A stretch of DNA of 64,000 bases, from positions 1-64,000 of the forward strand of contig JASANE010019471.1 in NCBI GenBank assembly GCA_030248225.1, given 5' to 3'. This document shows, one piece after another, positions 1 to 64,000 of the stretch. Numbering within the stretch: position 1 is the first letter of the stretch; every line of letters starts with the position of its first letter. Under the pieces are notes generated by a model. That model made no database searches, was not told the DNA's origin, and saw nothing but the letters and a program-made list of their open reading frames with translations. A program made the position numbers and the translations under genes. The DNA comes from Trileptium ribeirensis. Taxonomy: Eukaryota; Nematoda; Enoplea; Enoplida; Thoracostomopsidae.

Positions 1-724
1 TGTGTATTTTTATAAAGGACTGTTTTACATGGTTTGGTGTTAGTTATTAAAAAATCAACATACCCGTTATTTGCATTAGTTAGTATTGAACACGTCTCTA
101 GTGACCGTTTTGCTAAGTTTTTAGAGTGCGGCTGTAAGATTACTGTTTTATTTTGTATTAAACTTATGCGGCATTGTGGTAAATAAACCTTAGCTTGTGG
201 TGGAAGTACTACTGTTTCAGTAGCTGTGACAGGGTATGGATATTTTGTTTTCCGATATTTGCTTTGGTACCTGGTAGCTGTAGTTCATAGTTATGAAAAT
301 CTACTGTGACTTTTCCAAGACGTCGCTGAAAGTTGACGCCAAGTATGCAATCATACGGACAACAGTCGTCATCCGCGATTGTAAAGACGTGTACAAATGT
401 TTTAGTACCTATTTTGATATGTATTAGCATAGTACCATGGAATCGTAGTTCTTCCCCCGTTAGCGATTTCGCTGGAACAGCCCTGAGTGAAGTTTTTGGA
501 CGTTTTATCTTAGTAAAAGTGCTATGAGATACAATAGTATGACTGGAACCTGTGTCCCATAGCGCCCATGTTTCGATATCAAATAATGAGACAGGGATAA
601 CAAAGGTACCAGCATCCAATCCAGCTATTGGCTTAGGCGGCCAAGTAACCATTTCAATAATTTCATCTTTATTTATATTTGTAATGGTTTGTTGCACTTG
701 CAAATTGTGTCTCAGTGTTTTCAA
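1..724 (-). pseudogene. Protease/pol start of family A copy 1, frameshifted and cut by window edge
   Basis: Retroelement aspartic protease followed by the linker to reverse transcriptase. It aligns throughout with residues from about 1125 onward of the intact frame in copy 2. The catalytic D-T-G-S motif is intact here (near 545-556). Two breaks are visible. The junction with Env near 705-712 is 2 bp shorter than in copy 2, so protease is out of frame with Gag-Env. A T-run near 246-252 is one base shorter, which shifts the frame again just after protease. The rest of pol lies outside the window. The open stretch 209-724 is the protease segment between the two breaks. Confidence 0.85.
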
Positions 725-3700
725 GTTTAGTTAATGTAGATGATGTTGGTTTTCTGTAAGTGTATTTCGATCGGTATGGATATCTTAAGTAGTTTCGTAA
801 TATAGGTGTAAATCGAGTACATAGTTTGTATTTGTAGGCGAAATAAAGTAGCGCAAGCATAAGGCCTATGCAAGCTAAAATGACAACGATATTAATGAAA
901 ACTTGGACTGGTCCAGTTAATAACCCATTAATCAAATCTGTTACACTCGTGGCTACGCCGCCTATTACATGACCTACTGCGGCTCCGTACCCTTCAATAA
1001 TGTGACCTAATCCATCACCTGTGCCTCGTAGTACATTGTATACTACATCCGGATCGCACGATAGTGCGGCCGTGTAGTTAATTAAACGGTCTAGTCTAGC
1101 AATAGCAAGGCGGGATCGCGTGTCACTAGTGCCTGCTTGATACAGTAGTTTAGTGTATGCAGGCTTCCAAGTTGTGATAAGTTCTGTAGTTGTAAAAGAA
1201 AAAGGTTGCCACTTGTGAGTCCAGATTAGGTCTACTGCTGTTTCTGTTACATGAGTTTTATGGCTATAGTTTTTGCCAATAACCCAGGTTTTACCTACTT
1301 TATGTATACTTGGTATTACGTCTGAACATGGTACTGTTTCAGAAATCTGTACTAGGTCCTGAGTACCTGGAAGTAAAAACCAAATTTTATCGTTATACTC
1401 AACTGGAATATATTCATAGCAAGTGTGATTTAATTTGTGATCCCAGTGTACTTTAGTTATGTTGACAGCTATGCATTCATAAATAAGTATAGCCTCGCCG
1501 GAAATTTGCGCGAAGATGTCATCTCGCTGTAAGAATGTTCTCAGTGCTATAGTTGGGTCAATTTTTAGTAGTTGTTGAACGATATGAAGTAGTCGTTGTC
1601 GGTTGGCGCAAAGTTCACGCCATACTGCTGAGAAGCGTTTGATTTCTAGCTCGAGAAGTTTGTTCTCTAAGTAGTTAAGTTTAAAGTTTACAGGATCTAT
1701 ATTGCTATTTGATAGTGGGGTAGGTTTCAGAATTGTATTTTGTTTTTGCGTTAAGTATTGTGGTAATTCGGTACTTAAGAACCTAATTGCAACTCCTTCT
1801 TCACTAAGATACGTAGTATTATGTGTCATACAACCCTCACTTTGAAGTATTGTAGTAGTTAGTGTAAAAGCACCTTGTACATCATCTACTATGATGTGTT
1901 TACCAGCTATTTCTGCTAGATGTTTGGACTTATACTGGTAGCTACAGAAAGGCGTATTAAGTAAGGTTTCCCACACATAAGTTGCTTCCTTGGTTATACA
2001 ATGAGTTTGATTAGCGTTACAACTCGCAACGTCCCCTAAATGGGTGGTTCGTAATTTCCCATCAAATGTGGCCATAGTCCCATACTGTAGAATTAGATTA
2101 TTTGAGGTTTTACAATAATCATAGCAACACCATCTGTAGTTTACATTGAGGATCTCTCGTGTTGACCACATAGTTTTATCTGTTTGAAATAATGTACTAT
2201 TTTGATACCTATGATCTTTATTTGCTTGGTAACAGTCCTGATAGTTTATAGAACTGAGTGTTTTCTCATTTAGTACTATACCCTTTGAACCGAAAAATCC
2301 CATGTTTGTACAGATTTTGTGTGTGACCAGCGTACATTTGTACACTGGAAATAACACCGGTTCAGTTCTTGGTACAAAAAGTTCTATTTCGTGTTTTGTA
2401 ACTCTCTGCGAAATTGGAGGTACGCAGTGCACAGATTTGGGTAACGTTATCGCATGACCCCTAGCTGTGTAATCGCAAATTTGGTAGTTCTTAGGTTGAG
2501 TGATACTTAGACTCACTATAGGTAAACTGTTGAAAGCGAATATTAGTAAATAAAACCATAAGTATACCATAGTAATCATAGTGCATAATTTGAGCGCGCG
2601 AAAAGTCATAGAGGTGCATAACTCAAGCGTAGGTAGCGGTGTGATTAAGTTTACAAAGTAAGGAAACTTAGTTTCTTTAAGCCTTTCTAGTTGATCTTTA
2701 AGTGCGTCATTTTCAGTTTTTAATTTTTCAGTAGTTTGAATTGCATTTACATATCTTCGCTGTGCAGAGGAAGAACGCTCACGCTCCCTAGAAGGCGTTC
2801 TCGACGGTGTAATCGACCTGCGTGGATAATCTCGCATACTAGGTTCGCGGTAATCTCGCCTAGCCGTATCCCGATAGTCTCGCGTGTTTGTGTTACCATA
2901 GTCTTGCCTACCGCGGTCTCCATAGTTTCTGAATTCACTATAACCCCCATAGTTACGATCGGGTTTATTAGGACAGGTGTAACTGTGATGATTTCGGCGA
3001 CAGAAGTCACACCGCACGTTCCCAGTTGCGGGAGACCTATTCCTAAAATTCATGCGGCTGTAGTCTGTAAATCGGGATGGTCGCCTATAATTACCACCAC
3101 CACGGTTTTGAGTACGAAAGAAGCCGTCTAGTCGTCGGTGGAGTCGTTCGATTTCTAAGCCATAGTTAGGAGATTCAGTGTTTGTTCGGTTAACTTGGGA
3201 GTTGACGGCCCCAACTAAATCAGTTTGGGAGTCAAACCTAACTTGCTTAGTTTTGTTGTCATTAAGATGTGATAGTAAAGTAGCTTGGTTATCGGCCAGT
3301 TTAAGTAAGGCTTGTTTTATGCCATCCAACTCTAGCGTGGAATCAGATCCCTTAGCCCCTTCATAAGTCTCAGGATTAGTTAGCAACCTAGTTTGGGCTT
3401 CGTCTTTCTCAGCTAACTTGATGGCTTCTTCAAGTGACTTAGGCTCTTTAGACAGTAGAAGCTTTTTAAGTCGCGGTAGTCTAAGCCCTTCAATGAAGAA
3501 CTCGCATGCAAAAGAGTCTCTAGTGTTAGTATCTAGCTCAGGCCATGCTCCGCGTGCTAAGACTTTAATAGCTTGCCCGAAATCTGTGACTGTTTCGCTT
3601 ACTAGCTGCTTCCTGCGCATAAGTTCATTACGCTTAAATTTCTCCCCCTCAGGAGCCTGTAGCGCATGACATAGTTCCCTTATAAGTGACGCATAACTTC

Positions 3701-4067
3701 GTTTAGTCGGTTCAGGTAAACCTCTATAGTACTCTAGTGCGGTGCCACGCAAGTATGCAGGTAATACTTTAAGTTTGCGAGCCTCATTCCAGTTATTAGC
3801 ATTCGCGATTAATTCAAAAAGCTCATACCACTGCTTAAAATCTTCCCCTAATTTACCATAGTAAAACGATAAGTCAGCTTGATATGAGGGTGTTGAAGTG
3901 ATATTGTCTATGTCTATGACTTGCTCTTGTAGTGTGGCAACAATCTCATTAGTTGCTGTTTGACTTTTGAGTAGTTCAGATATGTCTTTATTTTGTTTCT
4001 CAAGAGCCCGTAACATGCTGTCAGTTCGGTCTTTAGGTGTAGTACCTGAAGCGCCTGGGTTAGCCAT
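669..4067 (-). CDS. Gag-Env polyprotein part of family A copy 1 (cut off from pol)
   Basis: An 1132-residue frame, colinear with the first 1125 or so residues of the copy 2 polyprotein. Residues 1-345 are capsid-type Gag with a helical N-terminus. A short zinc knuckle (C-x2-C-x3/4-H-C) follows at about 353-365, then an Arg/Ser/Asp/Tyr-rich nucleic-acid-binding tail to about 450. Env begins with a hydrophobic signal-anchor-like segment after Met487 and ends with a transmembrane helix near 1052-1080. Several N-x-S/T sites and many cysteines lie between them. The frame ends 18 residues after 'ENTET' because of a 2-bp difference from copy 2, so Pol is not fused. The start ATG at 4067 is the same as in copy 2. 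I judge this a decaying copy, not a natural gag-env gene, because a second frameshift follows within 460 bp. Confidence 0.85.
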   Translation of the reverse strand: MANPGASGTTPKDRTDSMLRALEKQNKDISELLKSQTATNEIVATLQEQVIDIDNITSTPSYQADLSFYYGKLGEDFKQWYELFELIANANNWNEARKLKVLPAYLRGTALEYYRGLPEPTKRSYASLIRELCHALQAPEGEKFKRNELMRRKQLVSETVTDFGQAIKVLARGAWPELDTNTRDSFACEFFIEGLRLPRLKKLLLSKEPKSLEEAIKLAEKDEAQTRLLTNPETYEGAKGSDSTLELDGIKQALLKLADNQATLLSHLNDNKTKQVRFDSQTDLVGAVNSQVNRTNTESPNYGLEIERLHRRLDGFFRTQNRGGGNYRRPSRFTDYSRMNFRNRSPATGNVRCDFCRRNHHSYTCPNKPDRNYGGYSEFRNYGDRGRQDYGNTNTRDYRDTARRDYREPSMRDYPRRSITPSRTPSRERERSSSAQRRYVNAIQTTEKLKTENDALKDQLERLKETKFPYFVNLITPLPTLELCTSMTFRALKLCTMITMVYLWFYLLIFAFNSLPIVSLSITQPKNYQICDYTARGHAITLPKSVHCVPPISQRVTKHEIELFVPRTEPVLFPVYKCTLVTHKICTNMGFFGSKGIVLNEKTLSSINYQDCYQANKDHRYQNSTLFQTDKTMWSTREILNVNYRWCCYDYCKTSNNLILQYGTMATFDGKLRTTHLGDVASCNANQTHCITKEATYVWETLLNTPFCSYQYKSKHLAEIAGKHIIVDDVQGAFTLTTTILQSEGCMTHNTTYLSEEGVAIRFLSTELPQYLTQKQNTILKPTPLSNSNIDPVNFKLNYLENKLLELEIKRFSAVWRELCANRQRLLHIVQQLLKIDPTIALRTFLQRDDIFAQISGEAILIYECIAVNITKVHWDHKLNHTCYEYIPVEYNDKIWFLLPGTQDLVQISETVPCSDVIPSIHKVGKTWVIGKNYSHKTHVTETAVDLIWTHKWQPFSFTTTELITTWKPAYTKLLYQAGTSDTRSRLAIARLDRLINYTAALSCDPDVVYNVLRGTGDGLGHIIEGYGAAVGHVIGGVATSVTDLINGLLTGPVQVFINIVVILACIGLMLALLYFAYKYKLCTRFTPILRNYLRYPYRSKYTYRKPTSSTLTKLENTETQFASATNHYKYK

Positions 4068-4203
4068 TAAATGTGTTTTAGTGCGTATATGTATTTAGTA
4101 TTCCACGTTAATCCTCAGTATTTTATCGCTTGCGGTTACTGACCTTACTGCTCTGTATACTTGGTCCTGGCCTTGAATGCTTGGTGCCGGGGCGCTGTGA
4201 AAT

Positions 4204-4395
4204 GGACAAGATCTGTCCGAAGGCAAGTTAACAAGGAGCGTGTTCCGCTCGACAGATATGGGACGAGTACCGCCCGAAGGAATATGGAAGGTGCGAGGTC
4301 CGCACGACGGCAAAATAACAGAAGGAGCGAGTTCCGCTCGAGGGGTTGTTGGTGGGAACGAGTACCGTTCGATGGCTCCCGTAGGCGTCGGGAGA
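4204..4395 (-). promoter_or_regulatory. Array of six covarying mini-hairpins in the gag leader (copy 1)
   Basis: Six near-identical stem-loops lie 24-34 nt apart. Plus-strand arms are 4204-4208/4214-4218, 4236-4240/4246-4250, 4260-4265/4271-4275 (one bulged A), 4291-4295/4301-4305, 4325-4329/4335-4339 and 4356-4360/4366-4370. Each has a 5-bp stem and a 5-nt loop, and each is followed by GA on the plus strand. The stem sequences differ (GGACA/TGTCC, GAGCG/CGCTC, GTGCG/CGCAC, GAACG/CGTTC) but pairing is kept, which is covariation within the array. A further stem, CTCCC/GGGAG, lies at 4376-4394. The array sits between the LTR/primer site and gag, where packaging or translation-control RNA structures are expected. 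Function is inferred. Confidence 0.7.
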
Positions 4396-4639
4396 GCTTC
4401 CGGCACAAGCAAGAAGGCGTGACCTAGTAGGGTGAGCTAAAGTGTCAGTGAGTGACGCGCTAAGTTAGTGATGCCCTAAGTTAATGATGCCCAAAGTCTA
4501 TAGTAACTGTAGTAGCTACGAAGTGTGTCTCAATTTGAGCTTAGCAGTTTAAGTGTGGAGCTTACAAAGTGCTGAGTATATGTGGGTGGGTATCCAAAGT
4601 CCTATTGTAGGTACTAAGTGCGCAGCTAGTTAGACGATG

Positions 4640-4776
4640 CACGCACTTCTCTGTGAAAGATTGCACGCAGTTCTCTGTGAGCTTCCAGTACGCAGTTCTC
4701 TGTGAATTTTCAGTACGCAGTTCTCTGTGAATTTCCAGCACGCAGTTCTCTGTGAATTTCCAGCACGCAGTTCTCA
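4640..4776 (-). repeat. 24-25-bp minisatellite beside the LTR (copy 1, about 5.5 units)
   Basis: Tandem units of the type ACGCAGTTCTCTGTGAATTT plus CCAGC (plus strand), five full and one partial, with small substitutions. It lies just downstream, in the element's sense, of the candidate primer-binding site. Copy 2 has only about 3.5 units. Confidence 0.85.
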
Positions 4777-4781
4777 CATTC

Positions 4782-4799
4782 TCCCCAGTACGACCTCCA
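4782..4799 (-). promoter_or_regulatory. Candidate primer-binding site (copy 1)
   Basis: On the minus strand a TGG-initial sequence (TGGAGGTCGTACTGGGGA) starts 4 nt after the LTR end (...GTTACA). TGG complements the CCA end of a tRNA primer. I cannot match the rest to a specific tRNA, so this call rests mainly on position. Confidence 0.4.
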
Positions 4800-4803
4800 A
4801 AAA

Positions 4804-5144
4804 TGTAACACAAGAATTAAAGTTTGCACAACACCTAGTAAAAGCAAAGAAAGCTGAAAGCATCGAAATATATGCTATAATTTAATACATAATCAAACAG
4901 GTACAAACACCAGATACTTCAAACTAAAAAGATTCCGCCATCTGTACGATCAGCCAGCTTTATATACCAATGATGTTAGTCAAAATGAATAGTAATTGTG
5001 TATATTTAATGATTTAAACGCAGTAACAAATTGTAGAAATTACAGGTATGAATAGTTATTGTTTTTGGGTGAGAAAAATTCAATTTATGTTTTGATTTGT
5101 ATGATGTTCGTGATTCATGTGATTCATAGAATTGGATCATCACA
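4804..5144 (-). repeat. Shared LTR of family A (3' LTR of copy 2, 5' LTR of copy 1)
   Basis: A 341-bp LTR. On the minus strand it begins TGTGATGATCC and ends GTGTTACA, giving TGT...ACA ends. It matches 14094-14440 except for substitutions and a 6-bp indel near 4850. The outer boundary is clear because homology with the second LTR stops exactly at 5144. The inner boundary is inferred from the ACA end and the TGG site that follows. Confidence 0.85.
4960..4969 (-). promoter_or_regulatory. TATA box in family A LTR
   Basis: The minus strand reads GGTATATAAAGCTGG, a good TATA box about 180 bp into the LTR. An ATTAAA about 80 bp further on is a possible poly(A) signal. The same sites occur in the other LTR (14255-14262). 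Confidence 0.6.
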
Positions 5145-5155
5145 TTCCTCCGCCG
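5145..5155 (-). promoter_or_regulatory. Polypurine tract of family A copy 2
   Basis: The minus strand has CGGCGGAGGAA directly before the LTR start TGTGATG. A purine-rich run immediately upstream of the 3' LTR is where plus-strand DNA synthesis is primed. This places the 3' end of copy 2 here and shows that the LTR is shared with copy 1. Confidence 0.7.
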
Positions 5156-5249
5156 TTATTTTAGAGCAATGTCCTCGTTGCGTCCAACAATAGTATCGAT
5201 CGATCGTAATCTTTAATCAGTTGTAGTCAATGGCTGAATAATACGAGTG

Positions 5250-6233
5250 TCAACATGTCGTAGTGCGGTAGTCGTTCGCATTGAACGACCGTGAAATGAC
5301 CTGTTTAAATCTTGTTTCAATAATTCGTCGTTGACTATGGCTATGATGTGGGGCAAATTTCAACGTTTGGTACTTCATTGTTACGTTCTGTAGATTCGGA
5401 GATTTTTCAGACTGTTTAATGTCGATCAGACCGTACGACACCTTATTATCTGCCTGCGAAGTCGATATCATCGGTTGGTCCCTTTCAGTCGGTGGAGTGG
5501 GCAAAATGTGAGATGTCGACGGCATTGGCTTGTTGTCTACAATTAACGAAGAACGTGAAGAGTTATTGCCGGAGAGATGGTAGTTGCTTTGTTCGAGATG
5601 CCTTAAGAACATTGACCAGTACCAGCCACTAAAGTTTGTTGTCTGTCCATAAGTTAGAAGTATGTTTTTGAACTGCTGACGGGTCAACGTGGCGATGAAT
5701 TTTAGTAGTCGGCGATAGATCTGGCCTTGTTCTGGTTGATTAACGTCGATCAAAACGAACAGAAAGTGTAAGATTTTGTGAGCGAATGCAGTCGAACAGT
5801 TATACTGTTGCAAGTCGTGATCAGATGGTAGTAAGTCAAGTCGTGATGCAAGTTGTGTGAAGAAAAGATGTTGAATCAAAATGATGTCAGACCTATTGAA
5901 CATGGATCTCACGCTACAGTCACAATCACCATAGCGATAGAAGTCCTCAAACCTAATGCACGCTTCTCCATGATCATAGCGAGACCTTATAGACTGTGGA
6001 AGACGTTCAGGTCGCATGCGAAAACTGTACGGTTTTGGCTTAGTAGTCATGATTCGATTAGTCGTGAAATTTTGGTAGTTGAACGATAAGAAAGATCTGA
6101 AATTGGACGGAAGACACAAAAATGGAGAGGATGGGGAAACCCCAGAAGTTAATAAGTTTAAATAATACAATAAATTAATAAATAAATAAAATAATAAATT
6201 AATATAAATAATGCTGCGACAATTTAATTTCAT
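5250..6233 (-). CDS. Accessory gene of family A, unknown function (327 aa, signal-anchor N-terminus)
   Basis: This open frame lies between the end of pol (6326) and the polypurine tract (5145), so it is the 3'-most gene of family A. I do not recognise the family. Residues about 8-30 form a hydrophobic signal peptide or signal anchor. The middle (about 75-200) looks helical and contains a C-x-C pair, a lone Cys and several N-x-S/T sites. The last 120 residues are Ser/Thr/Asn/Gln-rich and basic. The start at 6233 is favoured because the ATG directly follows a pyrimidine-rich ...TTATTTTAG, a good splice acceptor. An internal Met near residue 62 would give a soluble form. It could be a secreted or membrane accessory protein. 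No homologue is claimed. Confidence 0.65.
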   Translation of the reverse strand: MKLNCRSIIYINLLFYLFINLLYYLNLLTSGVSPSSPFLCLPSNFRSFLSFNYQNFTTNRIMTTKPKPYSFRMRPERLPQSIRSRYDHGEACIRFEDFYRYGDCDCSVRSMFNRSDIILIQHLFFTQLASRLDLLPSDHDLQQYNCSTAFAHKILHFLFVLIDVNQPEQGQIYRRLLKFIATLTRQQFKNILLTYGQTTNFSGWYWSMFLRHLEQSNYHLSGNNSSRSSLIVDNKPMPSTSHILPTPPTERDQPMISTSQADNKVSYGLIDIKQSEKSPNLQNVTMKYQTLKFAPHHSHSQRRIIETRFKQVISRSFNANDYRTTTC

Positions 6234-6253
6234 CTAAAATAAGATGTGATTAA
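6234..6253 (-). promoter_or_regulatory. Candidate 3' splice site abutting the accessory ATG
   Basis: The minus strand reads TCACATCTTATTTTAG directly followed by ATG. This pyrimidine-rich YnAG acceptor would make the accessory ATG the first codon of a spliced exon. Confidence 0.5.
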
Positions 6254-6325
6254 ATGTAGAAATTATACTAATAAAACCATAAATTAATAAGTACGATAAA
6301 TTCAATGGTTTACTTAAGTTAAGTT

Positions 6326-9300
6326 CTAGTTGCGACGAGGCCGTAAGTTATACCGACCTAGTTCACTATTTGTCAAGTTTGCCGTGTCGGCGCGGGCGAT
6401 AGTATCCTCCGGAGCGGCAACTGGTACTCGCGCAGCCTCGTTAGTCTCAACGAACCCTGATGCTAAATTTGAGCGTGGGACGTATGGACCGTAAAATCGT
6501 TTTAAATGGGTGACGTTCACCCGGAAGCTAGGTTTATCAGGGTAGTCGCATGCTCGAATCAGAGCAGTTGTAGGGTTGACATCGAGGACTCTATACGGTC
6601 CTCTCCAAGGATGTCCCAATTTTGTGGTTAGCCCCTTAGTTCTCTTAAGCCTGAAAAGTAATACTCGGTGACCAACAACGAAAGTGTGATCTTTAGTGTT
6701 GCGATCATAGTAAGATTTCTGCTTGGCTTGTGCATTAGCTATTGCTTTTAAAGCTGCTTGCCAAGCTGAGGCTAGTTTCTTAGTTACCTCAGTTGCATAG
6801 TTTTGTTCACTAACTGAATTTCCTGTGTCCGGGAATAAAGCAATATCAGACGGTAAGTGTGGATCCCTACCAAAGAGTAAGTAGAAAGAGCTTTCATTTG
6901 TCGATTCCTGTACACTAGTACGATAAGCAAAAAGGATGAATGGCAAGTACTCATCCCAGTCATTTTGTTGAGCATTAGTATACATGGATAACATGTTCGA
7001 CATAGTATGATTAAATTTTTCTACTAAACCATCACATTTTGGGTTGAACGACGTAGTATTTAGTTTGCGGGTGCTTAGTAAGTTGCAAATTTGCTTAACT
7101 ATATCACTCAGAAAGTTAGTCCCTCTATCACTAAGTAAGGTTTTAGGAGCCCCGTGAACACACATGAATTTTTCGACAATAAGTTTAGAAATGGTCTCAG
7201 CCGTTATATCTGTAGTAGGGTAGGCTTCGACCCATTTAGTAAGATATTCACTAACGACGACAATATATTTTTTGCCATGCTTGGACCGTGGAAGCGGTCC
7301 GAAGCAATCTATTGCAATTCTATCAAAAGGTTTTGTTACCTCAATCGGCTGTAGAGGTACTTTTCTCGCTGTAGCCTTGCCCTTCTTAGTTTGACACGAA
7401 AGACAACGTTTAACATAGTCTGAAACATCACTGTTCATCTTAGGCCAGTAGTAGTGTGTCATAATTTTGCTCAGAGTTTTACGAACACCTAAGTGACCAC
7501 CAAAGATATCGTCATGATGGATTTGCAGCATTTCTGGCCGTAGTGCTACCGGTACCACTAATAGAAGTTTGTCCTTGTAGCGCTTATAGAGTACACCATT
7601 TTGTAGTTTGTAGTTTCTAGATAGTTCGTCGAAACTATTTTCAGTTAAGCGCTTAATTAATACCGCGATATCCTTGTCTTGAGTTTGTAATTGTTTTAGT
7701 TTGTCTAAATCTAGATTTTGTGTATCACCGATAAAATAATCAAGTGACTTATTTTGCTCTTGTGAATTGTTGATACTAATTGCAGAACATAGTGGTGCGC
7801 GAGATAGTGCATCAGCGACACAGTTCTGCTTACCAGCTACATAGTCTAGAGTTAAGTCATACTCTAATAACTTTAGTGCCCAACGTGTTAGCCTACGAGA
7901 AGTGTGTTGATGCTCTAGTAACCATTTCAGTGGTCTATGATCAGTTATTACAGTAAATGGCTTTAAATATAAATAAGGCCTAAAATATTGAACAGCCCAC
8001 ACAATAGCTAGTGCTTCCTTCTCTATAACCGGATAATTAAGTTCTGCTTTCTGTAGTGAGCGACTAGCGTAAGCAATAGGTTTTAAGTTGTTTTCGTAAC
8101 ATTGACTTAATACAGCACCTATACCTGTTCCGCTAGCATCAGTGTGAAGAAAAAACTCTTCAGTAAAGTCAGGGAATATAAGTACTGGCGCCTTAACTAA
8201 ACATGATTTTAGTTGTTCAAAGGCGTCGGTGCAAGAGGTTGACCACATAAATTTTACATCCTTACGCAAAAGCTTATGTAATGGCTCTGCCATGGTAGCA
8301 TAGCATGGTATGAAGCGCCTATGGTAGCTAGTCATACCAAGGAAACGTTTGAGTTCAGTAATAGTAGTAGGTGTAGAGTAATCCTGTACTGATTTTATTT
8401 TCTTAGGGTCCACTTGGAGCCCATTTTTACCTACTATGTGGCCTAAAAATGACACTTCCTGCTTTACAAAGTCGCATTTTGTGATTTTTAGTTTTAAGTT
8501 ATGCTTTCTCAAGCGTGCAAACACCTCTCGTAGATGATTTAAATGTTCTGCGAATGTCTCTGAGAAGATAAGTATATCGTCGATATAGCAGACACAGAAT
8601 TTCCTACTTATTCCGCGTAAGACCTTTTCCATAAGGCGTTGGTAGGTTGCTGGAGCGTTGCATAGTCCGAAAGGCATAACTTTCCATTCATAGAGCCCTG
8701 AGTAAGTGATAAAGGCTGTTTTTTCCTGATCAGTCTCATCCATAGCCACCTGCCAATACCCACTCATTAGATCTAGTGATGTGAAGTAATTGGCTTTTCC
8801 CAAGACGTCAAATAAGTCGTTACAGTTAGGTAGTGGATAGATATCCTTTTTAGTAATTCTGTTAAGTGCTCGAAAGTCGATGCAAAATCTGGTTGTCCCA
8901 TCTTTCTTAGGCACCAAAACTACTGGACTTGACCAAGGAGAACACGATGGTACGATAACCCCCGATTTTTCCATCTTAGCTACGTGTTCATCTATAATTT
9001 GTTTTTCAGCTTCTGAGACACGATATGGTCTACATTTCACCGGACCATTGCCTTGAGTGTTGATGTCATGTTTAGCGATTTCAGTTTTTCCTAAATCGTG
9101 ATTAGTTTGCGCAAAAACATCTCGAAAATTAGTAAGTAAGGACGCTAATTGCTGTTGTTGAGCTAAATCCAGTTGACTACAACTTACTATTTTATTATGT
9201 AGATGAGTCTCAAAGTGTGGTACCTCAGTAGTTATTCGTTCCCTGGGTTGTCGATTGCCCTGTATAGTAGCGATAACGTCATGTATAGGCGTTAACCGTT

Positions 9301-12300
9301 CGTTTGTATCAACTTCAAAGGCATCCGCTAAGTGTGTATTTTTATAAAGGACTGTTTTACATGGTTTGGTGTTAGTTATTAAAAAATCAACATACCCGTT
9401 ATTTGCATTAGTTAGTATTGAACACGTCTCTAGTGACCGTTTTGCTAAGTTTTTATAGTGCGGCTGTAAGATTACTGTTTTATTTTGTATTAAACTTATG
9501 CGGCATTGTGGTAAATAAACCTCAGCTTGTGGTGGAAGTACTACTGTTTCAGTAGCTGTGACAGGGTATGGATATTTTGTTTTTCCGATATTTACTTTGG
9601 TACCTGGTAGCTGTAGTTCATAGTTATGAAAATCTACTGTGACTTTTCCAAGACGTCGCTGAAAGTCGACGCCAAGTATGCAATCATACGGACAACAGTC
9701 GTCATCCGCGATTGTAAAGACGTGTACGAAAGTTTTAGTACCTATTTTGATATGTATTAGCATAGTACCATGGAATCGTAGTTCTTCCCCCGTTACCGAT
9801 TTCGCTGGGACAGCCGGGAGTGAAGTTTTTGGACGTTTTAACTTTGTAAAAGTGCTATGAGATACAATAGTATGACTGGAAGCTGTGTCCCATAGAGCCC
9901 ATGTTTCGGTATCAAATAATGAGACAGGGATAACAAAGGTACCAGAATCCAATCCCGCTATTGGCTTAGGCGGCCAAGTAACCATTTCAATAATTTCATC
10001 TTCATTTATATTTGTAATGCTTTGTTGCACTTGCAAATTATGTGTCTCAGTGTTTTCAAGTTTAGTTAATTTAGATGATGTTGGTTTTCTGTAAGTGTAT
10101 TTCGATCGATATGGATATCTTAAGTAATTTCGTAATATAGGTGTAAATCGAGTACATAGTTTGTATTTGTAGGCGAAATAAAGTAGCGCAAGCATAAGGC
10201 CTATGCAAGCTAAAATGACAACGATATTAATGAAAACTTGGACTGGTCCAGTTAATAACCCATTAATCAAATCTGTTACACTCGTGGCTACGCCGCCTAT
10301 TACATGACCTACTGCGGCTCCGTACCCTTCAATAATGTGACCTAATCCATCACCTGTGCCTTGTAGTACATTGTATACTACATCCGGATCGCACGATAGT
10401 GCGGCTGTGTAGTTAATTAAACGGTCTAGTCTAGCAATAGCAAGGCGGGATCGCGTGTCACTAGTGCCTGCTTGATACAGTAGTTTAGTGTATGCAGGCT
10501 TCCAAGTGGTGATAAGTTCTGTAGTTGTAAAAGAAAAAGGTTGCCACTTGTGAGTCCAGATTAGGTCTACTGCTGTTTCTGTTACATGAGTTTTATGGCT
10601 ATAGTTTTTGCCAATAACCCAGGTTTTACCTACTTTATGTATACTTGGTATTACGTCTGAACATGGTACTGTTTCAGAAATCTGTACTAGGTCCTGAGTA
10701 CCTGGAAGTAAAAACCAAATTTTATCGTTATACTCAACTGGAATATATTCATAGCAAGTGTGATTTAATTTGTGATCCCAGTGTACTTTAGTTATGTTGA
10801 CAGCTATGCATTCATAAATAAGTATAGCCTCGCCGGAAATTTGCGCGAAGATGTCATCTCGCTGTAAAAACATTCTCAGTGCTATAGTTGGGTCAATTTT
10901 TAGTAGTTGTTGAACGATATGAAGTAGTCGTTGTCGGTTGGCGCAAAGTTCACGCCATACTGCTGAGAAGCGTTTGATTTCTAGCTCGATAAGTTTGTTC
11001 TCTAAGTAATTAAGTTTAAAGTTTACAGGATCTATATTGCTATTTGATAGTGGGGTAGGTTTCAGAATTATATTTTGTTTTTGCGTTAAGTATTGTGGTA
11101 ATTCGGTACTTAAGAACCTAATTGCAACTCCTTCTTCACTAAGATACGTAGTATTATGTGTCATACAACCCTCACTTTGAAGTATTGTAGTAGTTAGTGT
11201 AAAAGCACCTTGTACAGCATCTACTATGATGTGTTTACCAGCTATTTCTGCCAGATGTTTGGACTTATACTGGTAGTTGCAGAGAGGCGTATTAAGTAAG
11301 GTTTCCCACACATAAGTTTCTTCCTTGGTTATACAATGAGTTTGATTAGCGTTACAACTCGCGACGTCCCCTAAATGGGTGGTGAGTAATTTCCCATCAA
11401 ATGTGGCCATAGTCCCATACTGTAGAATTAGATTATTTGAGGTTTTACAATAATCATAGCAACACCATCTGTAGTTTACATTGAGGATCTCTCGTGTTGA
11501 CCACATAGTTTTATCTGTTTGAAATAATGTACTATTTTGATACCTATGATCTTTATTTGCTTGGTAACAGTCCTGATAGTTTATAGAACTGAGTGTTTTC
11601 TCATTTAGTACTATACCCTTTGAACCGAAAAATCCCATGTTTGTACAGATTTTGTGTGTGACCAGCGTACATTTGTACACTGGAAATAACACTGGTTCAG
11701 TTCTTGGTACAAAAAGTTCTATTTCGTGTTTTGTAACTCTCTGCGAAATTGGAGGTACGCAGTGCACAGATTTGGGTAACGTTATCGCATAACCCCTAGC
11801 TGTGTAATCGCAAATTTGGTAGTTCTTAGGTTGAGTGATACTTAGACTCACTATAGGTAAACTGTTGAAAGCGAATATTAGTAAATACAACCATAAGTAT
11901 ACCATAGTAATCATAGTGCATAATTTGAGTGCGCGAAAAGTCATAGAGGTGCATAACTCAAGCGTAGGTAGCGGTGTGATTAGGTTTACAAAGTAAGGAA
12001 ACTTAGTTTCTTTAAGCCTTTCTAGTTGATCTTTAAGTGCGTCATTTTCAGTTTTTAATTTTTCAGTAGTTTGAATTGCATTTACATATCTTCGCTGTGC
12101 AGAGGAAGATCGCTCACGCTCCCTAGAAGGCGTTCTCGACGATGTAATCGACCTGCGTGGATAATCTCGCATACTAGGTTCGCGGTAATCTCGCCTAGCC
12201 GTATCCCGATAGTCTCGCGTGTTTGTGTTACTATAGTCTTGCCTACTGCGGTCTCCATAGTTTCTGAATTCACTATAACCCCCATAGTTACGATCGGGTT

Positions 12301-13402
12301 TATTAGGACATGTGTAACTGTGATGATTTCGGCGACAGAAGTCACACCGCACGTTCCCAGTTGCGGGAGACCTATTCCTAAAATTCATGCGGCTGTAATC
12401 TGTAAATCGGGATGGTTGCCTATAATTACCACCACCACGGTTTTGAGAACGAAAGAAACCATCTAGTCGTCGGTGGAGTCGTTCGATTTCTAAGCCATAG
12501 TTAGGAGTTTCAGTGTTTGTTCGGTTAACTTGGGAGTTAACGGCCCCAACTAGATCAGTTTGGGAGTCAAACCTAACTTGCTTAGTTTTGTTGTCATTAA
12601 GATGTGATAGTAAAGTAGCTTGATTATCGGCCAGTTTAAGTAAGGCTTGTTTTATGCCATCCAACTCTAGCGTGGAATCAGATCCCTTAGCCCCTTCATA
12701 AGTCTCAGGATTAGTTAGCAACCTAGTTTGGGCTTCGTCTTTCTCAGCTAACTTGATGGCTTCTTCAAGTGACTTAGGCTCTTTAGACAGTAGAAGCTTT
12801 TTAAGTCGCGGTAGTCTAAGCCCTTCAATGAAGAACTCGCATGCAATAGAGTCTCTAGTGCTAGTATCTAGCTCAGGCCATGCTCCACGTGCTAAGACTT
12901 TAATAGCTTGCCCGAAATCTGTGACTGTTTCGCTTACTAGCTGCTTCCTGCGCATAAGTTCATTACGCTTAAATTTCTCCCCCTCAGGAGCCTGTAGCGC
13001 ATGACATAGTTGCCTTATAAGTGACGCATAACTTCGTTTAGTCGGTTCAGGTAAACCCCTATAGTACTCTAGTGTGGTGCCACGCAAGTATGCAGGTAAT
13101 ACTTTAAGTTTGCGAGCCTCATTCCAGTTATTAGCATTCGCGATTAATTCAAAAAGCTCATACCACTGCTTAAAATCTTCCCCTAATTTACCACAGTAGA
13201 ACGATAAGTCTGCTTGATATGAGGGTGTTGAAGTGATATTGTCTATGTCTATGACTTGCTTTTGTAGTGTGGCAACAATCTCTTTAGTTGCTGTTTGACT
13301 TTTGAGTAGTTCAGATATGTCTTTATTTTGTTTCTCAAGAGCTCGTAACATGCTGTCAGTTCGGTCTTTAGGTGTAGTACCTGGAGCGCCTGGGTTAGCC
13401 AT
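6326..13402 (-). CDS. Gag-Env-Pol polyprotein of family A (2358 aa)
   Basis: One uninterrupted frame. Gag: capsid-like region 1-345; zinc knuckle C353, C356, H360/H361, C365; Arg-rich tail to about 450. Env: signal-like hydrophobic stretch about 487-520, cysteine-rich ectodomain with many N-x-S/T sites, Gly-rich membrane-proximal segment about 1020-1050, transmembrane helix about 1052-1080, short basic tail. Protease: 1172-1175 reads D-T-A-S where D-T-G-S/A is expected (copy 1 keeps DTG), probably inactivating. Reverse transcriptase about 1465-1640 with YIDD at 1606-1609. RNase H about 1745-1865. Integrase: HHCC zinc domain about 1960-2000, catalytic D2032, D2092, E2128 (D-x59-D-x35-E), GPY/F module near 2265. 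Env lies between Gag and protease, unlike the usual gag-pol-env order. No canonical furin site is evident in this Env. Confidence 0.92.
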   Translation of the reverse strand: MANPGAPGTTPKDRTDSMLRALEKQNKDISELLKSQTATKEIVATLQKQVIDIDNITSTPSYQADLSFYCGKLGEDFKQWYELFELIANANNWNEARKLKVLPAYLRGTTLEYYRGLPEPTKRSYASLIRQLCHALQAPEGEKFKRNELMRRKQLVSETVTDFGQAIKVLARGAWPELDTSTRDSIACEFFIEGLRLPRLKKLLLSKEPKSLEEAIKLAEKDEAQTRLLTNPETYEGAKGSDSTLELDGIKQALLKLADNQATLLSHLNDNKTKQVRFDSQTDLVGAVNSQVNRTNTETPNYGLEIERLHRRLDGFFRSQNRGGGNYRQPSRFTDYSRMNFRNRSPATGNVRCDFCRRNHHSYTCPNKPDRNYGGYSEFRNYGDRSRQDYSNTNTRDYRDTARRDYREPSMRDYPRRSITSSRTPSRERERSSSAQRRYVNAIQTTEKLKTENDALKDQLERLKETKFPYFVNLITPLPTLELCTSMTFRALKLCTMITMVYLWLYLLIFAFNSLPIVSLSITQPKNYQICDYTARGYAITLPKSVHCVPPISQRVTKHEIELFVPRTEPVLFPVYKCTLVTHKICTNMGFFGSKGIVLNEKTLSSINYQDCYQANKDHRYQNSTLFQTDKTMWSTREILNVNYRWCCYDYCKTSNNLILQYGTMATFDGKLLTTHLGDVASCNANQTHCITKEETYVWETLLNTPLCNYQYKSKHLAEIAGKHIIVDAVQGAFTLTTTILQSEGCMTHNTTYLSEEGVAIRFLSTELPQYLTQKQNIILKPTPLSNSNIDPVNFKLNYLENKLIELEIKRFSAVWRELCANRQRLLHIVQQLLKIDPTIALRMFLQRDDIFAQISGEAILIYECIAVNITKVHWDHKLNHTCYEYIPVEYNDKIWFLLPGTQDLVQISETVPCSDVIPSIHKVGKTWVIGKNYSHKTHVTETAVDLIWTHKWQPFSFTTTELITTWKPAYTKLLYQAGTSDTRSRLAIARLDRLINYTAALSCDPDVVYNVLQGTGDGLGHIIEGYGAAVGHVIGGVATSVTDLINGLLTGPVQVFINIVVILACIGLMLALLYFAYKYKLCTRFTPILRNYLRYPYRSKYTYRKPTSSKLTKLENTETHNLQVQQSITNINEDEIIEMVTWPPKPIAGLDSGTFVIPVSLFDTETWALWDTASSHTIVSHSTFTKLKRPKTSLPAVPAKSVTGEELRFHGTMLIHIKIGTKTFVHVFTIADDDCCPYDCILGVDFQRRLGKVTVDFHNYELQLPGTKVNIGKTKYPYPVTATETVVLPPQAEVYLPQCRISLIQNKTVILQPHYKNLAKRSLETCSILTNANNGYVDFLITNTKPCKTVLYKNTHLADAFEVDTNERLTPIHDVIATIQGNRQPRERITTEVPHFETHLHNKIVSCSQLDLAQQQQLASLLTNFRDVFAQTNHDLGKTEIAKHDINTQGNGPVKCRPYRVSEAEKQIIDEHVAKMEKSGVIVPSCSPWSSPVVLVPKKDGTTRFCIDFRALNRITKKDIYPLPNCNDLFDVLGKANYFTSLDLMSGYWQVAMDETDQEKTAFITYSGLYEWKVMPFGLCNAPATYQRLMEKVLRGISRKFCVCYIDDILIFSETFAEHLNHLREVFARLRKHNLKLKITKCDFVKQEVSFLGHIVGKNGLQVDPKKIKSVQDYSTPTTITELKRFLGMTSYHRRFIPCYATMAEPLHKLLRKDVKFMWSTSCTDAFEQLKSCLVKAPVLIFPDFTEEFFLHTDASGTGIGAVLSQCYENNLKPIAYASRSLQKAELNYPVIEKEALAIVWAVQYFRPYLYLKPFTVITDHRPLKWLLEHQHTSRRLTRWALKLLEYDLTLDYVAGKQNCVADALSRAPLCSAISINNSQEQNKSLDYFIGDTQNLDLDKLKQLQTQDKDIAVLIKRLTENSFDELSRNYKLQNGVLYKRYKDKLLLVVPVALRPEMLQIHHDDIFGGHLGVRKTLSKIMTHYYWPKMNSDVSDYVKRCLSCQTKKGKATARKVPLQPIEVTKPFDRIAIDCFGPLPRSKHGKKYIVVVSEYLTKWVEAYPTTDITAETISKLIVEKFMCVHGAPKTLLSDRGTNFLSDIVKQICNLLSTRKLNTTSFNPKCDGLVEKFNHTMSNMLSMYTNAQQNDWDEYLPFILFAYRTSVQESTNESSFYLLFGRDPHLPSDIALFPDTGNSVSEQNYATEVTKKLASAWQAALKAIANAQAKQKSYYDRNTKDHTFVVGHRVLLFRLKRTKGLTTKLGHPWRGPYRVLDVNPTTALIRACDYPDKPSFRVNVTHLKRFYGPYVPRSNLASGFVETNEAARVPVAAPEDTIARADTANLTNSELGRYNLRPRRN

Positions 13403-13535
13403 TAAATGTGTTTTAGTACGTATATGTATTTATTCCACGTTAATCCTCAGTATTTTATCGCTTGCGGTTACTGACCTTACTGCTCTGTATAGTTGGTCCT
13501 GGCCTTGAATGTTTGGTGCCGGGGCGCTGTGAAAT

Positions 13536-13727
13536 GGACAAAATCTGTCCGCAGGCAAGTTAACAAGGAGCGTGTTCCGCTCGACAGATATGGGACGAGT
13601 ACCGCCCGAGGGAATATGGAAGGTGCGAGGTCCGCACGACGGCAAAATAACAGAAGGAGCGAGTTCCGCTCGAGGGGTTGTTGTTGGGAACGAGTACCGT
13701 TCGATGGCTCCTGTAGGCGTCGGGAGA
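13536..13727 (-). promoter_or_regulatory. Hairpin array in the gag leader (copy 2)
   Basis: Same six 5-bp/5-nt stem-loops as in copy 1 (first arm 13536-13540, last arm 13698-13702), plus the trailing CTCC/GGGAG stem. Differences from copy 1 fall in loops or spacers (for example the loop AGATC is AAATC here) and leave the stems paired. Confidence 0.7.
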
Positions 13728-13972
13728 GCTTCCGGCACAAGCAAGAAGGCGTGACCTAGTAGGGTGAGCTAAAGTGTCAGTGAGTGACGCGCTAAGTTAG
13801 TGATGCCCTAAGTTAATGATGCCCTAAGTCTATAGTAACTGTAGTAGCTACGAAGTGTGTCTCAATTTGAGCTTAGCAGTTTAAGTGTGGAGCTTACAAA
13901 GTGCTGACTATATGTGGGTGGGTATCCAAAGTCCTATTGTAGGTACTAAGCGCGCAGCTAGTTAGATGATGC

Positions 13973-14057
13973 ATGCAGTTCTCTGTGAAAGATTGCACGC
14001 AGTTCTCTGTGAATTTTCAGTGGGCAGTTTCTGTGAATTTCCAGCACGCAGTTCTCA
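13973..14057 (-). repeat. 24-25-bp minisatellite beside the LTR (copy 2, about 3.5 units)
   Basis: Same unit as at 4640-4776 but two units fewer, so the array changes length between otherwise near-identical copies. Confidence 0.85.
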
Positions 14058-14071
14058 AATGGTACGACCTC

Positions 14072-14089
14072 TCCCCAGTACGACCTCCA
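14072..14089 (-). promoter_or_regulatory. Candidate primer-binding site (copy 2)
   Basis: The minus strand TGGAGGTCGTACTGGGGA starts 4 nt after the LTR end, as in copy 1. Here GTACGACCTC (plus strand) occurs a second time just beside it, a small local duplication. Confidence 0.4.
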
Positions 14090-14093
14090 AAAA

Positions 14094-14440
14094 TGTAACA
14101 CAAGAATTAAAGTTTGCACAAGACCTAGTAAAAGCTAAGCTAATGAAAGCTGAAAGCATCGAAATATATGCTATAATTTAATACATAATCAAACAGGTAC
14201 AAACACCAGATACTTCAAACTAAAAAGATTCCGCCATCTGTACGATCAGCCAGCTTTATATACCAATGATGTTAGTCAAAATGAATAGTAATTGTGTATA
14301 TTTAATGATTTAAACGCAGTAACAAATTGTAGAAATTACAGGTATGAATAGTTATTGTTTTTGGGTGAGAAAAATTCAATTTATGTTTTGATTTGTATGA
14401 TGTTCGTGATTCATGTGATTCATAGAATTGGATCATCACA
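14094..14440 (-). repeat. 5' LTR of family A copy 2
   Basis: A 347-bp LTR with TGTGATG...GTTACA ends (minus strand), 6 bp longer than the shared LTR at 4804-5144. The TATA box is at 14255-14262. Homology with the other LTR ends exactly at 14440, followed by an AT dinucleotide run. Confidence 0.87.
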
Positions 14441-17140
14441 ATATATATATTAATATATTTTCTTTATAAAGATAGTTCTACAGCCATTTTCAGACATATA
14501 TTAAATATGTCTTGTCTGAATGGTCAAAAACCGTCGGACTTATCGCTTCGGGTACTCTCGTACTACTTACTGTTTCACTTGTGCAGAATACGAATAACTC
14601 GTTGAGTTCGCGCAGTATTTATATTGCTACATACAGAAACTAGTTCTGGAGCTCTTTTAACACGAATTTAAAGTTATATACCACATTTACTGCGCAGGGG
14701 CGTCGATGCCCCCTCCACGGGTATATATATTCGTGAACAAGGCGTGCCGAAAGTTTTGGGACTTCATATTCTAAATTAGGAAGACGTTTAGCAAAAGTTA
14801 GACTAAACTTGCAAAAACTGCGGAAATTTTAGCAAAAATTAAGATAAATAAGCTAAAATTGTACAAAAAATGTAATATTTTTGGAACAATTATTTGGTTC
14901 CTATAATTTCAAAAATTCGCCCTTCCAAGCACCCCATGAGCCGAAGGACCTTGGACAACTATATCTCCCTGGATCAAATCAACTGTTAAGTATTTTGTAT
15001 CGGGTTCAATAAAGAAATAAAATAAATATATAAATCGATTAAAATTTTAATAAAACATCCTCGGTTACTTTAACGAAGTGTGAAAAAAAGTGGGAACTGA
15101 TCCCCAATTTTCACGAATTAACGCCAATTGTACTATGGCAAATGTAAGCAAACTATTGAAAGAAGTAGATTTCTGTAGTAAGTGATACCTTAGGAGTAGA
15201 TACAGACTTGGTTTTTATACATTATAGACTGTACTTGCGTGCAGGTTCTGTGTGTGTAAAAATTGTCCAAATATAAGTGTGTGTACGAGCCGCATCGAGC
15301 CAAGCCGGTTAGAGCTTTTTTGAAGAAGGTCGGCTCTGCTCAGCTTGAAGGTTAGAAAGTCCAGCCTCTTAACGAAGAAAATTGGCCAATGAACCGAGCA
15401 GAGCATCGTGCCTATCTTGTCACCTCTAGCACATTGTGGCGAAGGAAAATAGTGTTAAGAACAACCCAAGGTAATATGCCTGTCACTGTTTGAAACATAA
15501 AAGGGGCCCGGAGATAATAAGATTAAAGGTGATGCTATATAAATATACTGGTTACCAGTGGTTAGGCGCTTTTTTACAATGAATATGCACCACAGACCTG
15601 CGTAAGTACGGCTATAGGTACTCGCTAGCATTAGTTATTTTTTTCTATATATGTGAAGATATTCCCATGGGTTCTCTCGCATATGATAACCTATTTTCTA
15701 ACTCGTGACCCTGTATGGGTGCGTCCATGTCGCACACCAGTACTCGGGGTATGATAGTCCCTCCTAAAGAGGGTACCCACTACACCATTGTCCAATGTTA
15801 GCAAGTGAAATGCCTTCCAGCTATTGTCTCAAAACACAATCTTAATATAGAAACGTTGCATTTCTTTTATGTTCGCCTGGGTGTGATCTGAAACATTCAC
15901 GAACAGAATTTTAGAACAGGCAAAATGGTGTCGTAAAAGGACCCATTCTTAACCCTTTATATAATTTTGACCTCTTTTATAAACCGTTAAACCCTGTTGA
16001 CATTTTAAAACCCTTTCGTATAATGTTTTTGAGATAGTCAGTAACATCTTCTCGGTTTTGGGCACAGTTTGAAAGGCTAGATAGTTTTTTCAGTGTATGT
16101 GGCATGAAACTGGTTAGTGTGTATGCGTGGCGTATGGACACAGAGGTTGTCGAAGAAAAAGGCGTATGACGATTTAACGATGTCGTTAACGGCTCAAAAT
16201 GGCTGCAAGTTCCCGTTTTGGAATGTTGATTAGGAGCTATCTAAGTGAGCTATCAAAATTTATCATGTTCCCAGTGGTGTACCCATGGCGGTGACAGTGT
16301 CTGCCAACGAATCCATAATTTTAAGCTAATGCAGTAGAATGGTTTTCCAGCGTATAATCATAAATTTCCAATTTCGCCGATACACGTTTGTAATTTGCGT
16401 TCTCCGCGGCCCTAAAAAATTTTCTGTGCTCGTTGGTATTGGCCTTGTGGCTGTTTACACGCCTCTGAATTGCGCAGGTATCCGTGAGCTCAAACATTTT
16501 TGCACGCCCGCACCTGCGAGATGTAACACGATTTTGAGATAAGATAGACGTGTATATTTCCTCGCGCAGCGATCTAAAGATGTTTTGGGCAGTAGAAAAT
16601 TCACAAAGAAGCTTGGTTTTGCAATAAACATAGAAAAACAATTGTTTAATCTGTTTTAGATAATTCACAAGTCATATCTCATTAACACGTTCCATGGTAA
16701 TCTAATAAATAGTAAAATTTAGTCTGAGGGCAATTGTAAGGTTTGTCAATATTGTGTTAAAATTGGGTCCCACAAAAAAGTGAGACAGTATAAATTTGTC
16801 ATGCAACAAAATTTTTCTCAAATACTACGAATGCTTTCTGTTCCTCATATCGATCGACGTGACGCCCTTGTTAAATTCGTGCTCTAGGTGCCGATTCACG
16901 CAATATGGTAACATAATTCATGTTCTTAGTGCCCTGTCATTCAGTATGAGTGACTCTGATTTTCATATAGCTTTCCTACGGCAATTATGTTGTACTAAAG
17001 TTGACTTATTTTCAGTTTACTCTATATGTGTACAAAAAGTGACAATTAAATGTTCTATTCACCACCTGACGTTCACAGTTTACAATTTTGAGAATACTAT
17101 CGCATCTACAAGCAAAAAGTATAAACACACGTGATCCATT
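14441..17140. other. Non-coding AT-rich flank, no gene recognised
   Basis: Starts with an AT-dinucleotide stretch and a short imperfect inverted repeat at about 14484-14522 (TCAGACATATA ... TATGTCTTGTCTGA). The only longer open frame (16321-16668, minus) has low-complexity composition and no recognisable motif. Nothing else is supported. Confidence 0.5.
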
Positions 17141-18326
17141 GATTCCGATAAAGAGAATTCCGAATTCGACAGTGACAGCAACCATTATGGAGACAGCGAT
17201 GAATGTGACAGTAGTGAATATTTTTCTCAGGTTGGAACTGTGCCTAGAATGTCAGACTTTTCGGACGGTAGTGGTTATGACGATGAAGAAGACGTTTTGA
17301 CTCCATCGTGGAATGATTTTGAGGCTAGTACAATTCACCATTTTACGGTAAACGCCGACGAAATCGTCACAAAATCTCCTGTAGCTTAAGATGCCGAGAA
17401 AGAAGTCACACCACTCGAATGCTATAAAATACGTTTGTTACTTCAGAGATCTTGTAACTGGTGACAATGGAGACAAATAGAAAGGCTAGACAAAAGCTGG
17501 CGAACAGAAATCTGCGTCCTCAGGCTAGATTGAAGAGGTGGCAGGACGTCACTGTCTATGATATTCTAAAGTTTTTCGGCATTTTTATTTACCTGGGATC
17601 GGATCGAAAACCGAAAACTTTCGATTACTGGCGAAATAACGCATTATATCGAAATGACGTCGCTCCGACAGCAATGTCCCCAAGCAAATTACAACTCATT
17701 CATTCAATGATTCATTTCTGTGACAACTAGAAGGCTGACCGAGATGACAGACTGTGAAGTTGTGAAAATTTTAACATCTAACAGCAGTTCGGTCCTTCAA
17801 CTTGCCCGTGACATCGCTGTCGACGAAAGTATCTTACCATGGCGTGGTCGACTATTCTTTCGGTAGTATTTGCCCGGAAGGATCCACAAATACGGTATCA
17901 AAGTGTTCAAGCTATGCAATACAGGAGGGATCTACTATGATTTACAAATATATGGTGGCCGTAGTGATCGCAATGGGTTGCCAGTGGCCGAGAAAGTTTT
18001 TATGGACTCGATGGCCACATTACTTGCGAAGGGCAACAACCTTACACTGATAAGCGGTACATTACCGTACCCCTGGTGGAGAAACTTCTTCAGAAATAAA
18101 CGTGGGAACTTTATCGCGAAAGCGTCGGGCAAATCCAAATATAGTTAACAAACCACTGCCCAAAGGCCAAGTAGCTTCCCTGCAGTCGACAGCAGGAGTA
18201 ACTGTGATGACGCGGCGCGATAAGAGAGACATTGTTATGCTTTCTACTGTGCGTAGCCCACATCGTGTTGTGACGTGGAAAAATATCTTTGTTACGGCAC
18301 TATATAAGATTGAATTGGTAAAATGA
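17141..18326 (+). pseudogene. Decayed piggyBac-type transposase
   Basis: A DDE transposase of the piggyBac (DDE_Tnp_1_7) family, broken into several frames. 17141-17390 encodes an Asp/Glu/Ser-rich acidic N-terminus, typical of the family, ending in TAA. 17461-17730 encodes the segment with W-x-D-V-T-x-x-D-I-x-x-F-x-G-I and 'F-D-Y-W'. 17815-18148 encodes a V-D-E-S...P-W-R-G-R block, the motif K-Y-G-I-K and Y-D-L-Q-I-Y, with one in-frame TAG after 'LFFR'. 18102-18326 encodes the G-V-T-V-x-x-x-x-D-K-R-D-I-x-M-L-S-T block near the C-terminus. At least three frame changes plus the stop make it inactive. Terminal repeats and TTAA duplications were not found with confidence. Confidence 0.85.
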
Positions 18327-19334
18327 GAAATATAAGTACCAGAAATTAATCCTTGTTTTCGAACAGAATTCTACCGATTTTCAGCTTGCAGTACAAAACC
18401 TTTATCTATAATTATGCATCATATTTTTGATTGGATTCGTCTCTGTTCGCTAACAAATTTAATGTGACAGTGACGTCATAAATTAATCAGTTCTATAGTT
18501 TGGCTGATAGTGCTAAAAATGAAACCAGCGTAACTTAAATCAGGCAAGTTTTTGTTTTCAAAAATCTGGTTGAATTTTCGGGAACATAGAATTATCTGAT
18601 TTTTATCGCAGAGTTTTGCACCGAATTTTCTATGGTCTAACAGACGTCCGGTAAAAAATTTTGTCTTAAATAGCAAAATATGTGGTTAACGGGCATAGGT
18701 TAAGTTTACTATCGCATTATTCATGCGTGATGGCCGCAACAACTGTTCGCCCAATCCGACGCACTTGATAATTGACGCTTACTGTATGAGCAGATTTATA
18801 GTTAATTATTTGCAGTTTTACTTAACTGCTTTAGTACAATTGTTACAACTTTCACATGACCGCCGCATCTATTTCCGCAATGCATGGAACTGCTAATTAA
18901 AACTAGAAAACGTAAGATAATAAAAATACAATGATGGTACAAGACACTATAAAGTTATAATGCATTCTTACATGAATGCAACGCATAAGTGTGTAATGGC
19001 TTTGCTATAAGCATATCCGCTTTTGCTGTCATTGAAGATACGTTAACACCATTAGAAAATATCGTAGTAGTTGAACGTACTCATATTCAGCCCAGTGCTA
19101 GTACGACAATATATACTGTGATATTGGGTTACCTACTTCTCTTCTCAACACATCATGTTCCAGCGTAGGATGTGAAATAAAATCTAAACAACAGTCGGGT
19201 ACCTGGATACCTGGGAACGCAAGACATTATCGGTTACCAGAATTATTGGATCCCGCGGCGGCAGGTCCGGGTAGTAATGACCATATTTATATATTTTCAC
19301 AATTTTTTAAAACATCGAAATTTGTATTTCTGAT
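18327..19334. other. Non-coding stretch between piggyBac relic and foldback-like element
   Basis: AT-rich, with no recognisable gene. It may include the unrecognisable 3' end of the piggyBac relic. Confidence 0.4.
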
Positions 19335-19545
19335 ATTATGCGTCTTGTACACCGTGGACACTTACGCGCAACGATTTCACGCAAAATGAAGACAACGGAT
19401 TTCTATGCACGTAAAATGAAGAGAACGGTTTTTCATTGCCCGCAAAATGCTACTAACACCCTTCTATTACCAAATGTCGAGTGAACTATTGATTACTATG
19501 ACTATGAAGCTAGTGAAATGGTAGCGTCTATATTTATAGCTTGCG
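19335..19545 (+). repeat. Left inverted repeat of the foldback-like element
   Basis: Contains about 31-bp direct repeats with core CAAAATGAAGACAACGG and ends in TAGTGAAATGGTAGCGT. It matches the reverse complement of 22200-22460 with moderate divergence. Confidence 0.65.
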
Positions 19546-20920
19546 TGCAGGTTACGTAGGGCTGATCGGCATATGGGAGGCCGAAGCGCAAAAATCTATT
19601 AAATAATCTAATTAAATAAATCTATTAAATAAGCGTAATCCCTCAACGCGTCGGCTGCTACACCCCTTGCCACGCTCCGCCTACTCGTCCTAAGCCGCCG
19701 AGCATGTATAATGTCACACCTATTGTGCTCGTTGATTAGAACTGCCTGGGCTGTCAGCCAATATTACTAGTAACTATATAGACATTGCAGAGCGTAGTGA
19801 AGCATAGGTACACCTATGCCTTTTACGTGAGCAGCTAATCAACGCTCGATAGCATACGTCAATATGCTATATGTGGATACCCCACAATACCGCACAAGTT
19901 AGAACAAAACTAACACCGGAAATGACTTTCCTATACCCGAAAAATTCCATGTGCAAGCTATCAGCCTGCCAGAACGTCACAAAAAATTAGGAATGTTGGA
20001 AAAGGAACCACAAGGGGTCACTGCACTTGTAATTATGGAACCATGGGCCGCAGAGCAAAGCCAATACTAACAATGAGTTTCCTATGCCCGAAAACGCCCA
20101 AGTGAAACTTTTCAGCCGTCAAGGACGTCAGCACGAATGTTGTAGGTTTAATTTGCACGGTGCCCGGCAGTAAAACAATATGATTAATTTAAGAAATTTT
20201 GCGGGTAATCATAAGCCTACTAAATGATGCGATGCGTTTGTGGTTTGAAGTTGTGATAACAATTTTTTGACGAATTTTGTGTTCACCGGTGATACATGCA
20301 GCATTCTAAGAAACGCATTGTACCCGCAAGATCATTTTCGTATTTAACGCTTTGTAAGAATATATGTCGAATTATATCAATGCTGCGAAATAACACATTA
20401 TTTTATTTGCGATATTATAGAAGTCGACACACAGAGAAATTGTTTGCAACCGCACAATAATTGCAGAGCTGCATTGTTATATGATTTGTCAAGATACACG
20501 AAAGGTCGTTTATCACATCGCAGTGTCTTGTTTCATCGCAGATCCGCATTTCAACAATAAAACAAAATAAAATTTTAATTTGAAAGCGAAATTTAATAAT
20601 ATATAGTATATTAATGATAATTTAGTAGGTGACAGATAAGGGCGTTTTTAATTTGAGTTGTGCAGTTTAAGTATAAAAGGAAACAGTTGACAAAGCACCC
20701 ATAGGCCAGTTCAACCTAGCAATGTTTCCGCTAAATTAATTCGAAACATAGATCAGAAGTGTCACTAGGGTTTTTGTAACTCAGTGTCCTACGAAAAATG
20801 ACAGCAAGTCCAACTCCATGACCGACCGCTCTGGGCTTGGCTGCTTTACATAAATTGGACGGCGTGTATTCCTGAAAGGCTGTGGAGCCGTTTCGTCGCA
20901 TTCAAGTCTCGGTAAGAGCA

Positions 20921-21150
20921 AGTTGCCGCGATGGTTGAATGGTTTGAGCGTTTGACTTGTAATACACTGGCCGTGTGTTTGGGTTCCGCTCTGACCATAA
21001 GATTGTAGCAATCCCCTTGAGCAATGGATTAAGGTACATTGTGCTCCAGCCAACCCTGTTCATCCTTAATTGGTAGATAAATGGGTAGCAACTTGCTGCG
21101 AAAATCAAAGGCTTGGGGACACTGCAAGGCTCTGGTTATCGCTCCAGCCC
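20921..21150 (+). repeat. SINE-like repeat with a tRNA-derived head
   Basis: Around 20929 there is a good RNA polymerase III A box (TGGTTGAATGG). About 55 bp later there is a degraded B box (GGGTTCCGCTC). The anticodon-loop-like CTTGTAA would correspond to a Thr(TGT) tRNA. The stems no longer pair, so this is not a working tRNA. A non-tRNA body follows. The 3' end and family are uncertain. Confidence 0.4.
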
Positions 21151-22199
21151 CCATGCGGGCCGAGAAGTGGGGTAACGGAGATCGGCATCGCTCCCAGCTG
21201 CGCTAATTTGATTTTTGATTGAAGTGCAAGTACATGGAGATTGTGTGTGGAAATGGTGTGACGAACACGTGCTGACCTGTCTGACAACCAGCGTGTATTG
21301 AGCAAAGCAAGCGCTGCGATGGTCGGAGATTGTAGTTCCAAAACCAGTGATTCATACACCATACAACTGTGCCTGCAACTTATATTTAGTTAATTTAGAT
21401 AAACCGTGCACAATTAATTTGACCGAACTTTGACCAAATATGCAAATTTGGTGTTGGGGTACTCTCAACGCCTATACTTGACATTATTTTTGACAGCATT
21501 TATACTTGACAGCAAAGTTTTTCACACTGTAAACACAAAAATTTAACGGTTATTGTCTTAATGGTAAGAACTAAAATACGGTAGGACGTAAAATGTCTCA
21601 CACATAAATATCAGCATTAGTTGGTACATTGTGGTAAAGGAGGTCCTCGTTTACGTGGACTCACAGACTTAGAGTGATGTTACAACACATTAATACTGCT
21701 TATTATAGGATAGCTAAGCTTGTGGTATAGGCTAATATCTAAAATTACTGTATCAACACTAAACTTTTATTAATCTTGTAAATTACACGTTAGTAAGGTT
21801 ATCTGAATTTGTTTATATCTCATATGAAGCCGTGTGCCATTTCAATATGCGACGATAAATGCTAATAAATCTTGGTCAGTAGATTGCGGAAAAAGAGCAA
21901 CATCGTATGGCACTTGATAACGATCAAGCGTTATTACATTTCTACAGCGCACGCAAAGTTACAATGCCTGCAAATCGAGCCCATTGTTTATGTAGTGAAT
22001 TAATTTTGATAAGCCAGAGCCACAGTAATTTTGAGACACGCAGTGAAATGGAAGAGATGATTCTCTCGACCTGCCTACTAGACTTTAAGCCATTTAGCGT
22101 AAGCCTTTTAATATAAACCTTACGCTATGATTCTGTTAAAAGTCGGAGCAATTCCGCCGTCCAAGCTTACAGCATTGTGTACTTGCTTTGGTGCTTTCT

Positions 22200-22460
22200 G
22201 CACAAATATACACACTACCATTTCTCTAGCAGCATAGTCATACTCATCAATATTTCACTCGACATGTAGTAATAGAAGTGTGTTATTATCATTTTGCGGG
22301 TAATGGAAAGCCGATGTCCTCATGTTGCGGGCAACAGAAAACTGCGGTGTTTATTTTGTGTGCAATGAAAAGCCGTTGTCTTCATTTGGCGTGAAATCGT
22401 TGCACACACATGTCTGCGGTGTGCATTTCGTGCACGCACTTCAGTGTCAAAGACGAATTA
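22200..22460 (-). repeat. Right inverted repeat of the foldback-like element
   Basis: Reverse-complement partner of the left arm. Three or four units of about 31 bp are visible, each with a GCGGG/GTGTGCAATGAAAAGCC-like core at roughly 22291-22400. Confidence 0.65.
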
Positions 22461-22494
22461 TATAAACATTTGGTAGTTGGTATGGTAATATAGA

Positions 22495-22620
22495 TGCTAT
22501 CACAATCTATGTATGATTCGTATGTGGCGCATACCCTGCCTACAATACAATGTAGCATGCGAGCGTTTTCATTTTTGAGTTAAGGAATTGCGGTATTAAA
22601 ATCAGCATTTAATTGAATTT
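22495..22620 (+). repeat. Dispersed repeat, member 1
   Basis: Shares ATCACA(A/G)TCTATGTATGATT and TAGCATGCG(A/G)GC plus flanking similarity with 33850-33965. Probably part of a small non-autonomous element. Confidence 0.5.
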
Positions 22621-23197
22621 AATTATAAATAAATTTGTTTTAGTTCAAATTAGCAAAACAGAAAACACAACAGTTGCACACAATGGAATAGCTAAAAACT
22701 GGTGTAACTTTATGTGCTCGTTTTGTTAATGTTCTAATTACTATCATGTTACTGGCATAGATATTTTGGCAAAATTAATCGAATCCGATTTTCATATTCT
22801 CTAATTAGTGCATTTTTGTCTTTTCAGGTTTTATTGGACGTCTGAGTTTAACCTGTTCGGTGGTCGTTTGCAGTATTCTTGTCCGATCCCTCCTAATTCA
22901 CTATACGTGTTTAGGCATCCTTGCTCTCAGTGGCATATATATGTTTTCGTTATAACCAAAGGCTAGCCGTCTGCGTCAAATTTGGTTCAGGCGCTGTCTC
23001 AATTTTTCTTCCACTGCCGCTCTCCAAATGCAGTTACATTCTACGATGGTTAAGGAAACTCAAATCTGGTGTGAGCGGATTATGTTAACTTTTGATTGTC
23101 GTGGTGGCGTTTGTGTATACAATGGCCCTATGAAATTTTTGTATGTCACATATAGCGGGTGCGTAGACAGCCATGAACCATTTCTAAAAGACAACAC

Positions 23198-23690
23198 ATG
23201 TGAGAATTTTAGATCTAATTTCTGGAAAATTCACACATGTGCAGGTTTTGTCAAAAATTTTCTGTACTGAAATTTTGTATAAGGTTTTGTTTATAAAACA
23301 ACATTCAGTGTCACTGTTCACATATTTATATGTTATAAAATAAATCCTGATCAAGAATTTTTAAAAATCCAAATAGCGGTTTTCAATCCTAAACTGGAAA
23401 AATTGCATACGTGCAGATTTTTTGAAATAGTTTTCCAAGATTTGAATATTGTGGCTCAATATTTTGCCTACAAACAAAACTTAGTAATAATTCACTATAT
23501 TTATACTGTATTGAATTCAATAAATAAATATTCAACGATTTTTAAAAATTCACATGTAGAAATTTTAGTTCTAACTTCAGGAAAATTCAAACATGTGCAG
23601 ATTTTTGTACAATTTTTTCTGAATGTGAATTTTGTGGTTACAGATTTGGTTTGCAAAACAACTTGGTCGGAGAGCTAGGCATGTACTTTC
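23198..23690 (+). repeat. Degenerate tandem array, about 177-bp unit, three copies
   Basis: Units begin near 23198, 23372 and 23551, each with ACATGT(G)-AGAATTTTAG-like and GGAAAATTCA(C/A)ACATGTGCAG-like blocks. This is satellite-type sequence with no coding content. Confidence 0.6.
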
Positions 23691-23749
23691 CCTTCTAGCT
23701 GGCCATAATTAAAACACTTGCTGAAACACGATTTACAGACATATCGGTT

Positions 23750-26260
23750 TTTCCAACTACCATACGTAGTGGGTCTTGTATTCCCAACTACCTTAGTTAG
23801 TGGGCCTTGTATTATTTAACCACTTCAAACTTACTGTGTTAGTAGTTGTGCCTTACAATATTTAATTATGATAAACTGAGTGACAATCATAACTCTACAA
23901 AGGCTGATGGATCGATGACGGTGAGGGTTTAATATTTTTCTCTGAAGCGGTACGGTTTGAAGACTTAAATTGCTCGCTCCACATCTTCACCTATTATCGC
24001 TGAAAACCCATATTTTCAAAGCTTTACGTTAAAGACTGTAAATTTGCTAATTTTAATTTCATTGTCTTTAACTCCTTTACAAAATCACATGTTTTCACAT
24101 ATAGGAGTAAAAAGCTTTTGCCCCTATCTCGCTTGTTGCCAAGCTGACACAAAACAACATATCACAGGCCTAAATTTCAAATTCTTGTATCCCGTCAAGT
24201 ACTCGTTTCTTCCACTTCCTAATAAAAAATAATTGGTCCATGTTTTGATTTCTATCTTTTCGAGACACTGCAACTTTAGGCACTAACGTTATAAAAAATT
24301 CATTTAATATTTTTCAGCAGTCACTATGGTGGTTGGGATCTTTCCACTAGTGGCACCTAGAGTCATTTAATTATTTCTAACTACCATATTGGTATAGGGA
24401 ATTTTGCCTTAAAAATTTAATTGCCGTAAATCGCAGCTTTCGTAGCTCCGCACCTAGACCTATTGTGACTGAGAAACCATATTTTCACAGCTTTACGCTA
24501 TAAAACGTGTAAATTTGTTAATTTTAAATTCATTGTCTGTAAATCTTGCACAAATTCACGTGTGGTTTTCCATAGGAATACAAAAGTCTTTGCTTCTATA
24601 TCACTTGTATTCAATCTGAGAACGAACAACCTATCTTTTCACGCCTAATTTCCAATACTTTATATATCATCTACTTAGGATTAAATGTTTCTTCAACCTA
24701 GACATAAAAGTTTATTGGTACACGTTTTGATTCCCAGCTTTTCGAGACAGTGCAGCTTTAGACAATTTACGGTTAAAAAATTAATTTAATAATTCAAAGG
24801 AGCCTCTAGTTTAGTTGAGACTTCGCCCCTCGTGGCGCTTAGTATACAGCACACCCTTAATTATTCACAAGTACCGTAGGTATTGGGCCTTTTATAATAT
24901 TTTATTATTCCTAGGTACCGTGTTGGTAGCTAGGACTTACAATGGTTAATTGCGATAAATTGGGTCCACATATAATTCAACAAAGGCTGGTTCGATCGAT
25001 GTCGCTACGGGGTCAAAATGTTTGTCTTGATGCGAAGTAGCGCGGTTTTGAGATTTAGATTCCTGGCTACACATATTGATCTATTGTCACTGAAAATCCT
25101 TATTTTCAAAGTCTTACGTTTTATAGTTTGTAAATTTGCTAATATTCATTTAAACCTATGTCACTTCCTTACCGATTAACATGTTGATTTCATAAAGGTA
25201 TAAAATTCTTTGCTTCTTTCTCTGTTGTTGCCAAGTTGCGAACTAACAACCCATCTTTTCAGGACTAAATTTCAAATTCTTTGAATCTCATCAAGTACTT
25301 GTTTCTACCACTTTCTAATAAAAATTAATTATTAAATTATTAATTAAATTAAATTATTTTAATTCCCATCTTTTCGAGACAATACAACTTTAGGCACTAC
25401 CGTTATAAAAATTCATTTAATATTTTCCAGGAGTCACTACGGTAGTTGGGATCTCGCCACTAGTGGCGCTTAGTGTCATTTAATTATTTCCAACTACCGA
25501 ATTGGTATTAGTAGTTTTGCCTTAAAAATTTAATTACCATAAATGCGGTGACACTCATAACTCAACAATGGTAGGTCGGATCGATGTCGGAAAGGGCTCA
25601 CATGTTTGATTTCACACCGCGTGGAGTCGTTTTGAGACTTGCTTTCGTAGCTTTACATCTTGACCTATTGTAACAGAGAAACCATATATTCACTGCTTCA
25701 CGTTATAAAACTTGTAACTTTGTTAATTTTAAATTCATTGTCTGTAAATCCTGTACAAATTCACGTGTGATTTTCACACATAGGAGTACAAAAGCCTTTG
25801 CTTCTATATCACTTCTTGTTAATCTGAGATCGAACATCCCATCTTTTCAGGCCTAATTTCAAATGCTTATAATATCATCTACTTAGGCTTAAATGTTCCT
25901 TTTACTTAAGCATAAAGGTTTATTGCTACAAGTTTTGATTCCAATCTTTCGAGACACTACAGCTTAGAAAATTTACGGTTTAAAAATTAATTTAACGATT
26001 TAAAGAAGCTTCTACTGTTTAGTTGGGACCTCGCCATTCGTGGCGCTTATTATACATTATACCCTTAAATATTTCCAAGTACCGTAGGTATTGGGCTTTT
26101 TATATTATTTTACTATTCCTAGGTACGGTGTTGGTAGTTGGGCCTGACAATGGTTAATTGCGATAAATTGGGTCCACTCATAACTCAACAAAGGCTGGTT
26201 CGATCGATGTCGCTAAGGGCTCAAAATGTTCGTTTTTGCGGTTTTGCGGCGTTAACGATA
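23750..26260 (+). repeat. Higher-order tandem repeat, about 1.1-1.2 kb dimer, two copies
   Basis: Anchor blocks recur. TTGGGATCT(T/C)...CCACTAGTGGC is at about 24340 and 25450. The GTACCGTAGGTATTGGGC to GGTTCGATCGATGTCGCTA block is at about 24873-25005 and 26079-26215. A shorter block, TATTTTCA(A/C)AGCTTTACG, recurs about every 470-620 bp (24010, 24480, 25100, 25683). The array is therefore two copies of an A-B dimer, a higher-order satellite structure. Open frames inside it are not genes. Confidence 0.7.
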
Positions 26261-27809
26261 CAGCAACCCGCGATTGATTTCTTGCAGAGACATAAAATTT
26301 TTGTACGGTACACGAATTAATTTGAGCATTATATATTAAGACAAGATGCACGAATTTGGTGCTACGAGACATGCTGTGTATTATGCTCATCGTTTAACTT
26401 ACACAGTAGAACTTGACATACCCGAGCGACGCTCATGTTTGTCCGTGCTTTCCACTCGGTAAAACGCTAAAAGTTACAGGGTCTGATTTAGCCTGGACAA
26501 TAAATTTCAACAGAAACTACGTAACAATCATTTCAGAAAAGCGTAGAACGTATTTATATATTTTGTGAGGAAACTGTTCAACGTTGAGCCAACAACAACA
26601 ATGGGTTTGCAAACCAATACAACCAGCAAAGGTATTGATGCAGAATGCTATTAATACAAAGCTAAGGTGCATTTTATAGTCGTATCCTTACCGTAGGTAA
26701 TGATCCTCATATATTTTAATTATTAGTCTACTTCGAATATCATTTGTCGGCAAATACGAGACCATCAGAGCTACGCAGATCCTTGTATATGATGAAAAAT
26801 GGCGCAGCAGAATTAAACATCGATTTGTCCTTATACTTCTAGATAAATAAGTTTGAGCAAAACGTTAGCCTTATGTTGGAAATCCTCCAGATTTCATCCG
26901 ATGAAGATGTGTCAACCAAAATACCTGCAAGGGTGTCACGCATGCTGTTCAAGCAGTACCGATGACGTATATGTTTTTCAAAATTGAAAAATTGCTGCTA
27001 ACGAGGCGCACAAAGAAAACCTCACGGTGTCAAAATCATCCAACTGAAATTTTTAAATTACCCTGTGGATGGGGTCGACTTGCTTTCTGTATTGTTTCGC
27101 ATGCGGTTACAAATTTATCGTCACATTGGCAGCTGCACAAAACCTAATAGGAAAAGCATCCTCATAAAACGTGAACTCATATTGTTGGCTGTTCATTTTC
27201 AGCAGCCGAGACGTTTGGAAAAGTGTCTGAGATACACAACACCAGATAGCGATAGCTTGGTGGTATGTATATGTGACACCTTGTTCTAACAAAGGAGAAA
27301 GCAGACACCTTGACATGAAGAGATTTGCTTAGCGGCAGTGTCTTCAACATCCTCACATTCTCTAATACGATACTTTTTATGCGACGACACCGTTGTCACA
27401 GTACCTATTATATATAGTGGACGGCAGTTGCGACACAAGATGTAAATATCGAGCCCACTTTAACATGTCTTCTGAAGACTAATAGCCGAGATGCATTGTG
27501 TTACCAATAAAATTATTAGTTGTCATGGTTGAGGCAGAACTGATGTTTCCGGTTGTAATACTATCGACGAGAAAGCATGATGCTATGAGATGCTTGGCAA
27601 ATAGTTTTATGACAATATTCACCGCAATTTTAAGATGTGTTTGCAATCTTCGGATCTTCACATAGTGCATTCGCAAGAAACAAACTTACCATCGAAGCGG
27701 AATCTTTGGTCCCATAGGTTCAACAACTTCCGAAAACAAAATCCGCAAGCTCAGTTTTCAGTTTCTGTTTGATTACGTTGCATTCCGCAGAAGCGACTGC
27801 CGCATATGT
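26261..27809. other. Non-coding stretch, nothing recognised
   Basis: AT-rich with short random open frames only. No motif, RNA gene or repeat was identified with confidence. Confidence 0.4.
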
Positions 27810-27995
27810 GTGAGGACGGGCCGAAATTTTTTCGGCCCCAGCAGGCCTGGCTCATTCCAAATGGAAGTCGTCCCGGTCCGGAGCTACAAAATTTCGGCAG
27901 GATCCGACTGCTAGGAAATATGGAGCGACCTTGTTCGACCTGGCGCGGAGTTGTAAAATTTCGGCTGAGCCCGACTAGGCCGTTTGTAACCCGGT
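27810..27995 (+). repeat. GC-richer degenerate tandem repeat, about 67-bp unit
   Basis: The block AAAATTTCGGC recurs at about 27823, 27887 and 27956 with similar GGAG(C/T)T... and (G)CCCGAC... flanks. It is notably GC-richer than its surroundings. A related GC-rich patch with a 15-bp duplication (GGCCTCTACTGGCGG) lies at about 28250-28305. Confidence 0.4.
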
Positions 27996-30900
27996 GTAGG
28001 TAAGCTAATATAAAGGATACAAGCGATATAAGATGAAAACACATTATATGAAATGAGCCCGGCAAGTTATTTTTAAAATTAACCTAAGATTACATAACCG
28101 CGTACTAATCATTCGGTTTTTGACTAAGGTGATATCGAAGCTAAATCTGTCGGCCTGATCGTGAGTTTTGGACATTGGAGTCAGACCGGCCCGGATCTGT
28201 AAATTTGCAGCTCGTACTTCTCCCAATGAGGTGTCGGTCCGCTCGGCCCGGTCCGGGCCGGACTGAGGGCCGAAGTTCCCTCTACTGGCGGCCTCTACTG
28301 GCGGAGATGCCGCGATTGGTTGATAAAACTTTTTTAAAAACTGGAAAGTACATATACGTTTCGCATGTAATAGTTTTTTGACGAATAATTGCCATCGCAG
28401 AGTTAACTAGTAAATTGACTCTCTCAGAAATTGAGACTTGAAAAGTTTGAACTTCTAGGCATTGGGGATCTCGGAGTGTAGTTAACATGGCTTCGTAGAA
28501 TGAAAAAACCACCGAGTTGCACCGGAGTATAAGGGTTGATAGTTTCAGGCAAAAGCAGTAACTGCGTATTTATTGTATAACTGCCGAATAGCATGGTATC
28601 GATTACTAATGTACATGCTATTTCATGTTTATTAAAGTTAATTTGGGCTCGCGGTGAAAAAATACTTTGTTCTCTAATTTTTTCTTGTCTACTCAGATTA
28701 CGCAGGCGTTCTTTACGACTGTGTCGACTGAGGCTTTTCAAATTAACTGCAGCACAGATTAACGCTGTGTTTTTGGCCAAAATGGTATCCCAAGTGTCGG
28801 TAATTCGATTCAAGCCGGCCAAAAAGATTAACCACTAGGTGAGTTCTGTCAATCTTGTAATTTACACAAGTCGTGTTGACCAAACATGACAGTTGCCCAT
28901 ATCGCAAGCTTTTCACTTTGCTTTTGCCTTTGGCGAGACCGAACATTAATTCGACAAAAAGTAAGTTATAGCCTTCTAGATCTTAATCTCAAAGACAAAC
29001 ATATCCTCATTCTCTGCTACGTTGGAGATACGAATAGTAGAAATTGACATCAGCCTGTGTCCAATACTTTTTCAAATAAAACACACCATAGAACTTTTAA
29101 AAATCATGAATTTCAGGCATTCCGACAATATTTAGCATTCGGGTATATCCGTTGCAATTCGCAAAGAGACATCCTATAATCCTTATTTTTGTTCTCCAAA
29201 ATAAGGGGAATATCGCTGCAATGAAATGAAGCTTATAAATGAGCGAAGGTGTTTGGCAAAAGTTCTCTCTGAATTAGTAACAATGCTGAAACACCTACAA
29301 TGGGAGCAAACGGTCCATCGCAGCGGTATAGTAGCCGCGTTCGTCTGAGTATATATGGGTCGAACTGATTTGATGTCACCTTATATCGATTAAGCTGACT
29401 ATACGAATAAACCGATTAGGTTAAATTTTTTCGTGGGAACTACGACAAGATGTGTGCAGCGATATGGCAAAATCTGAAATTAAATTAAGTTTCATTTCGC
29501 GATTTGAAATAAATTTGATTTTCGGCTGAATCGAGTTTTTTTCATTTTTAGCGCCTGAATGATTTTAAATATATTAAACCTTAGTTGATTTTAGGCAACA
29601 TAAATTCATTTGTCAAAACTAAAATCAGATTATGAGAAAACAAACTCAGTGACAATCGCGTTATTTGGCAAAACAGATAAGTTGAATCTAAGGAAAATCT
29701 ATTGTAAATAAAGATAAGGGTAAAATAGCTTAAATGACTATATATAACACGACCGTCGTCATATTGATTGGTTATCGAACACGCCATATTGATTGATTCG
29801 TCTTGTTATCATTTTTTCTAACAGCAGTAACTCACAGGTCGCGTAACTTAATTTGGTTTCACTTAACTTGATTTGAGGTATGACAATATTTGTCTGAAAT
29901 CCGTTTCATTTTGGATAATTCAAAATCAATTTTGGCGCTAAACGTGAAAACAAGTCGAGTCTCCAACAAAGCGGAATTAAGGTCAAGAAACGAAACAAAA
30001 TTCAGTTCTGTTTTTTACCATTCGATGTACACGTTTTATCGTAACTCTTGCAGGTGCTTATGATCATTGCCGAAATACCTATAGCAGTTACAACACTGCA
30101 ATAGTAACCTTTCCCCAGAATTTGCAACGCACGCGACCCTGTGTTGAACGCCTATGCCCTATGCGCAAGCACATTCTAAGTGCGTACACATTGGTTGCCC
30201 TTGTGTCAAAATTAGTTCACTTCTTGTAAAGGTTATGAACGTACACTAACACTATTTTCCTTATGTATATACACGAAGCCCATTTGTGACCCAGCAACGC
30301 CTAGATACTGTTAGTGTTAATGATTTTGAGACTTAGCATCACAATTTGCTGATGGCGTACAAGTGAAAAAGCGATTATCAATGACGTTTTTCATACACTA
30401 CAGATGTACACATAGACGCGGACATAGCTGTCCGATGCAGGATGCCATTTAATGAATGCATACAAAGCAGCGAAATGCAAAGATGTTCACATATAACTAC
30501 ATTTCATAAAGACAAATTCCGCTCGTATATCAGAGAAAGCCCTAGTTCTCGTTCACTAAACTGTGAAAACCGACGGCATAAATGTTAGCCAGTATTTTTG
30601 CGTGACTGTCTTCATGCTTTTAACAAAAAAATTTATTTTTATGGACCTAATCTGAACTCACGCACTATTCGGAAGCAACAGGGAAAGCTTAGGCTTAGTA
30701 TATGCGTCATATAAAGATCTTAGCTTAGGCTTGGTATATCGAGAACGGCAAAGCATGCGTTTGACTTCCGCCCTAAAAAGTTACATCGGCCGTATATCAA
30801 TGCTTTAGTTGATAGTACAAATACTTTTATACGGCGTTTACGTTATATATAACCTCTGTTTTGTATGCAAATTTCTACACCGCACCATTCAGTGGTATAC

Positions 30901-31134
30901 AATACATACCTACGCTACATAACATAACAGATGGCGTATCACATAAGTCAATTGAAATATAGTGTCTTAATTTAACTATGGTTTACTGAAGGTATCAAAA
31001 CACAATACGCAAACACATTACATAATGTGTGTAAATTAAAGCACAGTGTACTGGGCACTATATAGCTTTGGGTAACATTTTACTTCTTAGTCTACGTCAT
31101 ACGGTTGCCGTCACTACCTATATATACTGTCTGA
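27996..31134. other. Non-coding stretch, no gene recognised
   Basis: Contains the GC-rich patch near 28180-28305. Otherwise it is AT-rich with no frame showing domain-like composition. The 132-codon frame at 28424-28822 (minus) has no recognisable motif. Confidence 0.4.
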
Positions 31135-31350
31135 AAATACATTCAGAAACAGTATGGTGACAGGTACCTAAGGTGGATAAAACTTCCACAAAGGGTCTTT
31201 TATAATGTAAAAGTCGCATTAAACCATTGTCTCAACTGTTATGTGTAACCAATCGTGTGTAGGATGTGCAACCAATCGTGTGTAGGTAATCAGATAAACA
31301 GACAATGGTTAAAACGATCTATAGTTTGTAACAAACGCTACACACGATTG
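31135..31350 (+). repeat. Dispersed repeat with internal tandem and inverted repeats
   Basis: 31135-31225 resembles 34345-34455 (shared TCAGAAACA, AAGGTGGA(T/C)AAAACTT and TTATAATGTAAA blocks). It is followed by two tandem copies of CAACCAATCGTGTGTAGG (31248-31288) and an inverted copy near 31335, and by a flanking pair AACCATTGTCT/AGACAATGGTT. It looks like a small MITE-type element. Confidence 0.5.
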
Positions 31351-33849
31351 ATTTCCATAACGGAATTTCCAGCAGACCCTCTTTTAGTGAGTTGCCAAAA
31401 ACATCCAAGTTTACGATGTTAATCTATATGTAATCTGAGACCTATAACTTACTTGCCAATGTGGCCGATTTGACACAGAGTATCAAAGTGCATTTGGTAT
31501 ACCAATAATGTATAAATAATATGACATTACTTTTTGGTTTTAAATATATATTAAATTTTTGGGTATCGGCAAGGGTTTAACAGATTCAAGTACGACGTAA
31601 AGCCATTGGGCGATTTACAGCAGGAAGTAGGATAAAAAAATGCTGCTTTTGCTGTAAATTTCAGGTGTTTAACGTCGATCAGTCGGTTGACGTAAGGAGG
31701 GTGATATTTCGGGGAGAAGGATGTGGTGCTCGGCGGGCGGTGCGACAGAGGACAATCAATAATTTTCACTATTTTCCCCAGTTTTTTCTCCTTTTTGTAA
31801 TTTTGCACCTGACTGCTAAACATTTCCTGTGCGCCTATAGCTTAAGGTTGTTCAACCCTTAGTGGTGATAACATCCCTAGCATCCCATAGAGACATATAA
31901 ACACTCTGCTTCGTTCAAAAATTTTTTAATAACTCTATTTTTGGTTTATGCCATTTGAAATGCATTCTACTTACTAATTGCAGTGGAGGCTTTCAAATTT
32001 GCCAATTTTCTGAAAGTTGTTCACACTCGCCAGGCCGTGTGGAGTGGGGTACTGTTTTCACGGGAAGTAAATATCGCCTGAGGTGGTGTTCAACCAGCAA
32101 CGTTTAAGCTCCAGAATCACCCCTTGGACACCAATGGAATATAAAAATGTAATATTTACTGGTTTCATACTGGCAATAATCGCTTACAAACTCAGACTTG
32201 TGTTTTCGCAAGTACACGTGAATTACAGTGCGACCATTTTCGAATACTCGTTGTTCCATAGATTTGCAACCACCACATCTGATTTCGTTGTTGAACAATT
32301 TAACAAGGCTATACTCAAAATACGTTGAATGAAATTTGAAAGAATTTTCTTTGATTTTGATATTATTTTATATTTCTAAAAATATTAGTTGAAGTTCCAC
32401 AGAATTATCTTTATAGAATTATGTTATTTAGAATTATCTTATGCAGTATTATCTTTGAAATTTCAAAGAATAGTTCTGGTTCTTTTAAAAGAACATTCTG
32501 GAGGTGCAAAAATCAAATAAACTTCTTTTAAATTTTATGGAACCGTTTTTTCAGTGTACAAGGCCGTTTTTTTTGTTTGATTAAATTCTTAACCAAGTAA
32601 AGGGACACAAACAAATAAATACTTTTAATAATAAGTGTCGTTTGTTAATTGTAATAAATGGAATAAAAACTAGGAATGTTGCCCAAACAGGTCGTGGGCT
32701 GTAGTCGTTGTTATATTAAAATGCATTAACACAGTTAGATACCTAGAAGCAGGATGATCAGCACAATTTTTTAGCAGAAAAATTTAAAACCATTAGTTTA
32801 CAATTTAATACTTTTACGGTGTCTTACTTGGAGTGGTATTGGTCGCAATCTGTTCATGATTTCTAGGTAACGGTTAACGTTGCCTACAACTTGGCAGAAC
32901 ATGTGGATGTGTCCGTCTTTGAGGTATTAGAGGGTCAAATCTGCTTTTTCATGAATTAACGTTTGGAATAGCTTAAGGCACGTAAACCCATCGATGATCA
33001 ACAGCTTTACAGAAAAGAATGACTAGATGCTGTGCTAAGATTGTTGGGTTGGTAGCATTAATTTAATTTTACTTTGATATTACTTTAAAAATTATACGCT
33101 AGTGGTAATGAAAGTGAACGGAAGAATTGATGATGACACGCTGCATCATGTATATGATTATGTAACGTAATGATTATGTCTGTGAACATATGAGCCAACA
33201 CGGATCAGTTTTTAACAGTTTATATTTGTAATAACAAAATGGTCCTATTTTTTATATTTCTCCGCCCCAAATATGGTAATTTTTAGCAAACACTAATAAT
33301 GTTGGTACCATTTGATTCTGCTCGTCAACGCAGTTAAAAACCCACTACAGATTCATATTCATGACAATGCTTTTCGATTTGTATTTACCCAAAAAATATC
33401 GGAAAAACTTTTTTCTCGATAAATCGAAATTTGTACATAGCATTTGAACCACATTGCCGAGCTGGGTCGTGAAGTATCAAGATCAGGTGAATTCGTATTT
33501 AACCCTTTAAGCTAAGGTTTAGGAATTCACATATAATGGAACTAACTGGTGAATTAATGAATTAAACTAATCGAGATACTATTCGACTAAGCTCATCAAT
33601 TCAATTCCAACGGTTTAAATTTGACATTTATTGCTATTAGATAGGGCTTGAGACCTATAAACGAAAAGAGCTAACAAACGTCGTCGAATGGTGGCTTAAT
33701 TATTAGAGTTGCAACAAAATTTAATGAATTACGCATGTAAGGTAAATACTGTAAAAACTTTGCTTTAAGATCAATTTTGCTAATCGTTATTAAAACATCG
33801 GAATTTTCATTTCCGATTTTGTGCATTTGATGGTGTATCCTAATACAGA
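31351..33849. other. Non-coding stretch, nothing recognised
   Basis: AT-rich with a patch of TTTAGAATTATCTTA-type low-complexity repeats near 32395-32470. No gene is supported. Confidence 0.4.
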
Positions 33850-33965
33850 ACATATCACAGTCTATGTATGATTGATGCCTTAATATGTGACGCCATAGCA
33901 TGCGGGCATTTCCATCTTAGGACTCATCGATTGCAGGGTTGAAACCAGCAGTTTTGCCAAACTAA
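33850..33965 (+). repeat. Dispersed repeat, member 2
   Basis: Partner of 22495-22620, sharing the CTATGTATGATT and TAGCATGCGGGC blocks. It lies 400 bp upstream of another dispersed repeat (34345-34455), possibly as parts of one element. Confidence 0.5.
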
Positions 33966-34344
33966 TGTCTCCTATTACCTAAGGTAAACCCAATAGTAAT
34001 AGTCCATTTAATTATTTTGGAACATATAGATCTCTAGTTGTGTCTATTTGTACTGTTAGCTATGTCAAATCTAAAGGTGCGGCGGCAACGGTCCAAACAA
34101 ATATCCAGTCGTTTCAAAATGATGTGAAGGTTAATACAGGTAATTATTATTATATAGCTAGCCATACGAAACTACCGTATGGAAACGCCACGGTGGGTTG
34201 AATTGAAGAATCACATAAATAAATATGTGTAAATAACAGCATGGTATAGCTGACACCGCATTATTTTTTGAAAATTTTATGTTGTAATCTTCACAATGCC
34301 GCACCAATGTTAAGCTACCTATGCATACTATTCCAAACACACTA

Positions 34345-34455
34345 TCAGAAACACTACGGTGTCCAGGACATCATATAATGGGTGGTGTCAGAGACACTTA
34401 AGGTGGACAAAACTTTCTCATGGCTGTCGTTATAATGTAAACGCCGCATAAAGAA
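34345..34455 (+). repeat. Dispersed repeat related to 31135-31225
   Basis: Shares ordered blocks TCAGAAACA, AAGGTGGACAAAACTT and TTATAATGTAAA(C/A)G with 31135-31225, with several percent to tens of percent divergence by eye. Confidence 0.45.
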
Positions 34456-34679
34456 GCAATGTTCATAATCGAATGACATTTAGTAATCCGTAATAAATTT
34501 TGTTCGAAATAGGAAAACAGATGGCTCGTGTGTCACCTTATGTTTTACTCGCGCAAAACGTTTATGATATTCAGTGAGCATTTTTATGGCATAACTACAA
34601 GTTTATTAAACCTGATAGAAATGTAAACTGAATTGATGACACATCAGTGATATGTGCATAGCCAAATCAAGTAAATTAA

Positions 34680-35045
34680 GTTATGGCTGCGGTTAAACTA
34701 TCCTAAATTTTCGGGCCCAGAAATATTTCTCATGTTGCGGGACCACTTGATGGTGTATAAAGAGTTTCTGTCAAACAATGGCAGCATGAGAAAGCAGTGA
34801 CATGTCACTAATTTGTGTGTAACCAAAACAAAATAGAACATAGGCTGCTGTTACACTATGGCAAATGTCCGAGCTTAGAAACGTTGCTGATATTGTGCGA
34901 CCACATCATACTGCATATTACAAATATATTAAAATATTATTACAAATATTAAAAAAGCGACATGTTACAACAATGTAAATCTGCGCTTACACCATTGCAA
35001 ATTTTCGTACATCAGACAAACTTAGAGCGCAGCTATACCACGCAA
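34680..35045 (+). repeat. Degenerate tandem repeat, about 135-160-bp unit, three copies
   Basis: Units near 34681, 34841 and 34975 share a GCTG(C)-GTTA(A/C)AC(T)AT-CAAAT/AAATT-TTCG-ATATTG(C)-GCGACCAC-like order. Strongly diverged. Confidence 0.4.
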
Positions 35046-36089
35046 GCTCGAAAATTTACAAATTTATGCCCATCATAAGTTAAGTGTTTAAAGTAGTTAT
35101 AAATCCGCAAACATTTCAACCTGAGAGAGAATAAATATCAAAAATTTTCTCATCGGATCGAAATTTTCTCAGCACTTAAGCGTTGTCCAGGAATATTATG
35201 ATTAGTATGCAATATCACCGCAATATAACCTTCTTTCAGGGAATATGGTGGCAAAACTCGTTTTGTGAAACCGAATTTATCCTAAATTAAAACATTGTCG
35301 GCTTTAATCTTTCAATGGCTCAACCTATTTAACTTTTTTACGTCAAATGTGCTCCTAGCAGGAATAGCTATAGCACTGATTTAACTTAAATTCCTTAATT
35401 CATGTGATAATAAGAAAGGAAAAACTTGCTTTATGTCGAAATTTTCGTAAATTTACCACTTTCTCTCTAACTTAACGATACCTAGACCGAATTTTCAGCT
35501 TATGTGAAATATTCGTTGATTCGTTCAGTGCACAAGTCTGGGTTTTTGCAGTTAGAACATACATGCTTAAACAGGCGCTGAAGTGGGCTACCTCCTGAGG
35601 CTGCGGACTGCCCCGAAGCCCTAGTCTGCCTCGTAACCTCCGTCCCGGTCGGTGCTGTATAGTCCTCTTTTCTGTGCTCCGCACCCTTCCTGCTCCGCAC
35701 CCTACTCCTTGCTCACTGCAGCGCGCCGAAATTTTGGCGAAAATTTTAGCAACACTTGATAAAATTTGGTGAAAATTACCAAAAATGGGGGCGCAGTCGT
35801 CCAACATGGGTCGCCGTCGGCGAACAGGTGGTCCTCAACATTTTTCAGCACCCCTGAAAGACCAGCCTTGAGAGTATCTAGCCCCGCCGACTATCCCCCT
35901 CCCTGAGACCCCGAAGCTTCAGCATGTCTGATATGTATGAGTTATAATACACGGACAAAGCAAAATTTTACTTCACAACCACCTGTTCTTTCTGTTCATA
36001 CTAAATTGGTTTTATTTTGAGTCAATTCAAACAATATTGCTCATTCTTTTACATGTTGCAATAGTCGAACGTTTGTTTTTATGGCCGAT
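35046..36089. other. Non-coding stretch with a GC-rich patch
   Basis: 35580-35720 is unusually GC-rich and carries a short duplication (TGCTCCGCACCCT, twice). Open frames over it are not domain-like. No gene is supported. Confidence 0.4.
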
Positions 36090-36617
36090 TTAGGTGGGTT
36101 GATATCTGTGATAAATGCTCATTATACGATTTGACAAGCACTGAAGAGCTCCTGTAGGAAAGCAAACGGCACATTTGGAACGTGTACATAAAATATCTGT
36201 CCATGCTGAGTCACGAGACCCAACTGACCATATGTAGCCAATCATCGAGTGCCCCAGGTGTGCTACATTTGCATGACATCGCTTAAATCCACCAGTCTGT
36301 ATACATTGTGATGTACGATGTAAGCAACCAGTGCACTGCAATACTAAGAAAAGGATAGTCAGCAAAATCGTCGTCATAAGTATTATGAACATTAATAACA
36401 CGAAGCTGTTATACAGGAGAGAACATAAGGGCACCCGCGTTTTTTCGTGAAACACATATTTGGCAGGCGCAGTGTCTCGGTTTATCGTACTCGGTCTTTT
36501 AGATGATTGTATATCGCCGCTGGCTTCACTGTTATTACCGCACGAGGTTTCATCATCAGGCGGTTTAGCACCCACTACCCTCCACCCTATTCGGGAACAA
36601 TTTGGCCTTTCCAGCAA
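36090..36617 (-). CDS. Hypothetical single-pass membrane protein or exon (175 aa)
   Basis: The longest non-element open frame in the window. It has a polar N-terminus of about 65 residues, a strong hydrophobic segment of about 25-28 residues (roughly 66-93) and a Cys-rich C-terminal half. I do not recognise it. It ends about 230 bp from the giant element's LTR. It could be an exon of a host gene, a remnant of another mobile element, or chance. Composition with a clear membrane segment is the only support. Confidence 0.25.
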   Translation of the reverse strand: MLERPNCSRIGWRVVGAKPPDDETSCGNNSEASGDIQSSKRPSTINRDTAPAKYVFHEKTRVPLCSLLYNSFVLLMFIILMTTILLTILFLVLQCTGCLHRTSQCIQTGGFKRCHANVAHLGHSMIGYIWSVGSRDSAWTDILCTRSKCAVCFPTGALQCLSNRIMSIYHRYQPT

Positions 36618-36843
36618 ACGCTTAAGTCCTTTTTCCTAGCACACAATGAACCACAGATTCTTGCTTCATTCTCCCACACCCCTCACCAGTCTCATCCCTT
36701 TTTTTTTTTTAGAAAGGCACAAACAAAAAACCATCTTTTTTCTTTCTTATCCCTTTTAAAATTTTTACATATTTTTTCCTCATTTTTTTTTTTTTTTTTT
36801 TATCTTTTAATTCACCACTCTTAACACCTTTTATTACTTGAAC
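36618..36843. other. Pyrimidine-rich flank of the giant element
   Basis: Contains long T runs (about 36699-36710 and 36783-36801) in a T/C-rich context, ending ...ATTACTTGAAC directly before the LTR of family B. Confidence 0.6.
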
Positions 36844-37518
36844 TGTACTAGGACCAGTTCTGGCCCTAAGGGATCCCAGCTGCACCACCGTTTTGCTTTA
36901 CGTGTGGTGCCCGGACAACCCCGGCTTCCACGACTCCCCGGTGATCTACGCGATGACCCAAGGGAACCGCTTAGCTTAGCAGGCTGCCGGCGGGTTAACC
37001 AGGGTGTTCGGCCTGGCCCCTATTTTGGCCCACGTATCTAGTGGTATGAAGGTCCCTCGAGGGAGAGTCAACCCCTAAGCCTGCTCACAGGTAATAAGGC
37101 TGACTCGCCTTTCCCTCAATTCCCTATTTAAATCCTAAATGGAGGCGTGGTTCCTGTTTAGTCTGTTACGCGGGAGCCTAGATCCTACCATGAAATTGAA
37201 GGGTTCAACAAGAGGTTCTTCTGTCAAACTAGTAGCTTGAGGGGAACACCTGGAGATCCATCCCCAGGGTCCTTGTCTAGCGAGAATAATTTGAGTAAGC
37301 CGTGCACCACTACCAAACGAGCCTAAGAACGGCCTTGACTTAACCAAAGGTTGGATTTACCACTCGCCGCTGCGGCGTTGCCTTAACGGGTTGCCGTCAA
37401 AGTCCTATAGATTGAAATTTAGCCTTAGGTCCACTTCAAATTTCTTTATAACTTGGGCCGTTGGTTCAATCACTACCCTGAGCACATATCGCCGATCATG
37501 AATTTCACACTCTAACAC

Positions 37519-37524
37519 TTTATT
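37519..37524 (-). terminator. Candidate poly(A) signal in 3' LTR of family B
   Basis: AATAAA on the minus strand in the context AATAAAGTGTTAGAGTGTGA, conserved in the other LTR (60335-60340). Other AATAAA-like hexamers exist, so the choice rests on conservation of its surroundings. Confidence 0.45.
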
Positions 37525-38028
37525 TCGATGAACTGTACGTCATATACATTCACATAACCAATACGACTATGTACAACAGAATACAGGGGTACCTCGCAGG
37601 GCACCCCGTGATATATTATATACCGAACGGGTGATGTGAATCCTGATTTGAACCCCACGTAAAAGTTGATTCTGGTACCCACATTTGTACTCTGTGGTCC
37701 GTCTTACCCGCCTGACAGGACATAAAGACAAACTTTCCTGGCCGACCGTTGTTGACTTCGCCTGTGAGAAACTCTGGGCCATTTGGCACTCTCTTGCATA
37801 TAACTTCCTTTCACTTTGTACTCCATCTCGTACTATGTCATGAGGCCGGACGTCAGCTGCGGGTTACTTGCAATGAAAGTTTGTCACCAACTCTGCGTGC
37901 GCCAGGGTCAGCTTAAAATACGGGTCGTGATCAAAAGAGGGAGGCGCTGCCGCGTCTCCCGAATTTCGGCTGTCTTGTAAATCTGATAACGATTTTGACA
38001 TGAAAAGATGGCGCTGTATCGAAACCCA

Positions 38029-38966
38029 CCGTGTCTAAACGGTTTATGGGTCCGCGCCTATAAATTTCTTTCACAGAAAACTTTGGGGAAACAATCACTT
38101 TGTAGTCTTCTCTCTCAGGGTCGTCGCTCAGCTAACGGGTGCGAGCACAAGAATTGCCTTAAATTTGACTGCCTATACGCTGCAGCTGACTCCGTCTCGT
38201 TTTCTGTTTTGTTCATGCTCCTCTCCGAGCGCCTTTAATTTAGCTGAAGGCCCGCAGTCATTTGCCAGCATGGAAAGGGCACGTGCTGCCGTACCCTCAC
38301 CGAATTGCTCAATTCGAGTACCAAAAGAGACTGGTTGTGATTTAAGTTTTGAAAACACTTTGGATACCCCTGCGTGGTTAGAATAGAAGATTTGAAAAAA
38401 AACCGTGAGAAATGGGGACAACAACGCACGAAAGGTCCTGATACGTCACTCCCTATGGAGCGACCGCATCGACCAATCGCTAGTTGTTACATTGTTAAAA
38501 TTGCATGACGGAGTGCTCTACCGTGTCTAAACGGCCTGAGACCCATCTTAAATTTTGGGGTTAGTTGACTAAAAATTTTTATTCGGAGCGAAGCAAATCT
38601 CAGAGTAGAATCTCAACTTTCGGGGCTAGCGTCAGGGGTTCCGTTCTTAATTTTTCTTTTGCTCCATGTGCAAATGACTGCGTCCGTTCCTGAGCGGACC
38701 GTTCTCTCTCTCTCTCTCTCTTCTCTTCTTTCCCATTATTGGGTCTTTAAGGCGTGTGACCTGGAGTCATCCTTGTACTTCTCCTATACTTAGACTCGAC
38801 TCAAGCTATGTCTTCGAGAACGGGCGCAGATGGAGCATGAGTCAAAAGAAGCTCCATTGTCCTCTGTAAAATCGATTGAAAATCATAACGTTTTTGATGC
38901 CAATTTGTGGCGGAATCCTAAACTGATCAATGAAAATTATTACAGTCTTCTACCGTGTCTAAACGG
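38029..38966 (-). repeat. Three-copy motif CCGTGTCTAAACGG in degenerate 430-490-bp repeats (3' LTR)
   Basis: The exact 14-mer occurs at 38029-38042, 38521-38534 and 38953-38966. It can form a 4-5-bp stem (CCGT/ACGG) with a 6-nt loop. Flanks of each copy resemble one another weakly (CTCAG...GCTC...GGGG...CTAGCG). The same three copies occur in the other LTR. Confidence 0.7.
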
Positions 38967-39645
38967 CCTGGAAGACTGGGTTTTTTGAAACAACTTAGTC
39001 GGGGGACGATTAACTGAAACGCTCAGGGATCAAATGCTCGAAATTTTGACGGGGAGCCTAGCGCGATTCTGAATAATGCTCAACTCCACTCCTGCCTTAG
39101 CGGCTGCCTCCAGGTCAACACGCTACTAGTTTCCTATTAATTCCACACCTTACGTCAAACACCTTACCCCTCCCGTGTCCCGATGTCCTTCCCCCTTCCC
39201 CGTGTGTTTCCTTATTCCCTTCCCCCGTTCACATCACTAGCTATAAATTTCGCCCCCCGGGTCTAAAACCAAAAACTTGCGACCCGGCGAGCGGGGAACC
39301 AGTCGAGATTTTGGAATTTCCTAACAAATTTGGCGTGCGCATTGCTCAACCGCGTTGGGACCGCACTTACGGGTGCGCGAGGCATCCGTCGGACGCGCCA
39401 ACACCCGCAAGGGCGACCCCTGCTAGTAAATTTTGAAACATAGAAAACTCGCCAGGGGCAACTCCGTCCCGTTTCTACACGGTAGGAGACACCCCTGGAA
39501 AACCAAAAAGAAACCAAAAACGAAAACGAAAATTTGAAAAGCATTAAAAGAAAGGCGACAACCGCCAAATGAAACAAAAAAAAAACCGCCACTTCTAAGG
39601 CGGTGTCTCTCTCGACTGGTCCCGACGCTGCGTCGAGCCATCTCC

Positions 39646-39652
39646 TTTTATA
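39646..39652 (-). promoter_or_regulatory. TATA box of family B (3' LTR)
   Basis: The minus strand reads GGGTATAAAAGGAGATGG, a near-perfect TATA box, conserved in the 5' LTR. Transcription would start about 25-30 bp downstream, near 39615-39622, close to a CGACGC-tg-CGTCG hairpin. Confidence 0.7.
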
Positions 39653-39884
39653 CCCCTGTGTCTACCCCCCCTTTTTTCCCCTATCCCAAAACTCGCCTAA
39701 AAATTTTAAAAAAGCCAAATTTTAAAATTTAAAATATATATAAAACAAAATTTGAAATAAAAATAACATATAAAACAACACTCAGATAAACACAACGTAG
39801 GCGGCGACCAAGCAACAACAACTGCACACAGCAGCGCTTACCAGGCAACAAATGCTGTAAACAAGTATGTGGACAGTGGCCGAA

Positions 39885-39975
39885 ACGTGCCAAGAAAGGC
39901 ACGTAAACAACTAAACCTCGCGCTGGTAGGCGCGAGGTTTTCAAAAGAGAATTTTATACGAGCGCTCAGGGCGCT
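39885..39975. promoter_or_regulatory. Three adjacent perfect hairpins in U3 (3' LTR)
   Basis: ACGTGCC/GGCACGT (39885-39891, 39898-39904, 6-nt loop), AAACCTCGCGC/GCGCGAGGTTT (39913-39923, 39930-39940, 6-nt loop) and AGCGC/GCGCT (39961-39965, 39971-39975). All are preserved in the 5' LTR. They lie 230-330 bp upstream of the TATA box. They could be palindromic protein-binding sites or structure in an antisense RNA. Confidence 0.6.
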
Positions 39976-41159
39976 GGCGATGCATTAGGTTTGGAACGTT
40001 TTTCCAACATTGCGAGCGAACGGAGAACAGTAGGCGGCCGGGTGCGGGACCAGGTTCATGCTCTGGCTGGACGCCTACAGATGAAAATGTTAAATTTAAA
40101 ATAGATCCCATGGGTGCCCTGTGAGAGGCCGTGTTGTGTGAGCTGAAAACAGAAAATTTTGGTGTCCCGATGAGGGTTATCGGGGTCCTGCGCGGACCGG
40201 TTAAGTTAGGTGGCCCCGGTTTTCGACTAGACAGTTAGGGTAAGACCCTGTGGAGGTGTGAGCTTGAAAAATCGGGGAGTTTTGGTTATTTCGGTTGAGA
40301 TCTAGGCCGTTGAAAATTGGGTGTTTAAACGCCTATTTAGGGGTCCCTAAGTACTTACCGGTAGGGGAAAAAGTTGACCCGAACCCGAAATTTTGTAAAG
40401 CCTTAGAGAGCCCCCTAATGAGGTGATAAGCCTACTTGGCCTTGGAGTGCTCAAAACTATAAAAATTTTGCTTTTAAGTGGACCCTACAAAATTAACGTT
40501 TAGCTGAACTCTGATAGTTTTCCTTTCCTGCAAATTTGATTTCTCGCTTCATTCCTGATTCGTTATTCCAACAGACTGCATGCCAGGACAGGTCCTAAAA
40601 ATCCGAATGTACAAAAATCAACCCCCAACACCCCGACCTGCCCGGACATGCAACACAAAATTCACGTTCTTATACAATGTACACAGTACAATAACTATAA
40701 TCAAAGACCGTTACTATGGCGCGCACCGGATCGACCTTAGGGCACCTAACCCAATACCAAAAGTGACATCGCAGAAATCTCGCCCCATGTCCCCGTATAT
40801 CCGACTACGACAACATTTATTCATATAGCACATTACAACAATACATATGTTATCATTAAATTACTTAGGGGCCGACCGGATACCCTACTTAGAGTCACGA
40901 TTATTCCATTGTGGTGCCAAAATCACCCCGTGCACCTCGGGCGGGTGGAGCGTGACGATACAATACATTATCCATGACATATTATGACATATTTTATTTT
41001 TATAACAACAATTAATGGTACACAGCATAATACTCCGGTCACGCTCCACCGGTATCCGATCGCCCGTCGCATGACGTTTTCCCGTATTTTGACCTAAATT
41101 TAGATATTTTCTCCTTCTTATATATCCTGTTAGAATCCGCAAAACCTCGGGCTGTTACA

Positions 41160-42184
41160 TCTCTTAAAAATTTTTTGGATTTTATAGACTCCTTACTTAT
41201 GGTAGTAAGTTAAAGTTGTCGGGATACGAAAAGAAAGTGAAAATTTTGCGTGATTAATTCCATGTGATGCACAGCCCTTGATTTCAATTAGGTAAAATTT
41301 GTATGAAATTTGAATATCTAACCCGTTTGAGCTTAAAATTACCGTAAATTCCGAGAATTTTCCAAAAATTTAGCCCGTTTGGGGATAAAATTACAATAAG
41401 TTTCGAAAATTTTCCAAGAATTTCCCAAAAATTTGTTAAAATTTGTTAAAATTTACTAAAACGAGGGTAGAAGGACGATCAATTTGTTTGGTTATCACCA
41501 AAAACGCGTCCCTTCTCCCTTTATTTTCGGTATTTTTGGAAGTTTTCCCTTATGGTTTATAATATTTTAAGTTTGACTTTAGAAGTGATTTGAAAATGTG
41601 TCTTGCTTGACCTGTTTACATTCTCCCAACGTTCTAAACGTTATATATATTTTTGCAGTATTATTACCTTTGCAGTATTATTACAACAGTAACAAGGTAT
41701 ATATACATTATATGCTTCCTAGCACGTACCTCCGAAGTTTATTTGGTTCGCCCCAAGAAAGGACCCGGCTGCCGGTTATGCCCTAACCCAGGGATCATTT
41801 TTAGAAATTTCTAGTTACAAGCTGAGAATTGGTCTGCCCGTTTGATTTATTTTAATCTCTTCAAAAGTTGGTTCTCGGTGGTCGCTATATAGAGTATCCT
41901 ATTCAAAGCTTGTGCTTTTGCTTGGTGGATTTCCTAACCCACCAGGTTGTATCGATTATGCCTACCTAGGTTAGTTACCTGCCTTGCTTGTAGACAGTAT
42001 TTCCAAATGCTGCCTTAGGCACATTGCACTGCTGTTACCTAGGTGCGTTTCGTACTCCTAACTATCTCTTCCGATGCATCTCCTAGCAGGTCGTACTGAT
42101 TGATCTCCTCGTTTCCTTTCATGCTCTTATTCTATTCCTCGCTCGCGTTAGCTGCTGACGCTACGCTTTCCTACTCGCAATTGC
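41160..42184 (-). other. 3' non-coding region of family B
   Basis: Lies between the last gene and the 3' LTR. Next to the LTR the minus strand reads ...TTTTTAAGAGA, a weak polypurine tract (41160-41165). A degenerate tandem repeat of roughly 55-65 bp lies at about 41320-41445, with ATTTTCCAA-type blocks. No gene is seen. Confidence 0.5.
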
Positions 42185-43426
42185 TTAGGGTGCTAAACGT
42201 TTCAATTCAGCATCGCGGACCAGATGGTCTACCCACTCGCGTAGGTTGCGACGACAGTAATTTGATACCATCGGCTCGCGAAACTGAGGTCGCTCGCCCC
42301 ACTCCATGTGTGGCTCATCACGCTCCCACGCGTCGGGCGTGTTGAACGCTACGGGCCACGTCGGAATGTAAACATTGTGGAGTGTATTGTAGCGCTGGCG
42401 ATGGTTGATTAAAATCTTCTTTAGCTCGGCTGTCCAGGACGCTGCGTCCTGGTTGGTGGCGACCCAACGCGGGATAGGAGGTGTCATGATGATTGCTGTT
42501 GTTGGGGCTACACGCTTTGACAGCACTCCTAAGTGGCGTTTAACCTTTTTAAATGCCGCATTCGGGTTCGTCGCGTGGAGCTGCTCCAGAGGCGCCTTTC
42601 GATAGATGTAATTGTAGCCGCCTAGCAGGATAATGCACTTTAGCTGCGGCGTGACAATGGCGTTGGCGGCTTGGACGAGTCGCGCCAGGCTGGTGTCTGG
42701 CCATCCGTTAACCAGCCACTTGTTGTCCTCAGCCACTTCCAACAGCGGCAGGGCCAGTGCGTCTCCCAGAATGGCTGTCTGCGGCCAACGTACGTTGCCT
42801 GTGGCGCGAAATTCGCGCACCTCCTCGAGCAGGCGTCCCATAATATTATGGCAGCGTCCGGGCGCCTCGTTGTTTTGCAGCTGCTGATTGGAGCGTCCGA
42901 CACCCCAAAAAGCGTCCGTTGAAGCCTCAAGCAACTGCCGATCCTCAGTAAGTTGGAGAACGTGAGCGTACTCTGGGATGGCAAATTTCTTGAGCAATAT
43001 TGGACGCATGATGTGCTCCAATAGCGGCTTAAGGCGGGCGCTGGTGACATAGTCGATGAGTTCGTCTTTTAGCACCCGAGCTCGCGATTTGATCTGTAGT
43101 GGCGAGTCGGTTGTATCCATCAACTCGCGTGCAGCATCATGGTGTTCCAGGAGTGCCAGCACCTGGATGTGGTAATGCCGTTCCACGGAGTTGGCCAGTA
43201 CGCCGTCGTTGCTGAATGGCACTGGCGTTTCGTGCATGTTCGACAGCTCTGGCCAGTCTGTGCCATGCGACAGGAATGCAGCGTATGGCTTATTCAGATC
43301 CACTCGGTAGACTGGGATCGTCGGCAGTTTGAATAAGGCCATCTCCGGCGGAGCGTACGGTCCGACCGTTGATACTCGCCCGCCGGATTTTCGGTTTGGT
43401 GTCACGTCGACGTTGCTGGTGCTCAT
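42185..43426 (-). CDS. NADAR-SGNH fusion protein 2 of family B (413 aa)
   Basis: N-terminal NADAR domain (about 70-206), the YbiA/DUF1768 fold that cleaves N-glycosidic bonds of ADP-ribose-linked or riboflavin-precursor substrates. Visible family motifs: F-S-N-D-G at 71-75, S-V-E-R-H-Y at 80-85, M-R-P-I-L-L-K-K-F at 140-148, D-x-F-W-G-V-G at 171-177 and H-N-I-M-G-R-L-L-x-E-V-R at 193-204. C-terminal domain (about 214-405) resembles an SGNH hydrolase: I-L-G-D-A at 219-223 (GDS block, Ser replaced by Ala), L-L-G-G-Y-N at 267-272, and D370-x-x-H373. It is clearly paralogous to the upstream gene (43675-44937), 248 bp away. The start is supported by ...TTCCCTTTATAG directly before the ATG. The SGNH assignment is tentative; the NADAR assignment is strong. 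Confidence 0.85.
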   Translation of the reverse strand: MSTSNVDVTPNRKSGGRVSTVGPYAPPEMALFKLPTIPVYRVDLNKPYAAFLSHGTDWPELSNMHETPVPFSNDGVLANSVERHYHIQVLALLEHHDAARELMDTTDSPLQIKSRARVLKDELIDYVTSARLKPLLEHIMRPILLKKFAIPEYAHVLQLTEDRQLLEASTDAFWGVGRSNQQLQNNEAPGRCHNIMGRLLEEVREFRATGNVRWPQTAILGDALALPLLEVAEDNKWLVNGWPDTSLARLVQAANAIVTPQLKCIILLGGYNYIYRKAPLEQLHATNPNAAFKKVKRHLGVLSKRVAPTTAIIMTPPIPRWVATNQDAASWTAELKKILINHRQRYNTLHNVYIPTWPVAFNTPDAWERDEPHMEWGERPQFREPMVSNYCRRNLREWVDHLVRDAELKRLAP

Positions 43427-43446
43427 CTATAAAGGGAATTTAAATA
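43427..43446 (-). promoter_or_regulatory. Candidate 3' splice site at start of NADAR gene 2
   Basis: The minus strand reads TTTAAATTCCCTTTATAG directly followed by the ATG, a good acceptor. The rest of the 43427-43674 spacer shows no gene. Confidence 0.5.
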
Positions 43447-43674
43447 AGTATGTTTGTCAGATTGTCGCAGCGCTTCGCGTGGTGTGTGCTTCTCTTGCAG
43501 GAACTATGTATTCCTAGCCTAGTATGCCTGCTTTGGCTGGGTTTGGCCTGTGGGGTGACTTGGGTTTCTATCATCTCCGGATGATTTAAAATATTGGTGT
43601 ACTTTCTTCTGTTCCTCCCCTTCTTCTAACCCGTCCTAACGATTCTCTGGCGGTACCCCTCCTATATAGATACT

Positions 43675-44937
43675 TTACAATTCATTATCTGGGTATTTCC
43701 AGTACTCCTCTCTTGGCAATGATCGCTCCATCAGTCGCCGGACAATGTCTGCACTCTTCAAACTTTCTTCTATCCAGGCGACTAGTTCGTGGTGAAACGC
43801 TGGAGCCACAACCGGTTTGTCCCATCGCCGCCGGTCTTCCCCCTGGTTAAACGGTCCGACCGCATCCCAGGCTTCGGGTTCCATCAGCGGCGCTGGCCAT
43901 CGTGGCATGATCACGCTGCGGAGAGATTGGTGGCTACGTGTGAGTTCCGCCTTGCGTGTACGAAATTGCCGCCCCCAAGTGTCGCCAGGGTAGTTGTTGG
44001 CGTCCCAGTGTGGGGGAGGCGACGCGACGTAAATAGCGGCATCCTCCCTGGCACGCCGGTCCAGGACTCCCAGGTGCCGCTTGACACGTTTGAAGTAGGC
44101 GCCTGGTGAGAGTGCCCTTCGCGGTTCCACCCACACGTCGTCGTAGCCGCCCAAAACGAAAATGCAGTCTGTCTGCGGCGTCAGTAGTGCGTTGGCCCAT
44201 TGCAACAGCTCGACCATTGTCAACGTCGGGTAGGTAAGGACAAGCCAATTTCGCTCGCCGGCTACGTCGAGGAGCGGCAGGGCCTGTTCGTCGCCGACGA
44301 TGATTACCCGTGGCCACCGAACAAACCCGTCGCGGTTGAAAGCTCGGATTTCCTCGAGCAACCTGCCGGTGACGTTGTGGCAAACTGTTCGGAAATAGCT
44401 GCATTGGACCGGAGGCATGCCTGTGCCCCAAAAATTGTCCATTGAGTCGCTAAGGAGTTGCCGGCTGCCGGTTTTTTCCAACTCCTCAGCGTACTCATCC
44501 AGGCTGAACTTGGCCAAGAGGATCGGTCGCATCAGGTGTGCCCTGTATGACATGTGCCACCGCCGAACACTGTGCGGAATCTGGCGCTGCAGGGCGATGC
44601 TGCGGAGCTGGAGTTCGGTTGGGGAAGTGCACGTTTCTCCCAACTCCTTCGCCTCCTCGTCGCGTCCCAACAGCTCCAAGACACTGAGATGGTAGTGCTC
44701 GGCGGCACTGGCGAGACGCCTCCCATCGTGCTCGAATCGATCGGCGGAAGTATGCTCATTAGCCAAACGATTCCATCTTCTGCTTTTGAGCGAGAAGAAT
44801 TCACACCGCCCTTCTCGATCCATGAGGTATTCAGGCACCTTTGGGAATATGTGCCCGTCGATGTCCACTGGTGCGTGCCGCACGCCCTTTGGGATCACAC
44901 GGGCATTGATGTTGTTGGTGCTGTAGGCTCGATGCAT
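43675..44937 (-). CDS. NADAR-SGNH fusion protein 1 of family B (420 aa)
   Basis: Same two-domain layout as its neighbour. NADAR about 44-202: F-E-H-D-G at 68-72, A-A-E-H-Y at 78-82, G-R-D-E-E-A-K-E-L at 91-99, M-R-P-I-L-L-A-K-F at 136-144, D-N-F-W-G-T-G at 167-173, H-N-V-T-G-R-L-L-E-E-I-R at 187-198. SGNH-like domain about 208-395: I-V-G-D-E at 213-217 (Ser position is Glu), L-G-G-Y-D-D at 262-267. The D-x-x-H dyad seen in the neighbour is not evident (W-D-A-V-G here), so this copy is further from a working esterase. It lies 142 bp after the pol stop on the same strand. The ATG directly follows ATTACAG. NADAR activity is plausible; SGNH catalysis is unlikely. Confidence 0.85.
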   Translation of the reverse strand: MHRAYSTNNINARVIPKGVRHAPVDIDGHIFPKVPEYLMDREGRCEFFSLKSRRWNRLANEHTSADRFEHDGRRLASAAEHYHLSVLELLGRDEEAKELGETCTSPTELQLRSIALQRQIPHSVRRWHMSYRAHLMRPILLAKFSLDEYAEELEKTGSRQLLSDSMDNFWGTGMPPVQCSYFRTVCHNVTGRLLEEIRAFNRDGFVRWPRVIIVGDEQALPLLDVAGERNWLVLTYPTLTMVELLQWANALLTPQTDCIFVLGGYDDVWVEPRRALSPGAYFKRVKRHLGVLDRRAREDAAIYVASPPPHWDANNYPGDTWGRQFRTRKAELTRSHQSLRSVIMPRWPAPLMEPEAWDAVGPFNQGEDRRRWDKPVVAPAFHHELVAWIEESLKSADIVRRLMERSLPREEYWKYPDNEL

Positions 44938-44957
44938 CTGTAATGTATATATTGGGA
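44938..44957 (-). promoter_or_regulatory. Candidate 3' splice site at start of NADAR gene 1
   Basis: The minus strand reads CCCAATATATACATTACAG followed by ATG. The C/T-rich run further upstream in the 142-bp spacer is short, so this is the weakest of the three acceptors. Confidence 0.45.
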
Positions 44958-45079
44958 ATAAGTCTAAATGTAAAGATAAGTTGATCCACTTGTGAATGTT
45001 TTCTAAACCCCTTTTTTCTAACCCCCCCTTTTCGATTGTTTATTTGCATGGTCAGAGGTACGTACTAGCATGGGTTGAG

Positions 45080-48000
45080 TTAGTCTGCTCGTAAGTCTGG
45101 ATCGTCTGAGTCAGATTCTTCGTATGGTGGTGGTCGGGGTGTCCGTTGTCGCCAAGCTGCGGGATGTAGCTCCTGGCTAGAAGGATAGCGTGGGAATGAG
45201 GTTGCTGGTTGACTTTCGCCTAGGGAGCGTGCGCCCCTACGAAATTGTTGGGGTGCCGGGATTGGTGCACTGGTCATTGAGGTGGTGACACTGGTGGACT
45301 GCGTGCGAGTAGTAGATGCCAGTCTGGTAGATGTTCCAGTCGCTTCGCTAGTAGTCGCTGCTGGTTCCTGGAAAGTCACTCGTCTAGGCCTACGTAGGGC
45401 GTCTCCTACCTCCTCGTCCGATGCTGCGCCATATGGTCTAAAGACCCGGTCCCTAGCCTGGCGATGAAGGAGGTGTCTGGTCGGTGCTGTGGCATGGGTG
45501 GAGCTAAGGCGTATTATGCCAGTGGAAGTAGTAGTAGCGGTTGTGGGGTGTACTAGTTCAGTGATGGTTACTGTAGATGGCCCTGGTTGTTCAGCACTAG
45601 CAAACCGAATAGTGGAACTTCCTCGCGGTGATGTGATCTGTTTCCGTTGAGTGATTCGTCCAACAAGGCCCTTTCCGCGCTCTTGCGGCGGGGCTCGTGT
45701 GCGAGGAGGAGTATTCAAGGTCACTGGGTGACTGGTTTCCTGCTGGGGTGCTGGTGCTTCACTACTTGATCCGGCAAGTGTGAATTCGCTAAATGAGTCG
45801 GAGGTCCCTGGTTGTGTCCTAGAGTCGCTACTCGATGTTTCTTGTCCTGCCCGACCGAGCCGCTCGGTGGAAGATGGTTCCTGCGATGTTTGACTGGTTA
45901 GTTCGTCGTCCGCTTCAGCTGCTCTTACGTCCACCGTGGTACCTTCTCCAGAAGTTTCCGACAAATAGCTGGACACTGGCGATCCTAAAGGCGGCTGAGT
46001 CATGGGCGCCTCGCGAAAAACGTATTGGTGAGGAGCCATAGGTGCGCCGGCACTTGCTGGCGGAGCGCTATAGGGACGTATTGTTGTATAGTCCCCTACA
46101 GTTTGAGTTGACATCTCCATTGGTACGCGTAGTCGTGATGCCATAATATGTTCAGCGGGTCGCGATTGAAATAATGGATGGTCCTGAGCAGCGAGCATAA
46201 TTGCGTAGCGTAGGTCCCCTGAGGTGTATGGTCCGGGTACGACGATTCCACCTGAAGCTCCTCGTGGCGTGGTAGACAGCGTAATGTCCGCTGGGTAGAA
46301 ATGCTGTCCTTCGAGTATTCCAACACCTACAGTCGGAACGCCGAATGGGACCTCCTCGCTGGTAGCTACTATTCGTTCCATCGTCGTTACCGGCACAGTA
46401 TGTTGTCCGTATTCCACCTGCGTGTCTCGGCTACCAGGTTCTGGTATGTATGAGAAGGCCTCCTGGCTGGTAACCTGTTCCTGCGATATTGGTGGCCAAG
46501 AAGGTTCTATTTCTCTATCTGGATCAGTCAGTGGAATCCGATTCCTGACTGTCCTTGGATTCTGCGGCTCGTAGTCGTCCGTCCGATACTCAATGTGTTC
46601 CATTGCTGCTTGCTCGGCCTCGATTTCTGCATACGTCCGGCGGTAAAAGTTGGGATCATTGGGGTCACCCATTTCTATGCTCTCAGTGTCCGAGCTATCA
46701 CTGACTGCTGCTCGTACTGTGCGTACTGCTACCTCATCTACGGGTTCTATTTCTGTTACAAAATCCCTATCAGCAATAATTCTTTGGGTGGGTTCATTCA
46801 GACCCCTTTCTAATACTGAAGCGTGTACCTGACCTAGCCAATCTCCTACATTAGGCACTGGATCTAAAGCTCTAAAACACGGTTTAGTTCTATTAAGGTG
46901 TACTACATGCGCCATACCTTCCGGGTTCGAATGCATTCTTACACGCATGCACGGCGGGGTGATCCCTAATATTTCGTATGGTCCGCACCAACGAGGTGTA
47001 AGTTTCCTAGATGTTCCTGGCGTGGTGTCATGTCTATAGACCCAGACTAATTCGCCTGTTTGGTAGCGGGGTTCGCGAGCTCGCCTATTATACCTCAACC
47101 TATTTACTTCCTGGGCGGCTCTCATTGATTGATATGCGCGTTCCCTAATAGAAGCCATCCAGCGCTGCGCGTTGGCTCTATATGAGTGAGCTCCAGTGTA
47201 GCCTGTGGCTGCACTATGCGTGTCGTATTCTCCGGGTAACCTAGGATAAAATCCATGCATTAGTAAAAATGGTGGATATTTGGTGGCTGTGTGTACCGAA
47301 GAATTATAAGCCATTACACAAAATGGTAATGATATATCCCATGAATGGTGATCATCTTGCGGCACACTTACCCTTAGTAGGTATAATAATGTTCTATTGA
47401 ACCTTTCGATCTCCCCATTTGCCTGAGGGTGGTAAGCTAGACTCATGTGCCGAAATATCTGCATTCCCTGGCACAAGTTTTCAAACATGTGTGCGGTGAA
47501 GGCACCTCCTCTATCAGAGTATAGCTCCCTGGGAGCTCCGTACTTATTAACTACCTCGTATAAAAATATGTGAGCTGCGGTGTGTGCATCCTGGTGCCTT
47601 ATTGCTACTGCTATTGCGAATTTCGTGAATTGATCTATAAATGCAATAACGTAGCGGTTGCCTGCTTGTGATCTGACCTGAATATCAAGTATGTCTACGA
47701 ATACACGATACATTGGTTGATTTGCCAACGGAACCCTGCCCAATCCGGTGGTTATCCGAGAGATTGGGTCCTTCGCGGATTGGCACAGAGTGCATCGCCT
47801 GATCCATTGTTGTGCGTGTTCTGACATACCTTTCCAGTAATAAAATTGTTTTAATTTTGCTATTAGCCGATCACGGCCAGGATGTCCTCCATACAGAGTG
47901 TTGTGTTCATGTTTGAGTATTTGCTGTACTAATGTAATTGGGACGCACAATTTATAATTTATGTCTCCTGGTTGTAACGGGTGCATGTACAGTATCTTAG

Positions 48001-51000
48001 TATCCTGAGCTAATTCAAAATAATGAGCTCGCATTTCGATCCTTAGTGCGCCTAGCTCGGCCCTGGGCCGTGTTTTGTTATATAAATACCACCAAATGGG
48101 ACCCAATTCTGGGTCGTTCCTTTGGATGTACGGTAAGAGCCGTACTAGATTGAAATCGGGGAGGTCTGAAAAGAATGGTAAATATATGTTTTCGTGAGTG
48201 TCTTGTGCGTCCTCGATCCTAACAGTTGGTAATATTTCAGTTTCATAGTGCATCATTAATTTCATAAGCCTATCAAATTCTTGTTCGGTTGGTAGTGTGG
48301 TTGCCCTTAGTCCTGCGGTTTCCGATTCGGGCCGATGTGGCCTTTTAGATCCCCGAGCCTGAGGTCCGACTCCAGAACCCGAGATAGTTGTAGTGCGTAC
48401 CGACATCACTGGAGTTTCCCCTGGATCCATCCTAATTGGAATTGCGCTTAGTGTGGCGGCCTGTTGAGTTAGCGTTGCAGGGGGTACTGTAGTTATTTGC
48501 GTGTCGGGGACTAAGTGTGATGGGATTGCCTCAGGATTTGGCTGACCTGGGGGAGCTATTGGGCTTCCCGTTATAGGGGTTGGTGCGCCTGTTGCGAGAG
48601 GTGTTACTGTTCGTACGGGATATGGTAGATGTGATTGATCCCATGACGCGCAGGTCGTTGGTGGACGAGGACCGGTGGGTCGTCCCCGACCCATCATTAA
48701 TATTTCATATGTATCTACTGGTTCCTCGCCAATGGATGGGTCGTATCTAGGATCCCGCGACAACGCGTCGGCATTGCCGTTTTCTTTGCCTGGCCTATAT
48801 TGTATTTCAAATCCTCCGAATTCGAGTAGTAATTCACTGCGCCACTGCGATAAGCGTGAATTTCTGGGCGGCTTGTCAAACAGGGCTTTTAGTGGTTTGT
48901 GATCAGTTTCAACATGAAATTTATGCCCTACTAGATAATGCTTGAAGTGTAGCGCGGCCCATCTAATCGCGAGAGCTTCGGCTTCGATTGCGGGGTAGCG
49001 GCGTTGATAATCTAGTAAAGCTTTACTTGCGTACGCAATGGGTTTGAGGCCTTGCTTAGTTTTCTGCGAGAGCACTGCACCCATTGCGTATCCTGAAGCG
49101 TCCGTTTGTAAAATAAACGGCTGTGTGAAATCAGGGTGCACTAGCACAGGTTCATCTAATAGTGCCTGTTTTAGCTTCTTAAATGCGTCCTCGCACTTAG
49201 GAGTCCACTTAAATACTGCGTCCTTGCGCTTTAGTTCGTTCAAGGGTTCGCATATATCTGAGTAGTTGGGTATAAATTTGTGGTAATACCCTACTAATCC
49301 TATGAAACTTTGAAGCTGCTTCAACGTCTCTGGACGTTTGAATTCTTCGATTGCTATGGCCTTTTCTGGATCTGGTTTTACGCCTTCCGTGCTAATTATG
49401 TGTCCTAAATACTTTAGACTGCCTCGGCCAAAATGGCATTTTGACGGTTTTAGTTTTAAATTTGCCCTGCGAAAACGATCAAAAACCTTAATTAGGTCTG
49501 CTAGGTGGTCTTCGAACGTTGGTGAAAACACCAGGATGTCATCTATGTAGATTAAGCATTTTTCCCACTCTAATCCTTTTAAAATCATGGACATGCAACG
49601 TTGGAAAGCCCCTGGGGACGAATTTAATCCGAACGGCAGGACATTGTATTCATATTGTCCATGAACTGTTACAAAAGATGTTTTATCTTTTGTTTCTGGG
49701 TCTAACTCTAGTTGCCAAAAACCCTTATTTAAATCTAAACTAGACATTAATTTAGTATTCCTAAGGCATCCCAAAATATCATCTATTCTAGGTAGTGGAT
49801 ATGCATCCTGTTCTGCTACTGTGTTTACCTTCCGAAAGTCCACACAGAGCCGGAGTGAGCCATCACTCTTGGTTACATACACTATTGGTGATCCCCAAGG
49901 CGAGCTCGATGGTGAGATTAGTCCCGCATCTAGCATACTATTGAGTTCCTCTCTAAGCGGTTCACGTAAAGAGTGTGCTAGTCGGTACGGTGCTTGCTTA
50001 ATTGGCTTAGCATCTCCGGTCTCTATGCGGTGCCTATGTTCTGTGTAGCGTCCTAAATCAAAATCATGCGTGCTGAAGACGTCCGCGTTCTCAGCAATCG
50101 CAGTTTTCAATTGTTTTAACTCAAATGGGGACAATAAAGTCTTATCGAAATCTATCTTACTTAAGATTGTTTGAGCTCTTTCATGGTCGATCGACCTTTT
50201 TCCTGCCTCGATGTGTTGAATAATTCTTTCAGGGTGCGTGGTGATATTATTCAATTGCTTCGCCGGTTTGTGTTCCTCATATCGAATCAAATTTTTGTTT
50301 GTGTCTTTTAGGAATTGCACATTGGGGTTCATCATTACCTCCATGTGACCTATGGTTTGTCCGGCATAAATAGTGACCGGTGTATTGCCGAAATTTATTA
50401 CTGCGATTGGTATTGTTCTTTGGCTCCTTAATACTAATGCGTGAGCCATTGCAATATCTACCATTTCCGGTGCAGGCACGAACAGTGCCGGTCCTACTCC
50501 TGTTTCAGCTATTTCGGGTATCGCATTAATAAATGTTTCCGTGTTTGGTTCTATTGTAGTGAGTTTTCTACACATTACTGCGATTAATGGCGGGTCATAC
50601 CGCTCTAATCCTGCAAAAGGTATCTTAGCCTCTTCCTCATCTACTGCTATTTCTAAGCAACGCTCTTTAAAATTTATGATGCACTTTGGCAATTGGGACA
50701 TGAAATTTGTTCCTATGATGCAGTGATAAGGTGCAGTTTTAGTGACAAAGAACTCTGTTTGTACCTTTATGGACCCGATCGACAAAGGTACACTGATACT
50801 GCCATCTAGTGCTAATTCCTGTTTTGTGGCGGATACTATCCTAGTAGAGTCGTCGGGCTGCGGTTGGAGGCCTAACTTACTAACCAGATATTGTGATACT
50901 ATAGAAACGTCGGCGCCTGTATCTATTAGTGTAAGTACGGGTGTGCGGTATACAAAAGCATTGATGAGTAAGGGTGCGTCCATGTGATGTATTGCGTTGA

Positions 51001-54000
51001 CTTGCCGGTGGTAAGCTACTGTGCGATGTCCTCTACGTTGAGATTTTTCAGATACAGCGAATAATTCAGTTGGTTCCACCAGGACAACGCTTTCGTCCTC
51101 GGTGGTAGCATTTAATCGAGCCGAGCGGCGAGGGCTCATTGTCCGTAATTCGAGGTGCTCGGTGGAGGCAGCTGGGGCTGAAACGGTTGGTCGAGGCGTG
51201 TTCGTGGTGCTATATTCATTGTCCGTTTTAACATGCAATTCGGGTCGAGTTAGTCCCTCCCGAGCGCATGGTCGTTGTTGCCACCAGCGTTGTAGACGTC
51301 CCTTAATGCATTTGGGGCAGAATCCGGCTTTATTCCTAAAGTATATTACTGCCCCTACTCCGGTAATTGCTAGCACAATGAGCATCCATAGGTAGGGTGC
51401 TACTCCAGTAGTAGTGATGTATGGGAAGTCGATGACCTTTTTCAGTTGCTCGTCCGCGATTTGCTGCACTTGTAAGTTAGTTGCTTTGGCGTGTTCCAAT
51501 GAACTCCAAGCAATCGGTTTGAGCGGTATTTCTGGAAAGTCGTGAACGGTGATGTTAGGTCCAATGTGAACCGTGACTTCCTGCGCGTCTAGTGTGCTAG
51601 CCAGCATAAGTGGTCCGACCACGAGCTGGGTATAGTTACTATGCGACAGCCACAAAACCCCGTTCTCAGCGATGTCAATTGTCTCTCCTCGGGTAACGTG
51701 ACTAAGATGTTTCTTCTTGGAGACGACAGCTTTGCGTTCAGTAGTTCGCATTAAGACTCCTTGTGCCGTGGTGTAGACATCGGTGTGATTTACCATTGGC
51801 CCGACCAATGCACTGTTCTTGCAGAGTTGACGAGCTTCATCAGGAGCGTCCTCGCCCATGATGATCCAGTCCAAACAACGCGATGTATGGTCCGTTGCCA
51901 ATGCGTGTATTTCGCAGAATGCAATACCTGGTCGCGTGTTGCATGCGTGTAGTTTAAGTACTTCGTACCGCGCTCGTTCAATCCGCGTGGCATAGTCAGG
52001 CAATGGTAATTTCATGTGGGCGCTGCGCTCAGGGACGTTCCAGCCAACGTTGTAAATTCGAAAGTAGGGTCGGACATCATCCGACGTAACTAAAGGAACT
52101 CGCAGTATGAATGCAAATTTGAATGACCCCAAGTCGATATGCACTGGGTAAATTTGCCCGAATTGATAAGCCAGCGCTGGTTCACGTATCAGAATGGTCT
52201 GCGCTATTTGCGAGTTCTTTTGGAATAAGTTCTTAAGCGTAGATGCGTCCACTACTTTCGGTGACAGCTGACCGCTCATCATGGCTTCCATGACGGCGTC
52301 AACCGAGGACCTAAGGCTGGTGCGAAACATGTGGTTAACTAGCTCGCGGTGGACCTCAGTAACATAGCGCTGCTCTTGGCATCTGACCTGGTCGATCATG
52401 GTAACTACCTCCTGCATTTCGTGGTGTAGAAACGAGTACAGTTCCTCGTTAGCGTGCGTTAGTTTCATTATTGCTCGCGAGTTGCCATAGGCGACATTGT
52501 AGGTGTTTCTCATTTCCTTAGACAGCGCGAGTACCTGTTTATTTAAATCCTTAAGATGTACCGCGTTGGTAAACGCTACACCTACCCCTAAAAAGCCTGT
52601 TACTACACCTGCGGCTCCTGCTAACGCTGCGAGAAAACGTTTCTTTCGGACTTTTGGTTGCTCACAAAGGTGGGCATTCGCCTCGCAATATTCGCGCATT
52701 AATGCCATGTAGTAACTAGTGTCCAGTACACCCTGATAGGTGCTCCTTAATTCTCTTTCTAATTCTTGTACTTTTTGTTGTAAATCTGGCATGGTAGTAC
52801 AATTTGGGTTGGGACAACAATTCCCCAAACATGGTTTACCCCGAGGAGTGTATACACACCACGCCATGCCGGTTGCTTGCCTACTAGGTTGTAGCCCATC
52901 TAAAGATAGCCTTAGGATTATTGGTAAAAAGGTTGATTGCGAAGCTGTAATAACTAAGCCTTGGGGTTCGATCAGCGTGCCCACCTGTTGATTTACCATA
53001 GCTCCTAAACGTGCTACTTGATCTGAAAATGGTGTGGCGATAGCTTGAGTTTGTCCTAAGTTGTGGAGAATTAATAAAGTCATTAATAACCCCAGTATTT
53101 TGATTCCTTGGTTTAGCAATCCGACTGCAGCTTCTACTCTCCGTCCTAATCCGTTGAAAGTAAACTGTACCGACCCGGTCGGTGATATCTGGCTACTTCT
53201 ATCAACGGTAGTGTCGTTTTCATGCCGGACAGTCTCATTGTCCATGGAGAAACTTAGGTCAGAGATGAGGTCGTCGGAGTCGAGTGATTCAATCGCGGGC
53301 ATGTCGAATTCGTCCGCGCTAGCGTCACTGGGTGCTGCACTCAACTCACTTTCAAGTTCCTCCTCGTCAATGAATGTTATGTCCGCACCATGGTCTGTGC
53401 TCGGCACTTGGTCTACATCGTCCATCGGGTCACTCTGCCAGATATTTTGAGCGGGCTTACGTAACCACAATAGTCGTAGGTACAATAGTTCCTCACGCTT
53501 TGGTTTGCTATTTGCGTCCCTGAAAAGCGCGTTAGCCATTATAGCGTATACGATATGATGTATTGACAGCACCGGAACCTTGGGTCCGGTTTCGTCGAAC
53601 TCAGTAACTAGGTGATCCAACAAGTATGGTGCACCTACTATGGTTTCCAAAAATTCCAAGTTGGCTTCCCTATACGCTATGAGTTCATAGGCTGTGTGTA
53701 ATCCCTGTGTGCAGCTTGGGCGAATGGATACTGTCCCATTTCTCTTAATTGTTCCGTAGTCGGCAGATAGATTCCCAGTATAATCCCATTCGCCATGATA
53801 GGTGGTAAATGCACATTCTTCTCTAGGCAAGAAGTTTATATTGTGTCTTTCCTCGCACATGATGCATGTCTGTAGAATAGGGATTTGGGATCGATATACT
53901 TCAGTGATCGCTTGCGTGATGCTCATTGAATTAATGACCCGGGCAACGATCTCCAAGAGTCCCTCTAGGTGTTTCAACATGCTACTGCTAACGTGTATCC

Positions 54001-57000
54001 CCGGCATAGTGTGTAGGAACGGAGATGCGAACCCTAACAGCCCTGACAAAACGGCAGCGTCCCGCCGTCGGTCAATTCGGGCCGTTCCAGCCGCCCGGAT
54101 CCTGAGCAACTGGTGGGCATGGCATATCCGCTCCGACACCGCTATGACCCTCCTGTAAAATAGCATTCTTATTGGTGCTCGTTCTTCTCCGAAACGTAGC
54201 TTAGGCAGTGCGAGGATGTAATGAGAGAATTTACCGTGACATTCTGGCTTAACTACGGGCACGAATTCTGAATCCGGCCCCAGCAGTGTCATTCGCTCCT
54301 CATCTGGTAAGCCTTGTAAGAACAGCGGTTCTACTAATTCGCTGTCGTTCTCTAATGCGTATAATTTCCTCAATATAATATCTAATATGTGTTGCCCGTA
54401 TATTTGTGTGCTCCTCTGATCCAGCGTGTACTTATGTTCCTCCAAATGTGTGTCGGTGTGATTAATCACAAGGCCTATGCCTGTTCGGTCAAGAGTTTGT
54501 ACGTTTCCCAATGATTTAGGTGATTGTAGTGCTTGTTCGATTACTGTCGTTAAGTCATTCGGCAATCCGATTGGGTTTATTCCTAATTCGTAGGCTGCTT
54601 TTGTGCTTATCTGGCATGTAACAATCTCCGTTCTGTTTTCCGGTTGCTGAGTTGCCATTATGTTCACCCTCTCTGTCCGGTCATTTACTATGGGCGTTAT
54701 CATCACAACTTTCGAGCTTTTACTGGTTACAATTGGTTCCTCCTCGGCTACATTATTCTCCTCTAGGTTACTAGGTTCCACCTCTATCTCACTAAGTTCC
54801 CGGGTTTCATAAACGTTAGCTCGATTGTCATGATTCCCTATGCTTGTGATATTGTCGGTACTCGGCTCGGCGTTGTCTCCCTGTAACCCTAAACCCGTTT
54901 CGCACACGTGTTGCACAGTTTCTTCTCCCGGTTCAACACACGATTCACACATACCGGCTCCGACCCGGTCGCAGTCGGCCGCACACATTCTCACCGGCCG
55001 GTTGGAGCTACTATGCAACGACAAACAATCACCGCGGCTTCCGACCTGGTCGGATCCTACGGCTCCTACACTTAGGGACCGAACCCTCTTCGAGCTTGGT
55101 CCTACACATGAATTATAATTTTGAACGGAGCTCGGGCTATCGCAGCGGCTCATTGCTCGACGCCTCCCTTCTCCTGGCCAGTGTCCTCTACGGTCTTCCC
55201 CGGCCTCTAAAGATCTAGGGTACACATACGCTCTCGAATTTTGAACGGAGCTAGGACAATCGGACTGACCCGTGTTCCGAAGGTCTCCATCACACCTGAC
55301 CAGTGTCCACGAGCGGTCTTCCCCGGTCGGTTGAAACGCTACAGGGGCCTCACACGGCCGCCCTAAATTGGTGGAAGTCAGTTTAGTTAAGTTGGATGCA
55401 TCCGCTAGGTTAAGTTCATTTAGTCCCTTAGGTTCTCGGTTCCTCGGTAATCCATTCCATCCGCTAGGTTCCGCTAGGTTAAGTTCCACTAGGTTCTCGG
55501 TATCCGCTAGGTTCTTAGGTCCACAGTTAGGTTCCGCTAGGTTCACAATTCCATCCGCAGGTTCTTCTGGTTCCGCTTCACATGCGTAATTTTGAATAAG
55601 CCTATTGAAAGTCGCTTCCCCAGGTTGTACCGTGCCGGCGCTAGAGCCATTGCCAAACACGCGACCCCTATTAATCGGCCCCCGAAGTCCGAACGGCGTC
55701 TCTCTAGGTTCCATTCCATTAGGTTCTCCATCCACTAGGTTCTTAGGTTCCATCCGATGTGCAGCCGCCTGAGATGGGTTACACGTGCCAGCGTTTGGGT
55801 CATTGCTTGACACGGATGCCCTATTAATCGGCCCCCGAAGTCCGAACGGCCACCTCCCATATTTCTCACTCGGCACATCAGGATCATTAGGTTCCTTTGG
55901 TTCCATTAGGTTCTCGGTTCCTCCTCCCCTCTCACTCCTCTGCTCGGTATCTCGGTATTCTTCCTCTCCTCGCGCTGACTTCCGATCGGGATATACAAAT
56001 AAGCTGGTTGGCCAACCAATATTCACAGAGTCTCGGGTCACACCCTGCGCGCCAGGGGTTGGAAACAATAAAGCCGAGCGCCGTATAGGTTCAGTGTTAC
56101 TTTGTGTTTTACCGTATCTGTATTCTCCGTGCACAAGTGTTTCATCTCCTTGTGGTTGATTTGATGCGTTGCCACTCCGCGACCCGGTCGCTTGCGACAA
56201 TTTGCGTGGTGTATCCCTATCTGTTTGCAGTGAGTTTACCTGATATAAGCCTGGCTCTGCTTCAACGTTGTCCAGGTATTCTGGCTCAGTTTCAAAATTG
56301 GTGTCATCGTGTTCATGCATTGTTTCGTCTTCAGTGACCATCAAGTTAATTTGTGCCGAACGGGTGCCTAGCCCAGCTCCTGCACGTTCCTCTAGCGTAG
56401 ACATTTCGTGTCGCATGACGTCTAGGCGGTGTGCTAGCTCAGGATCTACGGCTTTGGTCACTGACATTACGCCTGCATTGCGGCGGTTAACTTGCTCGTT
56501 GTTATTTATTGGTGCTTGTGCGGGTCTATTGCGAGGCACTGCTCCTAATTGATTTGTATTGTTCCAACCATTACTAGGTGTGCGCGGCCGAAATGGAGCG
56601 GCTTCTGCCGACAATGGTTGGGGTGGTGCAGCATAGCGTCGCTCGTATGTTGGGTTATATCCATTGTTTCGCTGGTTGTACCCATTAGCGCTACGTCCGC
56701 GAGATCTGTTGTAATATTCGGTCTGACCGCCATTTCCGTAAGTGTTGTATGTTGCGGGCTCTGGGCGATAGTATCCTTGCTGCCCATATCCAGTGTATCC
56801 CCGCTGATTAGCTGTATTATTCCAATCATCACGTCGCGAGTAGCGTGCTCCACCTCTAGGTTCAACTACTCGATAGCGAGGACGATTATTGTACTGCGGT
56901 GGCGGCCTAGCATATTCGATAGCGGGCGGTGGCGGTGCACCGTACGTGTAGTTAGGCGCTGCTCGCGTGGCTAAGCGTGTATATTCGTTTTGCAATGGAT

Positions 57001-58036
57001 CGTATATGTCCATTCGGAAGTACGGACATTCCCTAGCGAAATGCCCTAGATAGCCACATCGAAAGCATTGGTTTCCTACTGGTGCTGGTGGTGGTATTGC
57101 ACTTGCGCCTACCTGCGGTGCTCCATTATTCTGCATCATTGCATTTAACTGGTGTTGCTCTGTGCGCTTATCTAGCAGATCAATAAGCCGAGCGATAGTG
57201 GCGTCGCTACCAGCTGAGGTGCGCTTGTTCTCATCCAAGGCCTCACGGATCTGATCCACTAGTTGCGTGTTTTCAGCGCCTTGTGATATGCAATTTACTG
57301 TCTTGGACCGGCTGCTCTTGCGGACCGGTACTCCAATAACTTCCTTTTGGGACGCTATAATGGCGTCCTCCTTGTACTTAAGCTTGTCCATCATGTGTTT
57401 GAAGGACGGGTAAGTCTTCCCGATTACGCAAGACTTCAATTCTTTTCTCAGTCCTTGTCGCAGGAATTTTTGTAGCAACGCGTCACGTTGTTCGCCTTCG
57501 ACCTCCGGGAACGCTTTATCCACTAAGTTTTGAAGGTCAAGTCCGTACATAGCGACTGATTCCCGTTCCCCTTGTATACGCATGCGTAACGTGATTAGTG
57601 CGTCTTCGTCTCGCTGCGAGGAAGAGTACATGAAGCCCATGTTGTAGCAGAGGGCTTCATACGTCTGTTTCTGGCAGTCCGGAAAACTTTCGTAAATTTT
57701 AAGGGCCTCACCTTTTAATACAGTCGGGAAACAAATGAGTTTCTGGTCTAGGGTCCATCCATTCGCGTCCGTTAGATTGTCATAGGTGGCTAACCAGGCC
57801 TCGAAGTCCTGTCCGTCAGCTCCTGAAAACGGTGGAATGTCTCCTACTTGTATTATAGGCGTCACAGTGGTTGCCCTTTGCGTTAGCTGCTGTAGGATTG
57901 CTACTAATGGGTCCCCGTTGACGGTGGGACCTGGTCCATTTGTACTACCAGCCGTAGTGGCTGTGCCACTTCCTATGTTATTTATTCCTGGCGTGCCGCT
58001 AGTCGGCGTTCTATTTGCGCTCGCTGGTACAGACAT
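45080..58036 (-). CDS. Gag-Env-Pol polyprotein of family B (4318 aa)
   Basis: One uninterrupted frame. Gag about 1-550: retrotransposon capsid domain, CCHC knuckle C324-C327-H332-C337, then a Tyr/Asn/Arg/Gly-rich tail. Linker about 560-1110: polar, with repeated N-L-A-E-P/N-L-V and P-F-G-L-R-G-P-I-N-R units. Unknown domain about 1115-1600. Env: hydrophobic signal-like segment about 1645-1667, F2-like part, basic site R-K-K-R 1797-1800, Gly/Ala-rich fusion-peptide-like stretch 1801-1822, heptad-rich helix, N-x-T sites, transmembrane helix about 2211-2233. Protease D-T-G-A 2372-2375. Reverse transcriptase YIDD 2830-2833. RNase H D2979. Integrase HHCC about 3375-3415, D3448, D3508, E3544 (D-x59-D-x35-E), GPY/F near 3682. 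Disordered Ser/Thr/Pro-rich tail about 3760-4318. All catalytic motifs look intact. The length far exceeds usual Gag-Pol proteins. Confidence 0.92.
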   Translation of the reverse strand: MSVPASANRTPTSGTPGINNIGSGTATTAGSTNGPGPTVNGDPLVAILQQLTQRATTVTPIIQVGDIPPFSGADGQDFEAWLATYDNLTDANGWTLDQKLICFPTVLKGEALKIYESFPDCQKQTYEALCYNMGFMYSSSQRDEDALITLRMRIQGERESVAMYGLDLQNLVDKAFPEVEGEQRDALLQKFLRQGLRKELKSCVIGKTYPSFKHMMDKLKYKEDAIIASQKEVIGVPVRKSSRSKTVNCISQGAENTQLVDQIREALDENKRTSAGSDATIARLIDLLDKRTEQHQLNAMMQNNGAPQVGASAIPPPAPVGNQCFRCGYLGHFARECPYFRMDIYDPLQNEYTRLATRAAPNYTYGAPPPPAIEYARPPPQYNNRPRYRVVEPRGGARYSRRDDWNNTANQRGYTGYGQQGYYRPEPATYNTYGNGGQTEYYNRSRGRSANGYNQRNNGYNPTYERRYAAPPQPLSAEAAPFRPRTPSNGWNNTNQLGAVPRNRPAQAPINNNEQVNRRNAGVMSVTKAVDPELAHRLDVMRHEMSTLEERAGAGLGTRSAQINLMVTEDETMHEHDDTNFETEPEYLDNVEAEPGLYQVNSLQTDRDTPRKLSQATGSRSGNASNQPQGDETLVHGEYRYGKTQSNTEPIRRSALLFPTPGAQGVTRDSVNIGWPTSLFVYPDRKSARGEEEYRDTEQRSERGGGTENLMEPKEPNDPDVPSEKYGRWPFGLRGPINRASVSSNDPNAGTCNPSQAAAHRMEPKNLVDGEPNGMEPRETPFGLRGPINRGRVFGNGSSAGTVQPGEATFNRLIQNYACEAEPEEPADGIVNLAEPNCGPKNLADTENLVELNLAEPSGWNGLPRNREPKGLNELNLADASNLTKLTSTNLGRPCEAPVAFQPTGEDRSWTLVRCDGDLRNTGQSDCPSSVQNSRAYVYPRSLEAGEDRRGHWPGEGRRRAMSRCDSPSSVQNYNSCVGPSSKRVRSLSVGAVGSDQVGSRGDCLSLHSSSNRPVRMCAADCDRVGAGMCESCVEPGEETVQHVCETGLGLQGDNAEPSTDNITSIGNHDNRANVYETRELSEIEVEPSNLEENNVAEEEPIVTSKSSKVVMITPIVNDRTERVNIMATQQPENRTEIVTCQISTKAAYELGINPIGLPNDLTTVIEQALQSPKSLGNVQTLDRTGIGLVINHTDTHLEEHKYTLDQRSTQIYGQHILDIILRKLYALENDSELVEPLFLQGLPDEERMTLLGPDSEFVPVVKPECHGKFSHYILALPKLRFGEERAPIRMLFYRRVIAVSERICHAHQLLRIRAAGTARIDRRRDAAVLSGLLGFASPFLHTMPGIHVSSSMLKHLEGLLEIVARVINSMSITQAITEVYRSQIPILQTCIMCEERHNINFLPREECAFTTYHGEWDYTGNLSADYGTIKRNGTVSIRPSCTQGLHTAYELIAYREANLEFLETIVGAPYLLDHLVTEFDETGPKVPVLSIHHIVYAIMANALFRDANSKPKREELLYLRLLWLRKPAQNIWQSDPMDDVDQVPSTDHGADITFIDEEELESELSAAPSDASADEFDMPAIESLDSDDLISDLSFSMDNETVRHENDTTVDRSSQISPTGSVQFTFNGLGRRVEAAVGLLNQGIKILGLLMTLLILHNLGQTQAIATPFSDQVARLGAMVNQQVGTLIEPQGLVITASQSTFLPIILRLSLDGLQPSRQATGMAWCVYTPRGKPCLGNCCPNPNCTTMPDLQQKVQELERELRSTYQGVLDTSYYMALMREYCEANAHLCEQPKVRKKRFLAALAGAAGVVTGFLGVGVAFTNAVHLKDLNKQVLALSKEMRNTYNVAYGNSRAIMKLTHANEELYSFLHHEMQEVVTMIDQVRCQEQRYVTEVHRELVNHMFRTSLRSSVDAVMEAMMSGQLSPKVVDASTLKNLFQKNSQIAQTILIREPALAYQFGQIYPVHIDLGSFKFAFILRVPLVTSDDVRPYFRIYNVGWNVPERSAHMKLPLPDYATRIERARYEVLKLHACNTRPGIAFCEIHALATDHTSRCLDWIIMGEDAPDEARQLCKNSALVGPMVNHTDVYTTAQGVLMRTTERKAVVSKKKHLSHVTRGETIDIAENGVLWLSHSNYTQLVVGPLMLASTLDAQEVTVHIGPNITVHDFPEIPLKPIAWSSLEHAKATNLQVQQIADEQLKKVIDFPYITTTGVAPYLWMLIVLAITGVGAVIYFRNKAGFCPKCIKGRLQRWWQQRPCAREGLTRPELHVKTDNEYSTTNTPRPTVSAPAASTEHLELRTMSPRRSARLNATTEDESVVLVEPTELFAVSEKSQRRGHRTVAYHRQVNAIHHMDAPLLINAFVYRTPVLTLIDTGADVSIVSQYLVSKLGLQPQPDDSTRIVSATKQELALDGSISVPLSIGSIKVQTEFFVTKTAPYHCIIGTNFMSQLPKCIINFKERCLEIAVDEEEAKIPFAGLERYDPPLIAVMCRKLTTIEPNTETFINAIPEIAETGVGPALFVPAPEMVDIAMAHALVLRSQRTIPIAVINFGNTPVTIYAGQTIGHMEVMMNPNVQFLKDTNKNLIRYEEHKPAKQLNNITTHPERIIQHIEAGKRSIDHERAQTILSKIDFDKTLLSPFELKQLKTAIAENADVFSTHDFDLGRYTEHRHRIETGDAKPIKQAPYRLAHSLREPLREELNSMLDAGLISPSSSPWGSPIVYVTKSDGSLRLCVDFRKVNTVAEQDAYPLPRIDDILGCLRNTKLMSSLDLNKGFWQLELDPETKDKTSFVTVHGQYEYNVLPFGLNSSPGAFQRCMSMILKGLEWEKCLIYIDDILVFSPTFEDHLADLIKVFDRFRRANLKLKPSKCHFGRGSLKYLGHIISTEGVKPDPEKAIAIEEFKRPETLKQLQSFIGLVGYYHKFIPNYSDICEPLNELKRKDAVFKWTPKCEDAFKKLKQALLDEPVLVHPDFTQPFILQTDASGYAMGAVLSQKTKQGLKPIAYASKALLDYQRRYPAIEAEALAIRWAALHFKHYLVGHKFHVETDHKPLKALFDKPPRNSRLSQWRSELLLEFGGFEIQYRPGKENGNADALSRDPRYDPSIGEEPVDTYEILMMGRGRPTGPRPPTTCASWDQSHLPYPVRTVTPLATGAPTPITGSPIAPPGQPNPEAIPSHLVPDTQITTVPPATLTQQAATLSAIPIRMDPGETPVMSVRTTTISGSGVGPQARGSKRPHRPESETAGLRATTLPTEQEFDRLMKLMMHYETEILPTVRIEDAQDTHENIYLPFFSDLPDFNLVRLLPYIQRNDPELGPIWWYLYNKTRPRAELGALRIEMRAHYFELAQDTKILYMHPLQPGDINYKLCVPITLVQQILKHEHNTLYGGHPGRDRLIAKLKQFYYWKGMSEHAQQWIRRCTLCQSAKDPISRITTGLGRVPLANQPMYRVFVDILDIQVRSQAGNRYVIAFIDQFTKFAIAVAIRHQDAHTAAHIFLYEVVNKYGAPRELYSDRGGAFTAHMFENLCQGMQIFRHMSLAYHPQANGEIERFNRTLLYLLRVSVPQDDHHSWDISLPFCVMAYNSSVHTATKYPPFLLMHGFYPRLPGEYDTHSAATGYTGAHSYRANAQRWMASIRERAYQSMRAAQEVNRLRYNRRAREPRYQTGELVWVYRHDTTPGTSRKLTPRWCGPYEILGITPPCMRVRMHSNPEGMAHVVHLNRTKPCFRALDPVPNVGDWLGQVHASVLERGLNEPTQRIIADRDFVTEIEPVDEVAVRTVRAAVSDSSDTESIEMGDPNDPNFYRRTYAEIEAEQAAMEHIEYRTDDYEPQNPRTVRNRIPLTDPDREIEPSWPPISQEQVTSQEAFSYIPEPGSRDTQVEYGQHTVPVTTMERIVATSEEVPFGVPTVGVGILEGQHFYPADITLSTTPRGASGGIVVPGPYTSGDLRYAIMLAAQDHPLFQSRPAEHIMASRLRVPMEMSTQTVGDYTTIRPYSAPPASAGAPMAPHQYVFREAPMTQPPLGSPVSSYLSETSGEGTTVDVRAAEADDELTSQTSQEPSSTERLGRAGQETSSSDSRTQPGTSDSFSEFTLAGSSSEAPAPQQETSHPVTLNTPPRTRAPPQERGKGLVGRITQRKQITSPRGSSTIRFASAEQPGPSTVTITELVHPTTATTTSTGIIRLSSTHATAPTRHLLHRQARDRVFRPYGAASDEEVGDALRRPRRVTFQEPAATTSEATGTSTRLASTTRTQSTSVTTSMTSAPIPAPQQFRRGARSLGESQPATSFPRYPSSQELHPAAWRQRTPRPPPYEESDSDDPDLRAD

Positions 58037-59637
58037 TTTTGATTCCGACTTTAATTATGATCCTTATTTGTTTTAAGTTGTGGGGCGTCCGTGTTCCAAG
58101 CCTGGCAAGGGCACGGATGGTAAATATATATATAGCGATGTATATAAGTGTTTACTTTAATAGCAAGATTGCTACTGTTCGGCACGCTCTTGCTTTATTA
58201 TTATACTTGTGTACCTATTTCTTAGGTATGTACCTGGAAGTGTAAATCTTTCGCTTCGCAAGCTTCAATTACTCTCACGCCAAAACTACCTTCCTAATTC
58301 GATGAGATCTCTCACCTACTGTACTATCAAACTGAAACTACTATTTGTTAACTCCAGCTAATAATACCCAGATGAATTCTCGCTCAATTCCGATCCTAGC
58401 GTGATTAAGTCAATCACCCGGTTATCTTGTCTAAAACTGAGATTGTTTCACTCCCACTAAACGTTACCGTCGGGCGGGGTCCCCGCTAGTTATTCACAAA
58501 AGATTGTGTAATTCGTAGGCGGTGAAGGGATCCGGATTAAGCCCAGAGGTACGTGCAACTCAGAACAGTGTACTTTGAGGCAGTAAGTATCCAATACGTA
58601 TCGACAATACACTATTACATGGACCCACACAGTCTTTCTACATATGAGCAAACCTATTTACAACATACAAAATAATTTATACAGAGTAAAGCAGTTTACT
58701 GACCATCACTCAGTTCGTATCCACTTATTCGGTACAGTTCGTGAATTGTTCGCTTTTCGAGTCGCTCGGTCGACGTGGGCCTGACCACCACTTGTCTAAC
58801 GTAGCTGCGCGTATTCGGATGGAATGGGCGTTAGCAGCTGCACGATGTTCGTCCCTGTTGACAATACGTCGAAATACAGTCAATCAATTTGCAGTCTACC
58901 GGACGGCAATGTCCTGCGGCCGAAAATACTGAACGTTGTTACCGACAATGTCGATCTACTGTTCCCAAATCGCCAAGACCGATATGGGGTTGGAATAAAC
59001 TGACGGTCGGGAGATCGTCCACCGACAATAATACAACGTTGGTCAATAGCTGGCGGCGAAAATCAGTAATCGAATCGAATACTCCAGCGGTTATATGTAT
59101 GCAATCGTAAATGTACTAATTTATATTGATTCACGATAATAATACTAACACACAGAAGTAAATAACGTCCTGAAACAACGCCCTCTCGCCAATTTAACAC
59201 GGCCACAAGGGCCGTCAGGCCACCGCAGTACCGAAGCGCTCCAAGCATTCTCACACTGTCCATCCGACACTTTCATGCACCGCTTCATTAACGCGACTGT
59301 TTTGTAGAGTTCCTCTACTCTCCCGCGCGTCTCAGGAGCACTTAACGCAGTGATTTCAATACTAGAATTTCAATTAGCCAAAATTTAACTACTCAAGCTC
59401 ACTCAGCAAAACACGTACCAGGCTATCTCGTGCTCCTGGGACACGTGGGCCTGTTAATAATTTCATATAGTCCATAGCAGTTGGCCATACTAAAGAGATC
59501 ACTTGAAAACGAAGACAATTAAATACTATTCAGACCTTCACCTGGGCGCCAACAATACCAAGTGTTTCCCTTGAAGCATGCGAGAGGTCCTATGCCTAGT
59601 GATTGTGAAATTCTTTTATTAAAAATTTACATTGACG
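58037..59637 (-). other. 5' leader of family B, with candidate splice donor
   Basis: 1.6 kb between primer site and gag with no convincing gene. On the minus strand AGTAG|GTGAGA (intron starting at 58315) fits the splice-donor consensus and lies upstream of gag. It would suit splicing to the accessory-gene acceptors. Other weaker donors exist. Confidence 0.4.
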
Positions 59638-59656
59638 CCTCACGGCGTAGCCCCCA
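59638..59656 (-). promoter_or_regulatory. Candidate primer-binding site of family B
   Basis: The minus strand TGGGGGCTACGCCGTGAGG starts 9 nt after the LTR end. The first eight bases equal the start of the proline-tRNA primer site of gammaretroviruses, but later bases differ, so the tRNA is uncertain. Confidence 0.5.
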
Positions 59657-60334
59657 ATTAATTTATGTACTAGGACCAGTTCTGGCCCTAAGGGATCCCA
59701 GCTGCACCACTATTTTTTCTTGTGTGGTGCCCGGACAACCCCGGCTTCCACGACTCCCCGGTGATCTACGCGATGACCTAAGGGAACCGCTTAGCTTAGC
59801 AGGCCGCCGGCGGGTTAACCAGGGTGTTCGGCCTGGCCCCTATATTGGCCCACGTATCTAGTGGTATGAAGGTCCCCCGAGGGAGAGTCAACCCCTAAGC
59901 CTGCTCACAGGTAATAAGGCTGACTCGCCTTTCCCTCATCCCTACTTAAATCTTAAATGGAGGCGCGGTTCCTGTGTTAGTCTGTACGCGGGAGCCTAAT
60001 CCTACCGATAAATTTTAAGGGTTCAACGAGAAGGTCTTCTGCTAAACTGAGTAGCTCGAGGGGACACCTGGAGATCCATCCCCAGGGTCCCTGTCTAGCG
60101 AGAATAATTTGAACATGTTTCACCGACACGTAAAACGAGCCTAACGGAACCTTACCTAAGCTTGATTTACCACTCGCCGCTGCGGCGTTGCCTAACGGTA
60201 GCGAATCCTCACAAAACCCTAGACGTTTCCTTAGCTAGCCTTCAAAGATCCCATATTAACCTTGGGTTACTTTAGAATAGCTTATAACGATAGTCGACAA
60301 CATATCGCCGACTATGAACTTCACACTCTAACAC

Positions 60335-60340
60335 TTTATT
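60335..60340 (-). terminator. Candidate poly(A) signal in 5' LTR of family B
   Basis: AATAAA (minus strand) in the same AATAAAGTGTTAGAGTGTGA context as in the 3' LTR. Confidence 0.45.
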
Positions 60341-60849
60341 TAGTTAAACTGCACATATTACATTCAAATCCAACACAATTTATGTACAACAGAATACAGG
60401 GGTACCTCGCAGGGCACCCGTGATACATTATATACCGAACGGGTGATGTGAATCCTGATCAAACCCCATGTAAAAACCGATTCTGCTCGTACCCACATTT
60501 TGTACTCTGTGGTCCGTCTTACCCGCCTGACAGGACACAAGGACAAAACTTTCCTGGCTGACCGTTGTGTTGACTTCGCCTGTGAAGAACTCTAGGCCAT
60601 TTGGCACTCTCTTCCTATAACTTCTTTTACTTTGTACTCCATCTCGTACTATGTCATGAGGCCGGACGTCAGCTGCGGGTTACTTGCAATGAAAGTTTGT
60701 CACCAACTCTGCGTGCGCCAGGGTCAGCTTAAAATACGGGTCGTGATCAAAAGAGGGAGGCGCTGCCGCGTCTCCCGAATTTCGGCTGTCTTGTAATAAT
60801 CTCCTGATAACGATTTTGACATGAAAAGATGGCGCTGTATCGAAACCCA

Positions 60850-61783
60850 CCGTGTCTAAACGGTTTATGGGTCCGCGCCTATAAGTTTCTTTCACAGAAA
60901 ACTTTGGGGAAACAATCACTTTGTAGTCTTCTCAGGGTCGTCGCTCGGCTAACGGGTGCGAGCACCAAGAATTGCCTTAAAATTTGACCTGCCTATACGT
61001 GGCAGCTGACTCCGTCTCGTTTCCTGTTTTGGGTCATGCTCCTCTCCGAGCGCCTTTAATTTAGCCAAAGGCCCGCAGTCATTTGCCAGCATGGACAGGG
61101 CACGTGCTGCCGCACCCTCAACGAATTGCTCCATTTGAGTACCAAAAGAGACTGGTTGTGATTTAAGCTTTAAAAACACTTCGGATACCCCTGCATGGTT
61201 AGAATGATAGATTTGTAAAGCCGTAGGAAATTGGGACAACAACGCACGAAAGGTCCTGATACGTCACTCCCTATGGAGCGACCGCATCGACCCATCGCTA
61301 GGTGTTACATTGTTAAAATTGCTTGACGGAGTGCTCTACCGTGTCTAAACGGCCTGAGACCCGTCTTAAATTTTGGGGTCAGTTATCTGACATTTTTATT
61401 CGGAGCGGCACGAATCTCAGAGTAGTAGCTCAAATTTCTGGGGCTAGCGTCCGGGGTTCCGTTCTTAATTTTTGTTTAATTTTTCCTGTGCAAATGACTG
61501 CGTCCGTTCTGAGCGGACCGCTCTCTCTCTCTCTCTCTCTCTTCTTTCCCATTATTGGGTCTTTAAGGCGTGTGACCTGGAGTCATTCTTGTACTTTTCC
61601 TATACTTAGACTCGACTCAAGCTATGACTTCGAGAACGGGCGCAGATGGAGCATGAGTCAAAAGAAGCTCCATTGTCCTCTGTAAAATCGATTGAAAAAT
61701 CATAACGTTTTTGATGCCAATTTGTGGCGGAATCCTAAACTGATCAATGAAAATTATTACAGTCTTCTACCGTGTCTAAACGG
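60850..61783 (-). repeat. Three-copy motif CCGTGTCTAAACGG (5' LTR)
   Basis: Exact 14-mers at 60850-60863, 61339-61352 and 61770-61783. All are unchanged although the surrounding LTR sequence differs from the 3' LTR. Confidence 0.7.
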
Positions 61784-62450
61784 CCTGGAAGACTGGGTTT
61801 TGAAACAACTTGTCACGGACCGATTAACGAAATGCTCAGGGTCGAGATGCTCGAATTTTGGTGGGGAAAGCCTAGCGCTATCTTGTGCTTATGCTCAATT
61901 CTTATCTGCCTTAGCGGCTGCCTCCAGGTCAACACGCTACTAGTTTTGTATTAAACCTTACGTCAAACACCTTACCCCTCCCGTGTCCCGATGTCCTTCC
62001 CCCTTCCCCGTGTGTTTCCTTATTCCCCTTCCCCGCTCACATCACTAGCTATAATTTCGCCCCCGGGTCTAAAATGAAAAATGGCGACCCGGCGAGCGGG
62101 GAACCAGTCGAGAATTTGAATTTCGTAGACAAATTTTTAGCGTGCTCTTTCTCAACAGCGTTGGGACCGCACCTACGGGTGTGCCGGGGCATCCGTCGGA
62201 CGCACCAGCACCCGCAAGGGCGACCCCTGCTAATTAATTTTGAAAACATAGAAAACTCGCCAGGGGCAACTCCGTCCCGTTTCTACACGGTAGGAGACAC
62301 CCCTGGCCACTGAAAAGAAACCAAAAACACAAAGCAAACTCGAAAGCATTAAAAGAAATGGCGACAACCGCCAAATGAAACAAACAAAAAGACCGCCATC
62401 TTTGGCGGTGTCTCTCTCGACTGGTCCCGACGCTGCGCCGAGCCATCTCC

Positions 62451-62457
62451 TTTTATA
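62451..62457 (-). promoter_or_regulatory. TATA box of family B (5' LTR)
   Basis: TATAAAA on the minus strand, conserved with 39646-39652. This would be the promoter used for the genomic transcript. Confidence 0.7.
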
Positions 62458-62678
62458 CCCTGTGTCTACCCCCCTGTTTACGAATTCCCCTTGCTCACTG
62501 TCTTGGTTCCCTAAAAGCTATCTGAGAAGAAAATTTAAGTTCGAAAACAAACTGATTAAACATACAAATATAAACCACTGCCATTATCAGGCGGCGACCA
62601 AGCTATACATTGCTGGCAATAACAAGACAGCGCCCCGGCAAACTGCTGTAAACAACTTTAAACTGGACAGTGGCCGAA

Positions 62679-62769
62679 ACGTGCCAAGAAAGGCACGTAA
62701 ACAACTAAACCTCGCGCTGGTAGGCGCGAGGTTTTCAAAAGAAAAATTTATACGAGCGCTCAGGGCGCT
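62679..62769. promoter_or_regulatory. Three adjacent perfect hairpins in U3 (5' LTR)
   Basis: Arms at 62679-62685/62692-62698, 62707-62717/62724-62734 and 62755-62759/62765-62769. Stems and 6-nt loops are identical to those in the 3' LTR. Confidence 0.6.
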
Positions 62770-64000
62770 GGCAATGCATTAGGGTTGGGACGCGTTTCCA
62801 ACAGTTGCGAGCGAACGGAGGACAGTAGGCGGCCGGGAGCGGGACCAGGTTCATGCTCTGGCTGGTCGCCTACTGATGAAAATGATAAATTTAATGTATC
62901 TCCTATAGGTGGCCTGTTAGAGGCCGTTTTCTGAGCTAAAGATAGAAAATTTTGGTGTCTCGGGAGGGTTATCAAGGTCCTGCTCGGACCGGTTAAGTTG
63001 GGTGGCCCCGGTTTTCGACTAGATAGCTAGGGTAGGACCCTGTGGAGATGTAGAGGCCGAAAAACCGGGGAGTTTTGGTTATTTTGATTAAGATTTAGGT
63101 CGTTGAAAACTGGGTGTTTAAACGCCTACTTAGGGGTCCCTAAGTACCTACCGGTAGGGGCCAAATTGGCCCGGATCCGAAATTTGAAGCCCTGGGGAAC
63201 CCCTGTTTGTGAGGTGATAAGCCTACCTAGCCTAAAGTGTCAGGAACTATAAAAATTTTCGCTTTTAAGCGGACCCTACAAAATTAACGTTTAGACGGGT
63301 TCTATTGTTTTCCTTTCCTGCAAATTTGATTTGTCCCTTCATTCCATGATTCGATTAAGCCAAAACTGCATGCCAGGGCAGGCCATCGAAATCCGAAATG
63401 TGACAAAAATCTCCTTTTTTGGATTTTGGCTGTGACTTCCTCGTAACACCCCGACCTGCCCGGACACGCAGTACACAGTACCATTCATAGTGCATACATA
63501 TCCGTACCAATAATATAGTAGTTATCATGTAATTGTGGACGCGCACCGGGATTGACCTTAGGGCACCTAACCGGCGATGCTAAAAGTGAAATCGCAGAAA
63601 TCTCTTTCCCATGTCCCCGGCCATCCGACTGCGCAACCACTTTATCCATCATACATAATCAATACATATAACATCATTAAATTAGTTAAGGGTCGACCGG
63701 ATACCACTAGTCGAGAGTCCGATGATTCCATTGTGGTGCCAAAATCACCCCGTGCACCTCGGGCGGGTGGAGCGTGACGATAAAACACATTATACCCATG
63801 ACATTTTATAACATATTTTATTTTTTATAACAACGATTAATGGTACACAGCGTAACACTCCGGTCACGCTCCACCGGTATCCGATCGCCCGTCCCACGGT
63901 ATTCACCCCGTATTTTGACTAAACTTTGCATACTTTCTCCTTTTGTATATCCAGTTAGAATCCTAAAAATCTCGGGCTGTTACAATATACGTGCGCTGAT

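What the first reader, a model, noticed from the sequence alone, without database searches (positions are those of the whole stretch)
42185..44937. Two tandem NADAR-SGNH fusion genes carried by a retrovirus-like element
Seen: two paralogous genes downstream of pol, inside the LTRs, each with the NADAR signature (D-x-F-W-G-x-G, E-x-x-Y, H-N-x-x-G-R-L-L-x-E-x-R) and an SGNH-like C-terminal half. Known: NADAR (YbiA/DUF1768) proteins are N-glycosidases, and some remove ADP-ribose from guanine in nucleic acid and pair with DarT-type toxins. Inference: the element uses NADAR to undo, or profit from, host NAD-dependent modification during infection or transposition. I know of no described retroelement with a duplicated NADAR-SGNH cargo.
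Basis: partly seen in the sequence, partly recalled or inferred. Interest (0 to 1): 0.95.

Follow-up and report, generated by a model that had tools for sequence, protein, structure and literature searches.

The report
Retroelements carrying paired NADAR-SGNH genes
A giant retrovirus-like element in an animal-type genome carries two related genes, each joining a domain of the NADAR family (enzymes that act on ADP-ribose) to an esterase-like domain; selection keeps both genes, but both lack key catalytic residues, so they probably bind something rather than act as the standard enzymes.

The parts
59666..63984 (-). 5' LTR, 4319 bp, TGTAAC...TACA
   Evidence: blastn self-match and end sequences
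59641..59656 (-). candidate primer-binding site TGGGGGCTACGCCGTG, 9 nt inside the 5' LTR (tentative)
   Evidence: read from sequence; that such sites start with TGG is recalled; the primer tRNA was not identified
45080..58036 (-). single 4318-aa ORF: gag (zinc knuckle), env-like middle (furin-like RKKR and hydrophobic stretch, inferred), protease, RT, RNase H, integrase
   Evidence: ORF list; Pfam on three separate pieces; env part has no Pfam hit
43675..44937 (-). gene N1, 420 aa, NADAR + SGNH-like; GDE in SGNH block I
43427..43434 (-). splice-acceptor-like CTTTATAG directly before the N2 ATG
   Evidence: pyrimidine-rich AG in 21 of 21 full-length N2
44938..44945 (-). splice-acceptor-like CATTACAG directly before the N1 ATG
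   Evidence: pyrimidine-rich AG in 12 of 12 full-length N1
42185..43426 (-). gene N2, 413 aa, NADAR (about residues 55-206) + SGNH-like (about 206-413); GDA in block I, DEPH near the C-terminus
36844..41159 (-). 3' LTR, 4316 bp, TGTAAC...TACA

Best explanation
N1 and N2 are accessory genes of a giant gag-env-pol LTR retroelement family (Ty3/gypsy type by domain order). They fit one duplication before two subfamilies split. Each is probably translated from its own spliced mRNA, because a 3' splice-site-like AG abuts each start codon. They are kept by selection, so the element probably needs them to spread. Mechanism, inferred: the NADAR half keeps the sequence signature and the D/W ligand contacts but not the catalytic lysine, and the SGNH half keeps the fold without the serine. 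I therefore think they act mainly as binding proteins or enzymes of changed specificity, engaging ADP-ribosyl or NAD-derived groups (or RNA) on the element's RNA, cDNA or particles. This would shield the element from, or adapt it to, a host NAD-dependent system. Shown: identity, SGNH fold, order, copies, selection, start context. Inferred: splicing, ligand, host target.
For: Tandem NADAR paralogues inside LTRs. SGNH fold. 101 scored N2 matches in the genome, the window's own included, 73 without stops. Order pol-N1-N2 in 19 of 20 slices, the 20th contig ending before N1. dN/dS: N2 0.034 within subfamily A and 0.056 within B, N1 0.115 and 0.101, integrase piece 0.020 and 0.017. Pyrimidine-rich AG directly before ATG in 12 of 12 N1 and 21 of 21 N2, against 74 of 2083 ATGs in the window. 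DxFWGxG kept in 33 of 33; Lys lost in 33 of 33; SGNH Ser lost in 33 of 33. N1 rows of both subfamilies form one group, 100/100. A second NADAR-SGNH family downstream of BEL/Pao pol. NADAR genes in other element classes of the same genome.
Against: No ligand, substrate or host target is shown. The NADAR half was not modelled with confidence (full-length pLDDT 42). Splicing is read from sequence only. The selection figures use intact ORFs in slices chosen for having N2; N1 was full-length in only 12 of 20 loci with upstream DNA. Between subfamilies N1 is less constrained (dN/dS 0.23 with 5 of 36 pairs saturated) than N2 (0.09, 89 of 110 saturated) or the integrase piece (0.025, none saturated). 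N2 is not one group in the NADAR tree (2 changes), which leaves the duplication's date less than certain. The converse test (integrase copies lacking N1/N2) did not complete.
Confidence: 0.45

Rival explanations
1. N1 and/or N2 are working NADAR glycosidases that remove ADP-ribose from guanine in the element's nucleic acid, countering a host ADP-ribosyltransferase.
For: DxFWGxG kept in 33 of 33; the E125 equivalent is E in 21 of 21 N2; a Glu lies at or next to the E43 position in both genes, and the R79 position is R in 5 of 5 N2 rows. NADARs recur in other mobile elements of this genome, with the Lys intact in 14 of 14 rows sampled.
Against: The Lys essential in E. coli C7 NADAR is absent in 33 of 33, and N1 lacks the E125 equivalent in 12 of 12. 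The W89 position is L or H in 10 of 10 rows, though N1_W has a Trp next to it. No host ADP-ribosyltransferase was tested.
Confidence: 0.2
2. The SGNH half does the work: a lipid- or RNA-binding scaffold in RNP or particle assembly, like the esterase domains of LINE ORF1 or the non-catalytic Oskar protein, with NADAR as a degenerate passenger.
For: SGNH fold with lost serine. Esterase ORFs recur in retroelements, and Athena-L GDSL derivatives lack catalytic residues (PMC5408684, passages); the LINE esterase binds phospholipids and Oskar is a non-catalytic SGNH protein (PMC3905857, passages; RNA binding by Oskar is recalled). In the BEL/Pao-linked family the SGNH motifs are intact while NADAR is degenerate.
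Against: The NADAR half of N2 is as constrained as the C-terminal half (dN/dS 0.037 and 0.030 within A, 0.047 and 0.066 within B), which a passenger would not be.
Confidence: 0.25
3. Host genes or fragments trapped between LTRs, or decaying cargo.
For: No target-site duplication and patchy LTR identity leave the history of this copy open; 28 of 101 N2 matches have stops.
Against: The same gene order in 19 of 20 slices, the other cut by a contig end; two diverged subfamilies; purifying selection.
Confidence: 0.02

Closest known systems
[quoted passage not shown]
   Same: NADAR domain kept by a retrotransposon family; role unknown
   Different: There it is part of Pol or ORF1; here it is two separate genes after pol, each fused to an SGNH-fold domain
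Bdelloid rotifer LTR elements with a GDSL esterase ORF3 (PMC5408684, passages)
   Same: SGNH-family accessory ORF after pol in an LTR retroelement
   Different: No NADAR half in the passages seen, and the ORF3 residues are reported intact; here Ser is lost
Burro giant gypsy elements of planarians (PMC6431247, passages)
   Same: Giant element with env in frame between gag and pol, accessory domains
   Different: Extra domains named there are BIR, MATH, ankyrin, BCL2-like and others, not NADAR-SGNH; kinship not tested
DarT1-associated NADAR antitoxins and YbiA (PMC11543638, PMC11125620; one section of each read, plus passages)
   Same: NADAR sequence family, conserved D-x-x-W-G and N-x-x-G-x-L motifs
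   Different: Catalytic Lys lost here, extra SGNH half, no DarT gene beside it
NADAR domains in polyproteins of animal RNA viruses (PMC9503650, passages)
   Same: NADAR carried by animal viral genomes, thought to target ADP-ribose adducts
   Different: RNA viruses without an SGNH half in the passages seen; sequence kinship not tested
SNA-3 of nematodes (PMC9303266, passages)
   Same: Animal protein with several NADAR domains needed in RNA processing
   Different: Host gene, three NADAR domains in one protein; sequence kinship not tested

Membership tests
NADAR superfamily (PF08719) | Profile match above the curated cut-off | tested here: met
   N2 53.3 bits, cut-off 35.1; N1 alone, 31.1 bits, is below it; the N1/N2 profile matches canonical NADARs with score 100
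NADAR superfamily (PF08719) | NADAR fold in a structure model | tested here: inconclusive
   Full-length model pLDDT 42, not searched
Active guanine-ADP-ribosyl hydrolase (C7/oomycete type) | Catalytic lysine (K95 in C7, K50 in the oomycete protein) | tested here: not met
   V/L/I in 10 of 10 retroelement rows, K in 18 of 18 others; absent in 33 of 33 ORFs
Active guanine-ADP-ribosyl hydrolase (C7/oomycete type) | E125/D171 catalytic acid | tested here: inconclusive
   E in N2 21 of 21; S/V/N in N1 12 of 12; 5 of 14 other NADARs of this genome also lack it
Active guanine-ADP-ribosyl hydrolase (C7/oomycete type) | Hydrolysis of ADP-ribosyl-guanine | not testable with these tools
   needs protein
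SGNH/GDSL superfamily | Flavodoxin-like SGNH fold | tested here: met
Catalytic SGNH hydrolase | GDS serine in block I | tested here: not met
   GDA in 21 of 21 N2, GDE in 12 of 12 N1
Catalytic SGNH hydrolase | DxxH | tested here: inconclusive
   DEPH in 21 of 21 N2, in 0 of 12 N1
Ty3/gypsy-type LTR element | LTRs plus gag and protease-RT-RNase H-integrase order | tested here: met
   no RT tree was made
Ty3/gypsy-type LTR element | Target-site duplication | tested here: not met
   flanks GTATAT and GTTCAA do not match; history of this copy unclear
Burro-like element | env in frame between gag and pol | tested here: inconclusive
   one open 4318-aa ORF with furin-like site and hydrophobic stretch between gag and protease, but no Pfam env hit
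DarT-NADAR toxin-antitoxin | Adjacent DarT gene | tested here: not met
   neighbours are pol and the paralogue; DarT elsewhere in the genome not tested

The most novel reading that the evidence does not exclude
Several unrelated mobile elements of one animal (a gag-env-pol retroelement, BEL/Pao elements, two Maverick-like types and a helicase-linked type) keep NADAR proteins because the host marks or starves invading genetic elements through an NAD/ADP-ribose system. The NADAR-SGNH fusion began as a two-bond eraser (N-glycosidic by NADAR, ester-linked by SGNH). The two LTR lineages then each retained a different half in its catalytic or near-catalytic state.
Probability: 0.15. Interest if true: 0.92.

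Novelty: new variant of a known kind. Interest (0 to 1): 0.72.

Why it matters
Accessory genes of retroelements point to the host systems they face. Here a NADAR-SGNH gene is duplicated in one kind of LTR element and found after BEL/Pao pol in another, and canonical NADAR genes sit in Maverick-like elements of the same genome. That makes an animal NAD/ADP-ribose-based defence, or a shared need in element RNA handling, directly testable with recombinant proteins. It also gives a natural case of two fused enzyme folds that lost key catalytic residues yet stay under strong selection.

Full report
What is there. The window lies in a 687-Mb genome of 20,229 contigs. On the minus strand between 63984 and 36844 is a 27.1-kb LTR element. 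Its LTRs (4319 and 4316 bp, TGTAAC...TACA) are 88% identical over 4181 aligned columns, from 75% to 97% by 300-column window, and the flanks show no target-site duplication. One open 4318-aa frame holds gag with a zinc knuckle, an env-like middle (inferred from a furin-like RKKR and a hydrophobic stretch; no Pfam hit), and protease, RT, RNase H and integrase. After it come N1 (420 aa) and N2 (413 aa), 36% identical, and then the 3' LTR.

Are they working enzymes? In a 28-row alignment, the lysine essential for guanine-ADP-ribose hydrolysis in E. coli C7 NADAR (PMC11543638, section 12 read) is K in 18 of 18 non-retroelement rows and V, L or I in 10 of 10 N1/N2 rows; the W89 position is L or H in 10 of 10. 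Over all 33 full-length ORFs held (12 N1, 21 N2) no Lys stands there in either register, DxFWGxG is kept in 33 of 33, and the E125 position is E in 21 of 21 N2 but S, V or N in 12 of 12 N1. A Glu lies at or one residue from the E43 position in both genes, depending on the register. In the SGNH half, block I reads GDA in 21 of 21 N2 and GDE in 12 of 12 N1; block III reads GGYN (9), GGFQ (11) or neither (1) in N2 and GGYD (6) or GGYR (6) in N1; DEPH is in 21 of 21 N2 and 0 of 12 N1. Standard catalysis by either half is therefore doubtful.

Part of the element, and selected. I fetched 20 slices chosen from these. In 19 of 20 the order is pol, N1, N2, with N1 broken in some; in the other the contig ends before N1. 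Two subfamilies appear: A (window type) and B (N2 about 71%, N1 about 45-51%, pol C-terminus mostly about 85% identical to the window). N2 is full-length in 21 of 21 loci (chosen for it), N1 in 12 of 20 with upstream DNA. Nei-Gojobori dN/dS from intact ORFs: N2 0.034 (45 pairs, A) and 0.056 (55 pairs, B); N1 0.115 (15) and 0.101 (15); a 157-codon integrase piece 0.020 (28) and 0.017 (21). Between A and B silent sites are mostly saturated for N2 (89 of 110 pairs; ratio about 0.09 using the rest for dS), N1 stands at 0.23 (5 of 36 saturated) and integrase at 0.025; so N1 is the looser gene. Both halves of N2 are constrained. One copy (L018) has a third, chimeric NADAR region. In the NADAR tree N1 of both subfamilies is one group (100/100), while N2 is not; one duplication before the A/B split fits but is not proven.

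Expression. In 12 of 12 N1 and 21 of 21 N2 full-length ORFs the ATG is directly preceded by a pyrimidine-rich tract and AG, with different sequences in the two subfamilies; the gag ATG is not. Only 74 of 2083 ATGs in the window have this form. The copies are related, so this is about four independent cases, plus the third ORF of the other retroelement family. Separate spliced mRNAs, cis or trans, are the simplest reading, but no RNA data exist here.

Wider picture. A Pfam GDSL search of the genome gave 36 matches at E <= 0.001. Five of them, in frames of 390-444 aa, were fetched. All five have a serine in block I (GDS, SDS, ADS or GNS), GxND and DxxH, preceded by a degenerate NADAR-like half. 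In Pfam three pass the GDSL cut-off, and one of five (L066) also matches NADAR, at 1.4e-4, below that cut-off. As a set they match N1/N2 over both halves (hhalign score 48.0, probability 80, shuffles at most 23.4) and canonical NADAR (43.1, probability 74, shuffles at most 22.1). In the two loci where upstream DNA was fetched, a BEL/Pao-type pol (Peptidase_A17 and DUF5641 in L068; DUF5641 and Integrase_H2C2 in L069) ends about 320-350 bp before the gene's frame, on the same strand. A third fetched flank (L070) lay downstream and showed no ORF over 110 aa. LTRs of these elements were not sought.

Canonical NADAR genes. PF08719 gave 150 scored matches of 2317 candidates, all over the cut-off. 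Of the 30 loci held, 25 have an A32-like packaging ATPase in the flank and 3 more carry only the other marker ORFs of the same two types (TBP-like, capsid-like guess, or an unnamed ORF); 2 (L049, L061) sit beside an SF1 helicase. 'Maverick-like' rests on these markers; polymerase and integrase were not sought. Only the best 30 were examined, so a host NADAR family is not excluded.

Known and new. NADAR in retrotransposons is described: Ectocarpus Gypsy (N-terminal region of Pol) and oyster Tx1 ORF1 (PMC12477816, passages). GDSL ORF3s in bdelloid LTR elements are described (PMC5408684, passages). env in frame between gag and pol is described for planarian Burro (PMC6431247, passages). I met no report of a NADAR-SGNH fusion in a retroelement (listings, of which 17 and 49 were partial) and no paper holding both 'nadar' and 'polinton'; two searches listed papers ranked on the other terms and are not informative. 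The library holds open-licence PMC papers only.

Judgement. I commit to accessory binding or altered-specificity factors under selection (0.45), over active erasers (0.2) and SGNH-led assembly factors (0.25).

Noticed in passing
window 45080-58036 and 6326-13402 (-): Both retroelement families have an env-like stretch (inferred) in frame between gag and pol in one long ORF, as described for planarian Burro elements.
   Followed up: partly
window 1-5144 and 9333-14440: Two copies of a stretch of the other retroelement family, 97% identical; its third ORF (5250-6233) also starts right after a pyrimidine-rich AG but shows no NADAR or SGNH signal.
   Followed up: partly
L033-L062 except L049 and L061 (genome loci): Maverick-like loci carrying a canonical NADAR gene; 25 of 28 show an A32-like ATPase in the flank held, and one type also has a TBP-like gene (PF00352).
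   Followed up: partly
L049, L061: Canonical NADAR gene next to an SF1 (AAA_12) helicase; kind of element unknown.
   Followed up: no
L018:2783-4056: A third NADAR reading region, a chimera of an N2-like start and a diverged rest, between N1 and N2.
   Followed up: no
subfamily A copies, N1/N2 versus integrase: Silent divergence of N1 and N2 (mean dS 0.72-0.73) is about three times that of the integrase piece (0.25), though the sets of copies differ a little; perhaps recombination between element lineages.
   Followed up: no
window 36844-41159 versus 59666-63984: LTR identity is patchy (75-97%) and there is no target-site duplication, although the long ORF is intact.
   Followed up: partly
window 23779-26236: Diverged direct repeats of about 0.4-1.2 kb, 64-86% identical.
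   Followed up: no
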